Of a stretch of 64,000 nucleotides of DNA, positions 1 to 64,000 are shown piece after piece. Source of the stretch: Linum tenue (taxonomy: Eukaryota > Streptophyta > Magnoliopsida > Malpighiales > Linaceae); contig CAMGYJ010000008.1 of NCBI GenBank assembly GCA_946122785.1, positions 25,073,475-25,137,474 of the forward strand. Direction: 5' to 3'. The notes below the pieces were generated by a model. It did not search any database. It saw only the letters and a list, made by a program, of their open reading frames with translations, and had not been told where the DNA came from. Position numbers and translations under genes: made by a program. Numbering within the stretch: the first letter of the stretch is position 1; each line of letters begins with the position of its first letter.

Positions 1-1039
1 GATCACTGTCCGCCCATCCTTCATTCGTCGGATGTGGATCAGACCAAAGCAAATCACAAAGAAGTCCGCCATCTGGAATCTCTGTTGGCCTCTCAATCTC
101 TCTTATCTGATCCAGATTCTCCAAGTCAGGCGACAACCCTCCATGCATGCAGAGTATTTTCTCGTCAATGAGAGCTGCCACGGGCAAGGAGTTGAAACAG
201 TCTGTGAATATTTTCCAGAGCCGGACGTTAAATCTCCTCTTGCACTCGTCGTAGAAGCCATATATCCGGTTGATCTTTGCGTCCTCGTGGTTGCCTCTCA
301 ATAGGTGGACTTTGTCAGGGTATCTGATTTTGTAGGCGAGGAGGAGGCATATGGTCTCCAAGCTTTGCTTCCCTCGATCGACGTAGTCTCCTAGAAAGAG
401 GTAGTTTGCAGAAGGAGGGTACCCTCCATATTCGAATAGCCTCAGAAGGTCTTGGTATTGTCCGTGTATGTCACCTACAAAGAAGTGGGATAAAGGAAAT
501 CATTGGATTGCTCAAAACTACAGAATTTCTAATCATGATTCAAGATTGCAAAGTAAACATATCTCCATCCTGCATTTCCAATCAATCCCAAAGGTAAGAA
601 TTGAGCAACAGTGTAAATGTATAAGGCAATTCCACTTGAACAATTCATCTTTCATTGAAAACCCATAAACGTTGACCTTTCCCCTAAATCAATCACCCCT
701 GCCCAATTGCACCCATTGCACCATCTCTTCCTTACCCACACTATGAACAGAAATTGATTCTCAATTCTCAATCAGCTAAACCAGAATTAACCCTAATCTG
801 CAAAATTGCAAAATCCTAGCAAGCGGGGGCATGGAAGTCGTACCGCAGATTCGAATTGGAGCTTTGATCTCGACGAGAACCGGTTGGGAGAGGAAAATCT
901 GGCGAGCGTTAACGCACAATTGACGGATCTCCGACTCCGATAGCTGAACCTGCTTCCCTCCTTTACCTTCCAATAGCCTCCTTATTATATCCTCCAGTAC
1001 TCCTTTATCCATCATCCCCTCCATCGTCATCATCATCAT
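1..1039 (-). CDS. TOPP: Serine/threonine protein phosphatase PP1 catalytic subunit, TOPP type (5' part, runs off window)
   Basis: Metallophosphatase that removes phosphate from Ser/Thr residues and acts with regulatory subunits in nucleus and cytoplasm. Two coding exons are seen on the minus strand: 1039-844 and 474 to beyond position 1. The joint falls inside a glycine codon and gives the metal-binding motif GDIHG; exon 2 continues with GDYVDRG and RGNHED, the other two hallmark phosphoesterase motifs, and then the conserved stretch ending in LLWSDP. Exon 1 carries DIIRRLLE and the APIRICG run typical of plant PP1. The start was placed at the first of four consecutive Met codons at 1039, which gives the usual short N-terminus; an upstream in-frame ATG at 1084 would add an unconserved tail. 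The C-terminal third lies outside the window. Intron 1 (843-475) has GT-AG ends. Which TOPP paralogue this is cannot be told. Confidence 0.93.
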
Positions 1040-1785
1040 CTTTCTTGCTACCTGCAACCCACTTCCCCAAATCCAACAAATCAACAGAACAGGCTCTCAA
1101 GATGGAAAATTTGTGTAGTGATACGAGATGGGTATGGCCCTATTTTTGCCTCACAAACTCAAATTTTTTTGCAAATAAACAAAAAAGAACAGGGAGAAAA
1201 TTATAGAGAGAGAGAAAGAGAGAGAGATTTAGGAGGAAATGTTCCTCCATGAATTATCTTTCTTCTTCTTCCCTCCGTTCATGATTGACAACTCTAATAT
1301 TCTGTTTTCTTCCAATGATGTGATTTCCTCTGTGTTTTTTTTCTTTCTCGGGGAAGGAAAGGAAAGGAGAGGGAAGGAGAAGTGGGAAGCTAATTATCTC
1401 ATCGTCTGAGCCAACTGCCAAAGGGGAAACTCGATTTTCCTATAATTATTCTATATCAGGAGAAATATGAATGATTGACCAGAGGTTGAAATCTTCAAAG
1501 GTGGGAAGGAAAGGAATGTGATCTGTCTGAGAGCAAAGCTATCAAGCAGAAGGAGAGGGAAAGAATGGCGACAGCACAACACACACAAAAAAAACATCAA
1601 AACCGCGTTTTTCAAAAATTTGGTTACGGGCCTTCCTTAAAGTTTGAAGTTTGGGCTAAAGAGGAGATTTTGAGCCCGTGGAATAAGCTACATTGGGCCT
1701 TTGTCTAGATTAGAGCCCAATTTCTTTCCCCACCCACATCCGCCAAACGCGCTTTTGTTTTCCCGGTATCCACAAATGGAAAACC

Positions 1786-1842
1786 CACGTGCCCGAAACC
1801 GACCCGACCTACGTGGCAGGTCTCCGGGCAGCCGCCACGTCA
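1786..1842. promoter_or_regulatory. Cluster of three ACGT-core (G-box/ABRE-like) elements
   Basis: A perfect palindromic G-box CACGTG lies at 1786-1791, followed by ACGTGGC at 1811-1817 and CCACGTCA around 1835-1842. Such clusters are bound by bZIP and bHLH factors in plants (family knowledge). They lie 100-150 bp upstream of the TATA box of the HIG1 gene, so control of that gene is the natural inference; action on PP1 is possible too. Confidence 0.5.
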
Positions 1843-1942
1843 TTTAGCCTCCTGTGGCTGCTGGCGGCCTAAAATAAAACTCCCACAAACAAAAAAAATT
1901 GTCGCCAAGTTCGCTTTTTCCTTCCTCCGTCGGCTCCCCCAA

Positions 1943-1950
1943 TATATAAA
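1943..1950 (+). promoter_or_regulatory. TATA box of HIG1-domain gene
   Basis: TATATAAA, about 145 bp before the ATG at 2094, in the correct orientation and just after the ACGT cluster. Transcription would start near 1975-1985. Confidence 0.55.
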
Positions 1951-2093
1951 TACGGACCAGCGAAGGCGCAGGAATTTCAATTGCAACAAAACCAGCGGCC
2001 AAATATCTGGTATTCTGGTTTCGATCTTATTCCGAAACAAACCCCGCTGATATTTTGTTGGAAAAAGCAAAGGGAATTCGCCGGAGAAAAGAA

Positions 2094-3407
2094 ATGGGTG
2101 AGGGCGGCAACGGCATGTTCGAATCAATCAGGGACTGGGTCTCCGAGCACAAGATGAGATCCGTCGGTAAGACTCCCGAGATCCTCTCATCCATGTCAAT
2201 TTCGGGTTTTTCGCGTAATGGGTTGCAGCTGATTTTGTTTTGTGGGGGGGGTTTTGGTTTTGTTTTGATTGATTGAAGCGACCTTGTGGGCGAGCGGGAT
2301 TGCTGGCTCGATAGCGTACAATTGGTCGCAACCCAACATGAAGACCAGCGTCAAGATTATTCATGCTAGGTAATAAAAGTTTCGAGCTTTGGTGCTTTGT
2401 TTTCTTTCTTGGTTTCTAGGGTTTTGTACATTTGTTCTTGAGTGTGGATGTGGTGGTGTTTTGGGTTATCCCATCATCAATGGAGCAAATTACCCTTTTT
2501 AATGTCTCATGCAGCTTTCTCTGGTAATGTAGATTAATAGTGTTATCCTGTTTCTGCTGTGGAAAACTAGATTATGTATTGAGAGCCCGGCTTAACATAT
2601 GTCTAGGATTTCGCCAGTGTTTGGTAAACCATTGAACAGCAATGATGACCTGCCGCCTAGTTGGAAAGGTTGAGAACTATGGTGTGTTTAGGCAGAGCAT
2701 GGAAATTGATGGTTGAGACTTGAGAGTCCAGCTTCATAGAAATCTCTTGGGGTTCCACCATGTTTTGATGAATATGGTTCGAATAGCAGTTATGCCAAGG
2801 ATGGAGATTGTAGGGAACTATAGCAGGGTTTCGGGAGAACAATTCAGGCAGCATGCCCTTCCTCTAATTCCTGAATGTTTGAGAATGTAGCAACTTTATC
2901 TTGTTTGTGAATAACTGCTGGATATTGCCAAGTCAGTTCAATGATAAAATGTGGTATATGTGGTATAAGCTATCCCCCCCCCCCCCCCCCCCCCCCCCGC
3001 CCTTCATTCATTGATAACTACATGTGTTGAAATTGTGGGTAGAATGTTATCAGCTACCGCAACCTGTATAAGTAGTTTGGTCATTGAACTGGAGCAATGG
3101 TGGCTGGACAGTCTTCCAAACTAGTTCGGTTTTCAAACCATGAATGCATTTGTCAATCCCATTTGCTCTTATTGCTTCCCTTTCCAGCCACTGATCATCT
3201 TGTCGTGTGCGATTTTGATTATTTGTTATGATGGCCAATTGTTGTGACCTTATGCAGTTTATCCCATCTGTTTGATCAAATATTTGCTAACTTCGACCTT
3301 TGAACCTCAGGTTGCACGCGCAGGCATTTACATTGGCTGCTCTCGTTGGATGTGCTGCAGTTGAATACTATGAACGTACACAAACTGAAACAGCAAAAGC
3401 GAAATGA
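2094..3407 (+). CDS. HIG1-domain (hypoxia-responsive, RCF1-like) mitochondrial inner-membrane protein
   Basis: Small membrane protein of the hypoxia-induced gene 1 family, whose members associate with respiratory complexes III/IV in the inner mitochondrial membrane. Three exons: 2094-2166, 2279-2369 and 3311-3407, giving 86 residues. All four splice sites are GT-AG and phases match. The protein opens with a short acidic N-terminus, then a first hydrophobic helix (TLWASGIAGSIAYNW, about residues 26-40), the signature SVKIIHARLHAQA spanning the exon 2/3 junction, and a second helix (TLAALVGCAAVEYYE). Length and layout match the plant hypoxia-responsive family proteins of about 90-100 residues. 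Intron 2 (941 bp) contains a run of 25 cytosines. Plants have several paralogues and I do not assign one. Confidence 0.88.
2974..2998 (+). repeat. Mononucleotide run (C)25
   Basis: Twenty-five consecutive C residues inside intron 2 of the HIG1 gene. It is likely to be length-variable and prone to sequencing error. Confidence 0.95.
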
Positions 3408-4360
3408 GCACTTGAGGTTGCAAATTGCCAGGGAAAGGGCGGGCTCAAATGACTGGTTCATGGCCCATTTCCAAGTATTCTATTGCTGTAGTCCTAACGG
3501 TATTGCCATTGGTTGAAGAGGGTTACAGTTCCTTATAATTTTGTTTTTGTTTCTAACTTATTGTTTATTCGGGCAGACATGTGTACTGTATACATTATAC
3601 TTTTCCAGTCGTTAATAATAGTTTCACTCTCCACTAGTCCGGTTACTTCAACCGCTGGAGCTAGAACCATTATCACCATTCCTTGTCGAAGTCAATCTCG
3701 AATGGTGTTTTCAATCATCTGTATATCTTAAATATGTTCCACTTTTGGAATAGATTTCGTACCACTCACTATCGATAAATCCTCTGTATATCTTAAATAT
3801 GCTCTTGCCTCTAATCACACCTCTGGTGCTGGCTGGTAAGGTCTGGAACGTGGTTGTCGGCCTCCAGATACTTATCGTGTTCAGATATCCTTTGCTCAGA
3901 TATCCTTTGCTTGTCTTGTTGAGTGATATTACAGATTGACAATGGTCTTTCGCTTGGGCAAGAAATTGGCTCTTGAGCCGACTACCTGCAAACTGGCTTC
4001 CTGGATTCCTCATATGCACAGCACATGGATATTTCCACATTTCAACATTAACGAATTTAAGGACTTAATTAGATCAACCCACCCCTAATTGAATGGAATA
4101 AGCACCAGAAGCTTGAAGAAATAATCAAAGAAGTGTGGATACTCTTAGGGTCGACAAATGCAGCTATTGAATCATGAACCCGTACAAGGAAAAAAAATTT
4201 ACACTAATGCATTATGGATTTAATGATAATCAAGTGAAGATTTATCGATATCGATACCAATTACAGGTGGCAGATGGATCGGTGGATTGGATTGGTGGAT
4301 TTATGGACTAAATCAATTATGTGATTAGAGTCGACGGATTGATGAACAGATGTAAGTTGG
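3408..4360. other. 3' UTR of HIG1 gene and intergenic DNA
   Basis: The first few hundred bases are probably 3' UTR. A short near-duplicate (ctctgtatatcttaaatatg) occurs near 3717 and 3782, and a TCAGATATCCTTTGCT repeat near 3885-3910. No supported gene. Confidence 0.4.
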
Positions 4361-4763
4361 GTTTAATACCTTATTCTGCCCGAATTATACCTAAATAATC
4401 AATTTTGACCCGTGATTTTAGTTATTGATATCCTGCCCTCAACTATACACCATATAGACTCAATTGGCCGGACGCGTGGTTTGACCGTTAATTTGGACGG
4501 TCAACACCATTGACTAACGTTCAACGATCCAATTCAATTCCTTATCAGCACCAACATTATAAAAAAATTGAATTGCGGATTATTTTCTTATTTCTATTAT
4601 CTAATAACAAAATAAATATTGGTAAAAATAATAAATGTTGCTGGGAATATTTTGGGATTTGATTTTTTTTTTTGTTTATTTGTGGTTTTTTTATTTTATT
4701 ATTACAGAAATAAATGAAATTTAGAAATAATTTGGAATTTGATTTTTTTTTATTTGTCACTAA

Positions 4764-5125
4764 GAGCATTCACAGCAATGCAATTGCAAGTTCAATTGCA
4801 TATGAAGTTATTTTTTCACCTCAATACTTTTGCAATCCAACTCATATAAATGTCATTGCACCTACATCAATGCAATCCACTTGCAATTGCATATGTAATT
4901 AAAAATTATGTTAAATTATATATAATAAAGTAAAAGAGTAAAGTAAATAATATAAAATAAAAGTGCTCCATTTTTAGGCATTTTTTACTTGCATATGCAA
5001 ATGCATTTGTTACAAGCTTGCAAATATGCATTTGATAGTCATATCAATGCAATTGGTTTTGCAATTTCAAACACCCATTTCATGTCATCTTGCAATTGAG
5101 AATGCAATACCAATATGGATGGCTC
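4764..5125. mobile_element. Tourist/PIF-Harbinger-like MITE
   Basis: 362-bp element with terminal inverted sequence GAGCATTCACAG at the left and the complement of GAGCCATCCATA at the right. It is flanked by TAA on both sides (4761-4763, 5126-5128), the 3-bp target preference of PIF/Harbinger. The interior is AT-rich with many copies of TTGCAATTGCAT-like motifs. Nested in the 4361-5783 element. Confidence 0.72.
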
Positions 5126-5236
5126 TAATGTGGCAGTGAGCTGGAGCGTTGATCGTTAGTCAACAGTGTTGACCTTCAAAATTGCAGTCAAACCATGCGT
5201 TCGCCCAATCGAGTCTATATGGTGTATAGTTGAGAA

Positions 5237-5704
5237 TAGAGGTGGCAATTTTCAACCCAATCCACCAATACAATTCAATCCATCCACTAAAATATCCAAC
5301 TAATCCAATTCATTTAAATCAAACATTTAAGTCAAACTCATTTGATCCAAATTCAATTGAATTAGTGGATTCATAGATTGATTCATGGATCCAAATGATA
5401 AATTACTATTTAGTACCTATACTTTTTATATATTACATTTTGGTACCCAACATTTAATTTTTTATATGCAAAATATCATTGGAAAAATATTTTTGGGTAT
5501 CTAAATTTTTTTGTTATGACATTTTAGTACTTAAACTTTTCAAAATTTACATGTTGGTCCAAGACTTGGATGTCATTTGGATTCATGAATCGATACACTT
5601 AATACAATCCATGAATCCATTTGATTCAATCCACTTGATCCATGTATACAGTATACACCAATTCAATCCACTAATCCGTGGATCCAATCCAATTGCAACC
5701 TCTA
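5237..5704. mobile_element. hAT-type MITE, TAGAGGTGGCAAT family, copy 1
   Basis: 468-bp element starting TAGAGGTGGCAATT and ending with its near complement TGCAACCTCTA. It is flanked by an 8-bp target duplication with one mismatch (GTTGAGAA at 5229-5236, GTTGAGGA at 5705-5712), typical of hAT elements. Subterminal regions are rich in AATCCA and ATCCAC repeats. Copies 2 and 3 are at 36307-37802 and 56649-57081. Confidence 0.82.
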
Positions 5705-6024
5705 GTTGAGGATAACAATTTCTAAAATCATGAATCAAAATTTATTATTTGAGTAAAGGTTGAGTCAGAAATAAGATATTAACTCATTCAACAACCCATG
5801 TTGGCTCCATGAACAACAATAAAAGCAGTATATGATGTGATGGTTGATCACCATTGTGGATGGGATTTAATCAACACAACAGATCGAACAAGGATATTGC
5901 CAATTTGCCATTTAGGTTATGGATAAGAGGAAGGGGAGAATCGAGTGGTTGCAGAGGATAAACAAAACACCAACAAGGAAGTAATCGCCTCAGCCACTCT
6001 CCATTGCTCCGCCCCAACCCCCAA

Positions 6025-6729
6025 ATGGCCACCTCGATCGCCACCACCGCCACTCCCGTTCTCCCCCAATCACACCGCCACTTCTCCGCCGACCCAACTA
6101 CAAAACCACCGCTGGCCCAACTCCCCAAAACCCAAATCCTCACCACCCTCACGGCCACTTTCGCCGCCGCCACAATCCTGACCGCCGGCCTCCCTTCCCT
6201 AGCCGAACCAAGCAATTACTCCCTCTACTACGGGACGGCGGCCAGCGCCGCCAACTACGGCGGCTACGGGGGAAACTCCGACAAGAAGGCCTCCACCGAA
6301 TACGTCTACGACGTCCCCGAGGGATGGAAAGAGCGCCTGGTCTCCAAAGTCGAGAAGGGCACCAACGGCACCGACAGCGAGTTCTTCAACCCGAAGAAGA
6401 AGGCCGAGAAGGAGTACCTGACTTTCCTCGCCGGGTTCCGCCAGCTGGCTCCCCGCGACGCCGTGCTCGACAATCTGGCGCTCTCCGACGTCGATCTCCA
6501 GGATCTGATCGCCACGGCGGAGGGAGTGGCGAGCGAGGAGAGGAAGGATGAGAGCGGCCAGGTGTATTACGAGTACGAGATCGACGGAGTGGGGAAGCAT
6601 AGCTTGATTAAGGTGACTTGTGCTAGGAATAAGCTCTATGCTCATTTTGTCAGTGCGCCGGCGGCCGAGTGGAATCGTGATCGGGATACTTTGAGGCATC
6701 TCCATGAATCGTTCAAAACTGTTGGGTGA
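6025..6729 (+). CDS. TL19: Thylakoid lumen PsbP-like protein (19 kDa lumenal protein type)
   Basis: Predicted chloroplast protein of 234 residues from one exon. The start ATG at 6025 is the first in frame; the frame stays open for a few codons upstream without an ATG. Residues 1-35 are Ser/Thr/Ala/Pro-rich like a transit peptide, and about 45-60 form a hydrophobic Ala-rich segment ending near LPSLAEP, the pattern of a second, lumen-targeting signal. The mature part begins with a Tyr/Gly-rich stretch (YYGTAASAANYGGYGG) and continues through VYDVPEGWKERLVSKVEKG and the PsbP/Mog1-like fold up to the last residues (HLHESFKTVG). This matches my recollection of Arabidopsis thylakoid lumenal 19 kDa protein; function is unknown beyond lumen residence. 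Codon third positions are GC-rich compared with surrounding DNA, which accounts for spurious open frames on the other strand. Confidence 0.85.
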   Translation: MATSIATTATPVLPQSHRHFSADPTTKPPLAQLPKTQILTTLTATFAAATILTAGLPSLAEPSNYSLYYGTAASAANYGGYGGNSDKKASTEYVYDVPEGWKERLVSKVEKGTNGTDSEFFNPKKKAEKEYLTFLAGFRQLAPRDAVLDNLALSDVDLQDLIATAEGVASEERKDESGQVYYEYEIDGVGKHSLIKVTCARNKLYAHFVSAPAAEWNRDRDTLRHLHESFKTVG

Positions 6730-7029
6730 TTGAAATTGAACCCCGGATTTGAGTTGATTTTGTAATTGTATTTTGACCCGACATGAGTGAAGAAAATGGT
6801 GGGCTGTGTATAAAACTCCAATCGGCCTTTTGGCTTTGTTCATATACCCTGAATAAGTAGTCTCTGCTTCGGTGCTCTGTTTCTCTGTTTTCCTTCTGGG
6901 CAATCGTAAAGTGGTGAACTTTATATGTTTTTTATAGCAAAATCTATAGTTGATAATGGGTTCGATTTCTCGGCTCAACTACAATCCGATGAACCAGAGG
7001 GCAGAGGAGGATTCAGCCATTTCCATGGC

Positions 7030-7390
7030 GACCCAGCTAATCGAGCTGCGTCGATTTGCAGCAGCTCAACCAAAATTTACGCATCTATGTCGCAGGCTGG
7101 GGTTTTACCCGATTGTTATACTATCCCCGTCGTGTTGAAAATCCTCGGGTCAAGTTTTTGTCCATCTGGGTACGTAGGCGAGCAGTTTCATTGTACGGCG
7201 GTGAAGCTGGGGCTACAGGCGAACAAGTATTGTGAGAATGGGTTAATTACCCTGTACTCGAAGTGTGAAGAGCCTCGCCTATCGTTCAAGGTGTTCGACG
7301 AAAGTCCTGACAGAAAGCTGGGGTCTTGGAATCCCGGCCTCTGCCAATCGGGTAACGCCAAGGAAGCGATCGAGATGTTGTTAATTAAGA
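7030..7390 (+). pseudogene. Remnant of a PPR (pentatricopeptide repeat) gene
   Basis: The open frame contains a run that reads as PLS-class PPR repeats: IYASMSQAGVLPDCYTIPVV, then GEQFHCTAVKLGLQANKYC, ENGLITLYSKCEE, KVFDESPDRKLGSWN and AKEAIEM. It resembles the N-terminal repeats of Arabidopsis At1g77170-type mitochondrial RNA-binding proteins. Only about 110 residues of an expected 450 or more remain. The expected AIIGG after GSWN is shortened to PGL, and similarity stops after the EAIEM helix, where the frame runs into unrelated T/G-rich sequence. No organelle-targeting N-terminus or C-terminal domain is present. It is a truncated relic. Confidence 0.7.
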
Positions 7391-7799
7391 TGATGTTGCT
7401 ATCCTTGCGAATGCGGCAATCGGAAAAGATTATTGGCGATTTATTTTCACACGGAACAAGTGGCGGTCGTTTGTTTTTTGGTTTGTTTGTTTTTGTGTGT
7501 GTACTGGATGGTGTGGTTTCGTTTGTTAGTTGTTACGTCGTTCGACTTGTACCAGGATGTTTGAGTGTCGTAGCAGAACTCCTCTCGTACTATTTAGCCT
7601 TCCCCCGGCCTCATATGCTTTCTACAAATGTCACATTCGAGACCCAACGCGTGTCTATGATCAAACCTTCATAACCGTTGGATTGCTCGGTACCTTCGAG
7701 AAGAATCCAGTGTCCTCTCTACGAACCCAGTTTTTTTACCTTTTCCTTTCCTTCTTCCCCACATTCCGTTCCTCTCACTTTTTTCTCTCAAATCTCTGG

Positions 7800-7996
7800 T
7801 AAAGGGCAAGCAAGTTCTTAGCGTTTTACTTCGTTGATTTTTTCGCCATCTTTCTCTGGTAAAGGTCAGTTTGTTTATCGATCGGTTTCTCTCTCTAAAT
7901 TCCCATTTGAGTTTTTAGATTCTGGGTTTTGATTATGTGCAGCAAAATGATGTTTTCGCAGTTGGGTTTTTTTTTTCTTCAGGTGGGAACGAAAAA
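7800..7996 (+). other. 5' UTR with intron of SR34-like gene
   Basis: Pyrimidine-rich leader. A GGTAAAGG donor-like site lies near 7800 and again near 7860, and the tract TTTTTTTTTCTTCAG ends at 7981, sixteen bases before the ATG. A 5' UTR intron is typical for this family and is inferred here. Confidence 0.45.
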
Positions 7997-10938
7997 ATGA
8001 GTAGGAGTAGCCGTTCAAGCCGAACTCTTTACGTTGGTAATCTTCCTGGCGATATCCGCTTGAGGGAGGTTGAAGACCTGTTCTACAAGGTAAATCATGA
8101 AATATATGTTACAGATCAATTGCTTGATGAATGATCGGTATATCTCATTTGGATTTCTCAAATTGCAGTATGGCCCTATTGTTGACATCGACTTGAAAGT
8201 GCCCCCGAGGCCTCCTGGTTATGCTTTCGTTGAAGTGAGTAGAAGATGGGTTTTTTTATTGTGGTTTCTATGCATTGAGTTGAACTTTTCTGCGGATTGT
8301 TGCATTCATGTTGTAGTTGTTTTAGTTTTAATTCCATCTTCTGGGTAGATTTTTTTTGCCACTTTTGTATGTACATCGTAGTTCGATTAGCGTTTTCTTA
8401 TGCTTACATGATTCCAAATTGTTATCTGGCATCCCAGTTTGAGGATCCTCGTGATGCTGAAGATGCGATTCGTGGTCGAGATGGGTATGACTTTGATGGC
8501 CACCGCCTAAGAGTAAGTCTGTTTCGAGTTGGATTTGTTGGGTCGGTCTACTTTAGGAGGTACTTGCTTTGCTGGTGTTTTGATGTTCACTGAATGCATT
8601 CTTTTGTTTGCAGGTTGAGCTTGCTCATGGAGGCCGCAGGCATTCATCACCTGTGGATCGCTATGACAGCTACAGTAGCAGCAGCAGTCGTGGACCATCA
8701 AGGCGATCTGACTATCGCGGTACCGTTTTCTTCCGTTCACCTGATGTGTTCGCTTTAGTCCGTGGTTGTTAATTGTGAATTCCATATCGATTCTTTATGC
8801 AGTTCTGGTCACCGGATTGCCTTCGTCTGCTTCATGGCAAGACTTGAAGGTATATATAACTGATCCTCGGGTGCTGATGAGTGTTAGTTGGATCCTATGA
8901 ATGTCACTTGCCGTGTCTAAGCTTCTTCTCGTTCTTTTAATGATCAGGATCATATGCGCCGAGCTGGTGATGTCTGCTTTTCTCAGGTCTTTCGTGATCG
9001 TGGAGGTATATTCCAGTTGATTTCGCATAGGTTATTTATGTTACAGATGGAAATTATCCTGCCCACAACTTGCAATTGTCTTCTCAAGTCTCAACTATGA
9101 CTTTCGACACCCTTAAGCCTTGATGTGATGTTCAGTTGATTCTCTCTGGTTCTTTAGGCATGCGGGGGATTGTGGAGTACACAAGCTATGATGATATGAA
9201 ATATGCTGTAGGTCCATTCCCTAATGTCTTTCTTTGGATGTATTTAATATCCACATTCGTTGGCGTCTCTCATTTGGGTTTATGTTCTTCCAGATTAGGA
9301 AACTTGATGATTCTGAATTTCGAAATGCATACTCTCGTGCTTATATACGGGTAAGTAGGGAGTTTCATTCTTACACACCATTGGGTTTCGCCGGTTCGGT
9401 TACCTTCAATGGCTAAATAATTTTGCATCCATCTACAATTTCTTGACTTTTTGCTAGGTACGGGAAGATTATTCTGGGAGAAGCTACTCAAGGAGCCCGT
9501 ATGACTCCAGACGCAGCTATTCTAGGAGCCCGTATGACTCAAGAAGTCCTTATCGTTCAAGGAGAAGTTATTCCAGAAGTCCCGAGTATTCAGCACAAAG
9601 CTATTCCAGGAGTCCCAGCCGCAGTCCTTATGCTTCAAGGAGCAGGAGCCGCAGCAGCTACAGTCCTATAAGCAGGAGGTAAGAAGAAACTAATCAACCC
9701 TTAAGATAGTGATTTTCTTTCATTTTAGTAGAGGATTAACTAATTGAGTCTTACATCTCTTGGTTACAGCGTGTCTCCTGTGGCCAGATATCGATCTGAG
9801 TCCCCTCGTAGGTCTGTCTCAAGGTACTGTGCTCCTCATATCTGGTTCTTGGCTCTTAATTTCTACCAATCCTTTTTCACTACTGAATCTGCGACAACCA
9901 AACATGTTACCCCTGTTTACGGTTCTTGGTGTTGTATAACCTCGTGCATTTTCCTCCCTTTTTGGGTTGATCTGTGTCGAACAAGTTTAAGTCTTTTTTA
10001 CCTCGGCTTAATCTTGGTTCCTGTTCTTTTATGGCCTTTCCTACTACGTTGTTCGTACGTCCACTCATAAGCCTGATAATCTCACATCATTCAGTCTTAA
10101 GCTTCTTCTGATGCGTACTAACAACCGGCATATGATAGACTCAGATCTTGAGTTCTTCCCCCTTTGTTTTGAAGAAAGAACCCATCCAATTTGTTATATG
10201 GTGTGACAAGATCCGCCAGTATACTATCTCCGGAGTCGGTTTGGGAGTCGCTTTGTTTCCCTTATTCCCAAAGTTAGAAGCGTCTTTCTCATAATGCTAT
10301 CTACAAAATAAGAGTGTCCTTGAGAGCTTCAACCATATCCATTTTGCTCAAATATCCGCTCTGGCCTTTTTGCATTTCTCCTTTGTAGAACTATTCCCTT
10401 CAGGTTATGCAGAGTCACTCTTTCATGTTTGTTTGATAGATGTGGCTTTTTGCAGCAACACGACGGAGATTGGATTTTAATTACGTGAAGGGATGTGGGT
10501 GCTCTTATGCCTACAGTTCCTTGTTTTGATTTGTGTCGAGGTAATCCGGGTGATATTGAAGTGAAAAGCTAACCAACCCCATCATTGCTCTTCATATGGA
10601 CTATGGTCTCTCATTCTCACTCTGATGAACTTGTTGATTCTGATTCACTTGGTGGTATTATAAGCCCAGATTACTGCGCGAGTGGCCTAGTTGCTGTCGT
10701 GGGACGCCAAGAATCCCTCTAGTCTCAATTAGCATCGTAAAGTTGTCCCGATGACATGCCCTCATTCACTTACCTGCTTGTCGCGCGATGCATGCGATTG
10801 CGAGTGTTTTGGGACACTATGGCTCGAAGATGTTGACGGAGTTTGATTACTTGAATCACGAAAGACTGGGAGTAGTATTCATTGCTGATCTGTTGATATT
10901 TTGCTTCTTGCAGGTCGAGGTCAAGGTCCCCATACTGA
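7997..10938 (+). CDS. SR34: Serine/arginine-rich splicing factor, SF2/ASF (SRSF1) subfamily, SR34/SR30-like
   Basis: Nuclear pre-mRNA splicing factor that binds exonic enhancers and recruits U1/U2AF. Eleven coding exons: 7997-8089, 8169-8234, 8438-8512, 8614-8719, 8803-8849, 8948-9005, 9158-9207, 9294-9350, 9458-9678, 9770-9823 and 10914-10938; all junctions are GT-AG with consistent phase. RRM1 starts at residue 10 ([23 protein letters not shown]2) with RNP1-like GYAFVEFED. A short Gly/Ser linker leads to the pseudo-RRM with the diagnostic SWQDLKDHMR in exons 5-6. Exons 9-11 encode an RS tail with repeated YSRSP/YDSR units ending RSRSRSPY. The last intron (1,090 bp) is far longer than the others (about 80-200 bp). 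In Arabidopsis SR30 and SR34 the corresponding last intron is alternatively spliced, which suggests similar autoregulation here. Confidence 0.93.
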
Positions 10939-11648
10939 TGTTAAACCTCGAATGGGAGGCGAGCTCAGGTTGCATTGAGGTGTCATCATTCAGCATTTGC
11001 CATTGATGGCTGGTTGCTTAGGGAGACTTAGATAGCTGCTGGTCCCCAAACTTCCCCGTGGAAGATGGTAATAGTATAATAGATGTTTGAGGCAGTTGAC
11101 AATGGATGTTGGAAGTAGTCTAAGATAAGACTTGATTTGGAGTTTGCTTTAAGTATTACCCTGGATCCTATATGCTAGCGGATGGTATGGATGTGTGGTT
11201 GTTGAGATGGATGGATTGCCGTGATGGGTTAGATTGATCAATATACTGTGATATTGGACCTAGCTACAACTTGTTTGCAGTATCGAAAACAAGTATCTTG
11301 TCAGGTTTGGTTGTGAAGTTGTTTGCATATAAAATTTGTGACAGGGTACGAAAGATTGATTACCTCGCCTTGTTTCTCGAGAGACCAAACCCCAAATCCA
11401 CTGGCTCACCTGTAGGATCTTCTACTACAGCTGCGGCTGCTCCTCTCCTCTCCTCTTCCACAAAAGGAGCATTTTCCGCTATAAAGTCGTTCTAAGTTGT
11501 TACCTCGTGGAGATGGTCCATTTCAAGTTCTAATGCTTACAAGATACTTGGTATGCTAGGATAGTGTCAGTTCTCTTTCAATGTTTTAGGATTGGCTCCT
11601 TTTCTTGATGATGATATGTGGGGTAGGATACTATGTCTACTCTTAAAA
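10939..11648 (+). other. 3' UTR of SR34-like gene and intergenic DNA
   Basis: The first 200-300 bases are probably 3' UTR. The remainder shows no gene I can support. Confidence 0.4.
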
Positions 11649-12266
11649 GGGTTGGTTTTTTGACACCTTTTCTCAATTGGTCAATTTTTTCATTAATCAT
11701 TGACAAGTATTAACGAAGATACAAAGTAAGCATTAAAGACACCACATTAATTACTTGTTTTTAAAAAAAATCTAAACATACACAAAATACAATTTTCTCT
11801 CATCTTTGATCTTTCTCATTCCTATCTCTGATTTTTCCTTTCCCAGCAGCCTCCGACCACCACACTTGCCGGTAAAATCTCGCCGATAGACCCTCTCCGG
11901 TCACCTGCGAAAATATACCACTGCACTTATATGTTGTACCACTGTACTGGTACTCAGATATGACATTGATACCAGGGCACTGATATCGCTACCAGTGCAG
12001 TAGTATATTTTTCGCAGGTGGTCGAAGGGAGTCTGCCGATGGGATTTTCACCGGAGAAGTGTGGCAGTCGGAGGAAGTCTAGTGGTCGGAGGCTGCTGAA
12101 AAATGAAAAATCAGATAAAGGGAGAAAGAATGTATTTAGTGTAGGTTTAATTTGAAAAAAAATAATAATAATTAATATGGTGCATTTAATTTCTAATGTG
12201 TATTTAATGTGTGTATTAAATTCTATAGTTGTATTTAATACACTAGGGGTGTCATTTTTCCAACCC
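11649..12266. mobile_element. Foldback (long-TIR) MITE
   Basis: 618-bp palindromic element. The ends pair as GGGTTGG...TGACACC on the left and the complement on the right (GGTGTCATTTTTCCAACCC). Internal arms also pair: CAGCAGCCTCCGACCAC at 11846 recurs inverted as GTGGTCGGAGGCTGCTG at about 12082-12098, and GCGAAAATATAC near 11908 inverts near 12005. A small unpaired centre is near 11960. No obvious target duplication was found, so the superfamily is open. Confidence 0.72.
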
Positions 12267-12845
12267 ATCAAGGGGGTTGCATGCTAATCGACCCCGATAA
12301 TATGTAATTGAGGAATAATCATTTTTCAAGTGGTTGATAATGATGAGGACATCAACACCAAAGCAATCAAAGACTAGTCAACCTGCTTCAATTTCAATAT
12401 TGGTGTGGGATGATGTCGCTCAAAAGAAAATTTCAATTACTCGAAGCCCGACGAAAACATTCAAAGCTCAATTACAAGTTTATTTGGTGGAGTATTTCTC
12501 ATCTTTAAAGTATGATAAGTTCATGGGCTAAAAGGTCAATACAATCCACGTCCAAAAGGAGAAAGACGAATTAGAATAGCCTAAATAAAAACATTCTAAA
12601 TGCCCAAATTATCCATACTTGTGCGGCTCAAGTTATCATTTCACGAAAAGAAGAATGAAAGAGACTGCTTAACTGCTAAGAAGCTTTCTTTAGCATTAAA
12701 AACGAGTTTAGAGATTACTTAACTATTAAGAAGCTTACTTTAACATTAAAAAACGAGCTATTATATTTTCTAGTTAATTAGTTTGTGACTTGTTTTCCTA
12801 TTATTAGAAGGTAAGATTTATGCTTTTGTGACTTGAACGGAAGGA
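12267..12845. other. Intergenic DNA, no gene recognised
   Basis: Contains an imperfect direct repeat around 12664-12755 (TTAACTGCTAAGAAGCTTTCTT versus TTAACTATTAAGAAGCTTAC type), about 60 bp apart. No coding region supported. Confidence 0.4.
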
Positions 12846-13403
12846 ATGAACGCAGCGGGAACAGATTGCCTGATTCCGGGAGAAGGAGAGGCCAAAGTCC
12901 TCGTTTCTGGAGAACGGAGAAAAGAAACTAGGTCGCGGCCTTCAATTTTCGAGGTTTTGGAGACGGAGGAGGGTAGGAATCGCCTCGATAACGGGAGATC
13001 GAATTGCGGCGGCGTTTTGCTCGAGGATCATCGCGACGAGATGGGAGGAATTGACAACGAGCTTCCGGTGTCGCCGGTAGCTGGAGATTCTGGTGCAGAA
13101 GGAGGAACAAGGCAGGGGAATTACAGCGGTTTGGCCGGCGAATTGGAGACGGATTCGTCCTCTAGCGGGAATCAGGCGCCGAAGGGACCGCAGCTGCATT
13201 TCGCGTTGGATAGCGGATCGATGGCTTACCGCGCCAAACCTGTTCTGATTGTGAAGGATATCGGCGGCCAGGCGGCGGGAGGCGGCGGAGAGGGACAGCG
13301 GAGGAGGATGCAACGCCGGACGGTGATTCTGGCGGGAATGTGCCACAGCAGGGTGCCGGTGGTTTGCCTTTACGATTCGCTCCGTTTGCCATTTGACTGA
13401 AAC
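12846..13403 (+). CDS. Possible small unknown protein
   Basis: Unrecognised single-exon reading frame of 184-185 codons starting ATG at 12846. Supporting points are length, a GC-rich composition unlike the AT-rich flanks, and a plausible low-complexity-then-compact organisation: acidic/Gly N-terminal half, Ser-rich centre (LETDSSSSGNQAPKGPQ), then FALDSGSMAYRAKPVLIVKD and a basic Arg-rich segment before a hydrophobic end. The opposite strand is also open for 194 codons, so composition alone could explain the frame. It converges on the RFI2-like gene. No domain is recognised and no function is proposed. Confidence 0.35.
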
Positions 13404-14175
13404 GCAGAGTTTCTTGTAACGCTGTGGTTGGTTGCCACAGTTTGACTTGTACAACAAGAAAGATAGATAAATAAATAATACGAAAGAGGAGAAGATCCCT
13501 AATGAATGATACTTGAAATCTTTCAATTAGAGGATTCATCATCGATTCGAGGAAGCTTCGACTACATACCAGATTCTGGAATCTAGATCAAGATCGCATC
13601 GATAGGTCCCTGCGCAAGTTTCGACATAAATTAAACCGCGCGCACCAATGACTAAGTCGGGTATGGAGTTCGAACAAATCAGTATCTGCCATGACATCAA
13701 AGAACATGTAACGAACCAGATGACACTGAACCAACTGAAACCAGAAGACGTTAGTCCGCAACCGAAGGATTCAAAAGTGCAAAGCCAACAGACTGAATCG
13801 GAATACACCATCCAGAGACACATAACATTAACAATTTTTCTTATATCCTCAGAAAGGCAAAGAAACCGGAGGAAGCCACAAATGATGTTCATAGCACAGC
13901 CTGCATCAATCAAGCACACTGCCAAAACAGCCAGGCCAAGCTGCCCACATGAAAAATAAAACACCATTGTTCTCAGGCCACTTCCATGGCACTATCGATC
14001 GCGCTCCCCGTCGAATCGATTCCCAAAACCATCATACATCAGTTATGGTTTAAGCAATTACACATAGTTCTTCTTCATCCGCTTTCTGGGTTTCCCACAG
14101 CAGTCTGGTAAAAACGAGTTTTGCTTCACTTCACCCCTCAACAAGGATATAAAACTCTCCACGCAGTGAAACACA
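13404..14175. other. Convergent intergenic region; probable 3' UTR of RFI2-like gene
   Basis: Lies between the stop codons of the convergent unknown gene and the RFI2-like gene. Open frames of 100-140 codons on either strand show no recognisable similarity and probably reflect chance. Confidence 0.4.
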
Positions 14176-17100
14176 CTACGAACGATTCTGCCTCTGACGG
14201 AAGCTCACCGATCTGATCCCTCCACCTGCCTCGGACCCACCGCTGCCTTGCTGGAATGTGGGCCCCCAGCCTGAATCTCTATCAGGATGGCTGTTGTTCA
14301 AAGGGAACAATGGCTCCCATGCCCGGAACCCAGTCCGGGACGAAGCATTCTCCGGCTCTTGGTAGTTCCGCCCTGATGATGTCGTCCCTGCTGACGGGAA
14401 GAAGTAAAACCCAGCCTGGTCGGGCGTCGGTGGGATCACTCGCGACAGTCCCCTGTGGCTGCTGCTGCTCGGTCTTCGCGCTGAGGTGGCAATCAGGGGA
14501 GGAGCATGAATCGGTGGGGAGCTCCCGGGCTGTTGTTGATAGTAGTCCTGAAGAGCTTGAACTCGATCGCGTGCCCTTGCATTGCTGCCTTGATAAGTTG
14601 GAGTGCCCGAAGGAGGCACTGAGCTTCCGGCTCTGGCACCCGAACTGTAAGTAGTATAAAAATGGATAATGAAAGACTCAGTTAACTGAAGAAGAAGAAG
14701 AAGAAGAAAAAACAATTGTTTGTGAAAGCCAAACCTAAAATTCAAACAAACTCAGTACACACTACTCAGCGGGAGTAAAAAATAAACCAAAGTTATATTA
14801 AGATATTCATTCACAAAAGTTCCAAACCTTAAGAAGACAAATCCAGCCGAGAGGAATCAATAGCAGAAGTTGTCCAATGAAGTTCTAACATTCTCAATTT
14901 ATAATCAAAATCTTGTCATAAGTAAATTGGACTGCATTTCAGCTAACCGTTCAGTTAATTCTAGTAAACACTCTGGATAACTGGCAGAACACCAATTTTT
15001 AATTTGATTGAGCACACAGTCAAGCAAGTGAAACAGCCAAATCAACACTGTCTCTTAAACAAAGACATACCCTGGATTTATGACGAAGGGATGCATGAAT
15101 GATCCTGCTCTCTGAGGACCGACATTATTGCTTCTACCCACAGCTCTTTGAGCATTCGGAGGGAGGGAACTCTGATCAACACCACCAATGCGACTGCTTG
15201 TTGTGGAGAATGGAGGGGACTGATGCTCCCAACTGTGATAATGGAGATCCAGGGCAGCAGGGAAGCCATAGGAGCTCGCCATGTCGCTAGGTACTGATGG
15301 AGCATTCCAGTGGCCATTAAAGTTGGATGTATCTGAAACGCCAGCACTGGAGCTTGAGGACGAAGGGTGGATCGGTCCAAAGTAAGCAATATAAGGACAA
15401 GCATTGCTTGCTGACGATATGGCGGCTGCGTGTTCCGCAAAAACAGCAGGCTGGCCCAGCAGATCGTGATCTAGAATATCAGAGGAATACAATACTATTA
15501 TATCAGATTGAAAGAAAATATAATACTGGAATGTCAAATAATACAGTACTAGAATATCAGAATGAAAAAACTTACATGCATTCAGTGACAACTCCCCTTC
15601 CCTGCAAATCAGAAAATAAAACGATTCAAGGAAGGGAAAAAGCAATTAGATGGTCAACACATTCATGGCCAAGCTCTTGGGACTAGTGGTTAAAGTTTCA
15701 ATGACACGCAGAAGGATACTCACTCAAAGGATGAAGGTGGTCTCGTCAAGCTACCACCAAAAGGACAATAGTGAAATCCAAGAGACTGCAAAAAACAAAA
15801 CATAAATGAGAAACTAGGAAGACGGGTCATCTGGTTCCCCAAGTAAAAGATATCTAGCTTTAAGAAAAAAGCTTCTGATGGGGAGGATATCATAAGTAAT
15901 CAAAGTGCTTACAAACAATTGGACAATCTCTATTCTCAATAACATATCAAGAACGGCACAGTACTTGATTTTTGCATTCTCTAGGACCATTTGATGTCTT
16001 TTGGAGGTTTAAACATTATCACAAATGCAAAACCGGAACCTGAATCTCACTAGAAATGGATATGGCAGTAGACCAATTAACCTCTGGCTTGATGGAAATA
16101 TAGAAAGTGAATGAAATGTTATATCCTTTATTTCCAAGATCAGTATAAATTGTGAAAGATCTAATAAATGAACAGCACAACCAGTTAAAGTAGGTCATTA
16201 ACCGAGCTCATGGATGAGTCTTAAGTAAAACTAGTATCCCCTTAAATGCCTGCCCAAACTAAAAAATGAAAACACTGAGCTTTACCATCATTACCAATTG
16301 TTATTGACAACTTACTTTTAAAACAACCGGAAGCAATAACAAACATAAGTAGTTTCTTTGTTCATATATCAACTCACCACTTGGGAGATGCTATAGTAAG
16401 CATCCTCTTCATGGGCCCAGTCATCTGTGTTGACCTCAGGAAGTGAACGAGAACCATTTGCAAAGAGCCATTGGCCTTTCTCGACTTTCCGACAGTTAGG
16501 GCATTGCATCACTCCCTTTGTATTGAAAGCCGAACCAATGCAATCTGCCAAAGAAACGACTTTCCGATAGTTAGGGCATTGCATCACTCCCTTTGTATTG
16601 AAAGCCAAACCAATGCATATTGAATCGAAGTAAGTCAGCAACTCAATATGCATTAATGGCAATACTAAGAAAATATCATTAGTAGGTCTACAGCAGACTC
16701 ATTCTCAATACACCCGTTACAGATTCTGAATAGTAGAACCAGTAGCTTCAAAAGAAAGGTAGTACTGGAAATAGACAATTATTATATGCCATTGGATTCT
16801 TTTTTAGGCTTGCACCTTGAAAACGATGAATCTGAAAGGGTAAGAAATCTATATTCACAAGTTATTAAGGTAGCAAGAGTGAGATTGGCAACATTAAAGT
16901 GTTGTGTCCTCCCCTGAAGCAAAGTCTGCAGCCGCTTAGAAATACAAAACTACCCATAAAGGATCCACAAAGTGCAACCTATACTACGATCATCCGCAGA
17001 TTCTATAGTAGGTAAATCAACACTTTCAACTATAAAAACCATTCATAATCCTAACCATTATCCATTCAAAGACCACAAAAGATCATCAAACAAACAAGTG

Positions 17101-17999
17101 AATCAAGATTGCAGCGAAAGAAACATCAGATGCAAACCCAAATGTATACATATTTCAATCTCTCCAGCAATTGTCAAAGCAGGCTGCCTAGACTAGTGAA
17201 TTCGGTACCCTATTGTCAATGTCCAAATGAAATGCAACATAGATCAAAGCTGGCATAAGAATGAATTATCAGTAGCACGTTCCAAGCATCCAGCATAGTA
17301 CCAAAGGAATTTCACGCTATCTACCCACAATCAACCACAGCTGCAAAATTTGCAGTGGAAAAAAATGCCATGCAATCCGATATCAATCATTTCAAGCTCT
17401 CAACAAATTCATAAAGCAAGCTCGAAATTCAGAATGCCCGTGCCTCATCATCGAAGGTCAATGGAATGCCACAGCAACAACTAAATCCACCATGTTCATG
17501 AAGTATTAGAGTACGAAAATTTCATCCATCCAACAGAGATATTCTCTTGAAATTCCAGACGAACCACAAAAATCTAAGCTAGCTACTCACAATTAACCAC
17601 AATTGGGCAAAACCCAGCTCATCATCCAGCAACATTGCCTTCAGATCTCAAACTTTCTCCCTCCCAACACTCCAACAACCAAAAAACCATAACAAAACAT
17701 AAAAACCCAGAATCCAAAACAAATGGAAAGGGAAACAGTAAACCCAAACATCGAAATTCAATCTAGGAAAATCAATTTGTTCCAAACTTACCCAGATGGA
17801 ATTGGTGTCCGCATTGAAGCTTAGCCCATGATCGATCCCCTGTATCCATCACAACCTCGAGGCAAATCGAACACGAAACCGACCCCAGCGACTTCCCATA
17901 CCCTCCGCCGCCAACTTCACCTCCATCGTCGGCAACCCCGGCGCCTTCGCCGTCACAGTCATCGACGATCAAATCATTCTCACTATTCCCCAATCCCAT
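14176..17999 (-). CDS. RFI2: RING-HC E3 ubiquitin ligase, RFI2-like
   Basis: Homologue of Arabidopsis RFI2 (RED AND FAR-RED INSENSITIVE 2), a RING protein acting in phytochrome signalling and photoperiodic flowering. Six exons on the minus strand: 17999-17792, 16544-16378, 15785-15724, 15601-15576, 15470-15071 and 14644-14176, all GT-AG, totalling 443 residues with consistent phases. The RING finger spans exons 1-2 (SCSICLEVV, LQCGHQFHL, then DCIGSAF and MQCPNCRKVEKGQWL). Downstream conserved blocks are HYCPFGG (exon 3), VFAEHAA and CPYIAYFGPIHP, and RIGGVDQSS with MHPFVINPG (exon 5). Exon 6 carries RARDRVQALQDYYQQQ and a Ser-rich tail including FYFFPSAG. The N-terminus before the RING is an acidic/Gly stretch. 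A second, mutated copy of part of exon 2 lies in intron 1 (see 16557-16617). Confidence 0.92.
16482..16617 (-). repeat. Partial tandem duplication of RING exon 2 in RFI2-like gene
   Basis: A 61-bp unit at 16482-16542 (inside functional exon 2) recurs at 16557-16617 with only two differences, 75 bp apart, in intron 1 just upstream in transcription. The intronic copy lacks an AG acceptor at its start, and one of its changes turns the RING CPNC into CPNY. Confidence 0.95.
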
Positions 18000-20676
18000 C
18001 ACCCACCGTCGGAGATGAAACAAACAAAAAAAATTAAAAACCCACCTCGAGAATTTTCCCTTCCGATGAACCCAGAATGCCAAATCCCACCTCTCCGGCC
18101 TTTTTAACTCCAACCCACAAAACAATTTGTCCTCAAACCGAATAGGAAACGGAACAAAAAAAAATTGAGAGGAAAATATGTAAACAGAACTTTCACAATC
18201 CGAACGTTTTCTTTTTTGTTGACGAGATTTGACGGGTAAGTCTCCAACCCAAAATTTCTCTTTTACTGTTTGGTTGCCGAGAATTCTTCTTCTTATGTTT
18301 CTCTCTTCCTATCTACTGCTTTTTTCCTTCCGTTTTCGTTCCCATTCTGCGTTCAGTCTTCTCTCTTTCTGTGTTTTCTTTTCTTTCTGAATTCTGCTGC
18401 CTGTTTGGCTTTTTGGTTCGCTTATTCTTCTTCTCTCCCCTTTTTGTTTTGGTTGCGCAAGGCGCCGTTAGATTTGGGGAGGTTGGATTACTGTTGTTGG
18501 GAGATGGTGGTGGTGAGAAATTAATTAACCGCTGTCCAAAAACCAGGGGATGGACGGTCTTGATTTCCTTTCCCTTTACGTTTTTTCTTCTTTTGTCCTA
18601 CCTCAGTTTCCTTTTGTAGATTTCTGGAAGGGAGCCATCAACTTTGTTAGTTTTATCTGTTTGGACCTTTGAGTTAGTAAACGTTCTTGTCTTTTAAGTG
18701 TTAGGCAACGGTTAGATTTATTAAACGATCAAAATAATTTTACATGCGATGTTGGTGAAGAGTAAGAAAGAAGGTAGAGCCGATTGAAATCAGATAAAAA
18801 TAGGAGAGGAACTGAAGTAGTACAATATGGTGACGTGATTTTGGTTGTTTAGCGATTTAATGGTCTGCCTAGGATCTAGACGAGGCGTTGCTGCCTAAAG
18901 CCTAGACGTACGCGAAATTATGTCTTATTGAATTTTTTTTTTTATTAACCTCCTCATTGGAGTACTATTTTTGCTTCCAATTTGCTCAATCATGTGGGAG
19001 AGAAGATGAAGAAGAAAAGGGTAATAGGACTTGTACCGTCTGTGAGCGCTTTCATCTTTGCCTCGATAGATCACTTGGTAGCCGCTCGTTTCATGAAGTA
19101 GTTTCAGATATTGAGATGACGAATATGATGGTCTGGGTTTTGCTCTGCGGTGATTTGCTTGATTCACAAACTAGCAATAAAGCAAGGGGCAGAGTTGCAC
19201 AGTGGCAAAATGCGAGAAAGTCAGTTGAGAACATTTAGTATTTATACACAGACAATTTGACCGTTAAGAATAATTAATAATACATATTCGTTTCCATAGT
19301 TGTTGTTCCGCAACTTAATACCTGTGCATGTAATCCAATGTCCCATCAAAAAGTAATAACTAATATGTCTTCACCCAACGGTAACATGATACGTTACATT
19401 TTTTTTCCCCTTGTCAGTCCTTACTAGAGTTCTACACAAAACTCAGTGCAAACAAGTGTATTATCGTTAGGTTTTACCGCATGTAATCGTCATGTTAATG
19501 CTTACAACATCAGTATTTCATAATTTTTAGGCTTCCAAAACTAAGATTGATATGTTATGTTTACAAACAACAATAAACAAAAACACACATCTATAATGGA
19601 GATTTTACTTATAGTTTGCATAGTTGGGCGTGAAATATCAAATTTATAAAGTTCAAGAGCTTGATGGAAGACATGCCAAAATTAAGGATTAGATTTTTAT
19701 TTTATCCATATATTTTATTACAACTCAAAATTGGGTCCCCCCGCTGCTTGGGTGGAACATGTCAGAGTGTGAATGTTAAAACTTGTGAAAGGGGACTGGA
19801 TTTGGGCTGGCTTTTTCATGTGCCAACTTCGACCCAGGTCATTTTCCTTTTTATTTTTGTCCGAAAAAGTATTTATTTGAGAGGTTATTTATTATTTGTA
19901 ATTATTAAGTTTCCAGTTAAGAACAGTGACTGTTTTGGTTATTTCCTCCCATTTTCGATTTTTTTCTTTACAAACTGGCTTTTTTAGTTTTTAACTTTTT
20001 ATCCCCTGAATATATTCGAACTTTGTCGTGATTGTCCGTTTGTCCTAATGTATAATTGGTAAGTGGATAAAGTCATAAAACTCTACAAAATACATTTGGA
20101 AAGCAAAAAAAAATTTCAGATAAAATTGTATCTAATGTACTTGACTTCTGTGGATTTGGGAAACCAAATAATTACCGAGAAAATTCAAGTAGATTACACT
20201 TAGATTACAGGTTTATTTCATGTTTGAGAATTGAGATAAAAGAAAAAAGTGGCGCGATATGATAGCCACCAAAAGCATAGAAACATTAGAAATGTTTGTT
20301 TTTCTCGTCCATCCCCGTTAATTGTATATATATTGGTGTTTATTAACTTTTTAGTTTTAAATCAAAGTGAAGTGAGAATTGTAGAAAATAAATATGAAAA
20401 GTAGATTCCAAGTGGAGTGAGAAATTTGAAGTCAATAAAAATCGAAAAAACCAACTTATTTTCAATCACATGTCAACTTAGACAATTACTTAAACGTGTC
20501 ATTGATACACCTAAAGTTTAGCCAACATACTTAATTAGATTGGTAGTTTGTAATTTGTGGATAAGATGAGCTTGTTCATTGGTATTTCTTCAGCACCCTC
20601 TCACCATAACCAACCTAGTTCGCAATATGTTTCAATCAAATATTAAATTATGTTGTTTTATATTCTAACGTATTCT
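18000..20676. other. RFI2-like gene promoter/5' UTR and gene-free DNA
   Basis: About 200 bases upstream of 17999 are likely leader and promoter. The rest is T-rich and AT-rich sequence in which I recognise no gene, RNA gene or intact element. Confidence 0.45.
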
Positions 20677-21160
20677 GTTTAGAACAAGGTTGTCAACCCA
20701 CGGGTTGACCCGGACCCGGTCGAGCTAGTGGGTTAAGGGTTAATGGGTCAACCGTTTTAGCCCGGTTTGGCCCGGAAATATAGAAAGAGTCATTATATTG
20801 TACTTATCCTCATAAATTATATCAAATCTCATCTAACATATGAGTTATAACATATAATATTACACCAAAATAACATATCGTACTTAGATCCAACATATAG
20901 TGAAAATTCACACACACTTATATAACATAAATATTCAAATGTTCAACTTAGTATTCCAAAGATTGAGTTAGGCGAAAAGAAAAATTGGAAAATAGGCGCA
21001 TTTCGCAAACTAAAGAAAAAAATAACACAATTTGACCTCCAACCCGGTACCTTATAGCGGTCGACCCGGCGGGTGCGTGCGGCCCGTTTTTCTCACCGGG
21101 TCAGGGTCAAATTGGGTCGACCCGTGGGTCAACCCGCGGGTTGACAACCTTGGTTTAGAA
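20677..21160. mobile_element. hAT-type MITE with perfect 8-bp target duplication
   Basis: 468-bp element (20685-21152) with 15-bp perfect inverted ends CAAGGTTGTCAACCC / GGGTTGACAACCTTG, flanked by GTTTAGAA at 20677-20684 and 21153-21160. Subterminal DNA is rich in GGGTTGACCCGG-type motifs on both sides. The interior is AT-rich and non-coding. Confidence 0.92.
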
Positions 21161-22437
21161 GGTTATAATCTATGGCGTAGTAGATATTCTCGTTTTTTTT
21201 ATGATTAATAGGTTCATCCCCGTTAGATTTTTCTCTATTCTAAATTATTAAAGTTTAACATATTTGTTATCTATTTTTACTAATTATATGATATCGTGTT
21301 AATTCTAAGTTTAACAGCACTGTCTTGTAACTGTTAACCTCATATCTCAACCAGTTCAACTTGGTTAAATGTGTTACATTTCCATATTAGATTTAGAGTG
21401 TGTGTTTTGAGTTACATAGTTTTTATATTTGAACCACGTTCACAAATACACGATAAATCTATTTTTGTCTAACTTACATCCAACTATTTGGCTCAAACTT
21501 ATATGATCCCATTATCAAGATACCACACTCGTCCTACCTTAATTATCTATATGACCACCCCGTCTTTTCTTTTTCCATTGGTTTGGACAAGTTCACTATT
21601 GCTTATTAGCTCTTAAATTATTTTTTCCCTCCTATGTATCAGAGCATATACATCAATGCAATTGGAAAATAAACTATATATGTGATTTCTATTATCACAT
21701 CAACAATTTCGACAATCCAACTCGTGTTAATTTCATTGTACCAGCTACATCGGTGCAATTCACTTGCAATTGCAATCAATAAGGCCAAGTGATTTTTGTA
21801 ATAGATAATCTCGCTACAAGATCGTCCCATCCCTTACTTTTTAGGTCACTATGACTTTCGTAAGTAATATCATTTATTGCAAGATTACAAATATTCAATT
21901 GATTTTACCATTGCAAAAATTTAAGTCATGTTATCTTACAATTGAAAATACAAGATAGTCTTCTGCGAAACCGGTGAATTTGCAACACGGTTTAGAATGC
22001 CTAATCGTCACTACTTATCAATTAATATAATCATCATATTTTTTTAGTTGAAATTATCTCATTTAATATACAAAGAAAACAAGAGTATATCAAAATCTAT
22101 TTTTTTATCACGGATTTAATAGAGACAATTTTTAATTTAGTTTATCAAAAGGGGTCAAGTGGGAGGAATGATAATCCGTAGACATTCGTCTCCAAGCACA
22201 AGTTATCGTGCTTCACGAGCATAAAGTTTTTGGATTGCTCACTCCACAGTCAAATATACATATAAATGGTTTTGGTAAAAGGATAAGCACTAAACTTCCA
22301 AAACGTTTATTCTTCACCCTATTCTTACATATCCTTTTAAATGAAAAAAAAACATTTGTGAGGTTGAAATTTGTACATATTCTTCGTACCAACTACCATG
22401 TATTTCAAATTAACTATCAATATTAGAAGTCACGATG
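21161..22437. other. Gene-free DNA with a degenerate MITE
   Basis: Around 21643-21965 the sequence resembles the PIF-type MITE at 4764-5125 (for example ACATCGGTGCAATTCACTTG against ACATCAATGCAATCCACTTG) but is diverged, with unclear ends. No gene seen. Confidence 0.4.
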
Positions 22438-23002
22438 ATTGAAACTAGGGATGGCAATGGGTCGGGTCGTTTGCGGATAATGCATATCCGTTAACTTACC
22501 CAAAATAGTTTGGATTTTACCCATACCCATACCCATATGAGAAACGAGTAGAAAATCAATACCATGCCCATACTCATTCGGCTTTCGGGTATCCACGGTT
22601 ATTCATGGGTAATAATTTCTCTTTATAACTCCAACCACTATATTAACATTCACACTTATACTCATATTACATAAGAGAAAAAGTACGATAATAATTCAGT
22701 AGAATGAATAAAATTAATTAATATACACAATTTTATGAAAATATTATATTTATATGCTAAATATAAAATATGTTAGAGAAAAATAATGATTATTTATAGA
22801 CAAAATACATATATGTGTATAATCGAACGGGTTCGGGTTGGATAGTGAAAAACCATGCCCATCCATCACCCGCAATATTCAGGTTCAGGTTTTACCCGTA
22901 CACACTAAAAGTCCTTCGGGTTCGAATTTTACCCTACCAGATTAGGTCAGATTCGAGCGGATATCCACGGTTACAGATATTTTTGTCATCCTTTATTGAA
23001 AC
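22438..23002. mobile_element. hAT-type MITE with perfect 8-bp target duplication
   Basis: 549-bp element (22446-22994). Ends TAGGGATGGCAA on the left and the complement of AAAGGATGACAA on the right; ATTGAAAC flanks both sides (22438-22445, 22995-23002). Subterminal motifs are of the ACCCATACCCATACCCAT type. Non-coding. Confidence 0.87.
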
Positions 23003-24377
23003 ACGTGACTTCATTATCAACCAATTCTAATACCATGTCAAGATTCAATGGGTGTCAATAACACAAATTTTCGTAATTTATCCAAAATGTTCTTTAAAAA
23101 TATAAATATGAAAAGTAGATTCCTCAAAGAAATGAAAGATAAAAGGAATAATGTATGGATGGGATGTGGAGAAACCTAACTGGTGGCCAGCCAGACCTGG
23201 GAGGTGGATATGAAACGACATCCATTTATCATTTTTTATCAACGAAACGACAACCCTTTTATAATTTTATCCATCTCTCCCTCTATCCTGCAGGGACAAC
23301 AAGGACACAGCTCCCCACCCTTAGCCTTATGTATCAATCATTAGGCCCACCACAAATAATTAGTAAATAATTAAGCTTTAGTATAATGAGCTATGTATAG
23401 ATTAGATTTGTGTACGTACCAATAATTATACAAGATATCACTATCAAAACGTAATTATAGAGAAGTCAACCCACACTAGTTACAGAGCTTTTTTGCTAAA
23501 TGGTCTGTTGCAAAACTCAGAGAGTTATACCACAAAGTACATGAAAGATAAACATTAATAAAATATAAAGTGCAAAAAAAAAAAAAAATAGGGCTAAGAA
23601 GTGGCATAAATGTCTTGATGAAATGGAAATTAAGGTTTTATTTGAGGATCACTATATGTTTGGGAATACGAAAATAGAAGGCGCACAATTACAACCGGGT
23701 GTGTGAGACTGAGCTGATAATAACGTGACATCAGCCTACAATCTATTACGTACTTCTACCTATATATATTATAACCTCGGATGGTAAAACCGTATCGGAG
23801 GTGTACCGAAAAAATTAATAATATAGTATTTTGTGTTAAATCTATGGTTTAGCTGTTTCATACCATCTACTAATTTAATCTTCTATACATAAAAAAAAAA
23901 TTGATTAAGCCATCGGTACCGTACAATTTTCCAAGCCATTGAGTCATACTATAGTATGCTAATCCCTAGCTAGTAGATGAAGATAATATAGCTCCACTCA
24001 ATGATGAAAGAAAGAATATGTCACACAGTTCATTGAATATTCTCACACCTATCTAAAATAACATATCCCTCTAAATACGCACAAGTGTTTATCTCATGCT
24101 ATCTATCTAACATGTATATGGATGTATACATTATGATGTGGTCCACTTCTCATTATGCATAATGTGGATAATTGTGGGCTGCCAACTCTGGCTCCACTTG
24201 GAGGCTCTTCTCTTTTCCCTTTCTGGAAAGAATCTTTATTCCCCTGAAAAACATGGAATATGTATGTGCCAAGGGGTCAATTTGGTAGGAGTCTTTTTTT
24301 TTTATATAGAAAATTTGGTAGGAGTCTTTAAATGAATATTACCATCATAATTATCAAATTAATTAAACCTAAATTAT
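23003..24377. other. Gene-free DNA
   Basis: AT-rich; an A-run of about 16 lies at 23574-23590. A duplicated TTTGGTAGGAGTCTTT occurs twice near 24280-24330. No gene recognised. Confidence 0.4.
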
Positions 24378-24620
24378 GTTAACAATCGAACAAAATGTGA
24401 TATAGTCTAACGGTAAAACTGTCGCGACAGTGAAGGGTTGGAAGTTGCAGATCCCAATTTCGAATCCAAGCGAGGCCCGTTGGTCTTCTCGGAGGTACAA
24501 GTCTGTTGTGGGCGAAGCCTCATTGGCGTCGAATTTGATTGCAGGTGGCCTCCAGGTTTAGTAGGACCCGCTGTCACAAAGTGACACGTGGGGCTGAGGT
24601 TCCTGGATAATAATAAAAAA
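24378..24620 (+). mobile_element. Candidate tRNA-derived SINE
   Basis: A Pol III A-box-like sequence (ATAGTCTAACGGTAAAAC) lies near 24400 and a B-box-like sequence (TTTCGAATCCAAG) about 60 bp downstream. A non-tRNA body of about 120 bp follows, ending in (AAT)nA8 near 24620. Imperfect direct repeats (ATCAAATTAAT followed by AAAC) occur just before 24378 and just after 24620 and may be a decayed target duplication. Similarity to a known SINE family could not be tested. Confidence 0.4.
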
Positions 24621-25680
24621 AATGCATAATCAAATTAATCAAACTAAATTTACCAAACTAATGTTTAATAGATTAGATTAATTGGTTAATTTAATATAAC
24701 ATAAGATAATCATTAGGCGGAAAAACTCCTAATAATGCATTAATGATTAACACAATTAACTCTTAACGTAAATACATGCAACTAATAAAATTATAGTCAC
24801 TCATAGCAGTCACCTAACAAAAATATATGCTAATGATATGGGGTTAGTGAATAGACTATAGAGTGTGTCTATGTGAATTGATTAAGTCTTTTTTTACAGG
24901 GAATTGTTTAAGTCTATTAGCAATTATCAATGAATTAAAAAATCTTGTTTTTCATCCAACACAATGTATGAGATTTATCTAAATTAAGTGTTTATATGTT
25001 GTTGTCTGTTATCTATAAGAACAAAACAATGTATAGGAACAATAATGAGCAAATGTGATTTATTCTTTTATGGATCCAAAAGGGAGGAGCAATTGCCTAT
25101 TGAATGATTATGCAAAGTATTAAGTACTAGAGTATACTATCTTAGAAATGACTTATTTTACGTCCTAACTGGATGTCTCATAGCGAGATATGATCTCACT
25201 CCCCTGGTTATATGACTAATTGCTTAATTGGTTTGATTGGTTATGAGTGAATCATACTAAACCACATTAGTTAAACCAAACAAGCTAATTTTTTTAACAG
25301 AATCAAACCAATAATCCAAAATAACCAAATCAAATTATCCGAATACTTCCAATTAAATGGTTACCACAGTAACCACCCCGTTTGAACACCCCTACAATTT
25401 GATAAATTGCTTATTTTACAAAATTCGGCCGCTTGAACTATAAGATTAAAAAATAGAATAAATTCAAAATATTATTCTAACCTTTTAAAATACAAAATAT
25501 TTTTCAATCGTTCTACTAAATGATGTTGAGCTGGCGATGTGGCGCTGAATTGGAAGAGACTTTGTGACGTGGCAATCAACATTTTCTCTTTTTCAATTTT
25601 AATATACCAGAAAACCAGCCATTAACCTTTCTTAGTTATTATTCAACTTTAATAACAAACGTCTTAGGTCGCTCAATATC
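24621..25680. other. Gene-free DNA
   Basis: AT-rich sequence with no gene or intact mobile element that I can support. Confidence 0.4.
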
Positions 25681-26124
25681 CCTACTAAGGTAAACCATTT
25701 TATGTGGCACTTTATGAGGGATATTCTACCAACAGGTAATCCACATATGCACGAAGAGCAGGAAGTACGGGGACAAATGTCCTTCCTGCAACTTGAAAGA
25801 AACCCTAGCACATTTATTTGGAGAGTGCAAATGGGTTACCCCGGCTATGGAGAGAGCCAGACTATGTAGATTTCTTTATTGGACGCCTCAGGAAGGACTG
25901 CTGTGACTGGTTGGGGAAGTGAAGGAAAGGAAATCGGATGAAGAGCTGGAAACGTGGTGTGCACTGTGCTTTGGTTTTTATTGCAGGAGAGGAATGCACA
26001 TACGTTGGTTTAATGGGAAATGACTCCCTGAGGACAAGATCATCCCGCGAGCGATGATGTTTCTCCAAGACTATCCAAGCCAGCAAATGAGAGCAGCATA
26101 CCTGATGATGATGGAAATAGAGCT
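25681..26124 (+). pseudogene. Old LINE remnant, part 1: zf-RVT region
   Basis: Plus-strand frames give fragments of the zinc-binding region found between reverse transcriptase and RNase H in plant LINEs, such as TKVNHFMWHFMRDILPT followed by CPSCNLKETLAHLFGECKW in another frame. Several frameshifts and stops are present. The sequence is cut at 26124 by the younger minus-strand LINE and resumes at 32603. Confidence 0.65.
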
Positions 26125-26191
26125 TACCATAACCATTTTTTTTTTTACCAAAGGCATTGATTTTCCATTACTTGCGGCTGAAGCCAGTTGA

Positions 26192-29100
26192 TTACAGAAG
26201 ATGAGAAATAACATCAAGGACCTGTACCCATTGAATGGGCAGTACATTTTTTGCTCTTGATCTGGCCACCCAATTTGCTTTCGCGTTGTCCGCCCTTTTG
26301 ATGTGGGAGAGCTTGATCCAGGGGTGATCATCGAGCGCTTTCTTGATGCATCCAATCCACGCTGCTGCTCGCCATGGCCAAGGTTTCTGGTGCCCTTGCA
26401 TAGCACTGATGAGGGTGAGACAGTCCGATCGGACCAAGCAAGGACCGTTAAGGTTGGCGGCTAGGAGCGTTCCTTTCAACAATGCTTTTGCTTCTGCTTC
26501 AATAGGTGAAAAACAATGCAGGGGTTCAGCTACCCCGTCACATAATTGTCCATGGGCATTCGTGACAACGACGCCATAAGCCGCCTCCTGAGATGCTTCA
26601 AAGAAAGAACCATCACAGTGTATTTCAAACTCATGAATACTTGGCGGTGGAGTAGGATGATCCGGGGGTGGGGCTAACTGAATGGGAGGGGAAGAAGATG
26701 GTGTTCTGGCAGGGCACGCGTCCCATTGTTGTGACTCAAGCACAGCCCTAGAACTGGTGGAGGGGGGGGGGCAAGGGATCTTACCCCTGAAAATGAACCC
26801 GTTTCTCGTCTTCCACGTCTGCCACAACAGGAAGATAACCTTATGGACGAGGGCAATAGAGTACCTGGTCTGAACTGAGAAGAGCCAATCAAGGATAGGG
26901 GTGGTCAAGGGGGGCACGACCAGTGAAGGCCAGTCCTGGAACCATCCAGCTGCCGCATGAGGGCAAGAGAAAAGGGTGTGATGGACCGATTCTGTAGCTT
27001 CCGCACAAATGGGACAAGTTTTGGTCACAGAACAGCTTCGAGAGAAGAGATTTTCCTTAGTTTCCAGGGCCCCTCTAGTGCATTTCCACACAAAGAACTT
27101 CAGTTTGGGAGGCAGGGAAAGACTCCATAGCCATTTCCATCTTTCTTTGCTGGATGTTTCTGATGATTGGTTAGCCTGTTCCCGTCGGACCAGGTTGTGG
27201 AAAACGTGGTAGGCTGATTTCACAGTGAAATCGCCACTGTTCGTGAATCTCCAAGCCCAAATGTCCTCCAGTGACTCAGGGCCAATGGGGGTGGCAGCTA
27301 CCTGTCTGAGGTCCAAAGGGCTCAGATAACCTGCAAGGAGGTCGAATCTCCAAGCTCTATTGATCCCATCAATCCAATGATCCACAGTGGACTCATCAGG
27401 CCAGTCAAACTCGAGCAGTGGGCCCGGTCGATCAAATATCCACGGGTCTTGGAACATCCTTGTCGATTTCCCATTACCAATCACCCTAATGATGCCCTGC
27501 TTCATCCATTTCTTTGCCTCCCAGAGGCTAGACCAGATCCAGGATGCCTTTCCACCTTTTTTTTGCGGATAAGAAGTCAGACTTGGGGAAATAAATGCTC
27601 TTCAAGACCCTCACCCACAGGGAATCGGGGTTGGTGATAGCTCTCCATGCCTGCTTTGCCAGTAATGCAAGATTGACCGTGTGGAAGGGGCGGAAGCCGA
27701 GTCCTCCTTCCTCCTTTGGGGCATACAGTACGTGGCCTGCTCTCTAGTGGATGGTTTTCTTTGACATTGACCCGCTCCAGAAGAAATTCTTAAGCATGGA
27801 GTCCATCCTCTTCGTTGTTGAGCGTGGGAGCAGGAAAAGGCACATAATGAAGGATGGTACCGCCTGGAACACTGCCTTGAGGAGCACCTCTTTGCCACCC
27901 AGGGAAAGAAGGAGACTCTTCCACGACTCTCCTCTGGCTTCCATTCGCTGCAGGAGGAAGTGGAAAGTTTCCTTCTTGGAACGACCACATTCAGTGGGTA
28001 CTCCAAGGTATTTGGAGTGGCAGTGGTCCGCCGCAAAGCCAGTGCTTTGGATAATGAGTTCCTGTTCATCAGAGGGGACATTTGCGCTGAAGAACAGGGA
28101 GGATTTATTCCTGTTGACCTCATGTCCCGTAATCGATCCATAGTCATTAAGAATGCTTAAAATATGTTCAGCTTCCCTTACTTACGCTTTACCAAAGATC
28201 ACGGTGTCATCCGCGAAGAGGCAGTGAGTAAGGACAGGGCAATCTCTGTTCAGCTTTATACCCTTGATGACCTATCTTTGAGTAGCCTTTTCAATCATAA
28301 AAGATAGTGCATTTGACATCAAGATGAAAAGGAGGGGGGATAGGGGATCCCCCTGGCGGATGCCTCGCGAGGGAATGAACTCGGTCGAAGGGGCTCCATT
28401 GAACAAAAGCCTGAACTTCACTGTTGAGATACAGGCCCGAACCCATCCGCACCAGGTGTCACTGAAACCATAGGCTTTGAGTAGGTTAATGAGGAAATCC
28501 CATTCAACCAGGTCATAGGCCTTCCTCATGTCAAGCTTCATCATCATTTCTTTGTTTTTTTTCGTTTTATTCTTCTTAAACTGGTTAAGAACTTCATGGA
28601 CAATGATAATGTTGTCTTGGATTTGTCTTCCCCTTGTGAAAGCAGATTGAAGCTCATTTACCAGATTCGACAACCATGGTTGCAATCTAATGGTCATAAT
28701 CTTTGTGATGACTTTGTACCGGAAATTGCAGCAGCTGATTGGTCTGAATTGGCCAATCATCTTGGGCTGATCAACCTTGGGAATCAGAGCGATAAAAGTG
28801 TCATTCCAGCCCTCTGTCATGATACCTGACCTAAAGAATTCGATGACCTCATTGCATAAAGTGTCCCCGAGGCAGGACCAGTAGGTCCTAAAGAAGTGGC
28901 CAGGGAAGCCATCGGGGCCCGGGGCCTTATTTGCCCCGAGTTGGAAAACAGCTTTGCGAACTTCCTCTTTTGTAATCTGAGCCGATAGTAGGTCGTTAAC
29001 TTCTTCTGTAACCAAAGCTGGGAACTCTGTCAGTAGTGACTGGTCAAAAATCCCTCCTCTACTCTCAAACAGCTCTCTATAGAAACCGTTGACGTGCTCA

Positions 29101-30252
29101 TCCAACTCATCGGGTTTATCAATCCAGTTTCCATATGCATCTTTTAGTTTCAGGATTCTGTTCTTGTGCTTTCTTCGGATAGTGCTAGCATGGAAGAAAC
29201 CAGTGTTCTGGTCCCCTTCCTGAAGCCATCCATTTCTCGACCTCTGAGCCCAGAAGGCTTCTTCCGAGGTCCACCATTTATCAAGCTCCCGAAGCAGATT
29301 ATTTTCCTCTTCGACCATTGCCTGAGACCTGACAGGACCTTGGAGCTCTTGTAATCTCTGTCTTATCTCTTTTTCTCTCTTCTGTTTCTGTATCCTATCC
29401 AGTTTTGCCCAGGCCAGAATGCTTCTTTGGCAATCATTCAAGATCCCTTGTACAGTTCCCCCGGAGCCCCATCTGTCAAGAATAATTTGCTTGCACTCAT
29501 CACTCTCCTTCCAACGTTTATCAAAGCGAAAGGGGGTGCAGGTTGAAGGCTTGTAATGGTGGAGATCAACTCTGATCGGGCAGTGATCAGACTCCACAAA
29601 GTCTTCATGGAAGACTCTTGCTTTTTCAAAAGATCTGAGCTAGCTAGAAGTGCAGAGAGCTCTATCGAGTCTTTCCCTGATCAACTCATCACCCTGCTGG
29701 TTGTTGGACCAGGTAAAAACCTCCCCAGAAAACCCAAGATCAACTAATCCATTACTGTCAATGAAATTTTTGAACGGTACTACATTTTTCATTTCTAAGG
29801 GGGCAGCGCCCCTGTTTCTCAAAAGGTAGCAGAGCCACATTCAGATCGCCAACAATGAGCCAAGACTCGTCTTGAGTCGCCCTGAGGATCGTTAGTCGAT
29901 CCCACAACGTTCTTCTCTCTACCGCCGTGGCAGGAGCATGGACCAAGGTACAAAAGAAAACCACTCCATTCTGACTAACCCTAATGTCCATAAAGGACTT
30001 ACACCTATCAATCACACACACTTCAACATCGTCATTCCACCAAACAGCTAAACCACTACCTTCACTTGCTGTTTTAACATATTCTCCATGGTCAAACCTC
30101 ATCACTCTCCTCTTATCTTCCATAAAAGCTTCATCTTTCTTCGTTTCCATGAGGAAGAGGATTGAGGGGCCAAATTGGCGGCAAAGCCTACCGCAGTAGC
30201 TTCTTGTAAGGGACTGGCCGAATCCCCTACAATTCTAGCTCAAAATTCTCAT
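26192..30252 (-). pseudogene. LINE ORF2 (endonuclease, reverse transcriptase, zf-RVT, RNase H), broken
   Basis: Starts with MRILS then a stop where a Trp is expected, then NCRGFGQ: the usual L1 endonuclease opening. EN motifs continue (LFLMETKKDE, VGDLNVALLP), with a frameshift near 29800. The reverse transcriptase block at 29597-28272 contains NKAPGPDGFPGHFF, LIPKVDQP, FRPISCCN, MKLDMRKAYDLVEWDFL and GIRQGDPLSPLLF. The catalytic YADD is seen as FADD at 28217-28206, after a stop and followed by another. The last frame, 27505-26192, is open for 437 codons and carries the zf-RVT Cys/His motif (CPICAEATESVHHTLFSC) and an RNase H domain beginning EIHCDGSFFEASQEAAYG with conserved HIKRADNAKANWVA. 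At least six disablements are visible. Confidence 0.88.
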
Positions 30253-32577
30253 TCATTGTTTGGCGGCTTGAGGCATGCCGCCGGCGCCCTCGGAGTGGAT
30301 GATTCCCCCTCTCCGGATTGGCTCCCATCTGTTGTAATATCAGCCAGGCTCTTCCTTCTGATAATGCTCCTCCTCCACTGGTATGTCTTTCTGCTTTCTC
30401 CTGGGGCAAAAGAAAGTGAGTCAAAAGAAAGGTTAGAAATAGGGTCTTGTGTTGGCAGTGAGATGCACGTTGGGCTCTTGTGTTCTAGTTTCCTCTTCTT
30501 CTCGGGTCTCGGCCTTCCTTCTTCTGCTTGTGACCCCGTCGCTGTCTCGAATCTTGGGATCACATTCTGGGCCTGCGTGCTGGTCACATGGGCCTGGTCG
30601 TTCATTGTGGCCGGGATGATGGTTGGGTCCGCGAGCGTGTAAGTTGGGCTCGCAAGAGACAGGCTAAGGCCCATCTCGATGAGGCCCACACTCCTCTCCC
30701 TGCTTCTGTCTCCCTCTCTTAGGTCCAGCCCCCTTTGCATAGCCCTGGGAATTGCTTCCATCTCCTTTTCCAGTAATGTCGGCTGACTTGCTGATGGACT
30801 CGCGTCTCCTCTGTAAACCCATTCTGAACTCTTCCCTGCCAATGATAAAGCTGCATACCCAGGTGGGTTGGATACAACATTTGGCATTGACCCTGTCACC
30901 GGGTGGCCAATCAGCGTTAGCAGGGAAGATTCCCCTCTGGTTCCTCGGATTTGCTGCGTCCCTGTTCCAGAATTAGGTAGACGGCGCATGTTCGCCAGTT
31001 TCTCCCGGAAGGATGCCGACGGGATGTTTGCCGGAGAATCATGCCCCCGGCTTGAGAGCATCTGTGTAAACTTCGGACGGATCAATGCAGAGGCCTCTCC
31101 TTCTGTGGTCTTCTCTTTCGAGGCAGTTGTGGATCAGGTGACCGAGTCTTCCGCAGAAATAGCACAGATCCATGATGCGTTCATATTTGAAACTTACCCA
31201 GATCGATCTTTCTCCAATCGGGTACTCAAAGCCTATGGGTATAGGATCATCCAGGATGACTTCCACTTTGACCCTAATGAACTTGAGCCACCCTCTGAAT
31301 TCGAAGTTCGAATGATCGATGCAATGGTACTGAGGAAAAATGAAAGCAGCCACTGCTTGAATTGCCTCTTCGTCTTTTAGGGACTGGGGGAGATCATGCA
31401 TCTGGACCCACAAGGTGACTTTGGGTATATCCTCGATCTCGGCTTTCTGCTCTCCATCCCACTTCTTGAGAGCTATTAGCGTGTTACTGAGGTTCCATGG
31501 TCTGGCATCGTAGACTGCATCTTGCTGTTTTGCCGATTGGAATGAGTACACGAACAGGTTTTCTGCTTCCTTGGTTGCTTGGACTTCCCCATAGGCTCTC
31601 CATTTGTTCACGGCAGCATTCCTTGCTTTTTGGAGGTTGATGCTCGAATCAGTGACCCACCTTCCAAGAAGCATCGACATTTCGCTGCCTCTGGCTCCCA
31701 CCACTATTGGTCGGACATTGAGCACAAGGTGGCTTTTCTCTCCCCTTAGGCTCCTTGAGTGCATTTCCATGGTGAGTGTATTTGGGTGTTTCTCGTGGTA
31801 GAGGGGTAGGGTTTCTTTGGTAGAAGACGAGGAGCAGGGGACTTCAGTTTTGGTTTTGGTTTTTGCCAATTGAGTGTGGTGAATCGCTCCGGCGAGGGTT
31901 CTCTTTAAATAGGCCAGGGATCCTCTACTCAGGTGCTTCTCGTTTCCCTCCTCAGCAGTAAATGCCCTTGGCATTAAATTGGTCTGCACTTGCCTCTCTC
32001 TGAACCTTCCTTTTGCCGGTATCCCTCTTACGGCCATTTGAGGCTATACCTGTTCGCCTTAAATCGCTCATGCCCGTTGCCCTGGATCTGCTCTTGTACT
32101 TTCCGTGGGACTAGCTTCCTGCAGATTTGCTCAGTGCATTTACTCCTTCCTCTGGACAAAATAGCTCTGCTGAGCTCTGGCTCCAGGTGGTTTCTTCGTC
32201 TTCCTCCCATTAATTCTTCCAACCTTCGCTTTCCACGCCTTTAATCCCCCTGGTTCTTCTTTACTCCATCCATCACACCCCTGTCCATCAATCAAAATCA
32301 CTTCAGGTGGCATGGGCGGCGGATTAATGGTTTTCCAGGTGTTGCCTTCTGACCCGAATCCTCCCTTACTGGTCGCTGAGGCGGCTGGGTAGTGATCTGC
32401 AGGGCCATTACAAGTAATAGCATTAACCTCCTCAAGATCTTTTGTGATCTCATCGTCTTTATTGTAGAGACAGGATTGGGGGATACAGATGGCTCCGCGG
32501 GCGGCAGCTGGAAATGATCTCAGTGTGAGATCTGGAGAGGTTTTTGGGATAGAGAGGGAGAGAGAAAGGGTTGACAT
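30249..32577 (-). pseudogene. LINE ORF1 (DUF4283 / CCHC zinc knuckle), broken
   Basis: First frame from ATG at 32577 (145 codons, basic and Pro-rich) ends at a stop near 32140, and several stops follow to 32040. The next block, 32037-31039, carries the DUF4283 nucleic-acid-binding region (IPKVTLWVQMHDLPQSLKDE and FRGWLKFIRVKVEV) and the knuckle CYFCGRLGHLIHNC (CX2CX4HX4C). A one-base frameshift near 31060 moves to frame 31085-30249, a Ser/Pro-rich tail. Its TGA overlaps the ORF2 ATG as ATGA. Confidence 0.82.
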
Positions 32578-32602
32578 TGTTTTTTTTTTACCATAACCAT
32601 TT

Positions 32603-32835
32603 GAAGGACCCTATTTTGAAGACTGATCGCCTCGGCTTGGTGGAAAAGTTATCAAGGGCGGACTCTATTCATACGGAAGTTGGTACTATATGTTGCAATA
32701 TTAGAAGATAGCTTTCCTTGATTGGGAAGGCTACTTGGCAAAACAGTGCCCGTCGAGGAAACGAAGCAGCACACGTAATGGCTCATGCAAAGACGACGTG
32801 GGATGAGAGAGTAGTTTGGATCGACAGATTTTCGA
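32603..32835 (+). pseudogene. Old LINE remnant, part 2: RNase H C-terminal region
   Basis: Continues the plus-strand remnant broken at 26124. Frames show LGLVEKLSRADSIHTEVG and then NSARRGNEAAHVMAHAKTTW, the conserved end of the RNase H domain of plant LINEs, followed by a T-rich stretch. Contains a stop. Confidence 0.62.
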
Positions 32836-33825
32836 TTTTTTTTTTTTATTGACAAACAATCGTTGGATAATGTAACCGCTATCACTGGTTAATAATAAGT
32901 AACACATGTTCACCATAATATGAATGCATGTATTGATACACTAGATGCATTTTAACAATACATTGTTTGGTTGTTGAGATTCTATTTTATGCATTGATTT
33001 ACATAAAGTTACTTTATGGGGAAATGTCATATTTACCCTCAACTTTTAGTATAAGACAAAAACTATTAGGGATATAAATGGAAAGAAAAAGTTGACACAA
33101 ATCTAAAAGCAACAATCACAACAATGCATGCATTTCTTTTTGTTGAGATTGTATAATACATCATTTTTTGTGATTGTTGGTGGAACCTACCTAAAACAAT
33201 GCATGCATTATTTTACACTTTGGCACTTCTAAACTTTGTATTGTGCACAATACATGTATTCAACAAACACAACTTCCAAACGACCCCTTAGTGCATTCAA
33301 TGCACTCACCTCATAATCGTCATTTCGAGCATGCGATTATTCCAAAACGGTGTCAATCGTCGCTTATAATATTATGAACCAGAAACACATGAATTTGCAA
33401 AAAAAAAAAAAAAAACTTATTCAAGATTTACTTTAATTTGAAAGATTTAGGATTTAGTGGTTTAAGGTTAGAGTTTAGGTTTATAATTCGTATATGACAT
33501 AGAGATTAATGTGGATGCTGATGTGGATTTTGGTTTTTAATATTGCTAACACTGATGAAATATGGTAAAACTTTGTAACATTATTAAAGATTTTACGATT
33601 TTGTTTATAATGCTTAGCTAATAATTAATAAATTTTATTTACTCACAGAATAATAATTTTATTAAAATAGAGCAATTTGAAATTCCTCCAGTCCATTTGA
33701 TCTATCCAACTTTAGTATATCTAATCACGTCAATTTCTCCCAATTATCTCAATACTAGTCAACTGAATCAAATTATCTCATCCGGTTACTCTATGTAAGC
33801 GACCCCAAATTAGTTTAGACCTACG
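32836..33825. other. Gene-free DNA
   Basis: AT-rich, with repeated CAATGCATGCATT and TACATGTATT motifs around 32920-33260 that may mark an old MITE. An A-run lies at 33399-33415. No gene. Confidence 0.4.
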
Positions 33826-34168
33826 ATTACAACCAGAGGTGGGCATTGGGTTGGTTGGGTGCGGTTTTTGGTCACAAATGCACTCATCTGTTTACTAACG
33901 TGTTTGTATAATTCTGACCCGCTATCCACACACAATTTTCTTCGGGCTGCATTATATGGGTGACAAGATAGTGTGAAATTGTTTTGCGGGTCATTTGGTA
34001 ACCCGCAACTCACTCACTATCAACTTGAGTAAGTGCGGGCAAGAGTTTACTTATCTACGATCTACACACATCAATTGCCCACGCATAGTCAGCCATTTGA
34101 TTTATTTGTGGATCGATAATTGTCAAAACGCAGATCAATAACCCACATGCCCAAACCCTAATTACAAC
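33826..34168. mobile_element. hAT-type MITE with perfect 8-bp target duplication
   Basis: 327-bp element (33834-34160). Ends CAGAGGTGGGCATTGGGTT on the left and complement of TAGGGTTTGGGCATGTGGGTT on the right; ATTACAAC at 33826-33833 and 34161-34168. Non-coding. Confidence 0.85.
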
Positions 34169-35696
34169 TTACAACTATTTGGCTTGGGAGAGTAAACTCA
34201 TTGGTCAATCATCATACAATTTCATCATCCGTCTTGCTCTTGAGAATCAGTTATCCTTCCGTTAAAAAAAAAAAAAAAAGAAGTCAAAGTTCCTCTGTTC
34301 CTGGCAAAATGAGATCTAGTAGTATTAGTTTGAGTGTCTGTCAACAAGCAAACAGATGTACTGTAGACAGTCAAAAAGCTTCAATTGCTGGTTTCTGACA
34401 GGTTATGACGCCATAAATGAAATAGAAACCTCTCTCAGAGTCAAGCAACCAGTCAAACAAAAACTCACAATGTCAAGCCAGCAAGCAAAGCAGAGCAGAG
34501 CATCGGGAAAGGGGGAACAAGGAAAACAATAAGTAGATTCCCCTTCTGTACAATAGTACTGTAATTATCGTTTTTTTCTTCTTCTGAATATAGCATTTTC
34601 AACTTCTAAAAATATACAAAAGTATAAATTTGAGGGGAATTGTATTTAACCGTTTACATAGATTTTTTTCGGTATTTAAAAGAATTCATTTCCAATTTTA
34701 AATTTTGAATTCTATCAGAATTGGAGCTAGTTATAGCAATTCCGAGAAATTGAGATGAAATTTTCAAATGAATTCCACAAGAATTTACTAATTATAACAA
34801 AATTACATAATTTATCCTCATTTATTAACTAAACTAATTCTACATGTATTATTTGACGCAAGTTCATGCAGTATGAGAAACGTCGGCAAGAATTTGATTG
34901 CAGCGCTAGTAGCATATTCTGGTTATTTGATATTTCTGCTTTGATTATTTCAATATGTTGAGAAGCCACAACTAGAATGTAGGGTTCATTGACAAAATAT
35001 CGGAAGAACTAATGAATAAAATAGAAACACACAAGAACACTTTGATATTCTACGTATGGGATCAAAAACATTTTTTAGAAGATGGATTTTCAATGAATAT
35101 TGTTTCTAGCGAAAATTAATATTGGAAACTTTTAATTGAATTCAATTACAAACGTACACCAAACATGGTTTGAGAATTCAATTCATTTTTATTTCTTAAG
35201 ATTTGAATATGACATACCAAACACAAGAATTCATTTGACAATGAATTCTATACGATAATTCATTTTAAAATGAAATGAATTCTAGATTCATTTGGTACCA
35301 AACGGTATGGAGGTGTCAATTAAAAATTATTAAAGTTTAAAAATATTTATGTTACATTGATAACCTCACACACGACCACCTGATCCATAAATATTTAATT
35401 ATTCATTTATTGTTAAAAATAAAAATAAAAACCATTCAGAAGTTCATTCATGCATTATTTATATATAAAACTATCAAGAAAAGATTGACTTTGGGTTTAT
35501 GATTGAACACAATTCCCAGTTCTCAGGTTCAGGTAACTATATTGAATTGAAGAGCCGAGACTAAAAATAGACTAAGAGAGCAAATATGGCGTTACAGCGC
35601 TATTACTTGTGAAAATGGTATTCCCTTTTCCGGGGTGAGCCTCTTTTTAGTTTTTCCCTTCTACTAGGGTTAAGATCAGGTGAGTAAGTTCATGAC
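34169..35696. other. Gene-free DNA
   Basis: Contains an A-run at 34265-34279 and, at 34630-35310, many inverted GAATTCATT / AATGAATTC motifs that suggest a decayed MITE ending near CCAAACGG at 35300. No gene. Confidence 0.4.
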
Positions 35697-36285
35697 TAAG
35701 GGTGCGTTTGGATACAAGGATTTGGATTTGGTATTTGTGATTTGGATTTTCAAATACCAAATCATGTGTTTGGATATTAATTACATTTGGTATTTGGATT
35801 TGTGTCAAATTCATGGAGTGATTTCCAAATACATGTCTAGTGTATTTTTTGTCAACTTCAAATACATTTCAACAACTAGTGATTTGAAATACTTCCTAAC
35901 AAAAGAATGGACCTATTTGTAAAATATGAAAAGTTTAGGTACTATAGTGTGAGGCAAAACATATAAAGGTACCAAAATGTAATTTTACCATCAAAATTTC
36001 AGGACCTTTTTGTAAAATTTTAAAAATTTAGGTACTAAATTGTAAGAAAAAATAATTTTGGGTACCAAACTGTAATTTACCAAAATTTGTAGTAAGTGAC
36101 CAGAAAATTAAAAATTGAAATTGAAAATCATAAATAAAAAAATACAAACAAATTACAAATGAGTATCCAAACAATGAATTTGAATTACATGTATTTCAAA
36201 TGCTAATACTTCAAATACATCCATTTTAAATGCTAGTATTTCAAATACCTTACATTTAAAATACACTTATCCAAACACACCCTAA
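35697..36285. mobile_element. PIF/Harbinger-like MITE
   Basis: 583-bp element (35700-36282) with ends GGGTGCGTTTGGATA / TATCCAAACACACCC and TAA on both sides (35697-35699, 36283-36285). The interior carries the GGTACCAAAATGTAATTT module shared with elements of other families. Confidence 0.83.
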
Positions 36286-36298
36286 GCCAATTTCAACC

Positions 36299-37810
36299 AT
36301 TGAACCTAGAGGTGGCAATTATGATCCAAATCCATGAATCCAATCCAATCCATCCACCAAATTATCCACCTAATCCAATCCATTTAAATCCAATCCATTT
36401 GATCCAAATCCAATTGGATTGGTGGATTCATGGATCAATCCATGGATCCAAATGGCAAATTATGATTTGGTACCTATATTTTTTATACTTTACATTTTGG
36501 TACCTAAAATTTATATTTTTATACGAAAAATATCATTGGAAAATTACGTTTTGGTACCTAAATTTTTTCATTATGACATTTTAGTACCTAAACTTTTCAA
36601 AATTTACATTTTGGTCCATGCCTTGGATGTTATTTGGATTCATGGATCAATCCACCAATCCATTGGATCCAATCCATGAAGGGGCTTGCTATTTGCCGCC
36701 AAACAAATTGCTATTTGCCGCCAACTAAAAAAAAAAAAAGAAGTATATATGTACATCTTTGGTTAAGAAATTTCACAATCTACAACATATCCAACTTTCA
36801 GAAAACGTATTGAATCAGAAAAAATCGACGCTCGCCGGAAAAGTCGCCGGAAAACCATCGGGAAAGCCCATCCTCGACGTAAACTGCGGACACGCATCCA
36901 TGAATCATCACTAAGCAGGTGCGTCAACCTCCCATCGTCCTCAATCGTCGGAAAACAAGTAAGTTTACTTTTTCCGGCAAGTTTTTCAATTTTCCGGCAC
37001 TTTTCCAGTTTTCCGGCGAAAAACACGGTGGGCCGAAAAAAATTTGCGGCCGGTGCGCCGCCGGGCCGAAAAAATCTTGTGGCCGGTGCGCCGCCGGACC
37101 GAAACTTTTTTGCGGCCGGCGCGACGCCCGGCCGAAATATTTTTTCGGCCCGTCGTCGCCCCGGCCGCAAATTTTTTTCGGCCGGTCGCCGAACGCGCCG
37201 CCGTGAATTTTTCCGGCGGCGCATTCGGCGACCGGCCGAAAAAAATTTGCGGCCGGAACGCCGCCGGGCCGAAAGAATTTTTCGGCTGGGCGTCGCGCCG
37301 GCCGAAAAATTCTTTCGGCCCTGCGGCGTTCCGGCCGCAAATTTTTTTCGGCCCACCGTGTTTTTCGCCGGAAAACTGGAAAAATTGCCGGAAAATTGAA
37401 AAACTTGTCGGAAAAAGTAAACTTACTTGTTTTCCGACGATTGAGGACGACGGGAGGTTGACGCACCTGCTTAGTGATGATTCATGGATGCGTGTCCGCA
37501 GTTTACGTCGAGGATGGGCTTTCCCGATGGTTTTCCGGCGACTTTTCCGGCGAGCATCGATTTTTTCTGATTCAATATGTTTTCTGAAAGTTGGATATGT
37601 TGTAGATTGTGAAATTTATTAACCAAAGATGTACATATATACTTTTTTTTTTTTTTTGGTTGGCGGCAAATAGCAATTTGGTTGGCGGCAAATAGCCGTT
37701 CACATCCATGAATCCACCAATCCATTGGATCCAATCCATTTGATCCATGGAGCCACGAATCCAATCCACGAATCCACGAATCCGATCCAATTGCCACCTC
37801 TAATTGAACC
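36299..37810. mobile_element. hAT-type MITE, TAGAGGTGGCAAT family, copy 2 (with nested insertion)
   Basis: Element 36307-37802 starts TAGAGGTGGCAATTATGATC and ends CAATTGCCACCTCTA. Perfect 8-bp duplication ATTGAACC at 36299-36306 and 37803-37810. It is split by the palindromic element 36681-37703; without that insertion it would be about the size of copies 1 and 3. Confidence 0.9.
36672..37712. mobile_element. Mutator-like foldback element, 1-kb near-perfect palindrome
   Basis: Element 36681-37703 with 9-bp duplication ATCCATGAA (36672-36680, 37704-37712), the size typical of Mutator-like elements. The two arms meet near 37195; over the roughly 200 bp I compared directly they differ at only about four positions. 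Ends carry CTATTTGCCGCC twice in each arm. The centre is GC-rich with repeats of GGCCGAAAAA and CGCCGCCGGGCC type. Long open frames on both strands here are low-complexity by-products. Confidence 0.85.
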
Positions 37811-37812
37811 TC

Positions 37813-38063
37813 ATTAAAATCTAATGGTTCAGACGGCCGGTTCGTTTTTTGGGAGGGGGAGAGAGAGAGTTTCTGGTCGGAAAATTTTTCCCGGCGACCA
37901 TCGAGGACGGAGAAGAATTTTCCGGCGACAGTGCCAATTTTGTGATGTTTGTTGACATATTTTGTAATGTTTGTACGCTTTGTTATTTTGTAATGTTCGT
38001 AAACTTTGTTATTTTTGTGCACCATGTTTATCATTTTTGTCAACCATGTTTGTAATGTTTTTT
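37813..38063. other. Short intervening DNA, no gene
   Basis: T/G-rich sequence with repeated TTTGTAATGTTTGTA motifs that lead into the tandem array. Confidence 0.4.
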
Positions 38064-38640
38064 ATGTCTAAAAAACAACCTGGTTGACTTTTGGATGGAA
38101 CTTCTCTATATAGGGATGGAGCCTTCAAAGTCAACCCGGGTGTTTTTTCCCGTTCGTATGGATTGTCGGTCTAGTTTATCATTTTTGTCCACCATGTTCG
38201 TACTGTTTGTATGTCTAAAAAACACCCGGGTTGACTTTGGGAAGGAGCCCCTTTATATAGGGGGAGCCTCCAAAGTCAACCCGGGTGTTTTTTCCTGTTC
38301 GGATGGATTGTCGGTCTAGTTTGTCATTTTTGTCCGCCATATTCGTACTGTTTGTATGTCTAAAAAACACCCGGTTTGACTTTGGGAAGGAGCCCATCTA
38401 TATAGGGATGGAGCCTCCAAAGTCAACCCGGGTGGTTTTTCCCGTTCGTATGGATTGTCGGTCTAGTTTGTCATTTTTGTCCACCATGTTCGTACTGTTT
38501 GTATGTCTAAAAAACACCCGGGTTGACTTTGGGAAGGAGCCCCTCTATATAGGGATGGAGCCTCCAAAGTCAACCCGGGTGTTTTTTCTTTTTGTATGGT
38601 TTGTATTGTTTGTCAGTCTAGTTTGTATTGTTTGTACAGT
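38064..38640 (+). repeat. Tandem array of ~147-bp units, each with an internal hairpin
   Basis: Units begin ATGTCTAAAAAACA at 38064, 38211, 38356 and 38503 (periods 147, 145, 147). Each contains an inverted pair of about 20 bp (ACACCCGGGTTGACTTTGG / CCAAAGTCAACCCGGGTGT) around a TATATAGGG centre. The fourth unit decays into T/G-rich sequence near 38600. Confidence 0.93.
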
Positions 38641-38840
38641 TCATACGTTTGTAATGTTTGTAAATCTGTTTGTATGTTTTGTCGCTCTAGTTTGTACTGT
38701 TCGTATGTTTGTATGGTTTGTACTGATTGTAAATCCGGTTTGTATACTTCGTAATTTTCCATAATACCCAAATTACCCCTATCATTAATTAAATAGTCCT
38801 TCCCACTTTTTAACCATTGGATTGAAGTGTCCAAATCTAA

Positions 38841-38885
38841 TGACTAGGAGGGGCTTAGTCAAGTGACTAAGGACCCCCTTAGTCA
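38841..38885. repeat. 45-bp imperfect palindrome
   Basis: Left arm 38841-38861, spacer AG, right arm 38864-38885; inner part CTTAGTCA/TGACTAAG is perfect, outer part pairs TGACTAGGAGGGG with CCCCCTTAGTCA. Confidence 0.85.
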
Positions 38886-39298
38886 TGGGATCCGCTCTCC
38901 TTCTACTAACCCCTAAATTTCCATAACTTGCTTAACCAACATCGCACTACTCTGTCATACTCGCAACTCATAGTGCTCAATGTTCATCACAAGTCAAAAC
39001 GACTACTTACAAGGATCTGAAGTTTGCTATCGATATTTAGGATATTTCGACACCGTACCAAATTTGTTTCAAATACTGCAGATTAAGTGGCTGAGTTTTG
39101 CAGGAGTTGCTCCTTGTGCAGTGGTCGTCAGTCACCATCTAAAGGCTGATGTTACAATTCTTGCTACACAACCACACTCGCAGACTCCCAGTTCATCGCA
39201 TTTAATAATGTTGTTAAAAGAGAGGAGAGATGGCAGTAATAAACAATGCAAGGTGAAAACACTCTCAAGCTTATGATGCTTTCCCCCTCCCCACTCAC

Positions 39299-41395
39299 TC
39301 ATGCATAGTAATTCAAGCTTGCTTTCTTCTTGGCTTGCACTTGGATTATGCCTTCATTGAAATCCTCATGATTCACCTCCGTTGCATCGCGCCGAAGAGC
39401 AAGCATCCCGGCTTCCACGCACACAGCTTTCAGCTGTGCCCCGTTGAAGTCATCTGTCGAACGGGCCAGTTCCTCGAAGTTGACGTCAGGGTGAACGTTC
39501 ATTTTCCTCGAGTGGATCTACATTTATTGGATAACCTTGAACTGTCAGTATTTTTCATCATATGGTTCTGCAATTAAAAACGTATTAGGGTATAACAAAC
39601 CTGCAAGATCCGGGCTCTAGCTTCTTCAGTTGGATGGGGGAACTCAATCTTACGATCCAAACGACCAGAACGCATCAGAGCAGGGTCCAAGATATCAGCT
39701 CGATTCGTAGCAGCAATCACCTTAATAAAGGGGGCTTTGTTAATCACTATAAGCAAGCCTTAGAACTAACTGGCAAAAATTGCTAGGGCTAGAACAAACC
39801 TTGATTCTGTCATCACTGCTGAATCCATCAAGCTGGTTAAGCAATTCCAACATAGTCCTTTGTACCTCCCTATCACCACTTACTTCACTGCAGACCAAAC
39901 AAGTTGAGATATTTCAACATACACCAATAACACAAGGGGATCGAGACACCATGGAATCATGTAAAAGAAACAGCATACCTATCGAAACGCTTTGTCCCAA
40001 TTGCATCAATTTCGTCAATGAAAATGATGCACGGTGACTTCTCTTTTGCGAGCTGAAATGCGTCTCGGACAAGTTTCGCTCCGTCACCTATGAACATCTA
40101 TACCACAACAAGAACTCTCAATCACTCAGTTTAAATCAAGAAATTCTCATTCTCCACAAGGGAAAGACACTAAGAAAAAGGGACGGAGAAATGAATCGAG
40201 GAAACCATGCCTGGACGAGTTGTGGACCAGCCAGCTTTAGAAAAGTGGCATTTGTTTGTGCAGCACAGGCACGAGCCATCAATGTTTTACCAGTACCGGG
40301 AGGGCCATATAAGAGAATCCCCTTCGGGGGGCGAATGCCCAACTTCTGAAATCTCTCTTTGTGAGTCATGGGCAACACAATGGCCTCTACTAGTTCTTGA
40401 ATCTGCAGTTTTGGTAATGCCATATTGCTTAAGGAATGCTCAACAATTAGGCATATATCGAATTACAATCTAGCATACTAAGAAAAAACAGATGCATACC
40501 TGCTTTTCCAACCCTCCAATGTCATTGTAGTCCTCGGTGGGCTTCTCGTCAACCTCCATGGCTTTTACTCGTGAATCATACTCGGACGGTAAAGTGTCAA
40601 GGATCAAGTAGCTGTCTTTGTTAACTCCAACCAAGTCACCAGGCTTCAACTTGTCAGGGTCAACCAAACCAACCACAGGAAGGAATATAGTCTGTGCAAC
40701 GATCAAACAAGTTCAAACATTTTGGTTCAGAACAGGCAAACGAGTTCAGAAATTCTATCAAATAGGCAAGTGAGAGAGAGATAGACTCCACACCTGACGA
40801 GTAGATGTCTTAAGGACTACACATTTGCCTTTTCTTTGCGAGTCCAGGTCAATGTTAGCACCATCTTCTTCTGCATCATCCTCTGGGTTCATCTCCAGAA
40901 TCTACAATAAACCCAACACGGAAACCCAAACTCCGAGTATATTAACACCATTGGCGAATCAATAAGCAAGCACAACAATGGAAGGTCCCTAATTGGCTAA
41001 ACAAGGGTATATAGATACCTCGACAATGTTTCCAACCAAGTAAGGAAGCTGTTTGTTGAGCTTAATCTTCTCTTGATTCTCCTTTATTTTCTCCTTGTAG
41101 GATTCCGATTCGAGATTCGTCCTCTGCAACTCTTCCTACCAGATTAAAAGAAAAACCCTAATTCAGCCCCGGTAAAAGGAAATCTGAGCACGGAGCTCAA
41201 AACAATGGCAGTTCAAATCGAGAGAGAAAAAAAAAGGCGGGGATGGGGACCGGGGGAACGAAAGATCCGAACTTTCACCTTCAGAATCCGAATCTCGTTG
41301 TCTAGAAGCCTGGAAGCTCTGGAGATGTCGTCAGTGGACATGGACGATAACTGGTCGTCCTCGAAAGTTGTATCTTCCACCATGGCAGTCGCCAT
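39299..41395 (-). CDS. RPT5A: 26S proteasome regulatory particle AAA-ATPase RPT5
   Basis: One of six AAA ATPases of the 19S base ring that unfold substrates and open the 20S gate. Nine exons: 41395-41279, 41135-41019, 40901-40794, 40691-40500, 40402-40211, 40097-39979, 39887-39800, 39720-39601 and 39517-39299; 423 residues, matching the family length of about 424. An N-terminal coiled coil is followed by the OB region ([20 protein letters not shown]). Walker A is GPPGTGKT in exon 5, Walker B is [11 protein letters not shown] in exon 6, and the arginine-finger region is [15 protein letters not shown] in exon 8. The C-terminus ends LNYYA, the HbYX-like tail that docks into the 20S pocket. Intron 5 begins with GC (CAG|GCATGG); all others are GT-AG. 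The A or B paralogue is uncertain. Confidence 0.97.
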
Positions 41396-43278
41396 TACTG
41401 AACTGTGACTGAGAGAGGAAATCGGCGTAGATTTTCGACGGGATGAAGATAGATCGTTTGCCTTTTTTTCAGATCGTCGGAGGTTTACCCCTATTTAAAG
41501 TCACGCCGGTTTCTTTTTTTCCTTTCTCGATGCGGGTTTGAATAGACTTCGCTTTATTTGGGTTGTAGTCGGACTAGTTAATCGGTCAAGGGCTCAATTG
41601 AACAGGCCCGTTATTAAGACTGAAATGATAGGCCCACATGAAAGTTTAAGTGGTAAAAATGGATAATAGTATTTTATAGGTAAAATACAATGGTACAGTC
41701 AATTTTCGCATTTTACCAATAATACCCACTTATAGAAAAATACTCAAAATAGTTAATTCCGTCCAATTCTTTAACGGTGTCATTTGAGACTATATCTCGT
41801 TCCTCTTGTGAGGCAGAGTATTGGCTCAGTTTGGCCCTGTTGTAGCTTTTGTAGAAGCAGGCAAGCAGCTTCTGACTTGAGTTTTTAGAGAAATACTTTT
41901 CAAGCAGTTGAGTGTTTAACTGTAAAAACTATTAGAAGTATTTTTTAATATGAGAGGTTGTGTAAAATCATTATAAAGGACTTATAATATTAACAATGAA
42001 TAATAATTATAAACAATAAAATGTAGTCAAAATGGATCTTGTTAGACTTCTTTTATATTAAATAATATGATTTTATAATTTATTTTGTTTTTAAAATGAT
42101 ATAAATGTAATAAAATTATATTTTATAAAATAAAATTAAAATATGGTAATGATAATCTTTTAGAGGTGTTTGGCCCTACTTCAGTTTTTAAAGCTGAAAA
42201 GCACTTCTAAAAGTCGGGTTAAACATAGGGATTGTGCTCTTGCCTTCGCAATTTGTGATCTTCAATGGCTTATCTTTCTTCTTGCTAATTTTCAGGTGTC
42301 TCACTCTCAGCCTACCACCCTCTACTGTTACAATCAAATCGCCATTTACATCGCCGAGAATCCAACCTTTTATGAGCACACGAAAAAAATTTAACTCGAT
42401 TACCACCTTATTTGAGAAAAGTTTTCGTCCAAACTTGTCAAGCTCCTTCATATTTCCTCTACTTATCAGCTAGCGAATCTTTTCATCAAACCTTTATCAC
42501 CTGCTTCTTTAGGCTATCTCCTATCCAAGCTCGGTGTGTGAAATCTCCTCCCCTCACCTTGCCGGAGGTAACAGGAAAGGAACGAATGAATTTCGATTTT
42601 TCCTCGTCCGTTGAACTCAAAGGCGGAACGCACCATTTAGCTTAAGTTAAGTCGTTTTGTTTAATATTGCCATCGGTTTCTTTTTGCTCATGATTGTACT
42701 TGTTTCCTTTTTCAAGTTAAAGAACATAATACGCAGTTGCACAAATGGTTGTCTGTTTGTTATCTCAGCTGAATATAAGAACCAAAGTATCAATTATCAA
42801 TGAGAAAGGGATCAAGCCTTAGGTTTCACTTCACAAAAAGTTTATTAACAACATCCACCGTTACTAACAACACCATAAACATTCAAAATCTAAGCACAAA
42901 ATACATAGACATTCATGATTGTCGATCCAAAATGTGTTCCAGGTTAGCTAGTTCTGTAATGATACATAATGGAATGGCGTCCCATTACCATGTTAGGCGA
43001 CATGGTTCAGACATTCAAACTAGGAATACAGTAGCTGTGCTTCTGTCAACTTCAGCAATAGATTTCTCGTTTGGAACACAAGTCAGTTTACCAGACACCA
43101 GAATAAGATAGGACTGGGCTTTCTAGGGAGGCCTTCGCAACGAGGCAAAGGTCGAAACCCCAGCAGCTCCCAGCTCCTTGGCAGGCAGCAAATGCAAAAG
43201 CTACATACAAGCTCCACTTTTTACTAGACATGAAGCATAACTGCATAACAAATAACAAACCAGAAGACAGCGCAAATG
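41396..43278. other. RPT5 promoter/5' UTR and gene-free DNA
   Basis: About 150 bases upstream of 41395 are likely leader and promoter. Two direct GTTTGGCCCT-type motifs near 41828 and 42170, followed by AGC-rich short palindromes, suggest fragments of MITEs. Open frames around 42188-43111 show no recognisable similarity. Confidence 0.4.
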
Positions 43279-43283
43279 ATTAA

Positions 43284-43686
43284 TGTGGGAAACACAATTA
43301 TTTGCAGTTTTTGGTTATTTCGTATTAGAGTCGGTTTTTATTGATTGGGGTATTATTTGGGTATTTGGGGGAATAAACAGGGAGTTAATTGTTACGTTTT
43401 ATTATTCGGGTAGCAGTTAGGAATTAGACAGGTTATATAATCTGTAATAGGGTCTTATTTTGAGATTAAGCAATAACAGAACCAAAACCTAAATCCTAAA
43501 CCTCTCTCTTCCCTCTCTCCTGCGAATTCTCTCTCTCCCTCTTTGCTCCAAAGCTGCGGCAGCAGCTCCTCTTCTTCCCTCTTCTTGTTCTAAAAATCCC
43601 CCATTCTAATCCCTAGTTAGATCAATCCCTAATTGATCTAGCTAATTCCCCCAATTCTCATCCTGTAGGAATCCTTGTTTCCTACA
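43284..43686 (+). repeat. 5' LTR of gag-only retrotransposon
   Basis: 403 bp, TG...CA ends; contains a pyrimidine-rich leader (CTCTCTCTTCCC-type) and a TATATAA-like box near 43434. Confidence 0.95.
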
Positions 43687-43749
43687 TCTGGTATCAGAGC
43701 CTGGCTCGAGAGTGAGTTCATCTGAACTCTTGAACCAGGGAAAGCAACG

Positions 43750-45858
43750 ATGGTGACAACGAAATCGATGAAGGCGGCGGAGGAGAAGGCCCAGGCAGCC
43801 GAGAGGAGCACCGGAACGGGCGGTGTTGATCGCGACGAGGTGGTGATGGAGGACCTTACCGAGCTGGAGGCGGTGAAGGAGGTGGTGCACGAGCACTCTG
43901 ATGCGCTAGCCAGGCTCGAAGAAGGCCTGGCAAGAGTGCAGGCTGAGGCGAAGGAGGATGCTGACGATCTGCGGCGAAGGCTGGAGGACCTGATGAGGGC
44001 AATCACCTCGTTGCAGGCAAAGGGAGGCGAACCAGAGAGAGCGCCGAAACCGGCTGAGCTGACGAACGAAGGGGGCGGCGGCTCGGGGGCGGCGGAAGAG
44101 GCGGCTGGAGATGGGAGCACCGCGGCAGCGGCGCTAGAGGCGCCGGCGGGGGCGAGGGCCGCGGCGGCCGGGGCCGGTAGCGGAGCCGGCGGCGAGACGG
44201 GTTCGGCGAGGGCGGCGGCGGCTCAGGCGGTCGCGCCGAGTGAAGGGGCCGAGGGGAGCAGGGTGGCGAACACCGGGCCGGCCAGGGCTGATCGGACTCC
44301 ATTAGGGCTGGGCTCGGGCCTGTTACCGACACCCACGGCCCAAGAAATTGCGGCCCGAAAGGGAAAGGCTAAGATGGTTGGGTATGACGCCAATGGGCCT
44401 CCTATGAATGGTGGGCCGGGACAGATGGGCCAGTATACGAGGGTCCATAACGGGCTGGGATGGCTGGACCAGGAATATGGGCCCGAGTATGACCAACTAA
44501 GCTTGGCGGGCCAGCAGGCCCAGTGGGCTGAACAGGAGGTGAACCAGAAGGGGGCTGGTGGGCCGAGCAGGGCCGCCGACCAGGTGGGGCCAGGCGGGGC
44601 GGCTCCTTTTGGGCCGGGACAGGCGGACGGGCCAGGAGGGGGTCGGACCGAACCGGAGCGGACCGGTATTGGTCGGACCAGTGTTGATCGGACCGAGTTG
44701 AGCCGAACCGGACCCGGGCGGACCGGGATGGGTCGACCCGAGGTAGGTCGAACCGGGCATCGACCGAGTCCAACTACCCAGCCGAACCGGAGGGCGGACA
44801 GCAGGGGTCCAGGAGGAGGAGAGGGCCATTATGAGGCGCCTCATGTCCCAGGGGAATACCCGAATCAGCCGGGTTGCTATCCGGGTGACTATGGACATGG
44901 GAATCCTAACCAGATGCAGTGCTCTCAATGGGGGCAGCCATGGATGACGCCAGGAAATGACAGGTATGGGTCCCAGTATCCAAACTATGAGGGAATGGAT
45001 GGGATAGTTTTTCGAGCTAAGCCTCCTACCATTGAGTTTCCAAAATTCAATGGGCAGGAGGATGCAGGTCTTTGGTTGTATGCAGTTGAGAGGTGGTTTA
45101 AGAATCACCCAATTCCGGAGGAGAGGAAAGCCTACCTGGCATCGTTCTATCTGGAGGGCGATGCGCTCCAATGGTGGGAGTGGATGGAGAGATCCTATGC
45201 AGCAGCAGCAACCTTGATCACCTGGCCCATGTTTCAGGAGGAGCTCCGTTATCAGTTTGGGAAGTCAGATGGGTGGGCTCCTGAGCAGTTGGCAAAGCTG
45301 AAGCAGACCGGCACAGTGGCAGAGTACCGGGCGGAGTTCTTCAAGTTGGGGAACCAGTGCAAGGGAGTCTCGGAGGACACCTTGGTGGGGTTGTGCATGG
45401 CGGGTCTCAAACCCGAGATAGCAGCGGCAGTCAGGGTGTTTGAGCCCGATTTCGTGAAAACTGCTTTTCGTCTTGCAGGTCATAAGAAGGAAGAACTGGC
45501 TAGCTGGAGAAGCACCATTGGCCGCTTCTCAAAGCCAAGCGGAGGAGGAGGAAGCAGCAGTGCTAGTGGCGGCATAGGTGGGGCACCCGGGGGAGGCTCG
45601 ACTGGGGCCAATGCGGGCGGTGGAGGACCAGCTCCGGTGGCCAGGGTGGGGCAGCGGGCCATACCGAAGGGATTCGTGCGACTGACACCGGCAGAGATTG
45701 AGCAAAAGAGGCGGGAGGGCAAGTGCTTCAACTGTGATGGCCGGTTCACCATTGGTCATCAGTGCCCGAAGCCGGATTTGATGATGCTGGTTGGGCGCTG
45801 GGAAGATGAAGCAGAAGAAGAAGCTGAGGATGATGGAAATGGAGGGGAAGATGCCTAG
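43750..45858 (+). CDS. Retrotransposon Gag (Ty3/Gypsy-type) with zinc knuckle
   Basis: Structural protein expected to form cytoplasmic virus-like particles and bind element RNA. 702 codons, uninterrupted. Residues about 30-95 are a charged coiled coil. Residues about 100-410 are Ala/Gly/Pro-rich, then carry Arg-Thr repeats of the form GRTxxxRT. The Gag domain is at about 420-590, with FPKFNGQEDAGLWLYAVERW, FYLEGDALQWWEWM, TWPMFQEELRYQFG and VAEYRAEFFKLGNQC. A Gly/Ser linker follows, and the knuckle CFNCDGRFTIGHQC at 659-672 (CX2CX7HXC, a non-canonical spacing). An acidic tail ends the protein at 45858, 53 bp before the 3' LTR, leaving no room for pol. Confidence 0.93.
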   Translation: MVTTKSMKAAEEKAQAAERSTGTGGVDRDEVVMEDLTELEAVKEVVHEHSDALARLEEGLARVQAEAKEDADDLRRRLEDLMRAITSLQAKGGEPERAPKPAELTNEGGGGSGAAEEAAGDGSTAAAALEAPAGARAAAAGAGSGAGGETGSARAAAAQAVAPSEGAEGSRVANTGPARADRTPLGLGSGLLPTPTAQEIAARKGKAKMVGYDANGPPMNGGPGQMGQYTRVHNGLGWLDQEYGPEYDQLSLAGQQAQWAEQEVNQKGAGGPSRAADQVGPGGAAPFGPGQADGPGGGRTEPERTGIGRTSVDRTELSRTGPGRTGMGRPEVGRTGHRPSPTTQPNRRADSRGPGGGEGHYEAPHVPGEYPNQPGCYPGDYGHGNPNQMQCSQWGQPWMTPGNDRYGSQYPNYEGMDGIVFRAKPPTIEFPKFNGQEDAGLWLYAVERWFKNHPIPEERKAYLASFYLEGDALQWWEWMERSYAAAATLITWPMFQEELRYQFGKSDGWAPEQLAKLKQTGTVAEYRAEFFKLGNQCKGVSEDTLVGLCMAGLKPEIAAAVRVFEPDFVKTAFRLAGHKKEELASWRSTIGRFSKPSGGGGSSSASGGIGGAPGGGSTGANAGGGGPAPVARVGQRAIPKGFVRLTPAEIEQKRREGKCFNCDGRFTIGHQCPKPDLMMLVGRWEDEAEEEAEDDGNGGEDA

Positions 45859-45911
45859 TGAGCTGGAGGAACAACCTTGGGGACAAGGTTGTTTTTCGAA
45901 GGATGAGGGGA

Positions 45912-46314
45912 TGTGGGAAACACAATTATTTGCAGTTTTTGGTTATTTCGTATTAGAGTCGGTTTTTATTGATTGGGATATTATTTGGGTATTTGGGGGA
46001 ATAAACAGGGAGTTAATTGTTACGTTTTATTATTCGGGTAGCAGTTAGGAATTAGACAGGTTATATAATCTGTAATAGGGTCTTATTTTGAGATTAAGCA
46101 ATAACAGAACCAAAACCTAAATCCTAAACCTCTCTCTTCCCTCTCTCCTGCGAATTCTCTCTCTCCCTCTTTGCTCCAAAGCTGCGGCAGCAGCTCCTCT
46201 TCTTCCCTCTTCTTGTTCTAAAAATCCCCCATTCTAATCCCTAGTTAGATCAATCCCTAATTGATCTAGCTAATTCCCCCAATTCTCATCCTGTAGGAAT
46301 CCTTGTTTCCTACA
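45912..46314 (+). repeat. 3' LTR of gag-only retrotransposon
   Basis: 403 bp, matching the 5' LTR except for GATTGGGATATT against GATTGGGGTATT. Confidence 0.95.
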
Positions 46315-46427
46315 ATTAACCAAATATATAGAGAGATCAACTGGATCAGAAAGATCTTTGACTATTCCTAAGTGACTTGAAAACAAATAAAGAAAACCAA
46401 CCTGCTATGTCAAAGTGGGGGCTATTC

Positions 46428-47672
46428 CTAAGTCCCCAGAAACTTGATCTTTGGTTTAGCAGTAGTTCCTTTAAAAAAGTAATCCACCAGTTGAGAAGGA
46501 ATATCTTCAGCTTCCACAATCAGCAACTCCAATCTCGTAAAGGGACAGGGTTGTTGTTCCAGAAACTCGAACAATTCACTCAGTGCCTACATAGAACAAA
46601 AAACCCAACTTAACATTCAAGGTAGAAGGAAGGAATCACTTACCATTCACAGCATTTACTTAGCAAAGTATACCTGAATGGTCCAGAGATGCAGCTTCAG
46701 AGATTTCACATTACGCAAACCTTGGAACAAGATGATCAAATCTTGCTCCACCTCGACCCGTTCCCAGTCATCTTCCATGTGACGGACATGAAATTGGATA
46801 CGAGCATGATCGAGGGAAGGAAGGCTTAAACTTGAGAAATGTAAGAGCGTCCAGTCATTCCAAAGACCGAAGAACCTGAGCTTCGGGGCAAATACTTCAA
46901 TGTCCGGACACATACGCCCAAGTTTAAGGCTAATCAAGTTCGACCCGGAGACCCTGAGGATCCCACAACTGGTGCAACCAGTCAAGACAAGGTTCTCCAG
47001 ACTTGGGAATTTAGAAAAAGGATCAAGATCCCCTTCAAAAGTGCAAAGCATTAGGCAGTTGTCTAAATGTAGGCTCGTCAGCAACCGAAAACCAGTCGAT
47101 TCATATCCCCTATCCAATGGGACGCCATTCAGTTCCAGAGTTTCGAAATTGGAATTCAAGATCGAGCCGAACAGCTCGAAGAATCTGAAAGCTCGATGAT
47201 CCCCATAGTCTTTCAAGCTAATCACCAAATGTTGAGTAGTCTGACCTGAAGCCGCAGCTTGGATTAGCCTAATCAACAGATCAGGGTCTCTGTCCTCCGA
47301 ACTCTCATCGTCGGAGTAGCTAACTTTGCGTGCATTGAGAGGATGGCGGAGAGACAAAACCTTGTCCACGCAGCTACGAAAACTCGAGTAATGCTGGAAA
47401 GAATCCCGACGAAGATCGAAGACAGGGACATGCTTCCACGTGGAGCTCCACGATCGGGACAATGCAGAGGTCTGAACGGCTGATTTGGTGTCCAGAAACG
47501 AAAGGATGTTATGAATAATGAAGTCTGGAAGCTGGCTTAACCTGTCTGCAGCATCATCGTCTTCTTCTTCTTCTTCTTCTTCTTCTTCTTCTTCTTCTTC
47601 TTCTTCTTCTTCTTCTTCTTCTTCTTCTTCTTCTTCAACAGTCCTTCTTCCAGCTTCCCCAAACTCACTCAT
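46428..47672 (-). CDS. F-box protein with leucine-rich-repeat-like region and poly-glutamate tract
   Basis: Probable substrate receptor of an SCF ubiquitin ligase. Two exons, 47672-46674 and 46586-46428, with a GT-AG intron, give 385 residues. The chosen start at 47672 gives MSEFGEAG; an upstream in-frame ATG at 47723 would add 17 residues. After 25 consecutive Glu codons come DDD and the F-box (about residues 44-85: RLSQLPDFIIHNILSFLDTKSAVQTSALSRSW). An LRR-like segment follows with LTSLHLDNC, FPSLENLVLTGC, LKLGRMCPDIEVF and LPSLDHARIQF. Exon 2 ends IPSQLVDYFFKG as in plant F-box/LRR proteins. The target is unknown. The gag-only retrotransposon sits about 110 bp beyond the stop codon and may lie in the 3' UTR. 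Confidence 0.85.
47562..47636 (+). repeat. Coding trinucleotide microsatellite (TTC)25
   Basis: Twenty-five uninterrupted TTC units on the plus strand, read as 25 GAA (Glu) codons in the F-box gene. Confidence 0.97.
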
Positions 47673-48132
47673 GGCGTTTTTGAAAGCAGGAAACAATTGC
47701 GAACCTATCACCACAAATAGCAAGGATCAGGAACGAACGCTAGAGGGTTAAAATGAATCACCATTTTCCACAAGGACTAGAAATATATGTTCCGATGAAT
47801 GCTACACTCTAGGGTTTCGCTGCAGATAAAGGGGATGGGGGATTTCAGTTAGGAGGGAGAATATGACTTAACTGTAAATAGTGGTTGTTCAGTGCAGCTA
47901 GGGAAGCGTGGGTGGCTCCTGACCGAGTTCCTGAATCCCGGCGGTGGAGGAGAGAGTCCACGGTGGAGGCGGCGGTGGTCAGCGACGATCGACGTTGGAG
48001 CAGAATCGAAGAGGAAAATAACTGGACGGTGAAGAGAGAGGGAGCAGAGGGGAGAGAGGAAGAAGGTAAAAGGCCAAAAGCACATAAGTGTCTCATCTAG
48101 CTCGCTGGCTCTTGAGACGCGGGAACAGTTTA

Positions 48133-48620
48133 GGAAAAAAATTCCAAAATACTCTAATTATTAAAAAAAATTCCTCAAATACAATACTTATAAATTTTTT
48201 TCTCAAAATACAGCAGTTTCAACATCATTGTCTTTGTCTTCGACAGTGATGAAGATCACCGCTTTAATCCAAAACGGGAAGGTATCACCGCTTTTGAGTA
48301 CAACGGGGAACACATCACTGCCTCGGACCACAACAGTGATTGCTTCACCGCCTCGGACAACAACAGTGATTGCTTCACCGCCTTGGACCACAACAGTGAT
48401 TACATCCTCGCCTTTCACAAAAAGGTGATAATTGATCGCCTCACCGCGTTTATGGGAAACGGTGAAAACATCGCCGTTGACCAAAACGGTGATAATTAAC
48501 CACGTTTTAGAACCCTGGTAGGTGGAAAAATTAGGTCACAGCGACCTAGCTATCACCGCTTTGGACAACAGCGATGATGTGTTCACCGCCATTGTCCAAA
48601 GCAGTGATTAGCTGCCATTT
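48133..48620 (+). repeat. Left TIR of MULE with ~30-bp subrepeats
   Basis: The outer 90 bp are AT-rich and paired with the right end. From 48240 there are tandem units near 30 bp such as AACAGTGATTGCTTCACCGC (repeated at about 48331 and 48361) with variants up to about 48610. Confidence 0.88.
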
Positions 48621-48799
48621 TTTCCTATAAATTCCGACGCCCACTTCCTTCCTGCTGCCTTACAGCAACCAAATACAACAACCCCTGTTTTTTTAGTCGA
48701 TTTCTCAGCTGGTTTGGAGTTGGTTTACTGCTCAAGAAACTCGTCGGATTCGGTATGTTAGAATTATGTATTGTTTACATTTTGATGTGTAAGTATTAT

Positions 48800-49120
48800 A
48801 TGTCTGTATTTAGTGAATTGCGGTTATTAGAAAATATGTTATGATATATTTAGATTAATTATGATATGATAGATGTTAGTTAGTTAGTACTGAATTTAGA
48901 TTAATTTGTTTAGTTTTCTCATGATAGATCGGGATTGAGTATGTTATAAGTATGTATTTTTTACATGTTGAGCTGTTAGTATGAATATGTCTGTATTTAG
49001 TGAATTGCGGTTATTGGAAAATATGTTATGATATATTTAGATTAATTATGATATGATAGATGTTAGTTAGTTAGTACTAAATTAGATTAATTTGTTTAGT
49101 TTTCTCATAATAGATCAATT
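48800..49120 (+). repeat. 187-bp tandem duplication upstream of MULE transposase
   Basis: TGTCTGTATTTAGTGAATTG at 48801 recurs at 48988 and the similarity extends through GATAGATGTTAGTTAGTTAG in both copies; AT-rich leader region. Confidence 0.85.
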
Positions 49121-49211
49121 AGTTGCATTTTATTATGGGTTTGGATGATATTGTTTTTGTATCCATAATGTACTAATTGTATACTATACTTAATTATTAT
49201 AAATTGCAGAC

Positions 49212-52103
49212 ATGGGTAAATTTAAGAAGTTTCGGCTTATTATTTGGTGGAATGGTCGGGTGACAAACTCGAACATTGGGATCGACTATGAAAATGGCGA
49301 ATCCAATATGCTTAAAATTGAGTCGAGATTCTCGTGGCAAGAACTCCATGACAAGTGTGCAGAAAGGACTTGTACGGGCGGGCAAAGGAGAGTTCGTCAA
49401 ATTACTTACCGGTATCCCAACATGAGTGCTGACGGAGTCATGTACGAAAAAGTTGTCATAAATGATGATGACGCGGTGAACATGATTATACAGTTCATAT
49501 CTGAGAACGGGTTGCGGCTTGCAGAGGTGTATGTCGAGACCGAGCCGGTCGGTGAAACTCATTCTCACCAGTATTCTTATGATGATGGTTTTGCAGGAGG
49601 GTATGGCTGGGGTGGTAGTTCAAGTAACTACGGAGCAGGTACTTCTGCAGGAGGGTATGGTTGGGGAGGTACTTCAAGCAACTACGGAGGAGGTAGTTCT
49701 GAAGGAGGTGTTGGGTGGGAAGAATACCTGCAACATGGTGGTGAGACTGCCGTCGATATCGTTCAGCCCGACGGTGATCAATGGCCTGCTTGGGGTCCAT
49801 AGTGGGGTGACATTGAAAACACCCTTCGATCTGGGCGTACTTCGCATGACCAAGAAGGCGATGCTGGTAACGATGACCATCCTGAGCCGAGCTATCCATT
49901 CGCCTCCAGTGACGATGAAAGTGAGGAAGATTTGAGATCAGTCAGTGAGGAGGAAGATACGGACGATATCGATGACAGTGAGGTGGCGTTCCGACAGGCA
50001 CCAACGCCTTACTACACAGAGGTTCCTGATCAATTTTTATATGGTCAGAAGTAGAACGATGCCCCTGACTTTCGGCCCATGCCTGTGTATAATCCGACTG
50101 CTAATTTGGAAGTGGGTATGGCGTTCACTTCGAAAGCCGATGTGCAAGACGCTTTTAGCGAAGAAGCCATGCGGCGTAACTTCGAATGGAATGTAAAATA
50201 TTCTGACAAGGGACAACTGCATGTCATTTGTAAGAATGCTGGAGAGGGTTGTATGTGGCAACTTCGTGCTGCATATATGAAGAGAAAGGGCGTCTGGGTC
50301 ATGCGGACAGTAGAGAACAACCACATATGCTCCTCAACCATACTTTCACAGGATCACCGGCAACTGAAAGCAAAAAAAGTGGCAAGAACCATTAAGCACC
50401 TTATCGAGGCACAACCAGATATCAAGATAAAAGCTATCATGGCGGAGGTGAAGGATCGACACTCCTACACCATAAGGTATAAGAAGGCGTGGCATGGGAA
50501 GCAGAAGGCCATGGCTGAGGTCTACGGTGATTGGGAAGACTCGTATGCTTTACTCCCCAGACTAATGTCCGCAATGGAGGAGTCCAACCCTGGGACGGTT
50601 TTCTTGCCGTGGTACAACAACGTAGAAACTGAAGATCAAGTTCGAGTACAGAACGAGTTGATGTTTCATCGTCTGTTCTGGACATTCAAGCCATGCATTG
50701 ACGGGTTTCCCTTCTGTATGCCAGTGATTCAGGTATATTACGGACTCAAAATATTGTACTATTTCATTACTTTACTAATTTCAATTTTTACTAACTCATT
50801 ATTCATTTTAACAGGTTGATGGAACTTTTCTTACTGGGAAGTATAAATGAACTCTTCTTATTGCCACTGGGGTTGATGGAAATTTAAGTATTTTTCCCTT
50901 AGCATTTGCATTAGTTGAAGGGGAGAACAACCTAAGTTGGGCATGGTTCTTTGACCAGCTACACGCCCACGTCACACAAAGAATGGGTATTACAATTATA
51001 TCGGATCGACATGCCGAGATTAAACACGCCGTCCGTGGTTTCCCCGACGAATGGGGATGGACATGGCGCTGGTGTATTCGTCACTTCCTAGCCAATTTCC
51101 AACACAAATTTGGCAAGAAGAAAGACATAAGAGATCAATTGTGGAGTGCAGGTAGTAATGTAATTCAGTGCTTGTTCATGGTTTATTGTTCAAATGAAAT
51201 TTCTTATGGCTTAATTATTAATTCTCCGGTCTTGTAGCGGTTGCACATCAACAAAAAAAGTACGAGCAGAAGATGAAGACGATCCGTCAAATACACCGGG
51301 CGGGAGCAGTATGGGCAGAAGGTCAAGATCTGCACATGTGGACATTTCACATGGACAACGGGGCTAGATTCGGAATTGCAACTACCAACCATGGCGAGAG
51401 CATAAATGGAGTCTACAAGGGCATTAGGGCAATGCCTGTATCTGTCCTAGTGGAGATGACATACTGGAAGGTAAACGAGTGGTTTGTGAAGAGACGGGAT
51501 GCTGCTATAGGGAGGGAGCGTGCTGGTCATTCAATAGCTAAGCATATATTTGATGGCATGCAGAAGATCGAAGAGAAATCAGGTAAGCACAGAGTTGTTC
51601 TGTTCAACCGCAATGAAGGTATTTTTGCTGTGCAAACAGGTATCTGGGGTGGAGGAAGACGTGGGCATAATCGTCAATCTGTTACTCTACACGTAGAAAC
51701 TCGCACCGGAGAGTGTACATGCCAAAAGTATCAAAACAGAAGAGTACCTTGTTCACATGCAATGGCAGTAGCTAAGTCGATAACCCTCAACGCTTACAGT
51801 TTGGTTAGTCCTTACTACACGGAACAGGCGATCAGGAACTCCTACTCGTCAAGTTTCAGCCCCCTGCCGGATGAAGCTTATTGGCCTGTAGACAATGGGA
51901 AGTTGATTATCCCACCGTTGCACTTAAAGCGCACCAAAGGTCGTCCTAGGACCGAAAGGATTCACAATGAAATGGACCAATCACAACGTGCCCGACGGGG
52001 TCCAAAGCGTTGCTCAAAGTGCAGACAACCGGGTCATGACAAGAGGCGTTGCCCAGGTCCACCTCTAGAGCAAGATTCGGGGCCAATTCCGAACCAACCT
52101 TGA
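49212..52103 (+). pseudogene. MULE transposase (mudrA-like), three premature stops
   Basis: DDE transposase of the Mutator superfamily, probably three exons: 49212-50732, 50815-51151 and 51238-52103, with GT-AG introns and consistent phases, about 907 codons. Order of domains: N-terminal ubiquitin-like/PB1-type region (residues 1-105), Gly/Tyr/Ser-rich linker, MuDR DNA-binding region (NLEVGMAFTSKADVQDAF, FEWNVKYSDKGQLHVIC), catalytic core (VDGTFLTG, then IISDRHAEI), SWIM zinc finger (CTCQKYQNRRVPCSHAMA) and a C-terminal CCHC knuckle (CSKCRQPGHDKRRCPGP). In-frame stops occur at 49800-49802 (TAG), 50052-50054 (TAG) and 50848-50850 (TGA, where a Gly is usual after GKYK). No frameshift was seen. 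Active protein is therefore not expected. Confidence 0.9.
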
Positions 52104-52199
52104 TGCTGCTGTTGTTCACTTCCTTGTTTTAATCTTGTTGAGTAATTTTCGTTGTTGTGATGTTTAATTTGGACTACTTGTTTTAATCTTGTTGAGTGA

Positions 52200-52433
52200 T
52201 TGTAATAAAGGGCGTTTGTTGTTCATTTTGGTAGAACATGGGGGGTAAACTAAGCAAACCCAAACCAAATTTAGACAACATAGATAGTTCATGGAAAACA
52301 ACACAATCCGAAACCAAATTTAGAAACATAGGTAGTTCATGGAAAACAACACAAACCCAAACCAAATTTAGAAACATAGATAGTTCATGGAAAACAACAC
52401 AAGACCAAACTAAATTAGAACGGCATAGATAGT
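52200..52433 (+). repeat. ~48-bp tandem repeats between the convergent MULE genes
   Basis: Units with ACCAAATTTAGAAACATAGA and TAGTTCATGGAAAACAACAC start near 52264, 52313, 52361 and 52404. They end at the stop codon of the PMD gene, so they probably lie in the overlapping 3' ends of both transcripts. Confidence 0.85.
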
Positions 52434-55287
52434 TCACTGGTTGTCTTCATTTCCCTCCACTTCCCCTTCTCTTCCTCTTCCTCTTCCTCCACTACCTCCT
52501 CGGCCCCTTCTTCCGCCCTCTCTACCTCCTCCTTCTTCACGAGCCCGCTGGACAACTGCGCGCGGATTCCTCTTAACCCGACCACCCAACGGAGTGTAGA
52601 TAGGTGGTGGGGGTGGAGGTTGCTGAGATGGACCAGAAGCGTGGTAGAAAGTTGATGATGTATGTTGTTGTTGCGGGGTCTGATACTGAGTAGTTTGTTG
52701 CTGATGGTGGTAGTGAGGGGTGCCTTGGGTGAACATGTCATGCTCCTGAGTCGGGGCATAGCTTGACGACCATCCGGTGCCCTCAGTACTAGTAGCCCAC
52801 TCACAATGTGGCCATGGTTCAGGAAGTTGAGTTTGCTGAGACGGACGAAGCTCTTCAATGTGTTCTCTCACCCTTCTTCTGCTCCTCCGTGGGGGCTCTT
52901 GTGGGGGCACGATCCTCTCATCAGCACGGAATGAAGGTCGGGCCGGAGCAGGCACTGGAGGGTATAATATGACATCCCTCCTTTGCTCTCTGGTACAACA
53001 GAGCAGGTTGTTGAAAAGCCTGCGCAAAAAAGATGTCTTCCGCTCATCCATGGTGGGTGCACTCTCGACGGTGTGCTTCGCATGCTCCAAACCGTCAACC
53101 TAATAAATTGTTGTACAAAATTAACTAACATTAAATCTAATAATGATTTCTATCATCTAATAATGTTAATTAACATTCTAGCTAATATAGGCATGTAATC
53201 ATACTACAAAAATTAAAACAAATAGGCCAAAAATGGAATTCACTTACCACTGCGCCCCAAACAGCACCTTGCTTTGACACCCATCTTAGCGTGAAGTTCC
53301 GATACCACCGCATGTAGCCATCGTGGTACCCCATTGGCCTCGTCTCCGGCACCCCTTGTACAACCCACTGATTTCTATTCTCCCATATGTTGATGTAGAA
53401 TTCATGCTTGCGGGTCCAATCCTTTTTGGTGTAGCGTAGGTCAATGGCGTGGAGCTCCCTGAACCCTTGAGGTGGGGATGCTGGAATTGGTTGCTCCAAT
53501 CGATATTGCCTCAAAGATCGATCGGGCAGGTGCCATTCCACCATGTGCCAGCAGATTAAGGGCACCTTGCACAACCATGTCTCTTCATCCTCAGGATGTC
53601 TAAGACGATGCAACTCAACCACTTCATTTGGATATGGATCCCATACCGCCTACAATCATTATAGTCATGGAATTAATAAAAATTATATCCACTCCACCTA
53701 AAAAATTGAAAATCATTAAATTTTATATTTTTACCTGGTTCCACCAAGGCTTATCAAATTTAGCACGATAAAACAGTAAAGAGTGTTCGGGCTGGTGGTC
53801 GTTTGTATTTGCTCCGATCCACCTAATTAAGCAAAAGTACGTATATAAGCAATTTTTAAAGCATAGATGTTTACTTGTTAAGTATGATTGTATGGAAGCA
53901 TCTAAATTGAACTAAAATTCCTTACTTGGCAATAATCTAAATAAGCTAAATACGATTTGGTTAGAATAAATCTGCTTACTTGGAAGATATCTAAATTCAC
54001 TAAAATACTATAATTGTAGACTTAAAATGTCTCTAAATTCGCTTAGATAGTTCACTAGCTTAGTTCACTAAAATACTATAATTGCACACTTAAAATGTCA
54101 CTAAATTCGCTTACTTGGAATAGATCTAAATTCACCTAACTAGCTACCATTGCATATCTAAAATAAATTCAAATTAAATTGAACTTACTTGAAACCATAT
54201 GGGGGATTTGCTACAAATCGTAGCTCATCATCTGGCAACCAGAATTCCCGAGGGTCTCGAGGTGCGAGAAACGGAAGATGCTCCCATGCCCAGAGCTGGA
54301 GTATGAACATCGCACCACCAGCTTGTTTCGCTCCCAACTTCGAGCAAGTACACAACTCTGGGTAGATCCCATTCAAGACGGCCGACCCCCAGCTTTTTTG
54401 CCCGATCTCGTCCCAGTCACCGAGGAGCATATTTAACCACATGCCTTGTATCCACCGGTTTGACTTGTCGGGGAACAGAAACCCACCAACCAAGCCAATT
54501 AGGTAGACACGTGCATACCGCTCCACCTGATCTTCAGGAGTATCCGGGCCTATATTAACCTCCATCTGGATGTGGTCAACAAGCCACGGGATCGATACTT
54601 GCCCCACATTCAGTGGTGGATGCCCCTGACCTTCGACGGGCGTGGTGGTCGGCATGTTGAACCCCAAACGTTGTTGAATCAATGGCCCCCAACCATCTTC
54701 TGGTTTTCTCGAGTTGTCGATGATGGCATCTCCAGTGATCGGGAGCCCGGTGAGGATGGCAACATCTTTGAGGGTGATCGTCATTTCACCCTCGGGAAAG
54801 TGGAAGGTATGCAGCTCGGGGCGCCATCGCTCTGCCATTGCCGTCAGCAGATCATTGTCAATATCAAGCCTCATAAAGTGCCTCAGCATGTGCAATCCCG
54901 TCCTCTCTAGATAGGGCTGCAGTCGATCATTCCAACGGGGCAATCGACATGTCCCTCGATGACTGATGAGAATAAGTGATTCCTACAAAACAAAAAACAC
55001 AATATTGTCAGTCAATAGAAAGAAAAATAAAAACTTTAAAACTATTGAAATAATTTTAGTGTGTCTACCGGATTATTGTTCCAAATTGAACGGGAGCGAT
55101 GTTGATCTTGCCCGGTTAAATACCTTCGATCCCTTGGGCCAGGATCGATATACAATCTAGGGTCGTATATCTCAGCACCCATCTATAAAAAAATATGAAA
55201 TCAAATCAATTTAAATTTTAGCACCCATGTAACAAAATCACAAAAGAATAAAATAAATTTACGTACTCTCAAAGCCTCTTCGTCCAT
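52434..55287 (-). CDS. Plant mobile domain (PMD) protein encoded inside MULE
   Basis: Related to the MAIN/MAIL1 family, which in Arabidopsis works with phosphatase PP7L in gene expression and transposon silencing; PMD domains are also known from transposons. Six exons: 55287-55267, 55182-55069, 54982-54189, 53822-53735, 53649-53248 and 53099-52434, all GT-AG with phases that add up to 694 residues and no stop. N-terminal YIDPGPRDRRYLTGQDQHRS is followed by the PMD core: RHFMRLDIDNDLLTAMAERW, TFHFPEGEMTITLKDVAILT and GLPITGDAI. Further PMD blocks are ARVYLIGLVGGFLFPDKSNR, MFILQLWAWEHLPFLAPR and, in exon 5, RLRHPEDEETWLCKVPLICW. The last exon is Gln/Pro-rich, then Arg/Gly-rich, suggesting nucleic-acid binding. 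It is convergent with the transposase gene, echoing the mudrA/mudrB layout of maize MuDR. Confidence 0.88.
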
Positions 55288-55509
55288 TTTTTGCCGAAAA
55301 GCTAGCGAGAGTATCGACAAAAAACAAAAACTCTAGTAATTCTTTCTGATGCGGAAGATCGGACTTAGCCGCAACCACAGAGCATACTTAGAACGAAACT
55401 AGAGTGAAGTAATGGAGGGAGCAAGAAGTATAAAATTTGGTGGTGTGGTTTGGAATGGGGGGAGTGGTATTTATAGGGGGAAGGGAGGGGAAAGAGGCGC
55501 TGGAAATTT

Positions 55510-56063
55510 AAAGCGGCCAATCACCGCTTTCCTCGGCTGCAGTGACAACACCGCTCCAGTCAAAGGCGATGATGGGCGGATCGCTGACGTGGCGAGGCGT
55601 GAGGCGTCGGATCGTGGAGAAAAACCACAATCCGTGCCTCACCGCATCCAACGGCAGCGGTGAAGGGCGCGGATGGCTGACGTGGCGGGGCGGGGCTATC
55701 ACCGCTTTCGTCTTAGGCGGTGAAGTCCCCGCTCCTCGCCACGTCAGCGATCCGCGCCAACTTCACGGTTTTGCCCATCAACGGTGATAAAGGCTTCACC
55801 GTTTGTCTCATCAACGGTCAAGCTATCACCGCGTTTGTTTAGGGCGGTGATAGCTTCACCGTTTTGGACCAAAACGGTGATAGCATCACTGTTGTTGTCT
55901 AAAGCGGTGATGCTATCACCGTTTTGGTCCAAAACGGTGATAGCCATCACTGTCTTGGTCTACAACAGTGATGTTGAAACTGCTGTATTTTGGGAAAAAA
56001 GTTTATAAGTATTGTATTTGAGGAATTTTTTTTTAATAATTAGAGTATTTTGGGATTTTTTCC
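55510..56063 (-). repeat. Right TIR of MULE with ~30-bp subrepeats
   Basis: Inverse of the left end. Repeats of GGTGATAGCATCACTG / AAAACGGTGATAGC type at 55790-55975, plus a GC-rich subterminal stretch at 55540-55750 not matched on the left. Confidence 0.85.
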
Positions 56064-56648
56064 AACAGTTTATAGGAAGAAATCATAAATGGGTTTCTAC
56101 TTTCTAGTATTGTTATTTGTCGAAATTACTATTTGTTCCTCATAAATTTTGTGAAAAAATGTCAATTTTTTTTCTTTTTAATTTGTTTGCAAAGTAGATT
56201 TAAGTAAAATAAAATTCCAACAACACAATTTTTTTCATAAAAAAAAATATATTTAGGCAAATAAATCATCGGCATAGAAAATGATAAGTAAAAGGAAAGG
56301 TAAAAAAAATTGATTTTCCGACGAAAAAGAGATTTTCCGGCAACCAGTGCATTGTTCGATAGTTGGAGTCAGACCGGTCAAGACCATCTGACCATGTGTT
56401 TCGGACCATACTCAGTGTCGTTTGGTAACCGTCGTTAACTATTAGAAACCAATTAACACTATTTTTGTTTGTTTATAATTTTATACAATGATATTATATT
56501 GAATAGTTATATATGTATGTATGTATGTTGAATAATTATTATATAAATAAATCATGAATAATTAAAAGTCATCATAAATATTATAAAAGTTAATGGGTAA
56601 TTACAAGTTCTAATTAATTCAAATTAGGTCTAATCCTACTCTAAATGG

Positions 56649-57081
56649 TAGAGGTGACAATTAGAATCCAAATCCATGAATCCAATCCAATCCATCCATC
56701 AAAATATCCACCTAATCAAATCCATTTGATCCAAATCCAATTGGATTGGTGGATTCATGGATCAATCCATGGATCCAAATGGCAAATTATGATTTGGTAC
56801 CTATATTTTGTATATTTTACATTTTGGTACCTAAAATTTATATTTTTATACAAAAAATATCATTGGTAAATTACATTTTGGTACCTAAAAATTTTCATTA
56901 TGACATTTTAGTACCAAAACTTTTCACATTTTACATTGTGGTCCAAACCTTGGATGTCATTTGGATTTATGGATCAATCCACCAATCCATTGGATCCAAT
57001 CCATTGGATCCAATCCATTTAATCCATGGATCCACCAATCCAATCCACGAATCCACGAATCCGATCCAATTGCCACCTCTA
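56649..57081. mobile_element. hAT-type MITE, TAGAGGTGGCAAT family, copy 3
   Basis: 433-bp element starting TAGAGGTGACAATTAGAATC and ending CAATTGCCACCTCTA. The interior is closely similar to copy 2 (outside its nested insertion). No convincing 8-bp duplication is visible, so flanks have decayed or rearranged. Confidence 0.83.
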
Positions 57082-57091
57082 GTTAACTGTT

Positions 57092-58350
57092 TAGATGGCT
57101 AATAATAATATTGCAATCTTGACAAAGTAAGGGTAATAAATCTGTTGCAGAAATAAAGACATTAGCCTTGTTTTTTCAAGCGTGAAATTTTAGGCCCACG
57201 TTTCAATTTCAATTCATCATCACGCATCATTTCAGTGACATTTTCAATCGAACCGACAAATTTTATATGTATCAAGCATTGTACTTATGGTAATTCTAGA
57301 AAGTAAATTATTACCGTGTTTATGTTTCTCCCCATGCCCCATTGTCTAAAAACAAATTCATATACATCAAAAGACCACAAACAGAGAAGAGGTTGACTGT
57401 TAAGATTTAGTGATTGACATAATGATGAAAAGTTCGATGGAGGACTGTCATAGATTGTGTAATATCATGTTCAGAAAGAAGGTTGACCGCACTGTGAAGA
57501 TCAGGTTGAATGGTTATTACTAGGGATATCTTGATAGCTTACCAGACAATTGCACTTGCCAGTTCAGCTGGATAGTCCGAGTGGCCACCCTTTCGATTTA
57601 CTAGTATTTCACGGATAAATACTTTAATGCTTTGAAAGTTTTCCTTCTTCACCAAGCTCCAAAATCACAAAAATTTGTTTACACGTCTTTAGAGTGATAA
57701 ACCAATAATGTATAGATTATTTATAGGGCTTTTGTTCCATTTAATTCGGGTGAAATGATAGCAAAGTTCTTATTTAAACGAAAACCTTTCTAGTGCTGAA
57801 ATCTTATTCCAATTCTAATGACATAATAATTAATAGTCGATTGTTCAATTGTACCGGCAACCATTATTTTCTTTCTAATAGTGGAGTCTCATTGCAATAC
57901 TGAAAATGCTTCTAGTGGTAAAATCTTGTTCCATCCCGATATAATAATGACTAACCAATCTAATGAAGTTATAGATCATTATTTTCCTTGTAATGATGGA
58001 GAATCGTTAGAATAAATTAAGTGTACCATATGACCAATCGTTTTTCATAAGCGATCAACCTTTTTCCAACTTATGTTAGATTTTTGTCCAGTCAATATGT
58101 TGTTGATGGATAATAAAAAAAATTGGCGCCCAATTCTTATGACGTTTTAAGACCCTAAGAAATGACCTTTTATTAAATTTGTTTGCAATGTTAATCACCA
58201 ATCCGCTGTAGCAATTTGGCAAATTTCTCCTTTCATGAAATCTGGGTTCAACTCCCGGTAGCGGAATCTTTTTTTACCACCCCTTCTTTGCTGTAGGTTA
58301 CTTGATCGCAGTCGAGTGTACGACTGGTTAAAATTGAGAAATTTGTAACG
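57092..58350 (+). repeat. Dispersed duplicated block, copy R1
   Basis: Shares long stretches with R2 (58712-59700) and R3 (62009-63970), for example AAAGACCACAAACAGAGAAG at 57370, 58731 and 62301, and GTGAAATTTTAGGCCCA at 57182 and 62076. It ends with a tRNA-like sequence at 58202-58265. No protein-coding capacity recognised; the type of element is unknown. Confidence 0.8.
58202..58265 (+). ncRNA. tRNA-like sequence, copy a
   Basis: 64-nt sequence with acceptor-type ends TCCGCTG / TAGCGGA, A-box TAGCAATTTGG, T-arm CTGGG-TTCAACT-CCCGG with B-box GGTTCAACTCC, then a T7 run. The middle (anticodon) part is about 8 nt too short for a standard tRNA. Differences from other copies keep pairing as G-U. 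Confidence 0.5.
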
Positions 58351-58711
58351 CTTATTGATTTTGGGTTGACGATTATAAATTTTTTGGTATTTCACAAGGA
58401 GGAGAATCATATTATTCACTAATTATACACACTCTCCACCTACACAGTAAAACTTGAAAATCATAGTAAATGGAGTAACATGATAAACAAAAATTCAAAT
58501 TTCACTCAATGGCTAACTAACTCAGTGTAATCGATAACTTGTCTTCGCATTAGGATGCTACCTTAAGAGGTGAACTCCAAATTCCGAGGGTTCATATCGT
58601 CTTCATTCTTCTTTTGTATATCAATCATTCGATCTTCTGATAGTGCAGGTTTCTTCAGGACCAGTGCCGTCAAAATTATGATTTTAGATAAATAAAGAGT
58701 TAGTATCAACA

Positions 58712-59700
58712 AATGCATATACATCTAAAGACCACAAACAGAGAAGAGGTTGACTGCTATGATTCTGTGAATGACCCGATGATGAAAAGTTCGATGAAGG
58801 CCATCATAAACAGTGTACTATCATGTTCAGAAAGAAGGTCGACCGCACTGTGGAGATCAGGTTGACTGGTTCTTACTAGGGATATCTTGATAGCTTACCA
58901 GACAATTGCACTTGCAAGTTCATATGGATAGTCGGAGTGGTCACCCTTTTGATTTACTAGTATTGCACGAACAAATACTTTTATGTTTTGACATTTTTCC
59001 TTCTTCACCAGGCTAAAAAATCACAAAAGTAAATTTGCACGTCTTTAGAGTGCTGCTAAACCAATAATGTATAGATTATTTATAGAATTTTATTCTGTTT
59101 AACTCAGGTTAAATAATAGCAAAGTCCTTGCTTACATTGTAACCTTTCTAGTGGTGGAATCTTGTTACAATTCTAATGACATAGTAGTCAACTAGTCGAC
59201 CGTTCAATTGTAGCGGGAACCATTATTTTCTTTCTAATAGTGATGTCTCATTGCAATACTAAAAATGCTTCTAGTAGTGAAATCTTGTTCCAACACTGAT
59301 AAGTTAATGACCAACGAATCTATTGGAGTTATAGATCATTATTTTCCTGGAGAATCGTTGGAACAAACTAAGGTGTACCATATGATCAATCGTTTGTCAT
59401 AAGTGATCGACCTTTTCCCAAATTACGTTGATTTTTGTCCAGAAGACTGCTATATGTTGTTGCTGGATAAAAAAATTGGCGCCCAATTCTTATGACATTT
59501 TTTAAAGACCCTAAGAAATATTTAATAACTTTGTTTGCAATATTAATCATCAATCCGCTGTAGCAAATTGGCAAATTTCTACTTCCTTGAAATCCGGGTT
59601 CAACTCCCGGCAGCGGATTTTTTTTGGTGAGCTGTAGGTTTCTTCATTGCAGTCGAGTGTAGTACTGGTTAAAATTGAGAAATTCGTATGGTACACAATT
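58712..59700 (+). repeat. Dispersed duplicated block, copy R2
   Basis: Direct-orientation relative of R1 and R3 at perhaps 85 percent identity by eye; ends with tRNA-like copy b at 59554-59617. Confidence 0.8.
59554..59617 (+). ncRNA. tRNA-like sequence, copy b
   Basis: 64 nt; TCCGCTG / CAGCGGA acceptor-type stem perfect, T-arm CCGGG-TTCAACT-CCCGG perfect, A-box TAGCAAATTGG, then T8. Anticodon arm shortened as in the other copies. Confidence 0.52.
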
Positions 59701-59940
59701 GCCCACATTTTTTTCTAAATTAAAAGTGATTTGAATTATATAAATCTTTCACGTTTGCCACTCGAATTACTTTTCTTTCTTATTCATCATTAACTTTATG
59801 AATCATTTCACCGTTGGCCACCGGCCGTTACACTCCGTTAAATATGTCCTACGTGGCAGTCAACTATAAAGTTTGACCGTTAACTAGATGAAGTGGAAAT
59901 TAAAAAATAAAATTAAAAAATTAATTTATTAGTCCAACTC

Positions 59941-60945
59941 ATGATTGCACTTCCTCTCCCGTTTAGTAAAGCCCAGGTCATTCGCATCTCATCTCCTCTA
60001 CAACCCACTTCCTTCTTCTTCCAGATCATTCACCACTGTCGCTCTGTTCAAATCTAAAACCAAGGCTGCTCCTAAGAAGGTAAGACCTTCAAACCAATCT
60101 GTGAGCCTAGACTTTGTTTCTCACGGTTCATTGATATGCTCCTTTAGTACGGAAATGTTGAATTCAGTTATGTGTATATGCATGGATAGGCTCCTCCACC
60201 AAAGCCCAAAGTTGAGGATGGTATCTTTGGAACATTCAGAGGGATTGGTTTCACCAAGCAGAATGAGCTCTTCGTGGGGCATGTCGCCATGGCCGATGAT
60301 TGGCTTTGCTGTGAGTCTTCGTGGCCTCTGCTTTTGCCTTTGCCCTCTTTCAACTATAGACTCTCAGCTGAGTGTGATTGTACACATGTGTTTTGTATAT
60401 GGCTTGGCTGGTGCGGGCATCTTTGCTTGGGGAAGCTCTAACACGGAAGGGAATTCCATCCCAGTTGAATCTGGAAACTGGAATCCCAATTTACGAAGCC
60501 GAGCCGCTCCTCATGTTCTTCATCCTCTTTGTCAAGAACCAGTTGATCCCAATAACTCGAGTTGTTGGGAGAGGTTTAATCGTGGATCATATACCGCAAC
60601 ACTAACACGCCCCCTCAAACGAAAGCCACTCACAAGGGCTTGAAGTTTGCACAGGTCTGAAGACAAGAATACCATGTGCTTAACAAATGGGGGTCACCGG
60701 GAATCGAACACAAGACCTCTCGGTCACAGAAGGCTCTGATACCATGTCAAGAACCAGTTGATCCCAATAACTCGAGTTGTTGGGAGAGGTTTAATCGTGG
60801 ATCATATACCGCAACACTAACACTCTTCACTCTGTTGGGCGCCATCGAAGCCTTGGGTGACAAAGGACGCTTCATCGACGACGAAGAGCCCACAGGACTC
60901 GACAAGACCGTCATCACCTCCGGCAAAGGCCTCCGGGGCGCTCTG
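59941..60945 (+). pseudogene. PSBS: PsbS (photosystem II 22-kDa protein) pseudogene, first half only
   Basis: Relic of the LHC-superfamily protein that triggers energy-dependent quenching. Recognisable pieces: transit-peptide end and VALFKSKTKAAPKK in exon 1 (to 60080), VEDGIFGT and IGFTKQNELFVGHVAM in exon 2 (60197-60315), ASLLGEALTRKG and LNLETGIPIYEAEPLL in exon 3, then TLLGAIEALGDKGRFIDDEE. Disablements: the first ATG (59941) is out of frame with the transit peptide; seven extra bases after GHVAM shift the frame; the acceptor before the ASLLGEAL exon reads GCGG instead of GCAG; a TRIM sits inside FFILFTLLG (60530-60822); and an LTR begins at 60946, after which the second half of PsbS (the second helix pair) is missing. 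Confidence 0.9.
60525..60827 (-). mobile_element. TRIM (terminal-repeat retrotransposon in miniature)
   Basis: 293-bp element (60530-60822), minus orientation, with identical 78-bp LTRs at 60530-60607 and 60745-60822 (TGTTAG...TTGACA when read on the minus strand). Directly inside the 5' LTR is TGGTATCAGAGCC, the tRNA-Met primer site; before the 3' LTR is a GAGGGGGCG polypurine tract. Target duplication CTCTT at 60525-60529 and 60823-60827. No coding capacity. Confidence 0.95.
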
Positions 60946-61329
60946 TGTAAGCCCAATTCCCGTATAGATCATTAGGGAATAATTGTGGCCCAAGTGTAAT
61001 TATCACTTAATGGTTTAATATATAAGGTAAGTCATATATTGGTTAGGTTAATGAAAGGTAATTTCCTAATATACCCTGATGGTGGGTCTATATAAAGAAA
61101 CCCTAGGATTGGTCCTCTCTCAACCCATTACGTAGAATTTCTTAGCCGTCATAGAAATCTCTAAACCTAAAACCTAAAGGGATCAAGAGGGAGAAACTCA
61201 ATTCCGGTGATTACTACTCAAGCCTCCGCCCCCGCTCTCGTCATGGATCGAGGTAGGTTTCCTTGATCTATTACCGATTCGTGAAATCATCTAATTCTAA
61301 GATCCATGCTATTATGATTTATGTTTACA
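60946..61329 (+). mobile_element. LTR and primer site of a truncated LTR retrotransposon
   Basis: 384-bp sequence starting TGTAAGCCC and ending GTTTACA, with a TATATAAAG box near 61089. It is followed after two bases by TGGTATCAGAGCC (61332-61344) and a little internal sequence to about 61430. No second LTR or coding region is seen, so the element is truncated or was deleted. It abuts the broken PsbS sequence. Confidence 0.78.
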
Positions 61330-61429
61330 TGTGGTATCAGAGCCTTAGGTTTATATGAATGGATGATTTTCGATTATGTATTATGCTCGATTAGTCTCCG
61401 CTGCGTTTATATCAATCGCTTATACCAGG

Positions 61430-62008
61430 TAAAAATTGTGGGTATATGGTTCCGAATCTCAGCCCTGTTCTACAATGCAAGGAATATTGTGGGAACTTCA
61501 GAGGAAAGTGAGGCAGTTCCACCAATCACACGAAACATTCTGGCTGCACAATCAAACGATAGTGAACAGGAATTTAGTTGAGTTCTCCAAATGGTAACCT
61601 CCCATGCCTCTCCAATGATAGTGTGTCCTTGGAATAGAAAACACCATCAGCTTACTTGTGCTTTTCCTCACCACGATCTACTTGTTGGTCGAGTTGCAGC
61701 TGGAGTTGCCTCATGGTGCTAATTCAGCATCCTACCCGAATTTTGCTTGCTCAACAAACCTCCCCTGCTTTTTTAGTACATTCACAAGTAAAGTTTCCAA
61801 CATCTCATCTTAAGTATAGAGAAATTGGTGTAGTTTCGTAGGATTGGAAGCTGGGGAATGTATAGTGGATCCAAACTAAATGTAGATGGCAGAAACTGAA
61901 GAACTTGTAGATTACTTTATCGCAGTCTAATGTACTATTTGTTGAAGTGATGCATTTGTATGGTCTTCTAATATTGCAGGCGTTTCTGTTGGGCAGGCAC
62001 TGTTTAGA
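61430..62008 (+). other. Unassigned sequence downstream of LTR
   Basis: Holds a short open frame with FRISALFYNARNIVGTSEESE and a T-rich tract; neither is recognised. It could be an exon fragment captured with the PsbS copy or internal retrotransposon sequence. Confidence 0.3.
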
Positions 62009-62846
62009 TGGCTAATATTGCACTCTTGACAAAACAAGGGTAATAAATCTGTTGCAGAAATAGAGACAAAACTCGTGAAATTTTAGGCCCAACGCTTGCA
62101 TCACACATCATTTCAGTGACATTTTTTAATCGAACCAACCAAAATTTATATGTATCATGCATGTACTCATGGTACTTCTTGAAATCACTATGAAACTCCA
62201 TTGTCTATTTGTGTAGTTTTCATCTCTTTCGAAAGTAAATCATTACCGTGTTTGTGTTTCTCCCCATGCCCCATTGTCTAAAAACAAATTCATATACATC
62301 AAAAGACCACAAACAGAGAAGAGGTCGACTGCTAAGATTCTTTGATTGACCTTATGATGAAAAGTTCGATTATTACAGTGTTTATGTTTCTCTCCTTGCC
62401 CCATGGTCATCCTTTTGATTTACTAGTATTTCACGGACAAATACTTTGGTGTTTTGACATTTTTCCTTCTTCACCAGGCTCCAAAATCACAAAAATTTGT
62501 TTACACAGTTTTAGAGTGATAAACCTATAATGTATAGATCATTTATAGGGCTTTTGTTCCATTTAACTCGAGTTAAATGATAGCAAAGTCCTTATTTAAA
62601 CTGAAACCTTTCTAGTGGTGGAATCTTGTTCCAATTTTAATGACATAACAATTAACTAGTCGACCGTTCCATTGTAGCGGCAACCATTATTTTCTTTCTA
62701 ATAGTGGAGTCCCATTGCAATACTGAAAATGCTTTTAGTGGTGAAATCTTGTTCCAACACTGATAAGGTAATGACCAATCAATCTATTGAAGTTATAGAT
62801 CATTATTTTCCTTGTAATGATGGAGAATCGTTGGAACAAACAAAGC

Positions 62847-63357
62847 AGGGGTGTAAGTTTGATCATAAAAACCCACTGACTCGTCCCGACGTCAGTTTAG
62901 GGTCGGATCAACTTTTGACCTTATGGGACAACTTAGAAACGGGTCACTTTTAGACCCTGTGGCACTTAGCAACAACAAATTTCTCATATCACATTGGACC
63001 TCTTGTAAAGTTTTAAAAGTTTAGGTACTAAATTGTAAACATAAAATTTTTTGGGTACCAATATATAATTTTACCATCAAAATTTATGGATTTATTTGTA
63101 AACAACAAAATTTAGGTACTAAATTGCAAGAAAAAAAATAAATTTGGGTACCAAATTATAATTTTAAAAAAATAGTGTCGACCCATTGGCCCGGTCCTTC
63201 CAGACCCGTCCTAACCCTTGAGGATCAAACAGAATCAAGAAGAAGATAGTGACGAGACAGGTTAATTATATATCTTGACTTTTAAAGAACAGGTCAGACA
63301 AGGTCAGCAACAGAATCAGAGACTAACACAAACAGTTCATAACAATTTTCAACCCTA
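62847..63357. mobile_element. MITE-like insertion in block R3
   Basis: Absent from the matching position in R1 and R2. Left junction CAAAGCAGGGGTGTAAG, right junction CAACCCTAAAGCAAAA; AAAGCA occurs at both and may be part of a decayed duplication. The interior carries two rounds of the AGGTACTAAATTGTAA / GGGTACCAA module also found in the element at 35700-36282. Confidence 0.6.
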
Positions 63358-63555
63358 AAGCAAAATATACCATATGATCAATCGTTTGTCATAACTCATA
63401 AGTGATCAACCCTTTTCCAAATTACGTTGATTTTTGTCCAGAAAACTGCTATATGTTGTTGCTGGATAAAAAGAAGTGGTACCCAATTCTTGATGACGTT
63501 TAAAGGCCCTATGAAATGACTATTTAATAACTTTGTTTGCATTATCAATCACTAA

Positions 63556-63619
63556 TCCGCTGTAGCAAATTGGTAAATTTCTACTTCCTTGAAATCCGGG
63601 TTCAAATCCCGGCAGCGGA
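63556..63619 (+). ncRNA. tRNA-like sequence, copy c
   Basis: 64 nt; perfect TCCGCTG / CAGCGGA stem, T-arm CCGGG-TTCAAAT-CCCGG with B-box GGTTCAAATCC, A-box TAGCAAATTGG, followed by AATTTTTATTTTTT. Confidence 0.53.
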
Positions 63620-63803
63620 ATTTTTATTTTTTAATGACAGAACAGTTAACTAGTCGACCCTTTTCCAAATTACGTTGATTTTTGTCCAGAAGACTGCTAT
63701 ATGTTGTTGCTGGATAAAAAGAATTGGCACCCAATTCTTGATGACGTTTAAAGGCCCTATGAAATGACTGTTTAATAACTTTGTTTGCATTATCAATCAC
63801 TAA

Positions 63804-63867
63804 TCCGCTGTAGCAAATTGGCAAATTTCTACTTCCTTGAAATCCGGGTTCAAATCCTGGCAGCGGA
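63804..63867 (+). ncRNA. tRNA-like sequence, copy d
   Basis: 64 nt; as copy c but T-arm CCGGG-TTCAAAT-CCTGG (one G-U pair), followed by ATTTTTATTTTT. Confidence 0.52.
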
Positions 63868-64000
63868 ATTTTTATTTTTACCCCTTCTTTGCCGTAGGTT
63901 ACTTGATCGCAGTCGAGTATACTACTGATTAAAAATACTTAAAATTGAGAAATTTGTACGGTACACAATTGCCTAATTTTTGTTGGTCATGCCGCCATAG

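What the first reader, a model, noticed from the sequence alone, without database searches (positions are those of the whole stretch)
48124..56072. Structurally complete MULE that carries a plant-mobile-domain gene opposite its transposase
Seen: perfect 9-bp duplication AACAGTTTA, paired long ends, a mudrA-like gene on plus and a six-exon 694-residue PMD gene on minus, ending tail to tail about 330 bp apart. Known: MAIN/MAIL1 PMD proteins act with PP7L in transposon silencing and gene expression, and PMD domains occur in transposons. Inference: the PMD protein may serve the element as mudrB does in MuDR, or may counter host MAIN/MAIL1-based silencing by mimicry.
Basis: partly seen in the sequence, partly recalled or inferred. 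Interest (0 to 1): 0.87.

Follow-up and report, generated by a model that had tools for sequence, protein, structure and literature searches.

The report
Two-gene plant Mutator transposon with PMD
This is one copy of a many-copy, recently moving plant jumping gene that carries, besides its transposase, a second gene related to plant gene-silencing proteins; that gene is a conserved part of the element, an arrangement already reported in other plants.

Summary
Window 48133-56063 is a Mutator-like element (MULE) with paired long ends and a perfect 9-bp target duplication; a six-exon, 694-residue plant-mobile-domain (PMD) gene faces a mudrA-type transposase, 330 bp apart. Caveat to 'structurally complete': this copy's transposase has three in-frame stops. 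I fetched 20 other copies from the host genome, chosen by the left end alone. All 20 have both ends and a target duplication (19 perfect); 16 keep at least a quarter of the PMD gene, 8 all of it; two have both genes complete and open. Genome-wide, 59 of 136 transposase hits lie within 6 kb of a PMD hit, 59 of 59 tail to tail (0.34 expected). Against two sister-family copies the PMD gene is as constrained as the transposase (dN/dS 0.18-0.19 versus 0.16-0.17). So it is a selected second gene, not passing cargo. Its function is untested; I favour a trans-acting helper against host silencing over a transposition cofactor. The arrangement is in print: Dupeyron 2019 tabulates antisense PMD genes in most MUDR-group MULEs, and Ikeda 2017 proposed capture of host PMDs and an anti-silencing use. 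New member of a known kind.

The parts
48124..48132 (.). left target-site duplication AACAGTTTA
48133..48277 (+). left terminal inverted repeat
48244..48608 (.). left subterminal ~30-bp repeats with ATCAC[CT]G motifs
48746..49116 (.). 187-bp unit, two tandem copies, in the transposase 5' region
49212..50732 (+). transposase exon 1 (MuDR-type DNA-binding domain); in-frame stops at 49800-49802 and 50052-50054
50815..51151 (+). transposase exon 2 (MULE catalytic domain); in-frame stop at 50848-50850
51238..52103 (+). transposase exon 3 (SWIM finger; C-terminal CCHC-like knuckle seen by eye)
52104..52433 (.). 330-bp spacer between the convergent genes, with 48-bp tandem repeats (52255-52436)
52434..53099 (-). 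PMD gene exon 6 (Pro/Gln-rich and Arg/Gly-rich tail, stop)
53248..53649 (-). PMD gene exon 5 (PMD profile 240-347)
53735..53822 (-). PMD gene exon 4
54189..54982 (-). PMD gene exon 3 (PMD profile 5-194, E 1e-41)
55069..55182 (-). PMD gene exon 2
55267..55287 (-). PMD gene exon 1 (predicted start codon)
55520..55974 (.). right subterminal repeats with ATCAC[CT]G motifs
55919..56063 (-). right terminal inverted repeat
56064..56072 (.). right target-site duplication AACAGTTTA

Best explanation
The interval is one transposase-dead copy of a high-copy, recently active two-gene MULE family, in layout like the MUDR/MUDRAVI2 groups, in a plant genome. The PMD gene is a core second gene of the element: convergent to the transposase, lying next to the opposite end, present in this family and in a sister family, and held by purifying selection about as strongly as the transposase (shown). 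Each gene is probably driven from its own end, as mudrA and mudrB are in MuDR (inferred). The PMD protein most likely works in trans as a helper that keeps the element's genes expressible against host silencing, by engaging or displacing the host MAIN/MAIL-type machinery (inferred; I give this mechanism alone about 45%).
For: Host genome held (692 Mb). Left end: 40 scored matches of 641 candidates. Of 20 fetched other copies (ranks 2-21 of those 40), 20 of 20 have both ends; 19 of 20 have a perfect 9-11 bp duplication and one has 1 mismatch, the search allowing shifts of up to 4 bases. PMD coding sequence: 8 of 20 whole, 8 of 20 partial (28-87%), 4 of 20 fragments at most. Two of 20 (L016, L017) have both genes complete and open. 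PMD exon 3 in the genome, the window's own included: 145 scored matches of 3012 candidates, 116 of 145 without stops. 59 of 136 scored transposase matches have a PMD match within 6 kb, 59 of 59 convergent, 0.34 pairs expected. dN/dS of the window copy against sister copies L029/L030: PMD 0.192/0.184, transposase 0.172/0.158, highest upper limits 0.24 and 0.22. Within the family, PMD is below neutral simulation at P<=0.0125 in 6 of 8 pairs. Copies L024 and L028 differ at 9 of 7751 aligned bases at different target sites. Basis for the mechanism: MAIN/MAIL1 act in transposon silencing and host gene expression (passages); VANDAL MULEs encode an anti-silencing protein (passages).
Against: No expression, protein or silencing data are available here. 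Selection on the gene does not say what it does. The PMD exon 3 fold could not be modelled (mean pLDDT 35). The split-exon PMD locus taken for a host gene is only 31% identical. In 2 of 8 within-family pairs PMD is not significantly below neutral (P 0.078 and 0.055), and for the transposase only 1 of 7 pairs is (P 0.04). Both sister copies carry defects of their own: in L029 a stop in the transposase and apparent frame shifts in transposase exon 1 and PMD exon 6; in L030 a stop in PMD exon 5, no PMD exon 2 match and no paired ends in the fetched stretch.
Confidence: 0.8

Rival explanations
1. The PMD protein is a transposition cofactor: it works with the transposase in excision or integration, as mudrB is thought to do in MuDR, and has no role in silencing.
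For: Two-gene layout with one gene next to each end, as for mudrA/mudrB (TIRA/TIRB passages); PMD constrained about as strongly as the transposase; either gene is lost in deletion derivatives. mudrB is described as apparently required for integration (PMC6446971 passage).
Against: No sequence link between PMD and mudrB was tested. The PMD proteins whose role I could read about (MAIN, MAIL1) act in silencing and gene expression (passages).
Confidence: 0.3
2. The PMD gene is recent passenger cargo picked up by chance (a Pack-MULE-type capture) with no role for the element.
For: MULEs do capture host gene fragments (passages).
Against: 16 of 20 sampled copies keep at least a quarter of the gene; a sister family has it at a PMD dS of 0.95-1.1 with dN/dS 0.18-0.19; genome-wide convergent pairing; 31% identity to the split-exon locus taken for a host gene.
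Confidence: 0.02
3. The PMD gene is a normal host gene into or beside which MULE ends happened to insert.
For: The PMD frame is open while the transposase here is broken. The asymmetry is borderline under neutrality: in the four pairs of the window copy with copies that lack PMD stops, no stop difference is seen where about 3 are expected (P 0.028-0.068).
Against: The target duplication encloses the gene, and the same gene lies inside the same ends at unrelated sites.
Confidence: 0.01
4. The PMD protein counteracts silencing by binding the subterminal ATCAC[CT]G repeats directly, as VANC binds noncoding tandem repeats of VANDAL elements (a special case of the best explanation).
For: The motif occurs 10 and 11 times in the two ~0.5-kb end regions, 27 times in the element and 7 times in the other 56 kb of the window; a sister copy has 5 and 2 and is richer in related CGGTGAA words. 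VANC targets are noncoding tandem repeats with short motifs (PMC10398659 passages).
Against: The repeats may equally be transposase-binding sites or promoter elements. I searched for no evidence of DNA binding by PMD and know of none.
Confidence: 0.15

Closest known systems
MUDR (group 50) and MUDRAVI2 (group 49) MULEs of Dupeyron et al. 2019 (PMC6446971, Table 1 read)
   Same: Plant hosts, 9 or 9-10 bp target duplications, ends of 30-320 and 80-290 bp, SWIM-bearing transposase, PMD 'in antisense for most of them' (50) or 'in most, often antisense' (49).
   Different: Group membership could not be tested: no reference transposases are held here, so no tree was made with them. Groups 42, 47 and 48 are also listed with antisense PMD.
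MULE-captured PMD-C genes of Ikeda et al. 2017 (PMC5418596, passages)
   Same: PMD on a MULE, related to host PMD genes, anti-silencing use proposed.
   Different: There described as fusion proteins with the transposase in grasses and Amborella; here a separate, convergent, spliced gene.
Maize MuDR (mudrA/mudrB)
   Same: Two genes, one next to each long end (passages); that they are convergent is recalled.
   Different: Second gene here is a PMD gene; homology to mudrB not tested.
VANDAL MULEs with VANC (PMC10398659 passages; PMC6446971)
   Same: MULE with an extra gene; noncoding tandem repeats with a short motif.
   Different: VANDALs are described as lacking terminal inverted repeats or having short degenerate ones, with exceptions (PMC6446971); no VANC-like protein was sought here.
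Host MAIN/MAIL1-type PMD proteins
   Same: PMD domain (PF10536, E 1e-41).
   Different: Inside a transposon; 31% identical over 229 residues to the split-exon locus L036 taken for a host gene.

Membership tests
Mutator-like elements (MULE superfamily) | 8-11 bp target-site duplication | tested here: met
   9 bp perfect; 19 of 20 other copies perfect, 1 with one mismatch
Mutator-like elements (MULE superfamily) | terminal inverted repeats | tested here: met
   128 of the first 150 aligned columns identical
Mutator-like elements (MULE superfamily) | MULE/MuDR transposase domains | tested here: met
   PF03108, PF10551, PF04434 above cut-off
Mutator-like elements (MULE superfamily) | intact transposase (needed for autonomy, not for membership) | tested here: not met
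   three in-frame stops in this copy; complete open transposase frames in 4 of 20 other copies
MUDR / MUDRAVI2 groups (Dupeyron 2019) | PMD gene antisense to the transposase | tested here: met
   59 of 59 linked pairs convergent
MUDR / MUDRAVI2 groups (Dupeyron 2019) | transposase falls in that clade | not testable with these tools
   no reference MULE transposases held; the search for homologous proteins was off
MuDR-like two-gene element (mudrA/mudrB) | two convergent genes, one near each end | tested here: met
MuDR-like two-gene element (mudrA/mudrB) | second gene homologous to mudrB | not tested
   no mudrB sequence fetched
VANDAL with VANC | extra gene with demonstrated anti-silencing | not testable with these tools
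   needs expression in plants
VANDAL with VANC | noncoding tandem repeats with a short motif | tested here: met
   such repeats are not diagnostic
Pack-MULE (captured host fragment) | transposase replaced by host gene fragments | tested here: not met
   transposase gene and whole PMD gene both present; PMD shared by family and sister family
Host MAIN/MAIL-type gene | PMD domain | tested here: met
Host MAIN/MAIL-type gene | not embedded in a transposon | tested here: not met
PMD-C clade (Ikeda 2017) | groups with host split-exon PMD genes rather than with other transposon PMDs | tested here: inconclusive
   tree of 20 rows: joins locus L036 and other split-match repeats weakly (79/91), inner branching unresolved (65/50), long branches meet; no named reference in the tree, clade names recalled

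The most novel reading that the evidence does not exclude
Element PMD proteins are a second, VANC-independent kind of transposon-encoded anti-silencing factor: an anciently captured relative of MAIN/MAIL, expressed from the right end, that interferes in trans with the host PMD-PP7L silencing machinery (perhaps guided by the end repeats) and explains why so many plant MULEs keep the gene.
Probability: 0.3. Interest if true: 0.8.

Novelty: new member of a known kind. Interest (0 to 1): 0.4.

Why it matters
What transposon-borne PMD proteins do is an open question, put as speculation in Ikeda 2017 and in a 2021 review (PMC8616336), passages of both seen. This genome holds a recently active family with a separate PMD gene, copies with both genes open, natural deletions that remove part or all of either gene, and a sister family. 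That makes selection on the gene measurable now, and its role directly testable. If the gene is an anti-silencer, it would show that one protein family supplies both a host silencing pathway and the transposons' answer to it.

Tried and rejected
Searches for relatives outside the genome found nothing: plasmids by protein (no match), viral contigs (1 pattern match, 0 confirmed), GTDB genome contigs (10 pattern matches, 0 confirmed). No solved structure matches the PMD exon 3 (one hit, E 0.82); the transposase C-terminal exon gave only 4 weak hits in the zinc-knuckle region (best E 0.14). A single-sequence AlphaFold model of PMD exon 3 was useless (mean pLDDT 35), so no fold search was made.

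I considered that the first two transposase stops might be spliced out. I think not: the stretch between them is matched as protein in other copies in the same frame as its neighbours (e.g. L010, L011, L020, whose printed output was cut for some copies). No other fetched copy except the duplicate L009 shows a stop at those places: at the first, 14 others have a sense codon and 5 a gap; at the second, all 19 have a gap in the alignment; at the third, 13 have a sense codon and 6 a gap. The third stop sits inside the catalytic exon.

I considered whether the open PMD frame beside a broken transposase shows special selection on this copy: borderline only (P 0.028-0.068 in four pairs). I considered whether a transition bias makes dN/dS look low: neutral simulation with the noncoding substitution spectrum gives means of 0.93-1.08, so no. 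The sister-family dN/dS has no such simulation, dropped matches under 40 bits, and its dS near 1 is partly saturated.

Full report
What is there. The window is a piece of a 692-Mb genome held as 17 contigs (G000:C8:25073475-25137474). The element spans 48133-56063 between perfect copies of AACAGTTTA. The ends are inverted repeats, 128 of the first 150 aligned columns identical. They are followed inwards by ~30-bp repeats rich in ATCAC[CT]G and its complement: 10 and 11 in the two ~0.5-kb end regions, 27 in the whole element, 7 in the remaining 56,051 bases of the window.

The two genes. On the plus strand a mudrA-type transposase gene runs from 49212 to 52103 in three exons with GT-AG introns. 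It has DBD_Tnp_Mut, MULE and SWIM domains above the curated cut-offs and a CCHC-like knuckle seen by eye. Its frame is broken by stops at 49800, 50052 and 50848. On the minus strand a PMD gene runs from 55287 to 52434: six exons, five GT-AG introns, 694 residues, no internal stop. Its PMD profile match is split, 5-194 in exon 3 and 240-347 in exon 5. The two coding ends are 330 bp apart. Exon models are by eye and by splice consensus; there is no transcript evidence.

Other copies of the same ends. A search with the left end gave 40 scored matches of 641 candidates. All 20 have both ends. Nineteen have a perfect 9-11 bp duplication and one (L019) has one mismatch, with shifts of up to 4 bases allowed. 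L009 has the window's own duplication and 99.95% identity (7924 of 7928) and is a local duplicate; L022 and L026 share one duplication and 4126 of 4131 bases and are likewise duplicates of each other. The other duplications all differ. PMD coding sequence: whole in 8 of 20 (L009, L011, L012, L016, L017, L024, L025, L028), 28-87% in 8 of 20, fragments at most in 4 of 20 (L021, L022, L023, L026). Of the 8 whole ones, 5 are open, one has a 1-nt insertion and two have stops. Whole transposase frames: 6 of 20, of which 4 are open. Both genes whole and open: 2 of 20, L016 and L017. The window's three stops are shared only by L009 among copies with sequence at those places. L024 and L028 differ at 9 of 7751 aligned bases yet sit at different target sites, so the family moved recently.

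Genome-wide pairing. PMD exon 3 as protein gave 145 scored matches of 3012 candidates, the window's own included, 29 with stops (tallied). The transposase C-terminal exon gave 136 of 2164, 38 with stops. Both lists are cut to the best-scoring hits. Of the 136 transposase matches, 59 have a PMD match within 6 kb (55 of 59 at 2.7-3.1 kb, start to start), and 59 of 59 are convergent; about 0.34 such pairs are expected by chance. The remaining 77 are not evidence of PMD-free elements, because the PMD list is cut and deletion derivatives are common.

Selection. Within the family, eight copy pairs were compared with 400 neutral simulations each that used the noncoding substitution spectrum. PMD dN/dS was 0.41, 0.49, 0.36, 0.34, 0.55, 0.51, 0.38 and 0.36. 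Six of 8 lie at P<=0.0125 and two do not reach 0.05 (0.078 and 0.055). For the transposase 7 of the 8 pairs were long enough: 0.59, 0.61, 0.55, 0.51, 1.23, 0.84 and 0.63, with 1 of 7 at P<0.05 (0.04). The pairs share copies and are not independent. A sister family at 74-76% PMD identity was sampled with two copies. L029 has the same architecture: inverted ends at 609-876 and 7930-8208, a 10-11 bp duplication, transposase on plus, PMD on minus. L030 has the transposase and PMD exons 3-6 in the same arrangement, but its left end lies just outside the stretch and its right part, with PMD exon 2, was not recovered. Both carry defects (L029: one transposase stop, apparent frame shifts in transposase exon 1 and PMD exon 6; L030: a stop in PMD exon 5). 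Between the window copy and these two, PMD dN/dS is 0.192 (95% 0.15-0.24, 679 codons) and 0.184 (0.14-0.24, 631 codons); the transposase is 0.172 (0.14-0.22, 869 codons) and 0.158 (0.12-0.20, 872 codons). Both genes have thus been held by about the same strength of purifying selection since the families split, at dS 0.8-1.1. This is the main new result here: the PMD gene is not cargo.

Relation to host PMD genes. The PMD profile finds many further loci in this genome (3510 candidates, 117 scored; 0 of 14 control genomes). I fetched 18 and built a tree of 20 rows, one duplicate-looking locus (L037) left out. This PMD, the two sister copies and L047 form a clade (100/99). With locus L036 (split match, present at two places, taken for a host gene but not tested) and another repeat group with split matches, they stand apart weakly from intronless repeats (79/91) and strongly from single-exon long frames (100/100). 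The inner branching is unresolved (65/50), and the program warns that long branches meet. Identity to L036 is 31% over 229 residues. This fits an old origin from a host PMD-C-type gene, as Ikeda et al. argue, but does not prove it; no named reference protein is in the tree and the class names are my recall.

How it most likely works. Shown: two genes, convergent, one next to each end; both conserved; family recently mobile; this copy transposase-dead and so movable only in trans if at all. Inferred: each end drives its neighbouring gene, as in MuDR; the PMD protein acts in trans. My best guess for its job is to keep the element's genes expressible. Its studied relatives, MAIN and MAIL1 with PP7L, act in transposon silencing and gene expression (PMC5418596 and PMC7156037, passages). 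MULEs of the VANDAL group carry a different anti-silencing protein (PMC10398659, passages). The rival is a transposition cofactor like mudrB. My evidence does not separate the two.

What is known already. Dupeyron et al. 2019 (PMC6446971; abstract, an introduction passage, and the sections on evolution and taxonomy with Table 1) list 'PMD in antisense for most of them' for the MUDR group and 'PMD in most, often antisense' for MUDRAVI2, with 9-10 bp duplications and ends in the same size range. Ikeda et al. 2017 (PMC5418596, passages) report PMD-C members fused to MULE transposases in grasses and Amborella, infer capture from host genes, and call an anti-silencing use 'tempting to speculate'. 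A 2021 review (PMC8616336, passages) repeats it. A 2022 paper on orchid Gypsy elements (PMC9289625, passages) notes PMD in Gypsy elements of many plants and in MULEs. A 2026 review of gene capture by plant transposons (PMC13317346) does not contain the term PMD in its main text. In ten listings of an open-licence library (only one search used a selection term) I saw no title or abstract about selection on MULE PMD genes; the papers themselves were mostly not read, so this is weak evidence of absence.

Verdict. A real, well-described element; a new member of a known kind.

Noticed in passing
window about 46696-57350 and G000:C8 about 25029.3-25039.9 kb: The element and its flanks, with most of an F-box open frame, are duplicated about 91 kb away: 99.9% identity over 9.28 kb on the element side, and about 5 mismatches plus a 33-base gap over the next ~1.4 kb; either a recent segmental duplication or an uncollapsed haplotype in the assembly.
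   Followed up: partly
window 36688-37696: A ~1-kb stretch matches its own reverse complement at 90%, a large palindrome or foldback element.
   Followed up: no
window 43283-43686 and 45911-46314: Two 404-bp direct repeats, 99.75% identical, flank an open frame with a retrotransposon gag domain (43726-45855); looks like a short, young LTR element.
   Followed up: no
window 26195-29639, minus strand: Open frames with reverse transcriptase (RVT_1), zf-RVT and RVT_3 domains, a retroelement remnant.
   Followed up: no
window 57351-58347, 58708-59688, 62231-62840: Diverged direct repeats (84-94%) beyond the right flank, of unknown nature.
   Followed up: no
G000:C6:72335360-72340142 and C6:74276458-74287230: Two pairs of adjacent long single-exon PMD frames in mirrored order about 2 Mb apart, two members with identical scores; possibly an inverted segmental duplication.
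   Followed up: no
G000, PMD frames unbroken through the domain (e.g. L038-L044): A second large group of repeated PMD genes without introns inside the domain, many with open frames of about 600-680 aa; host element type not determined.
   Followed up: no
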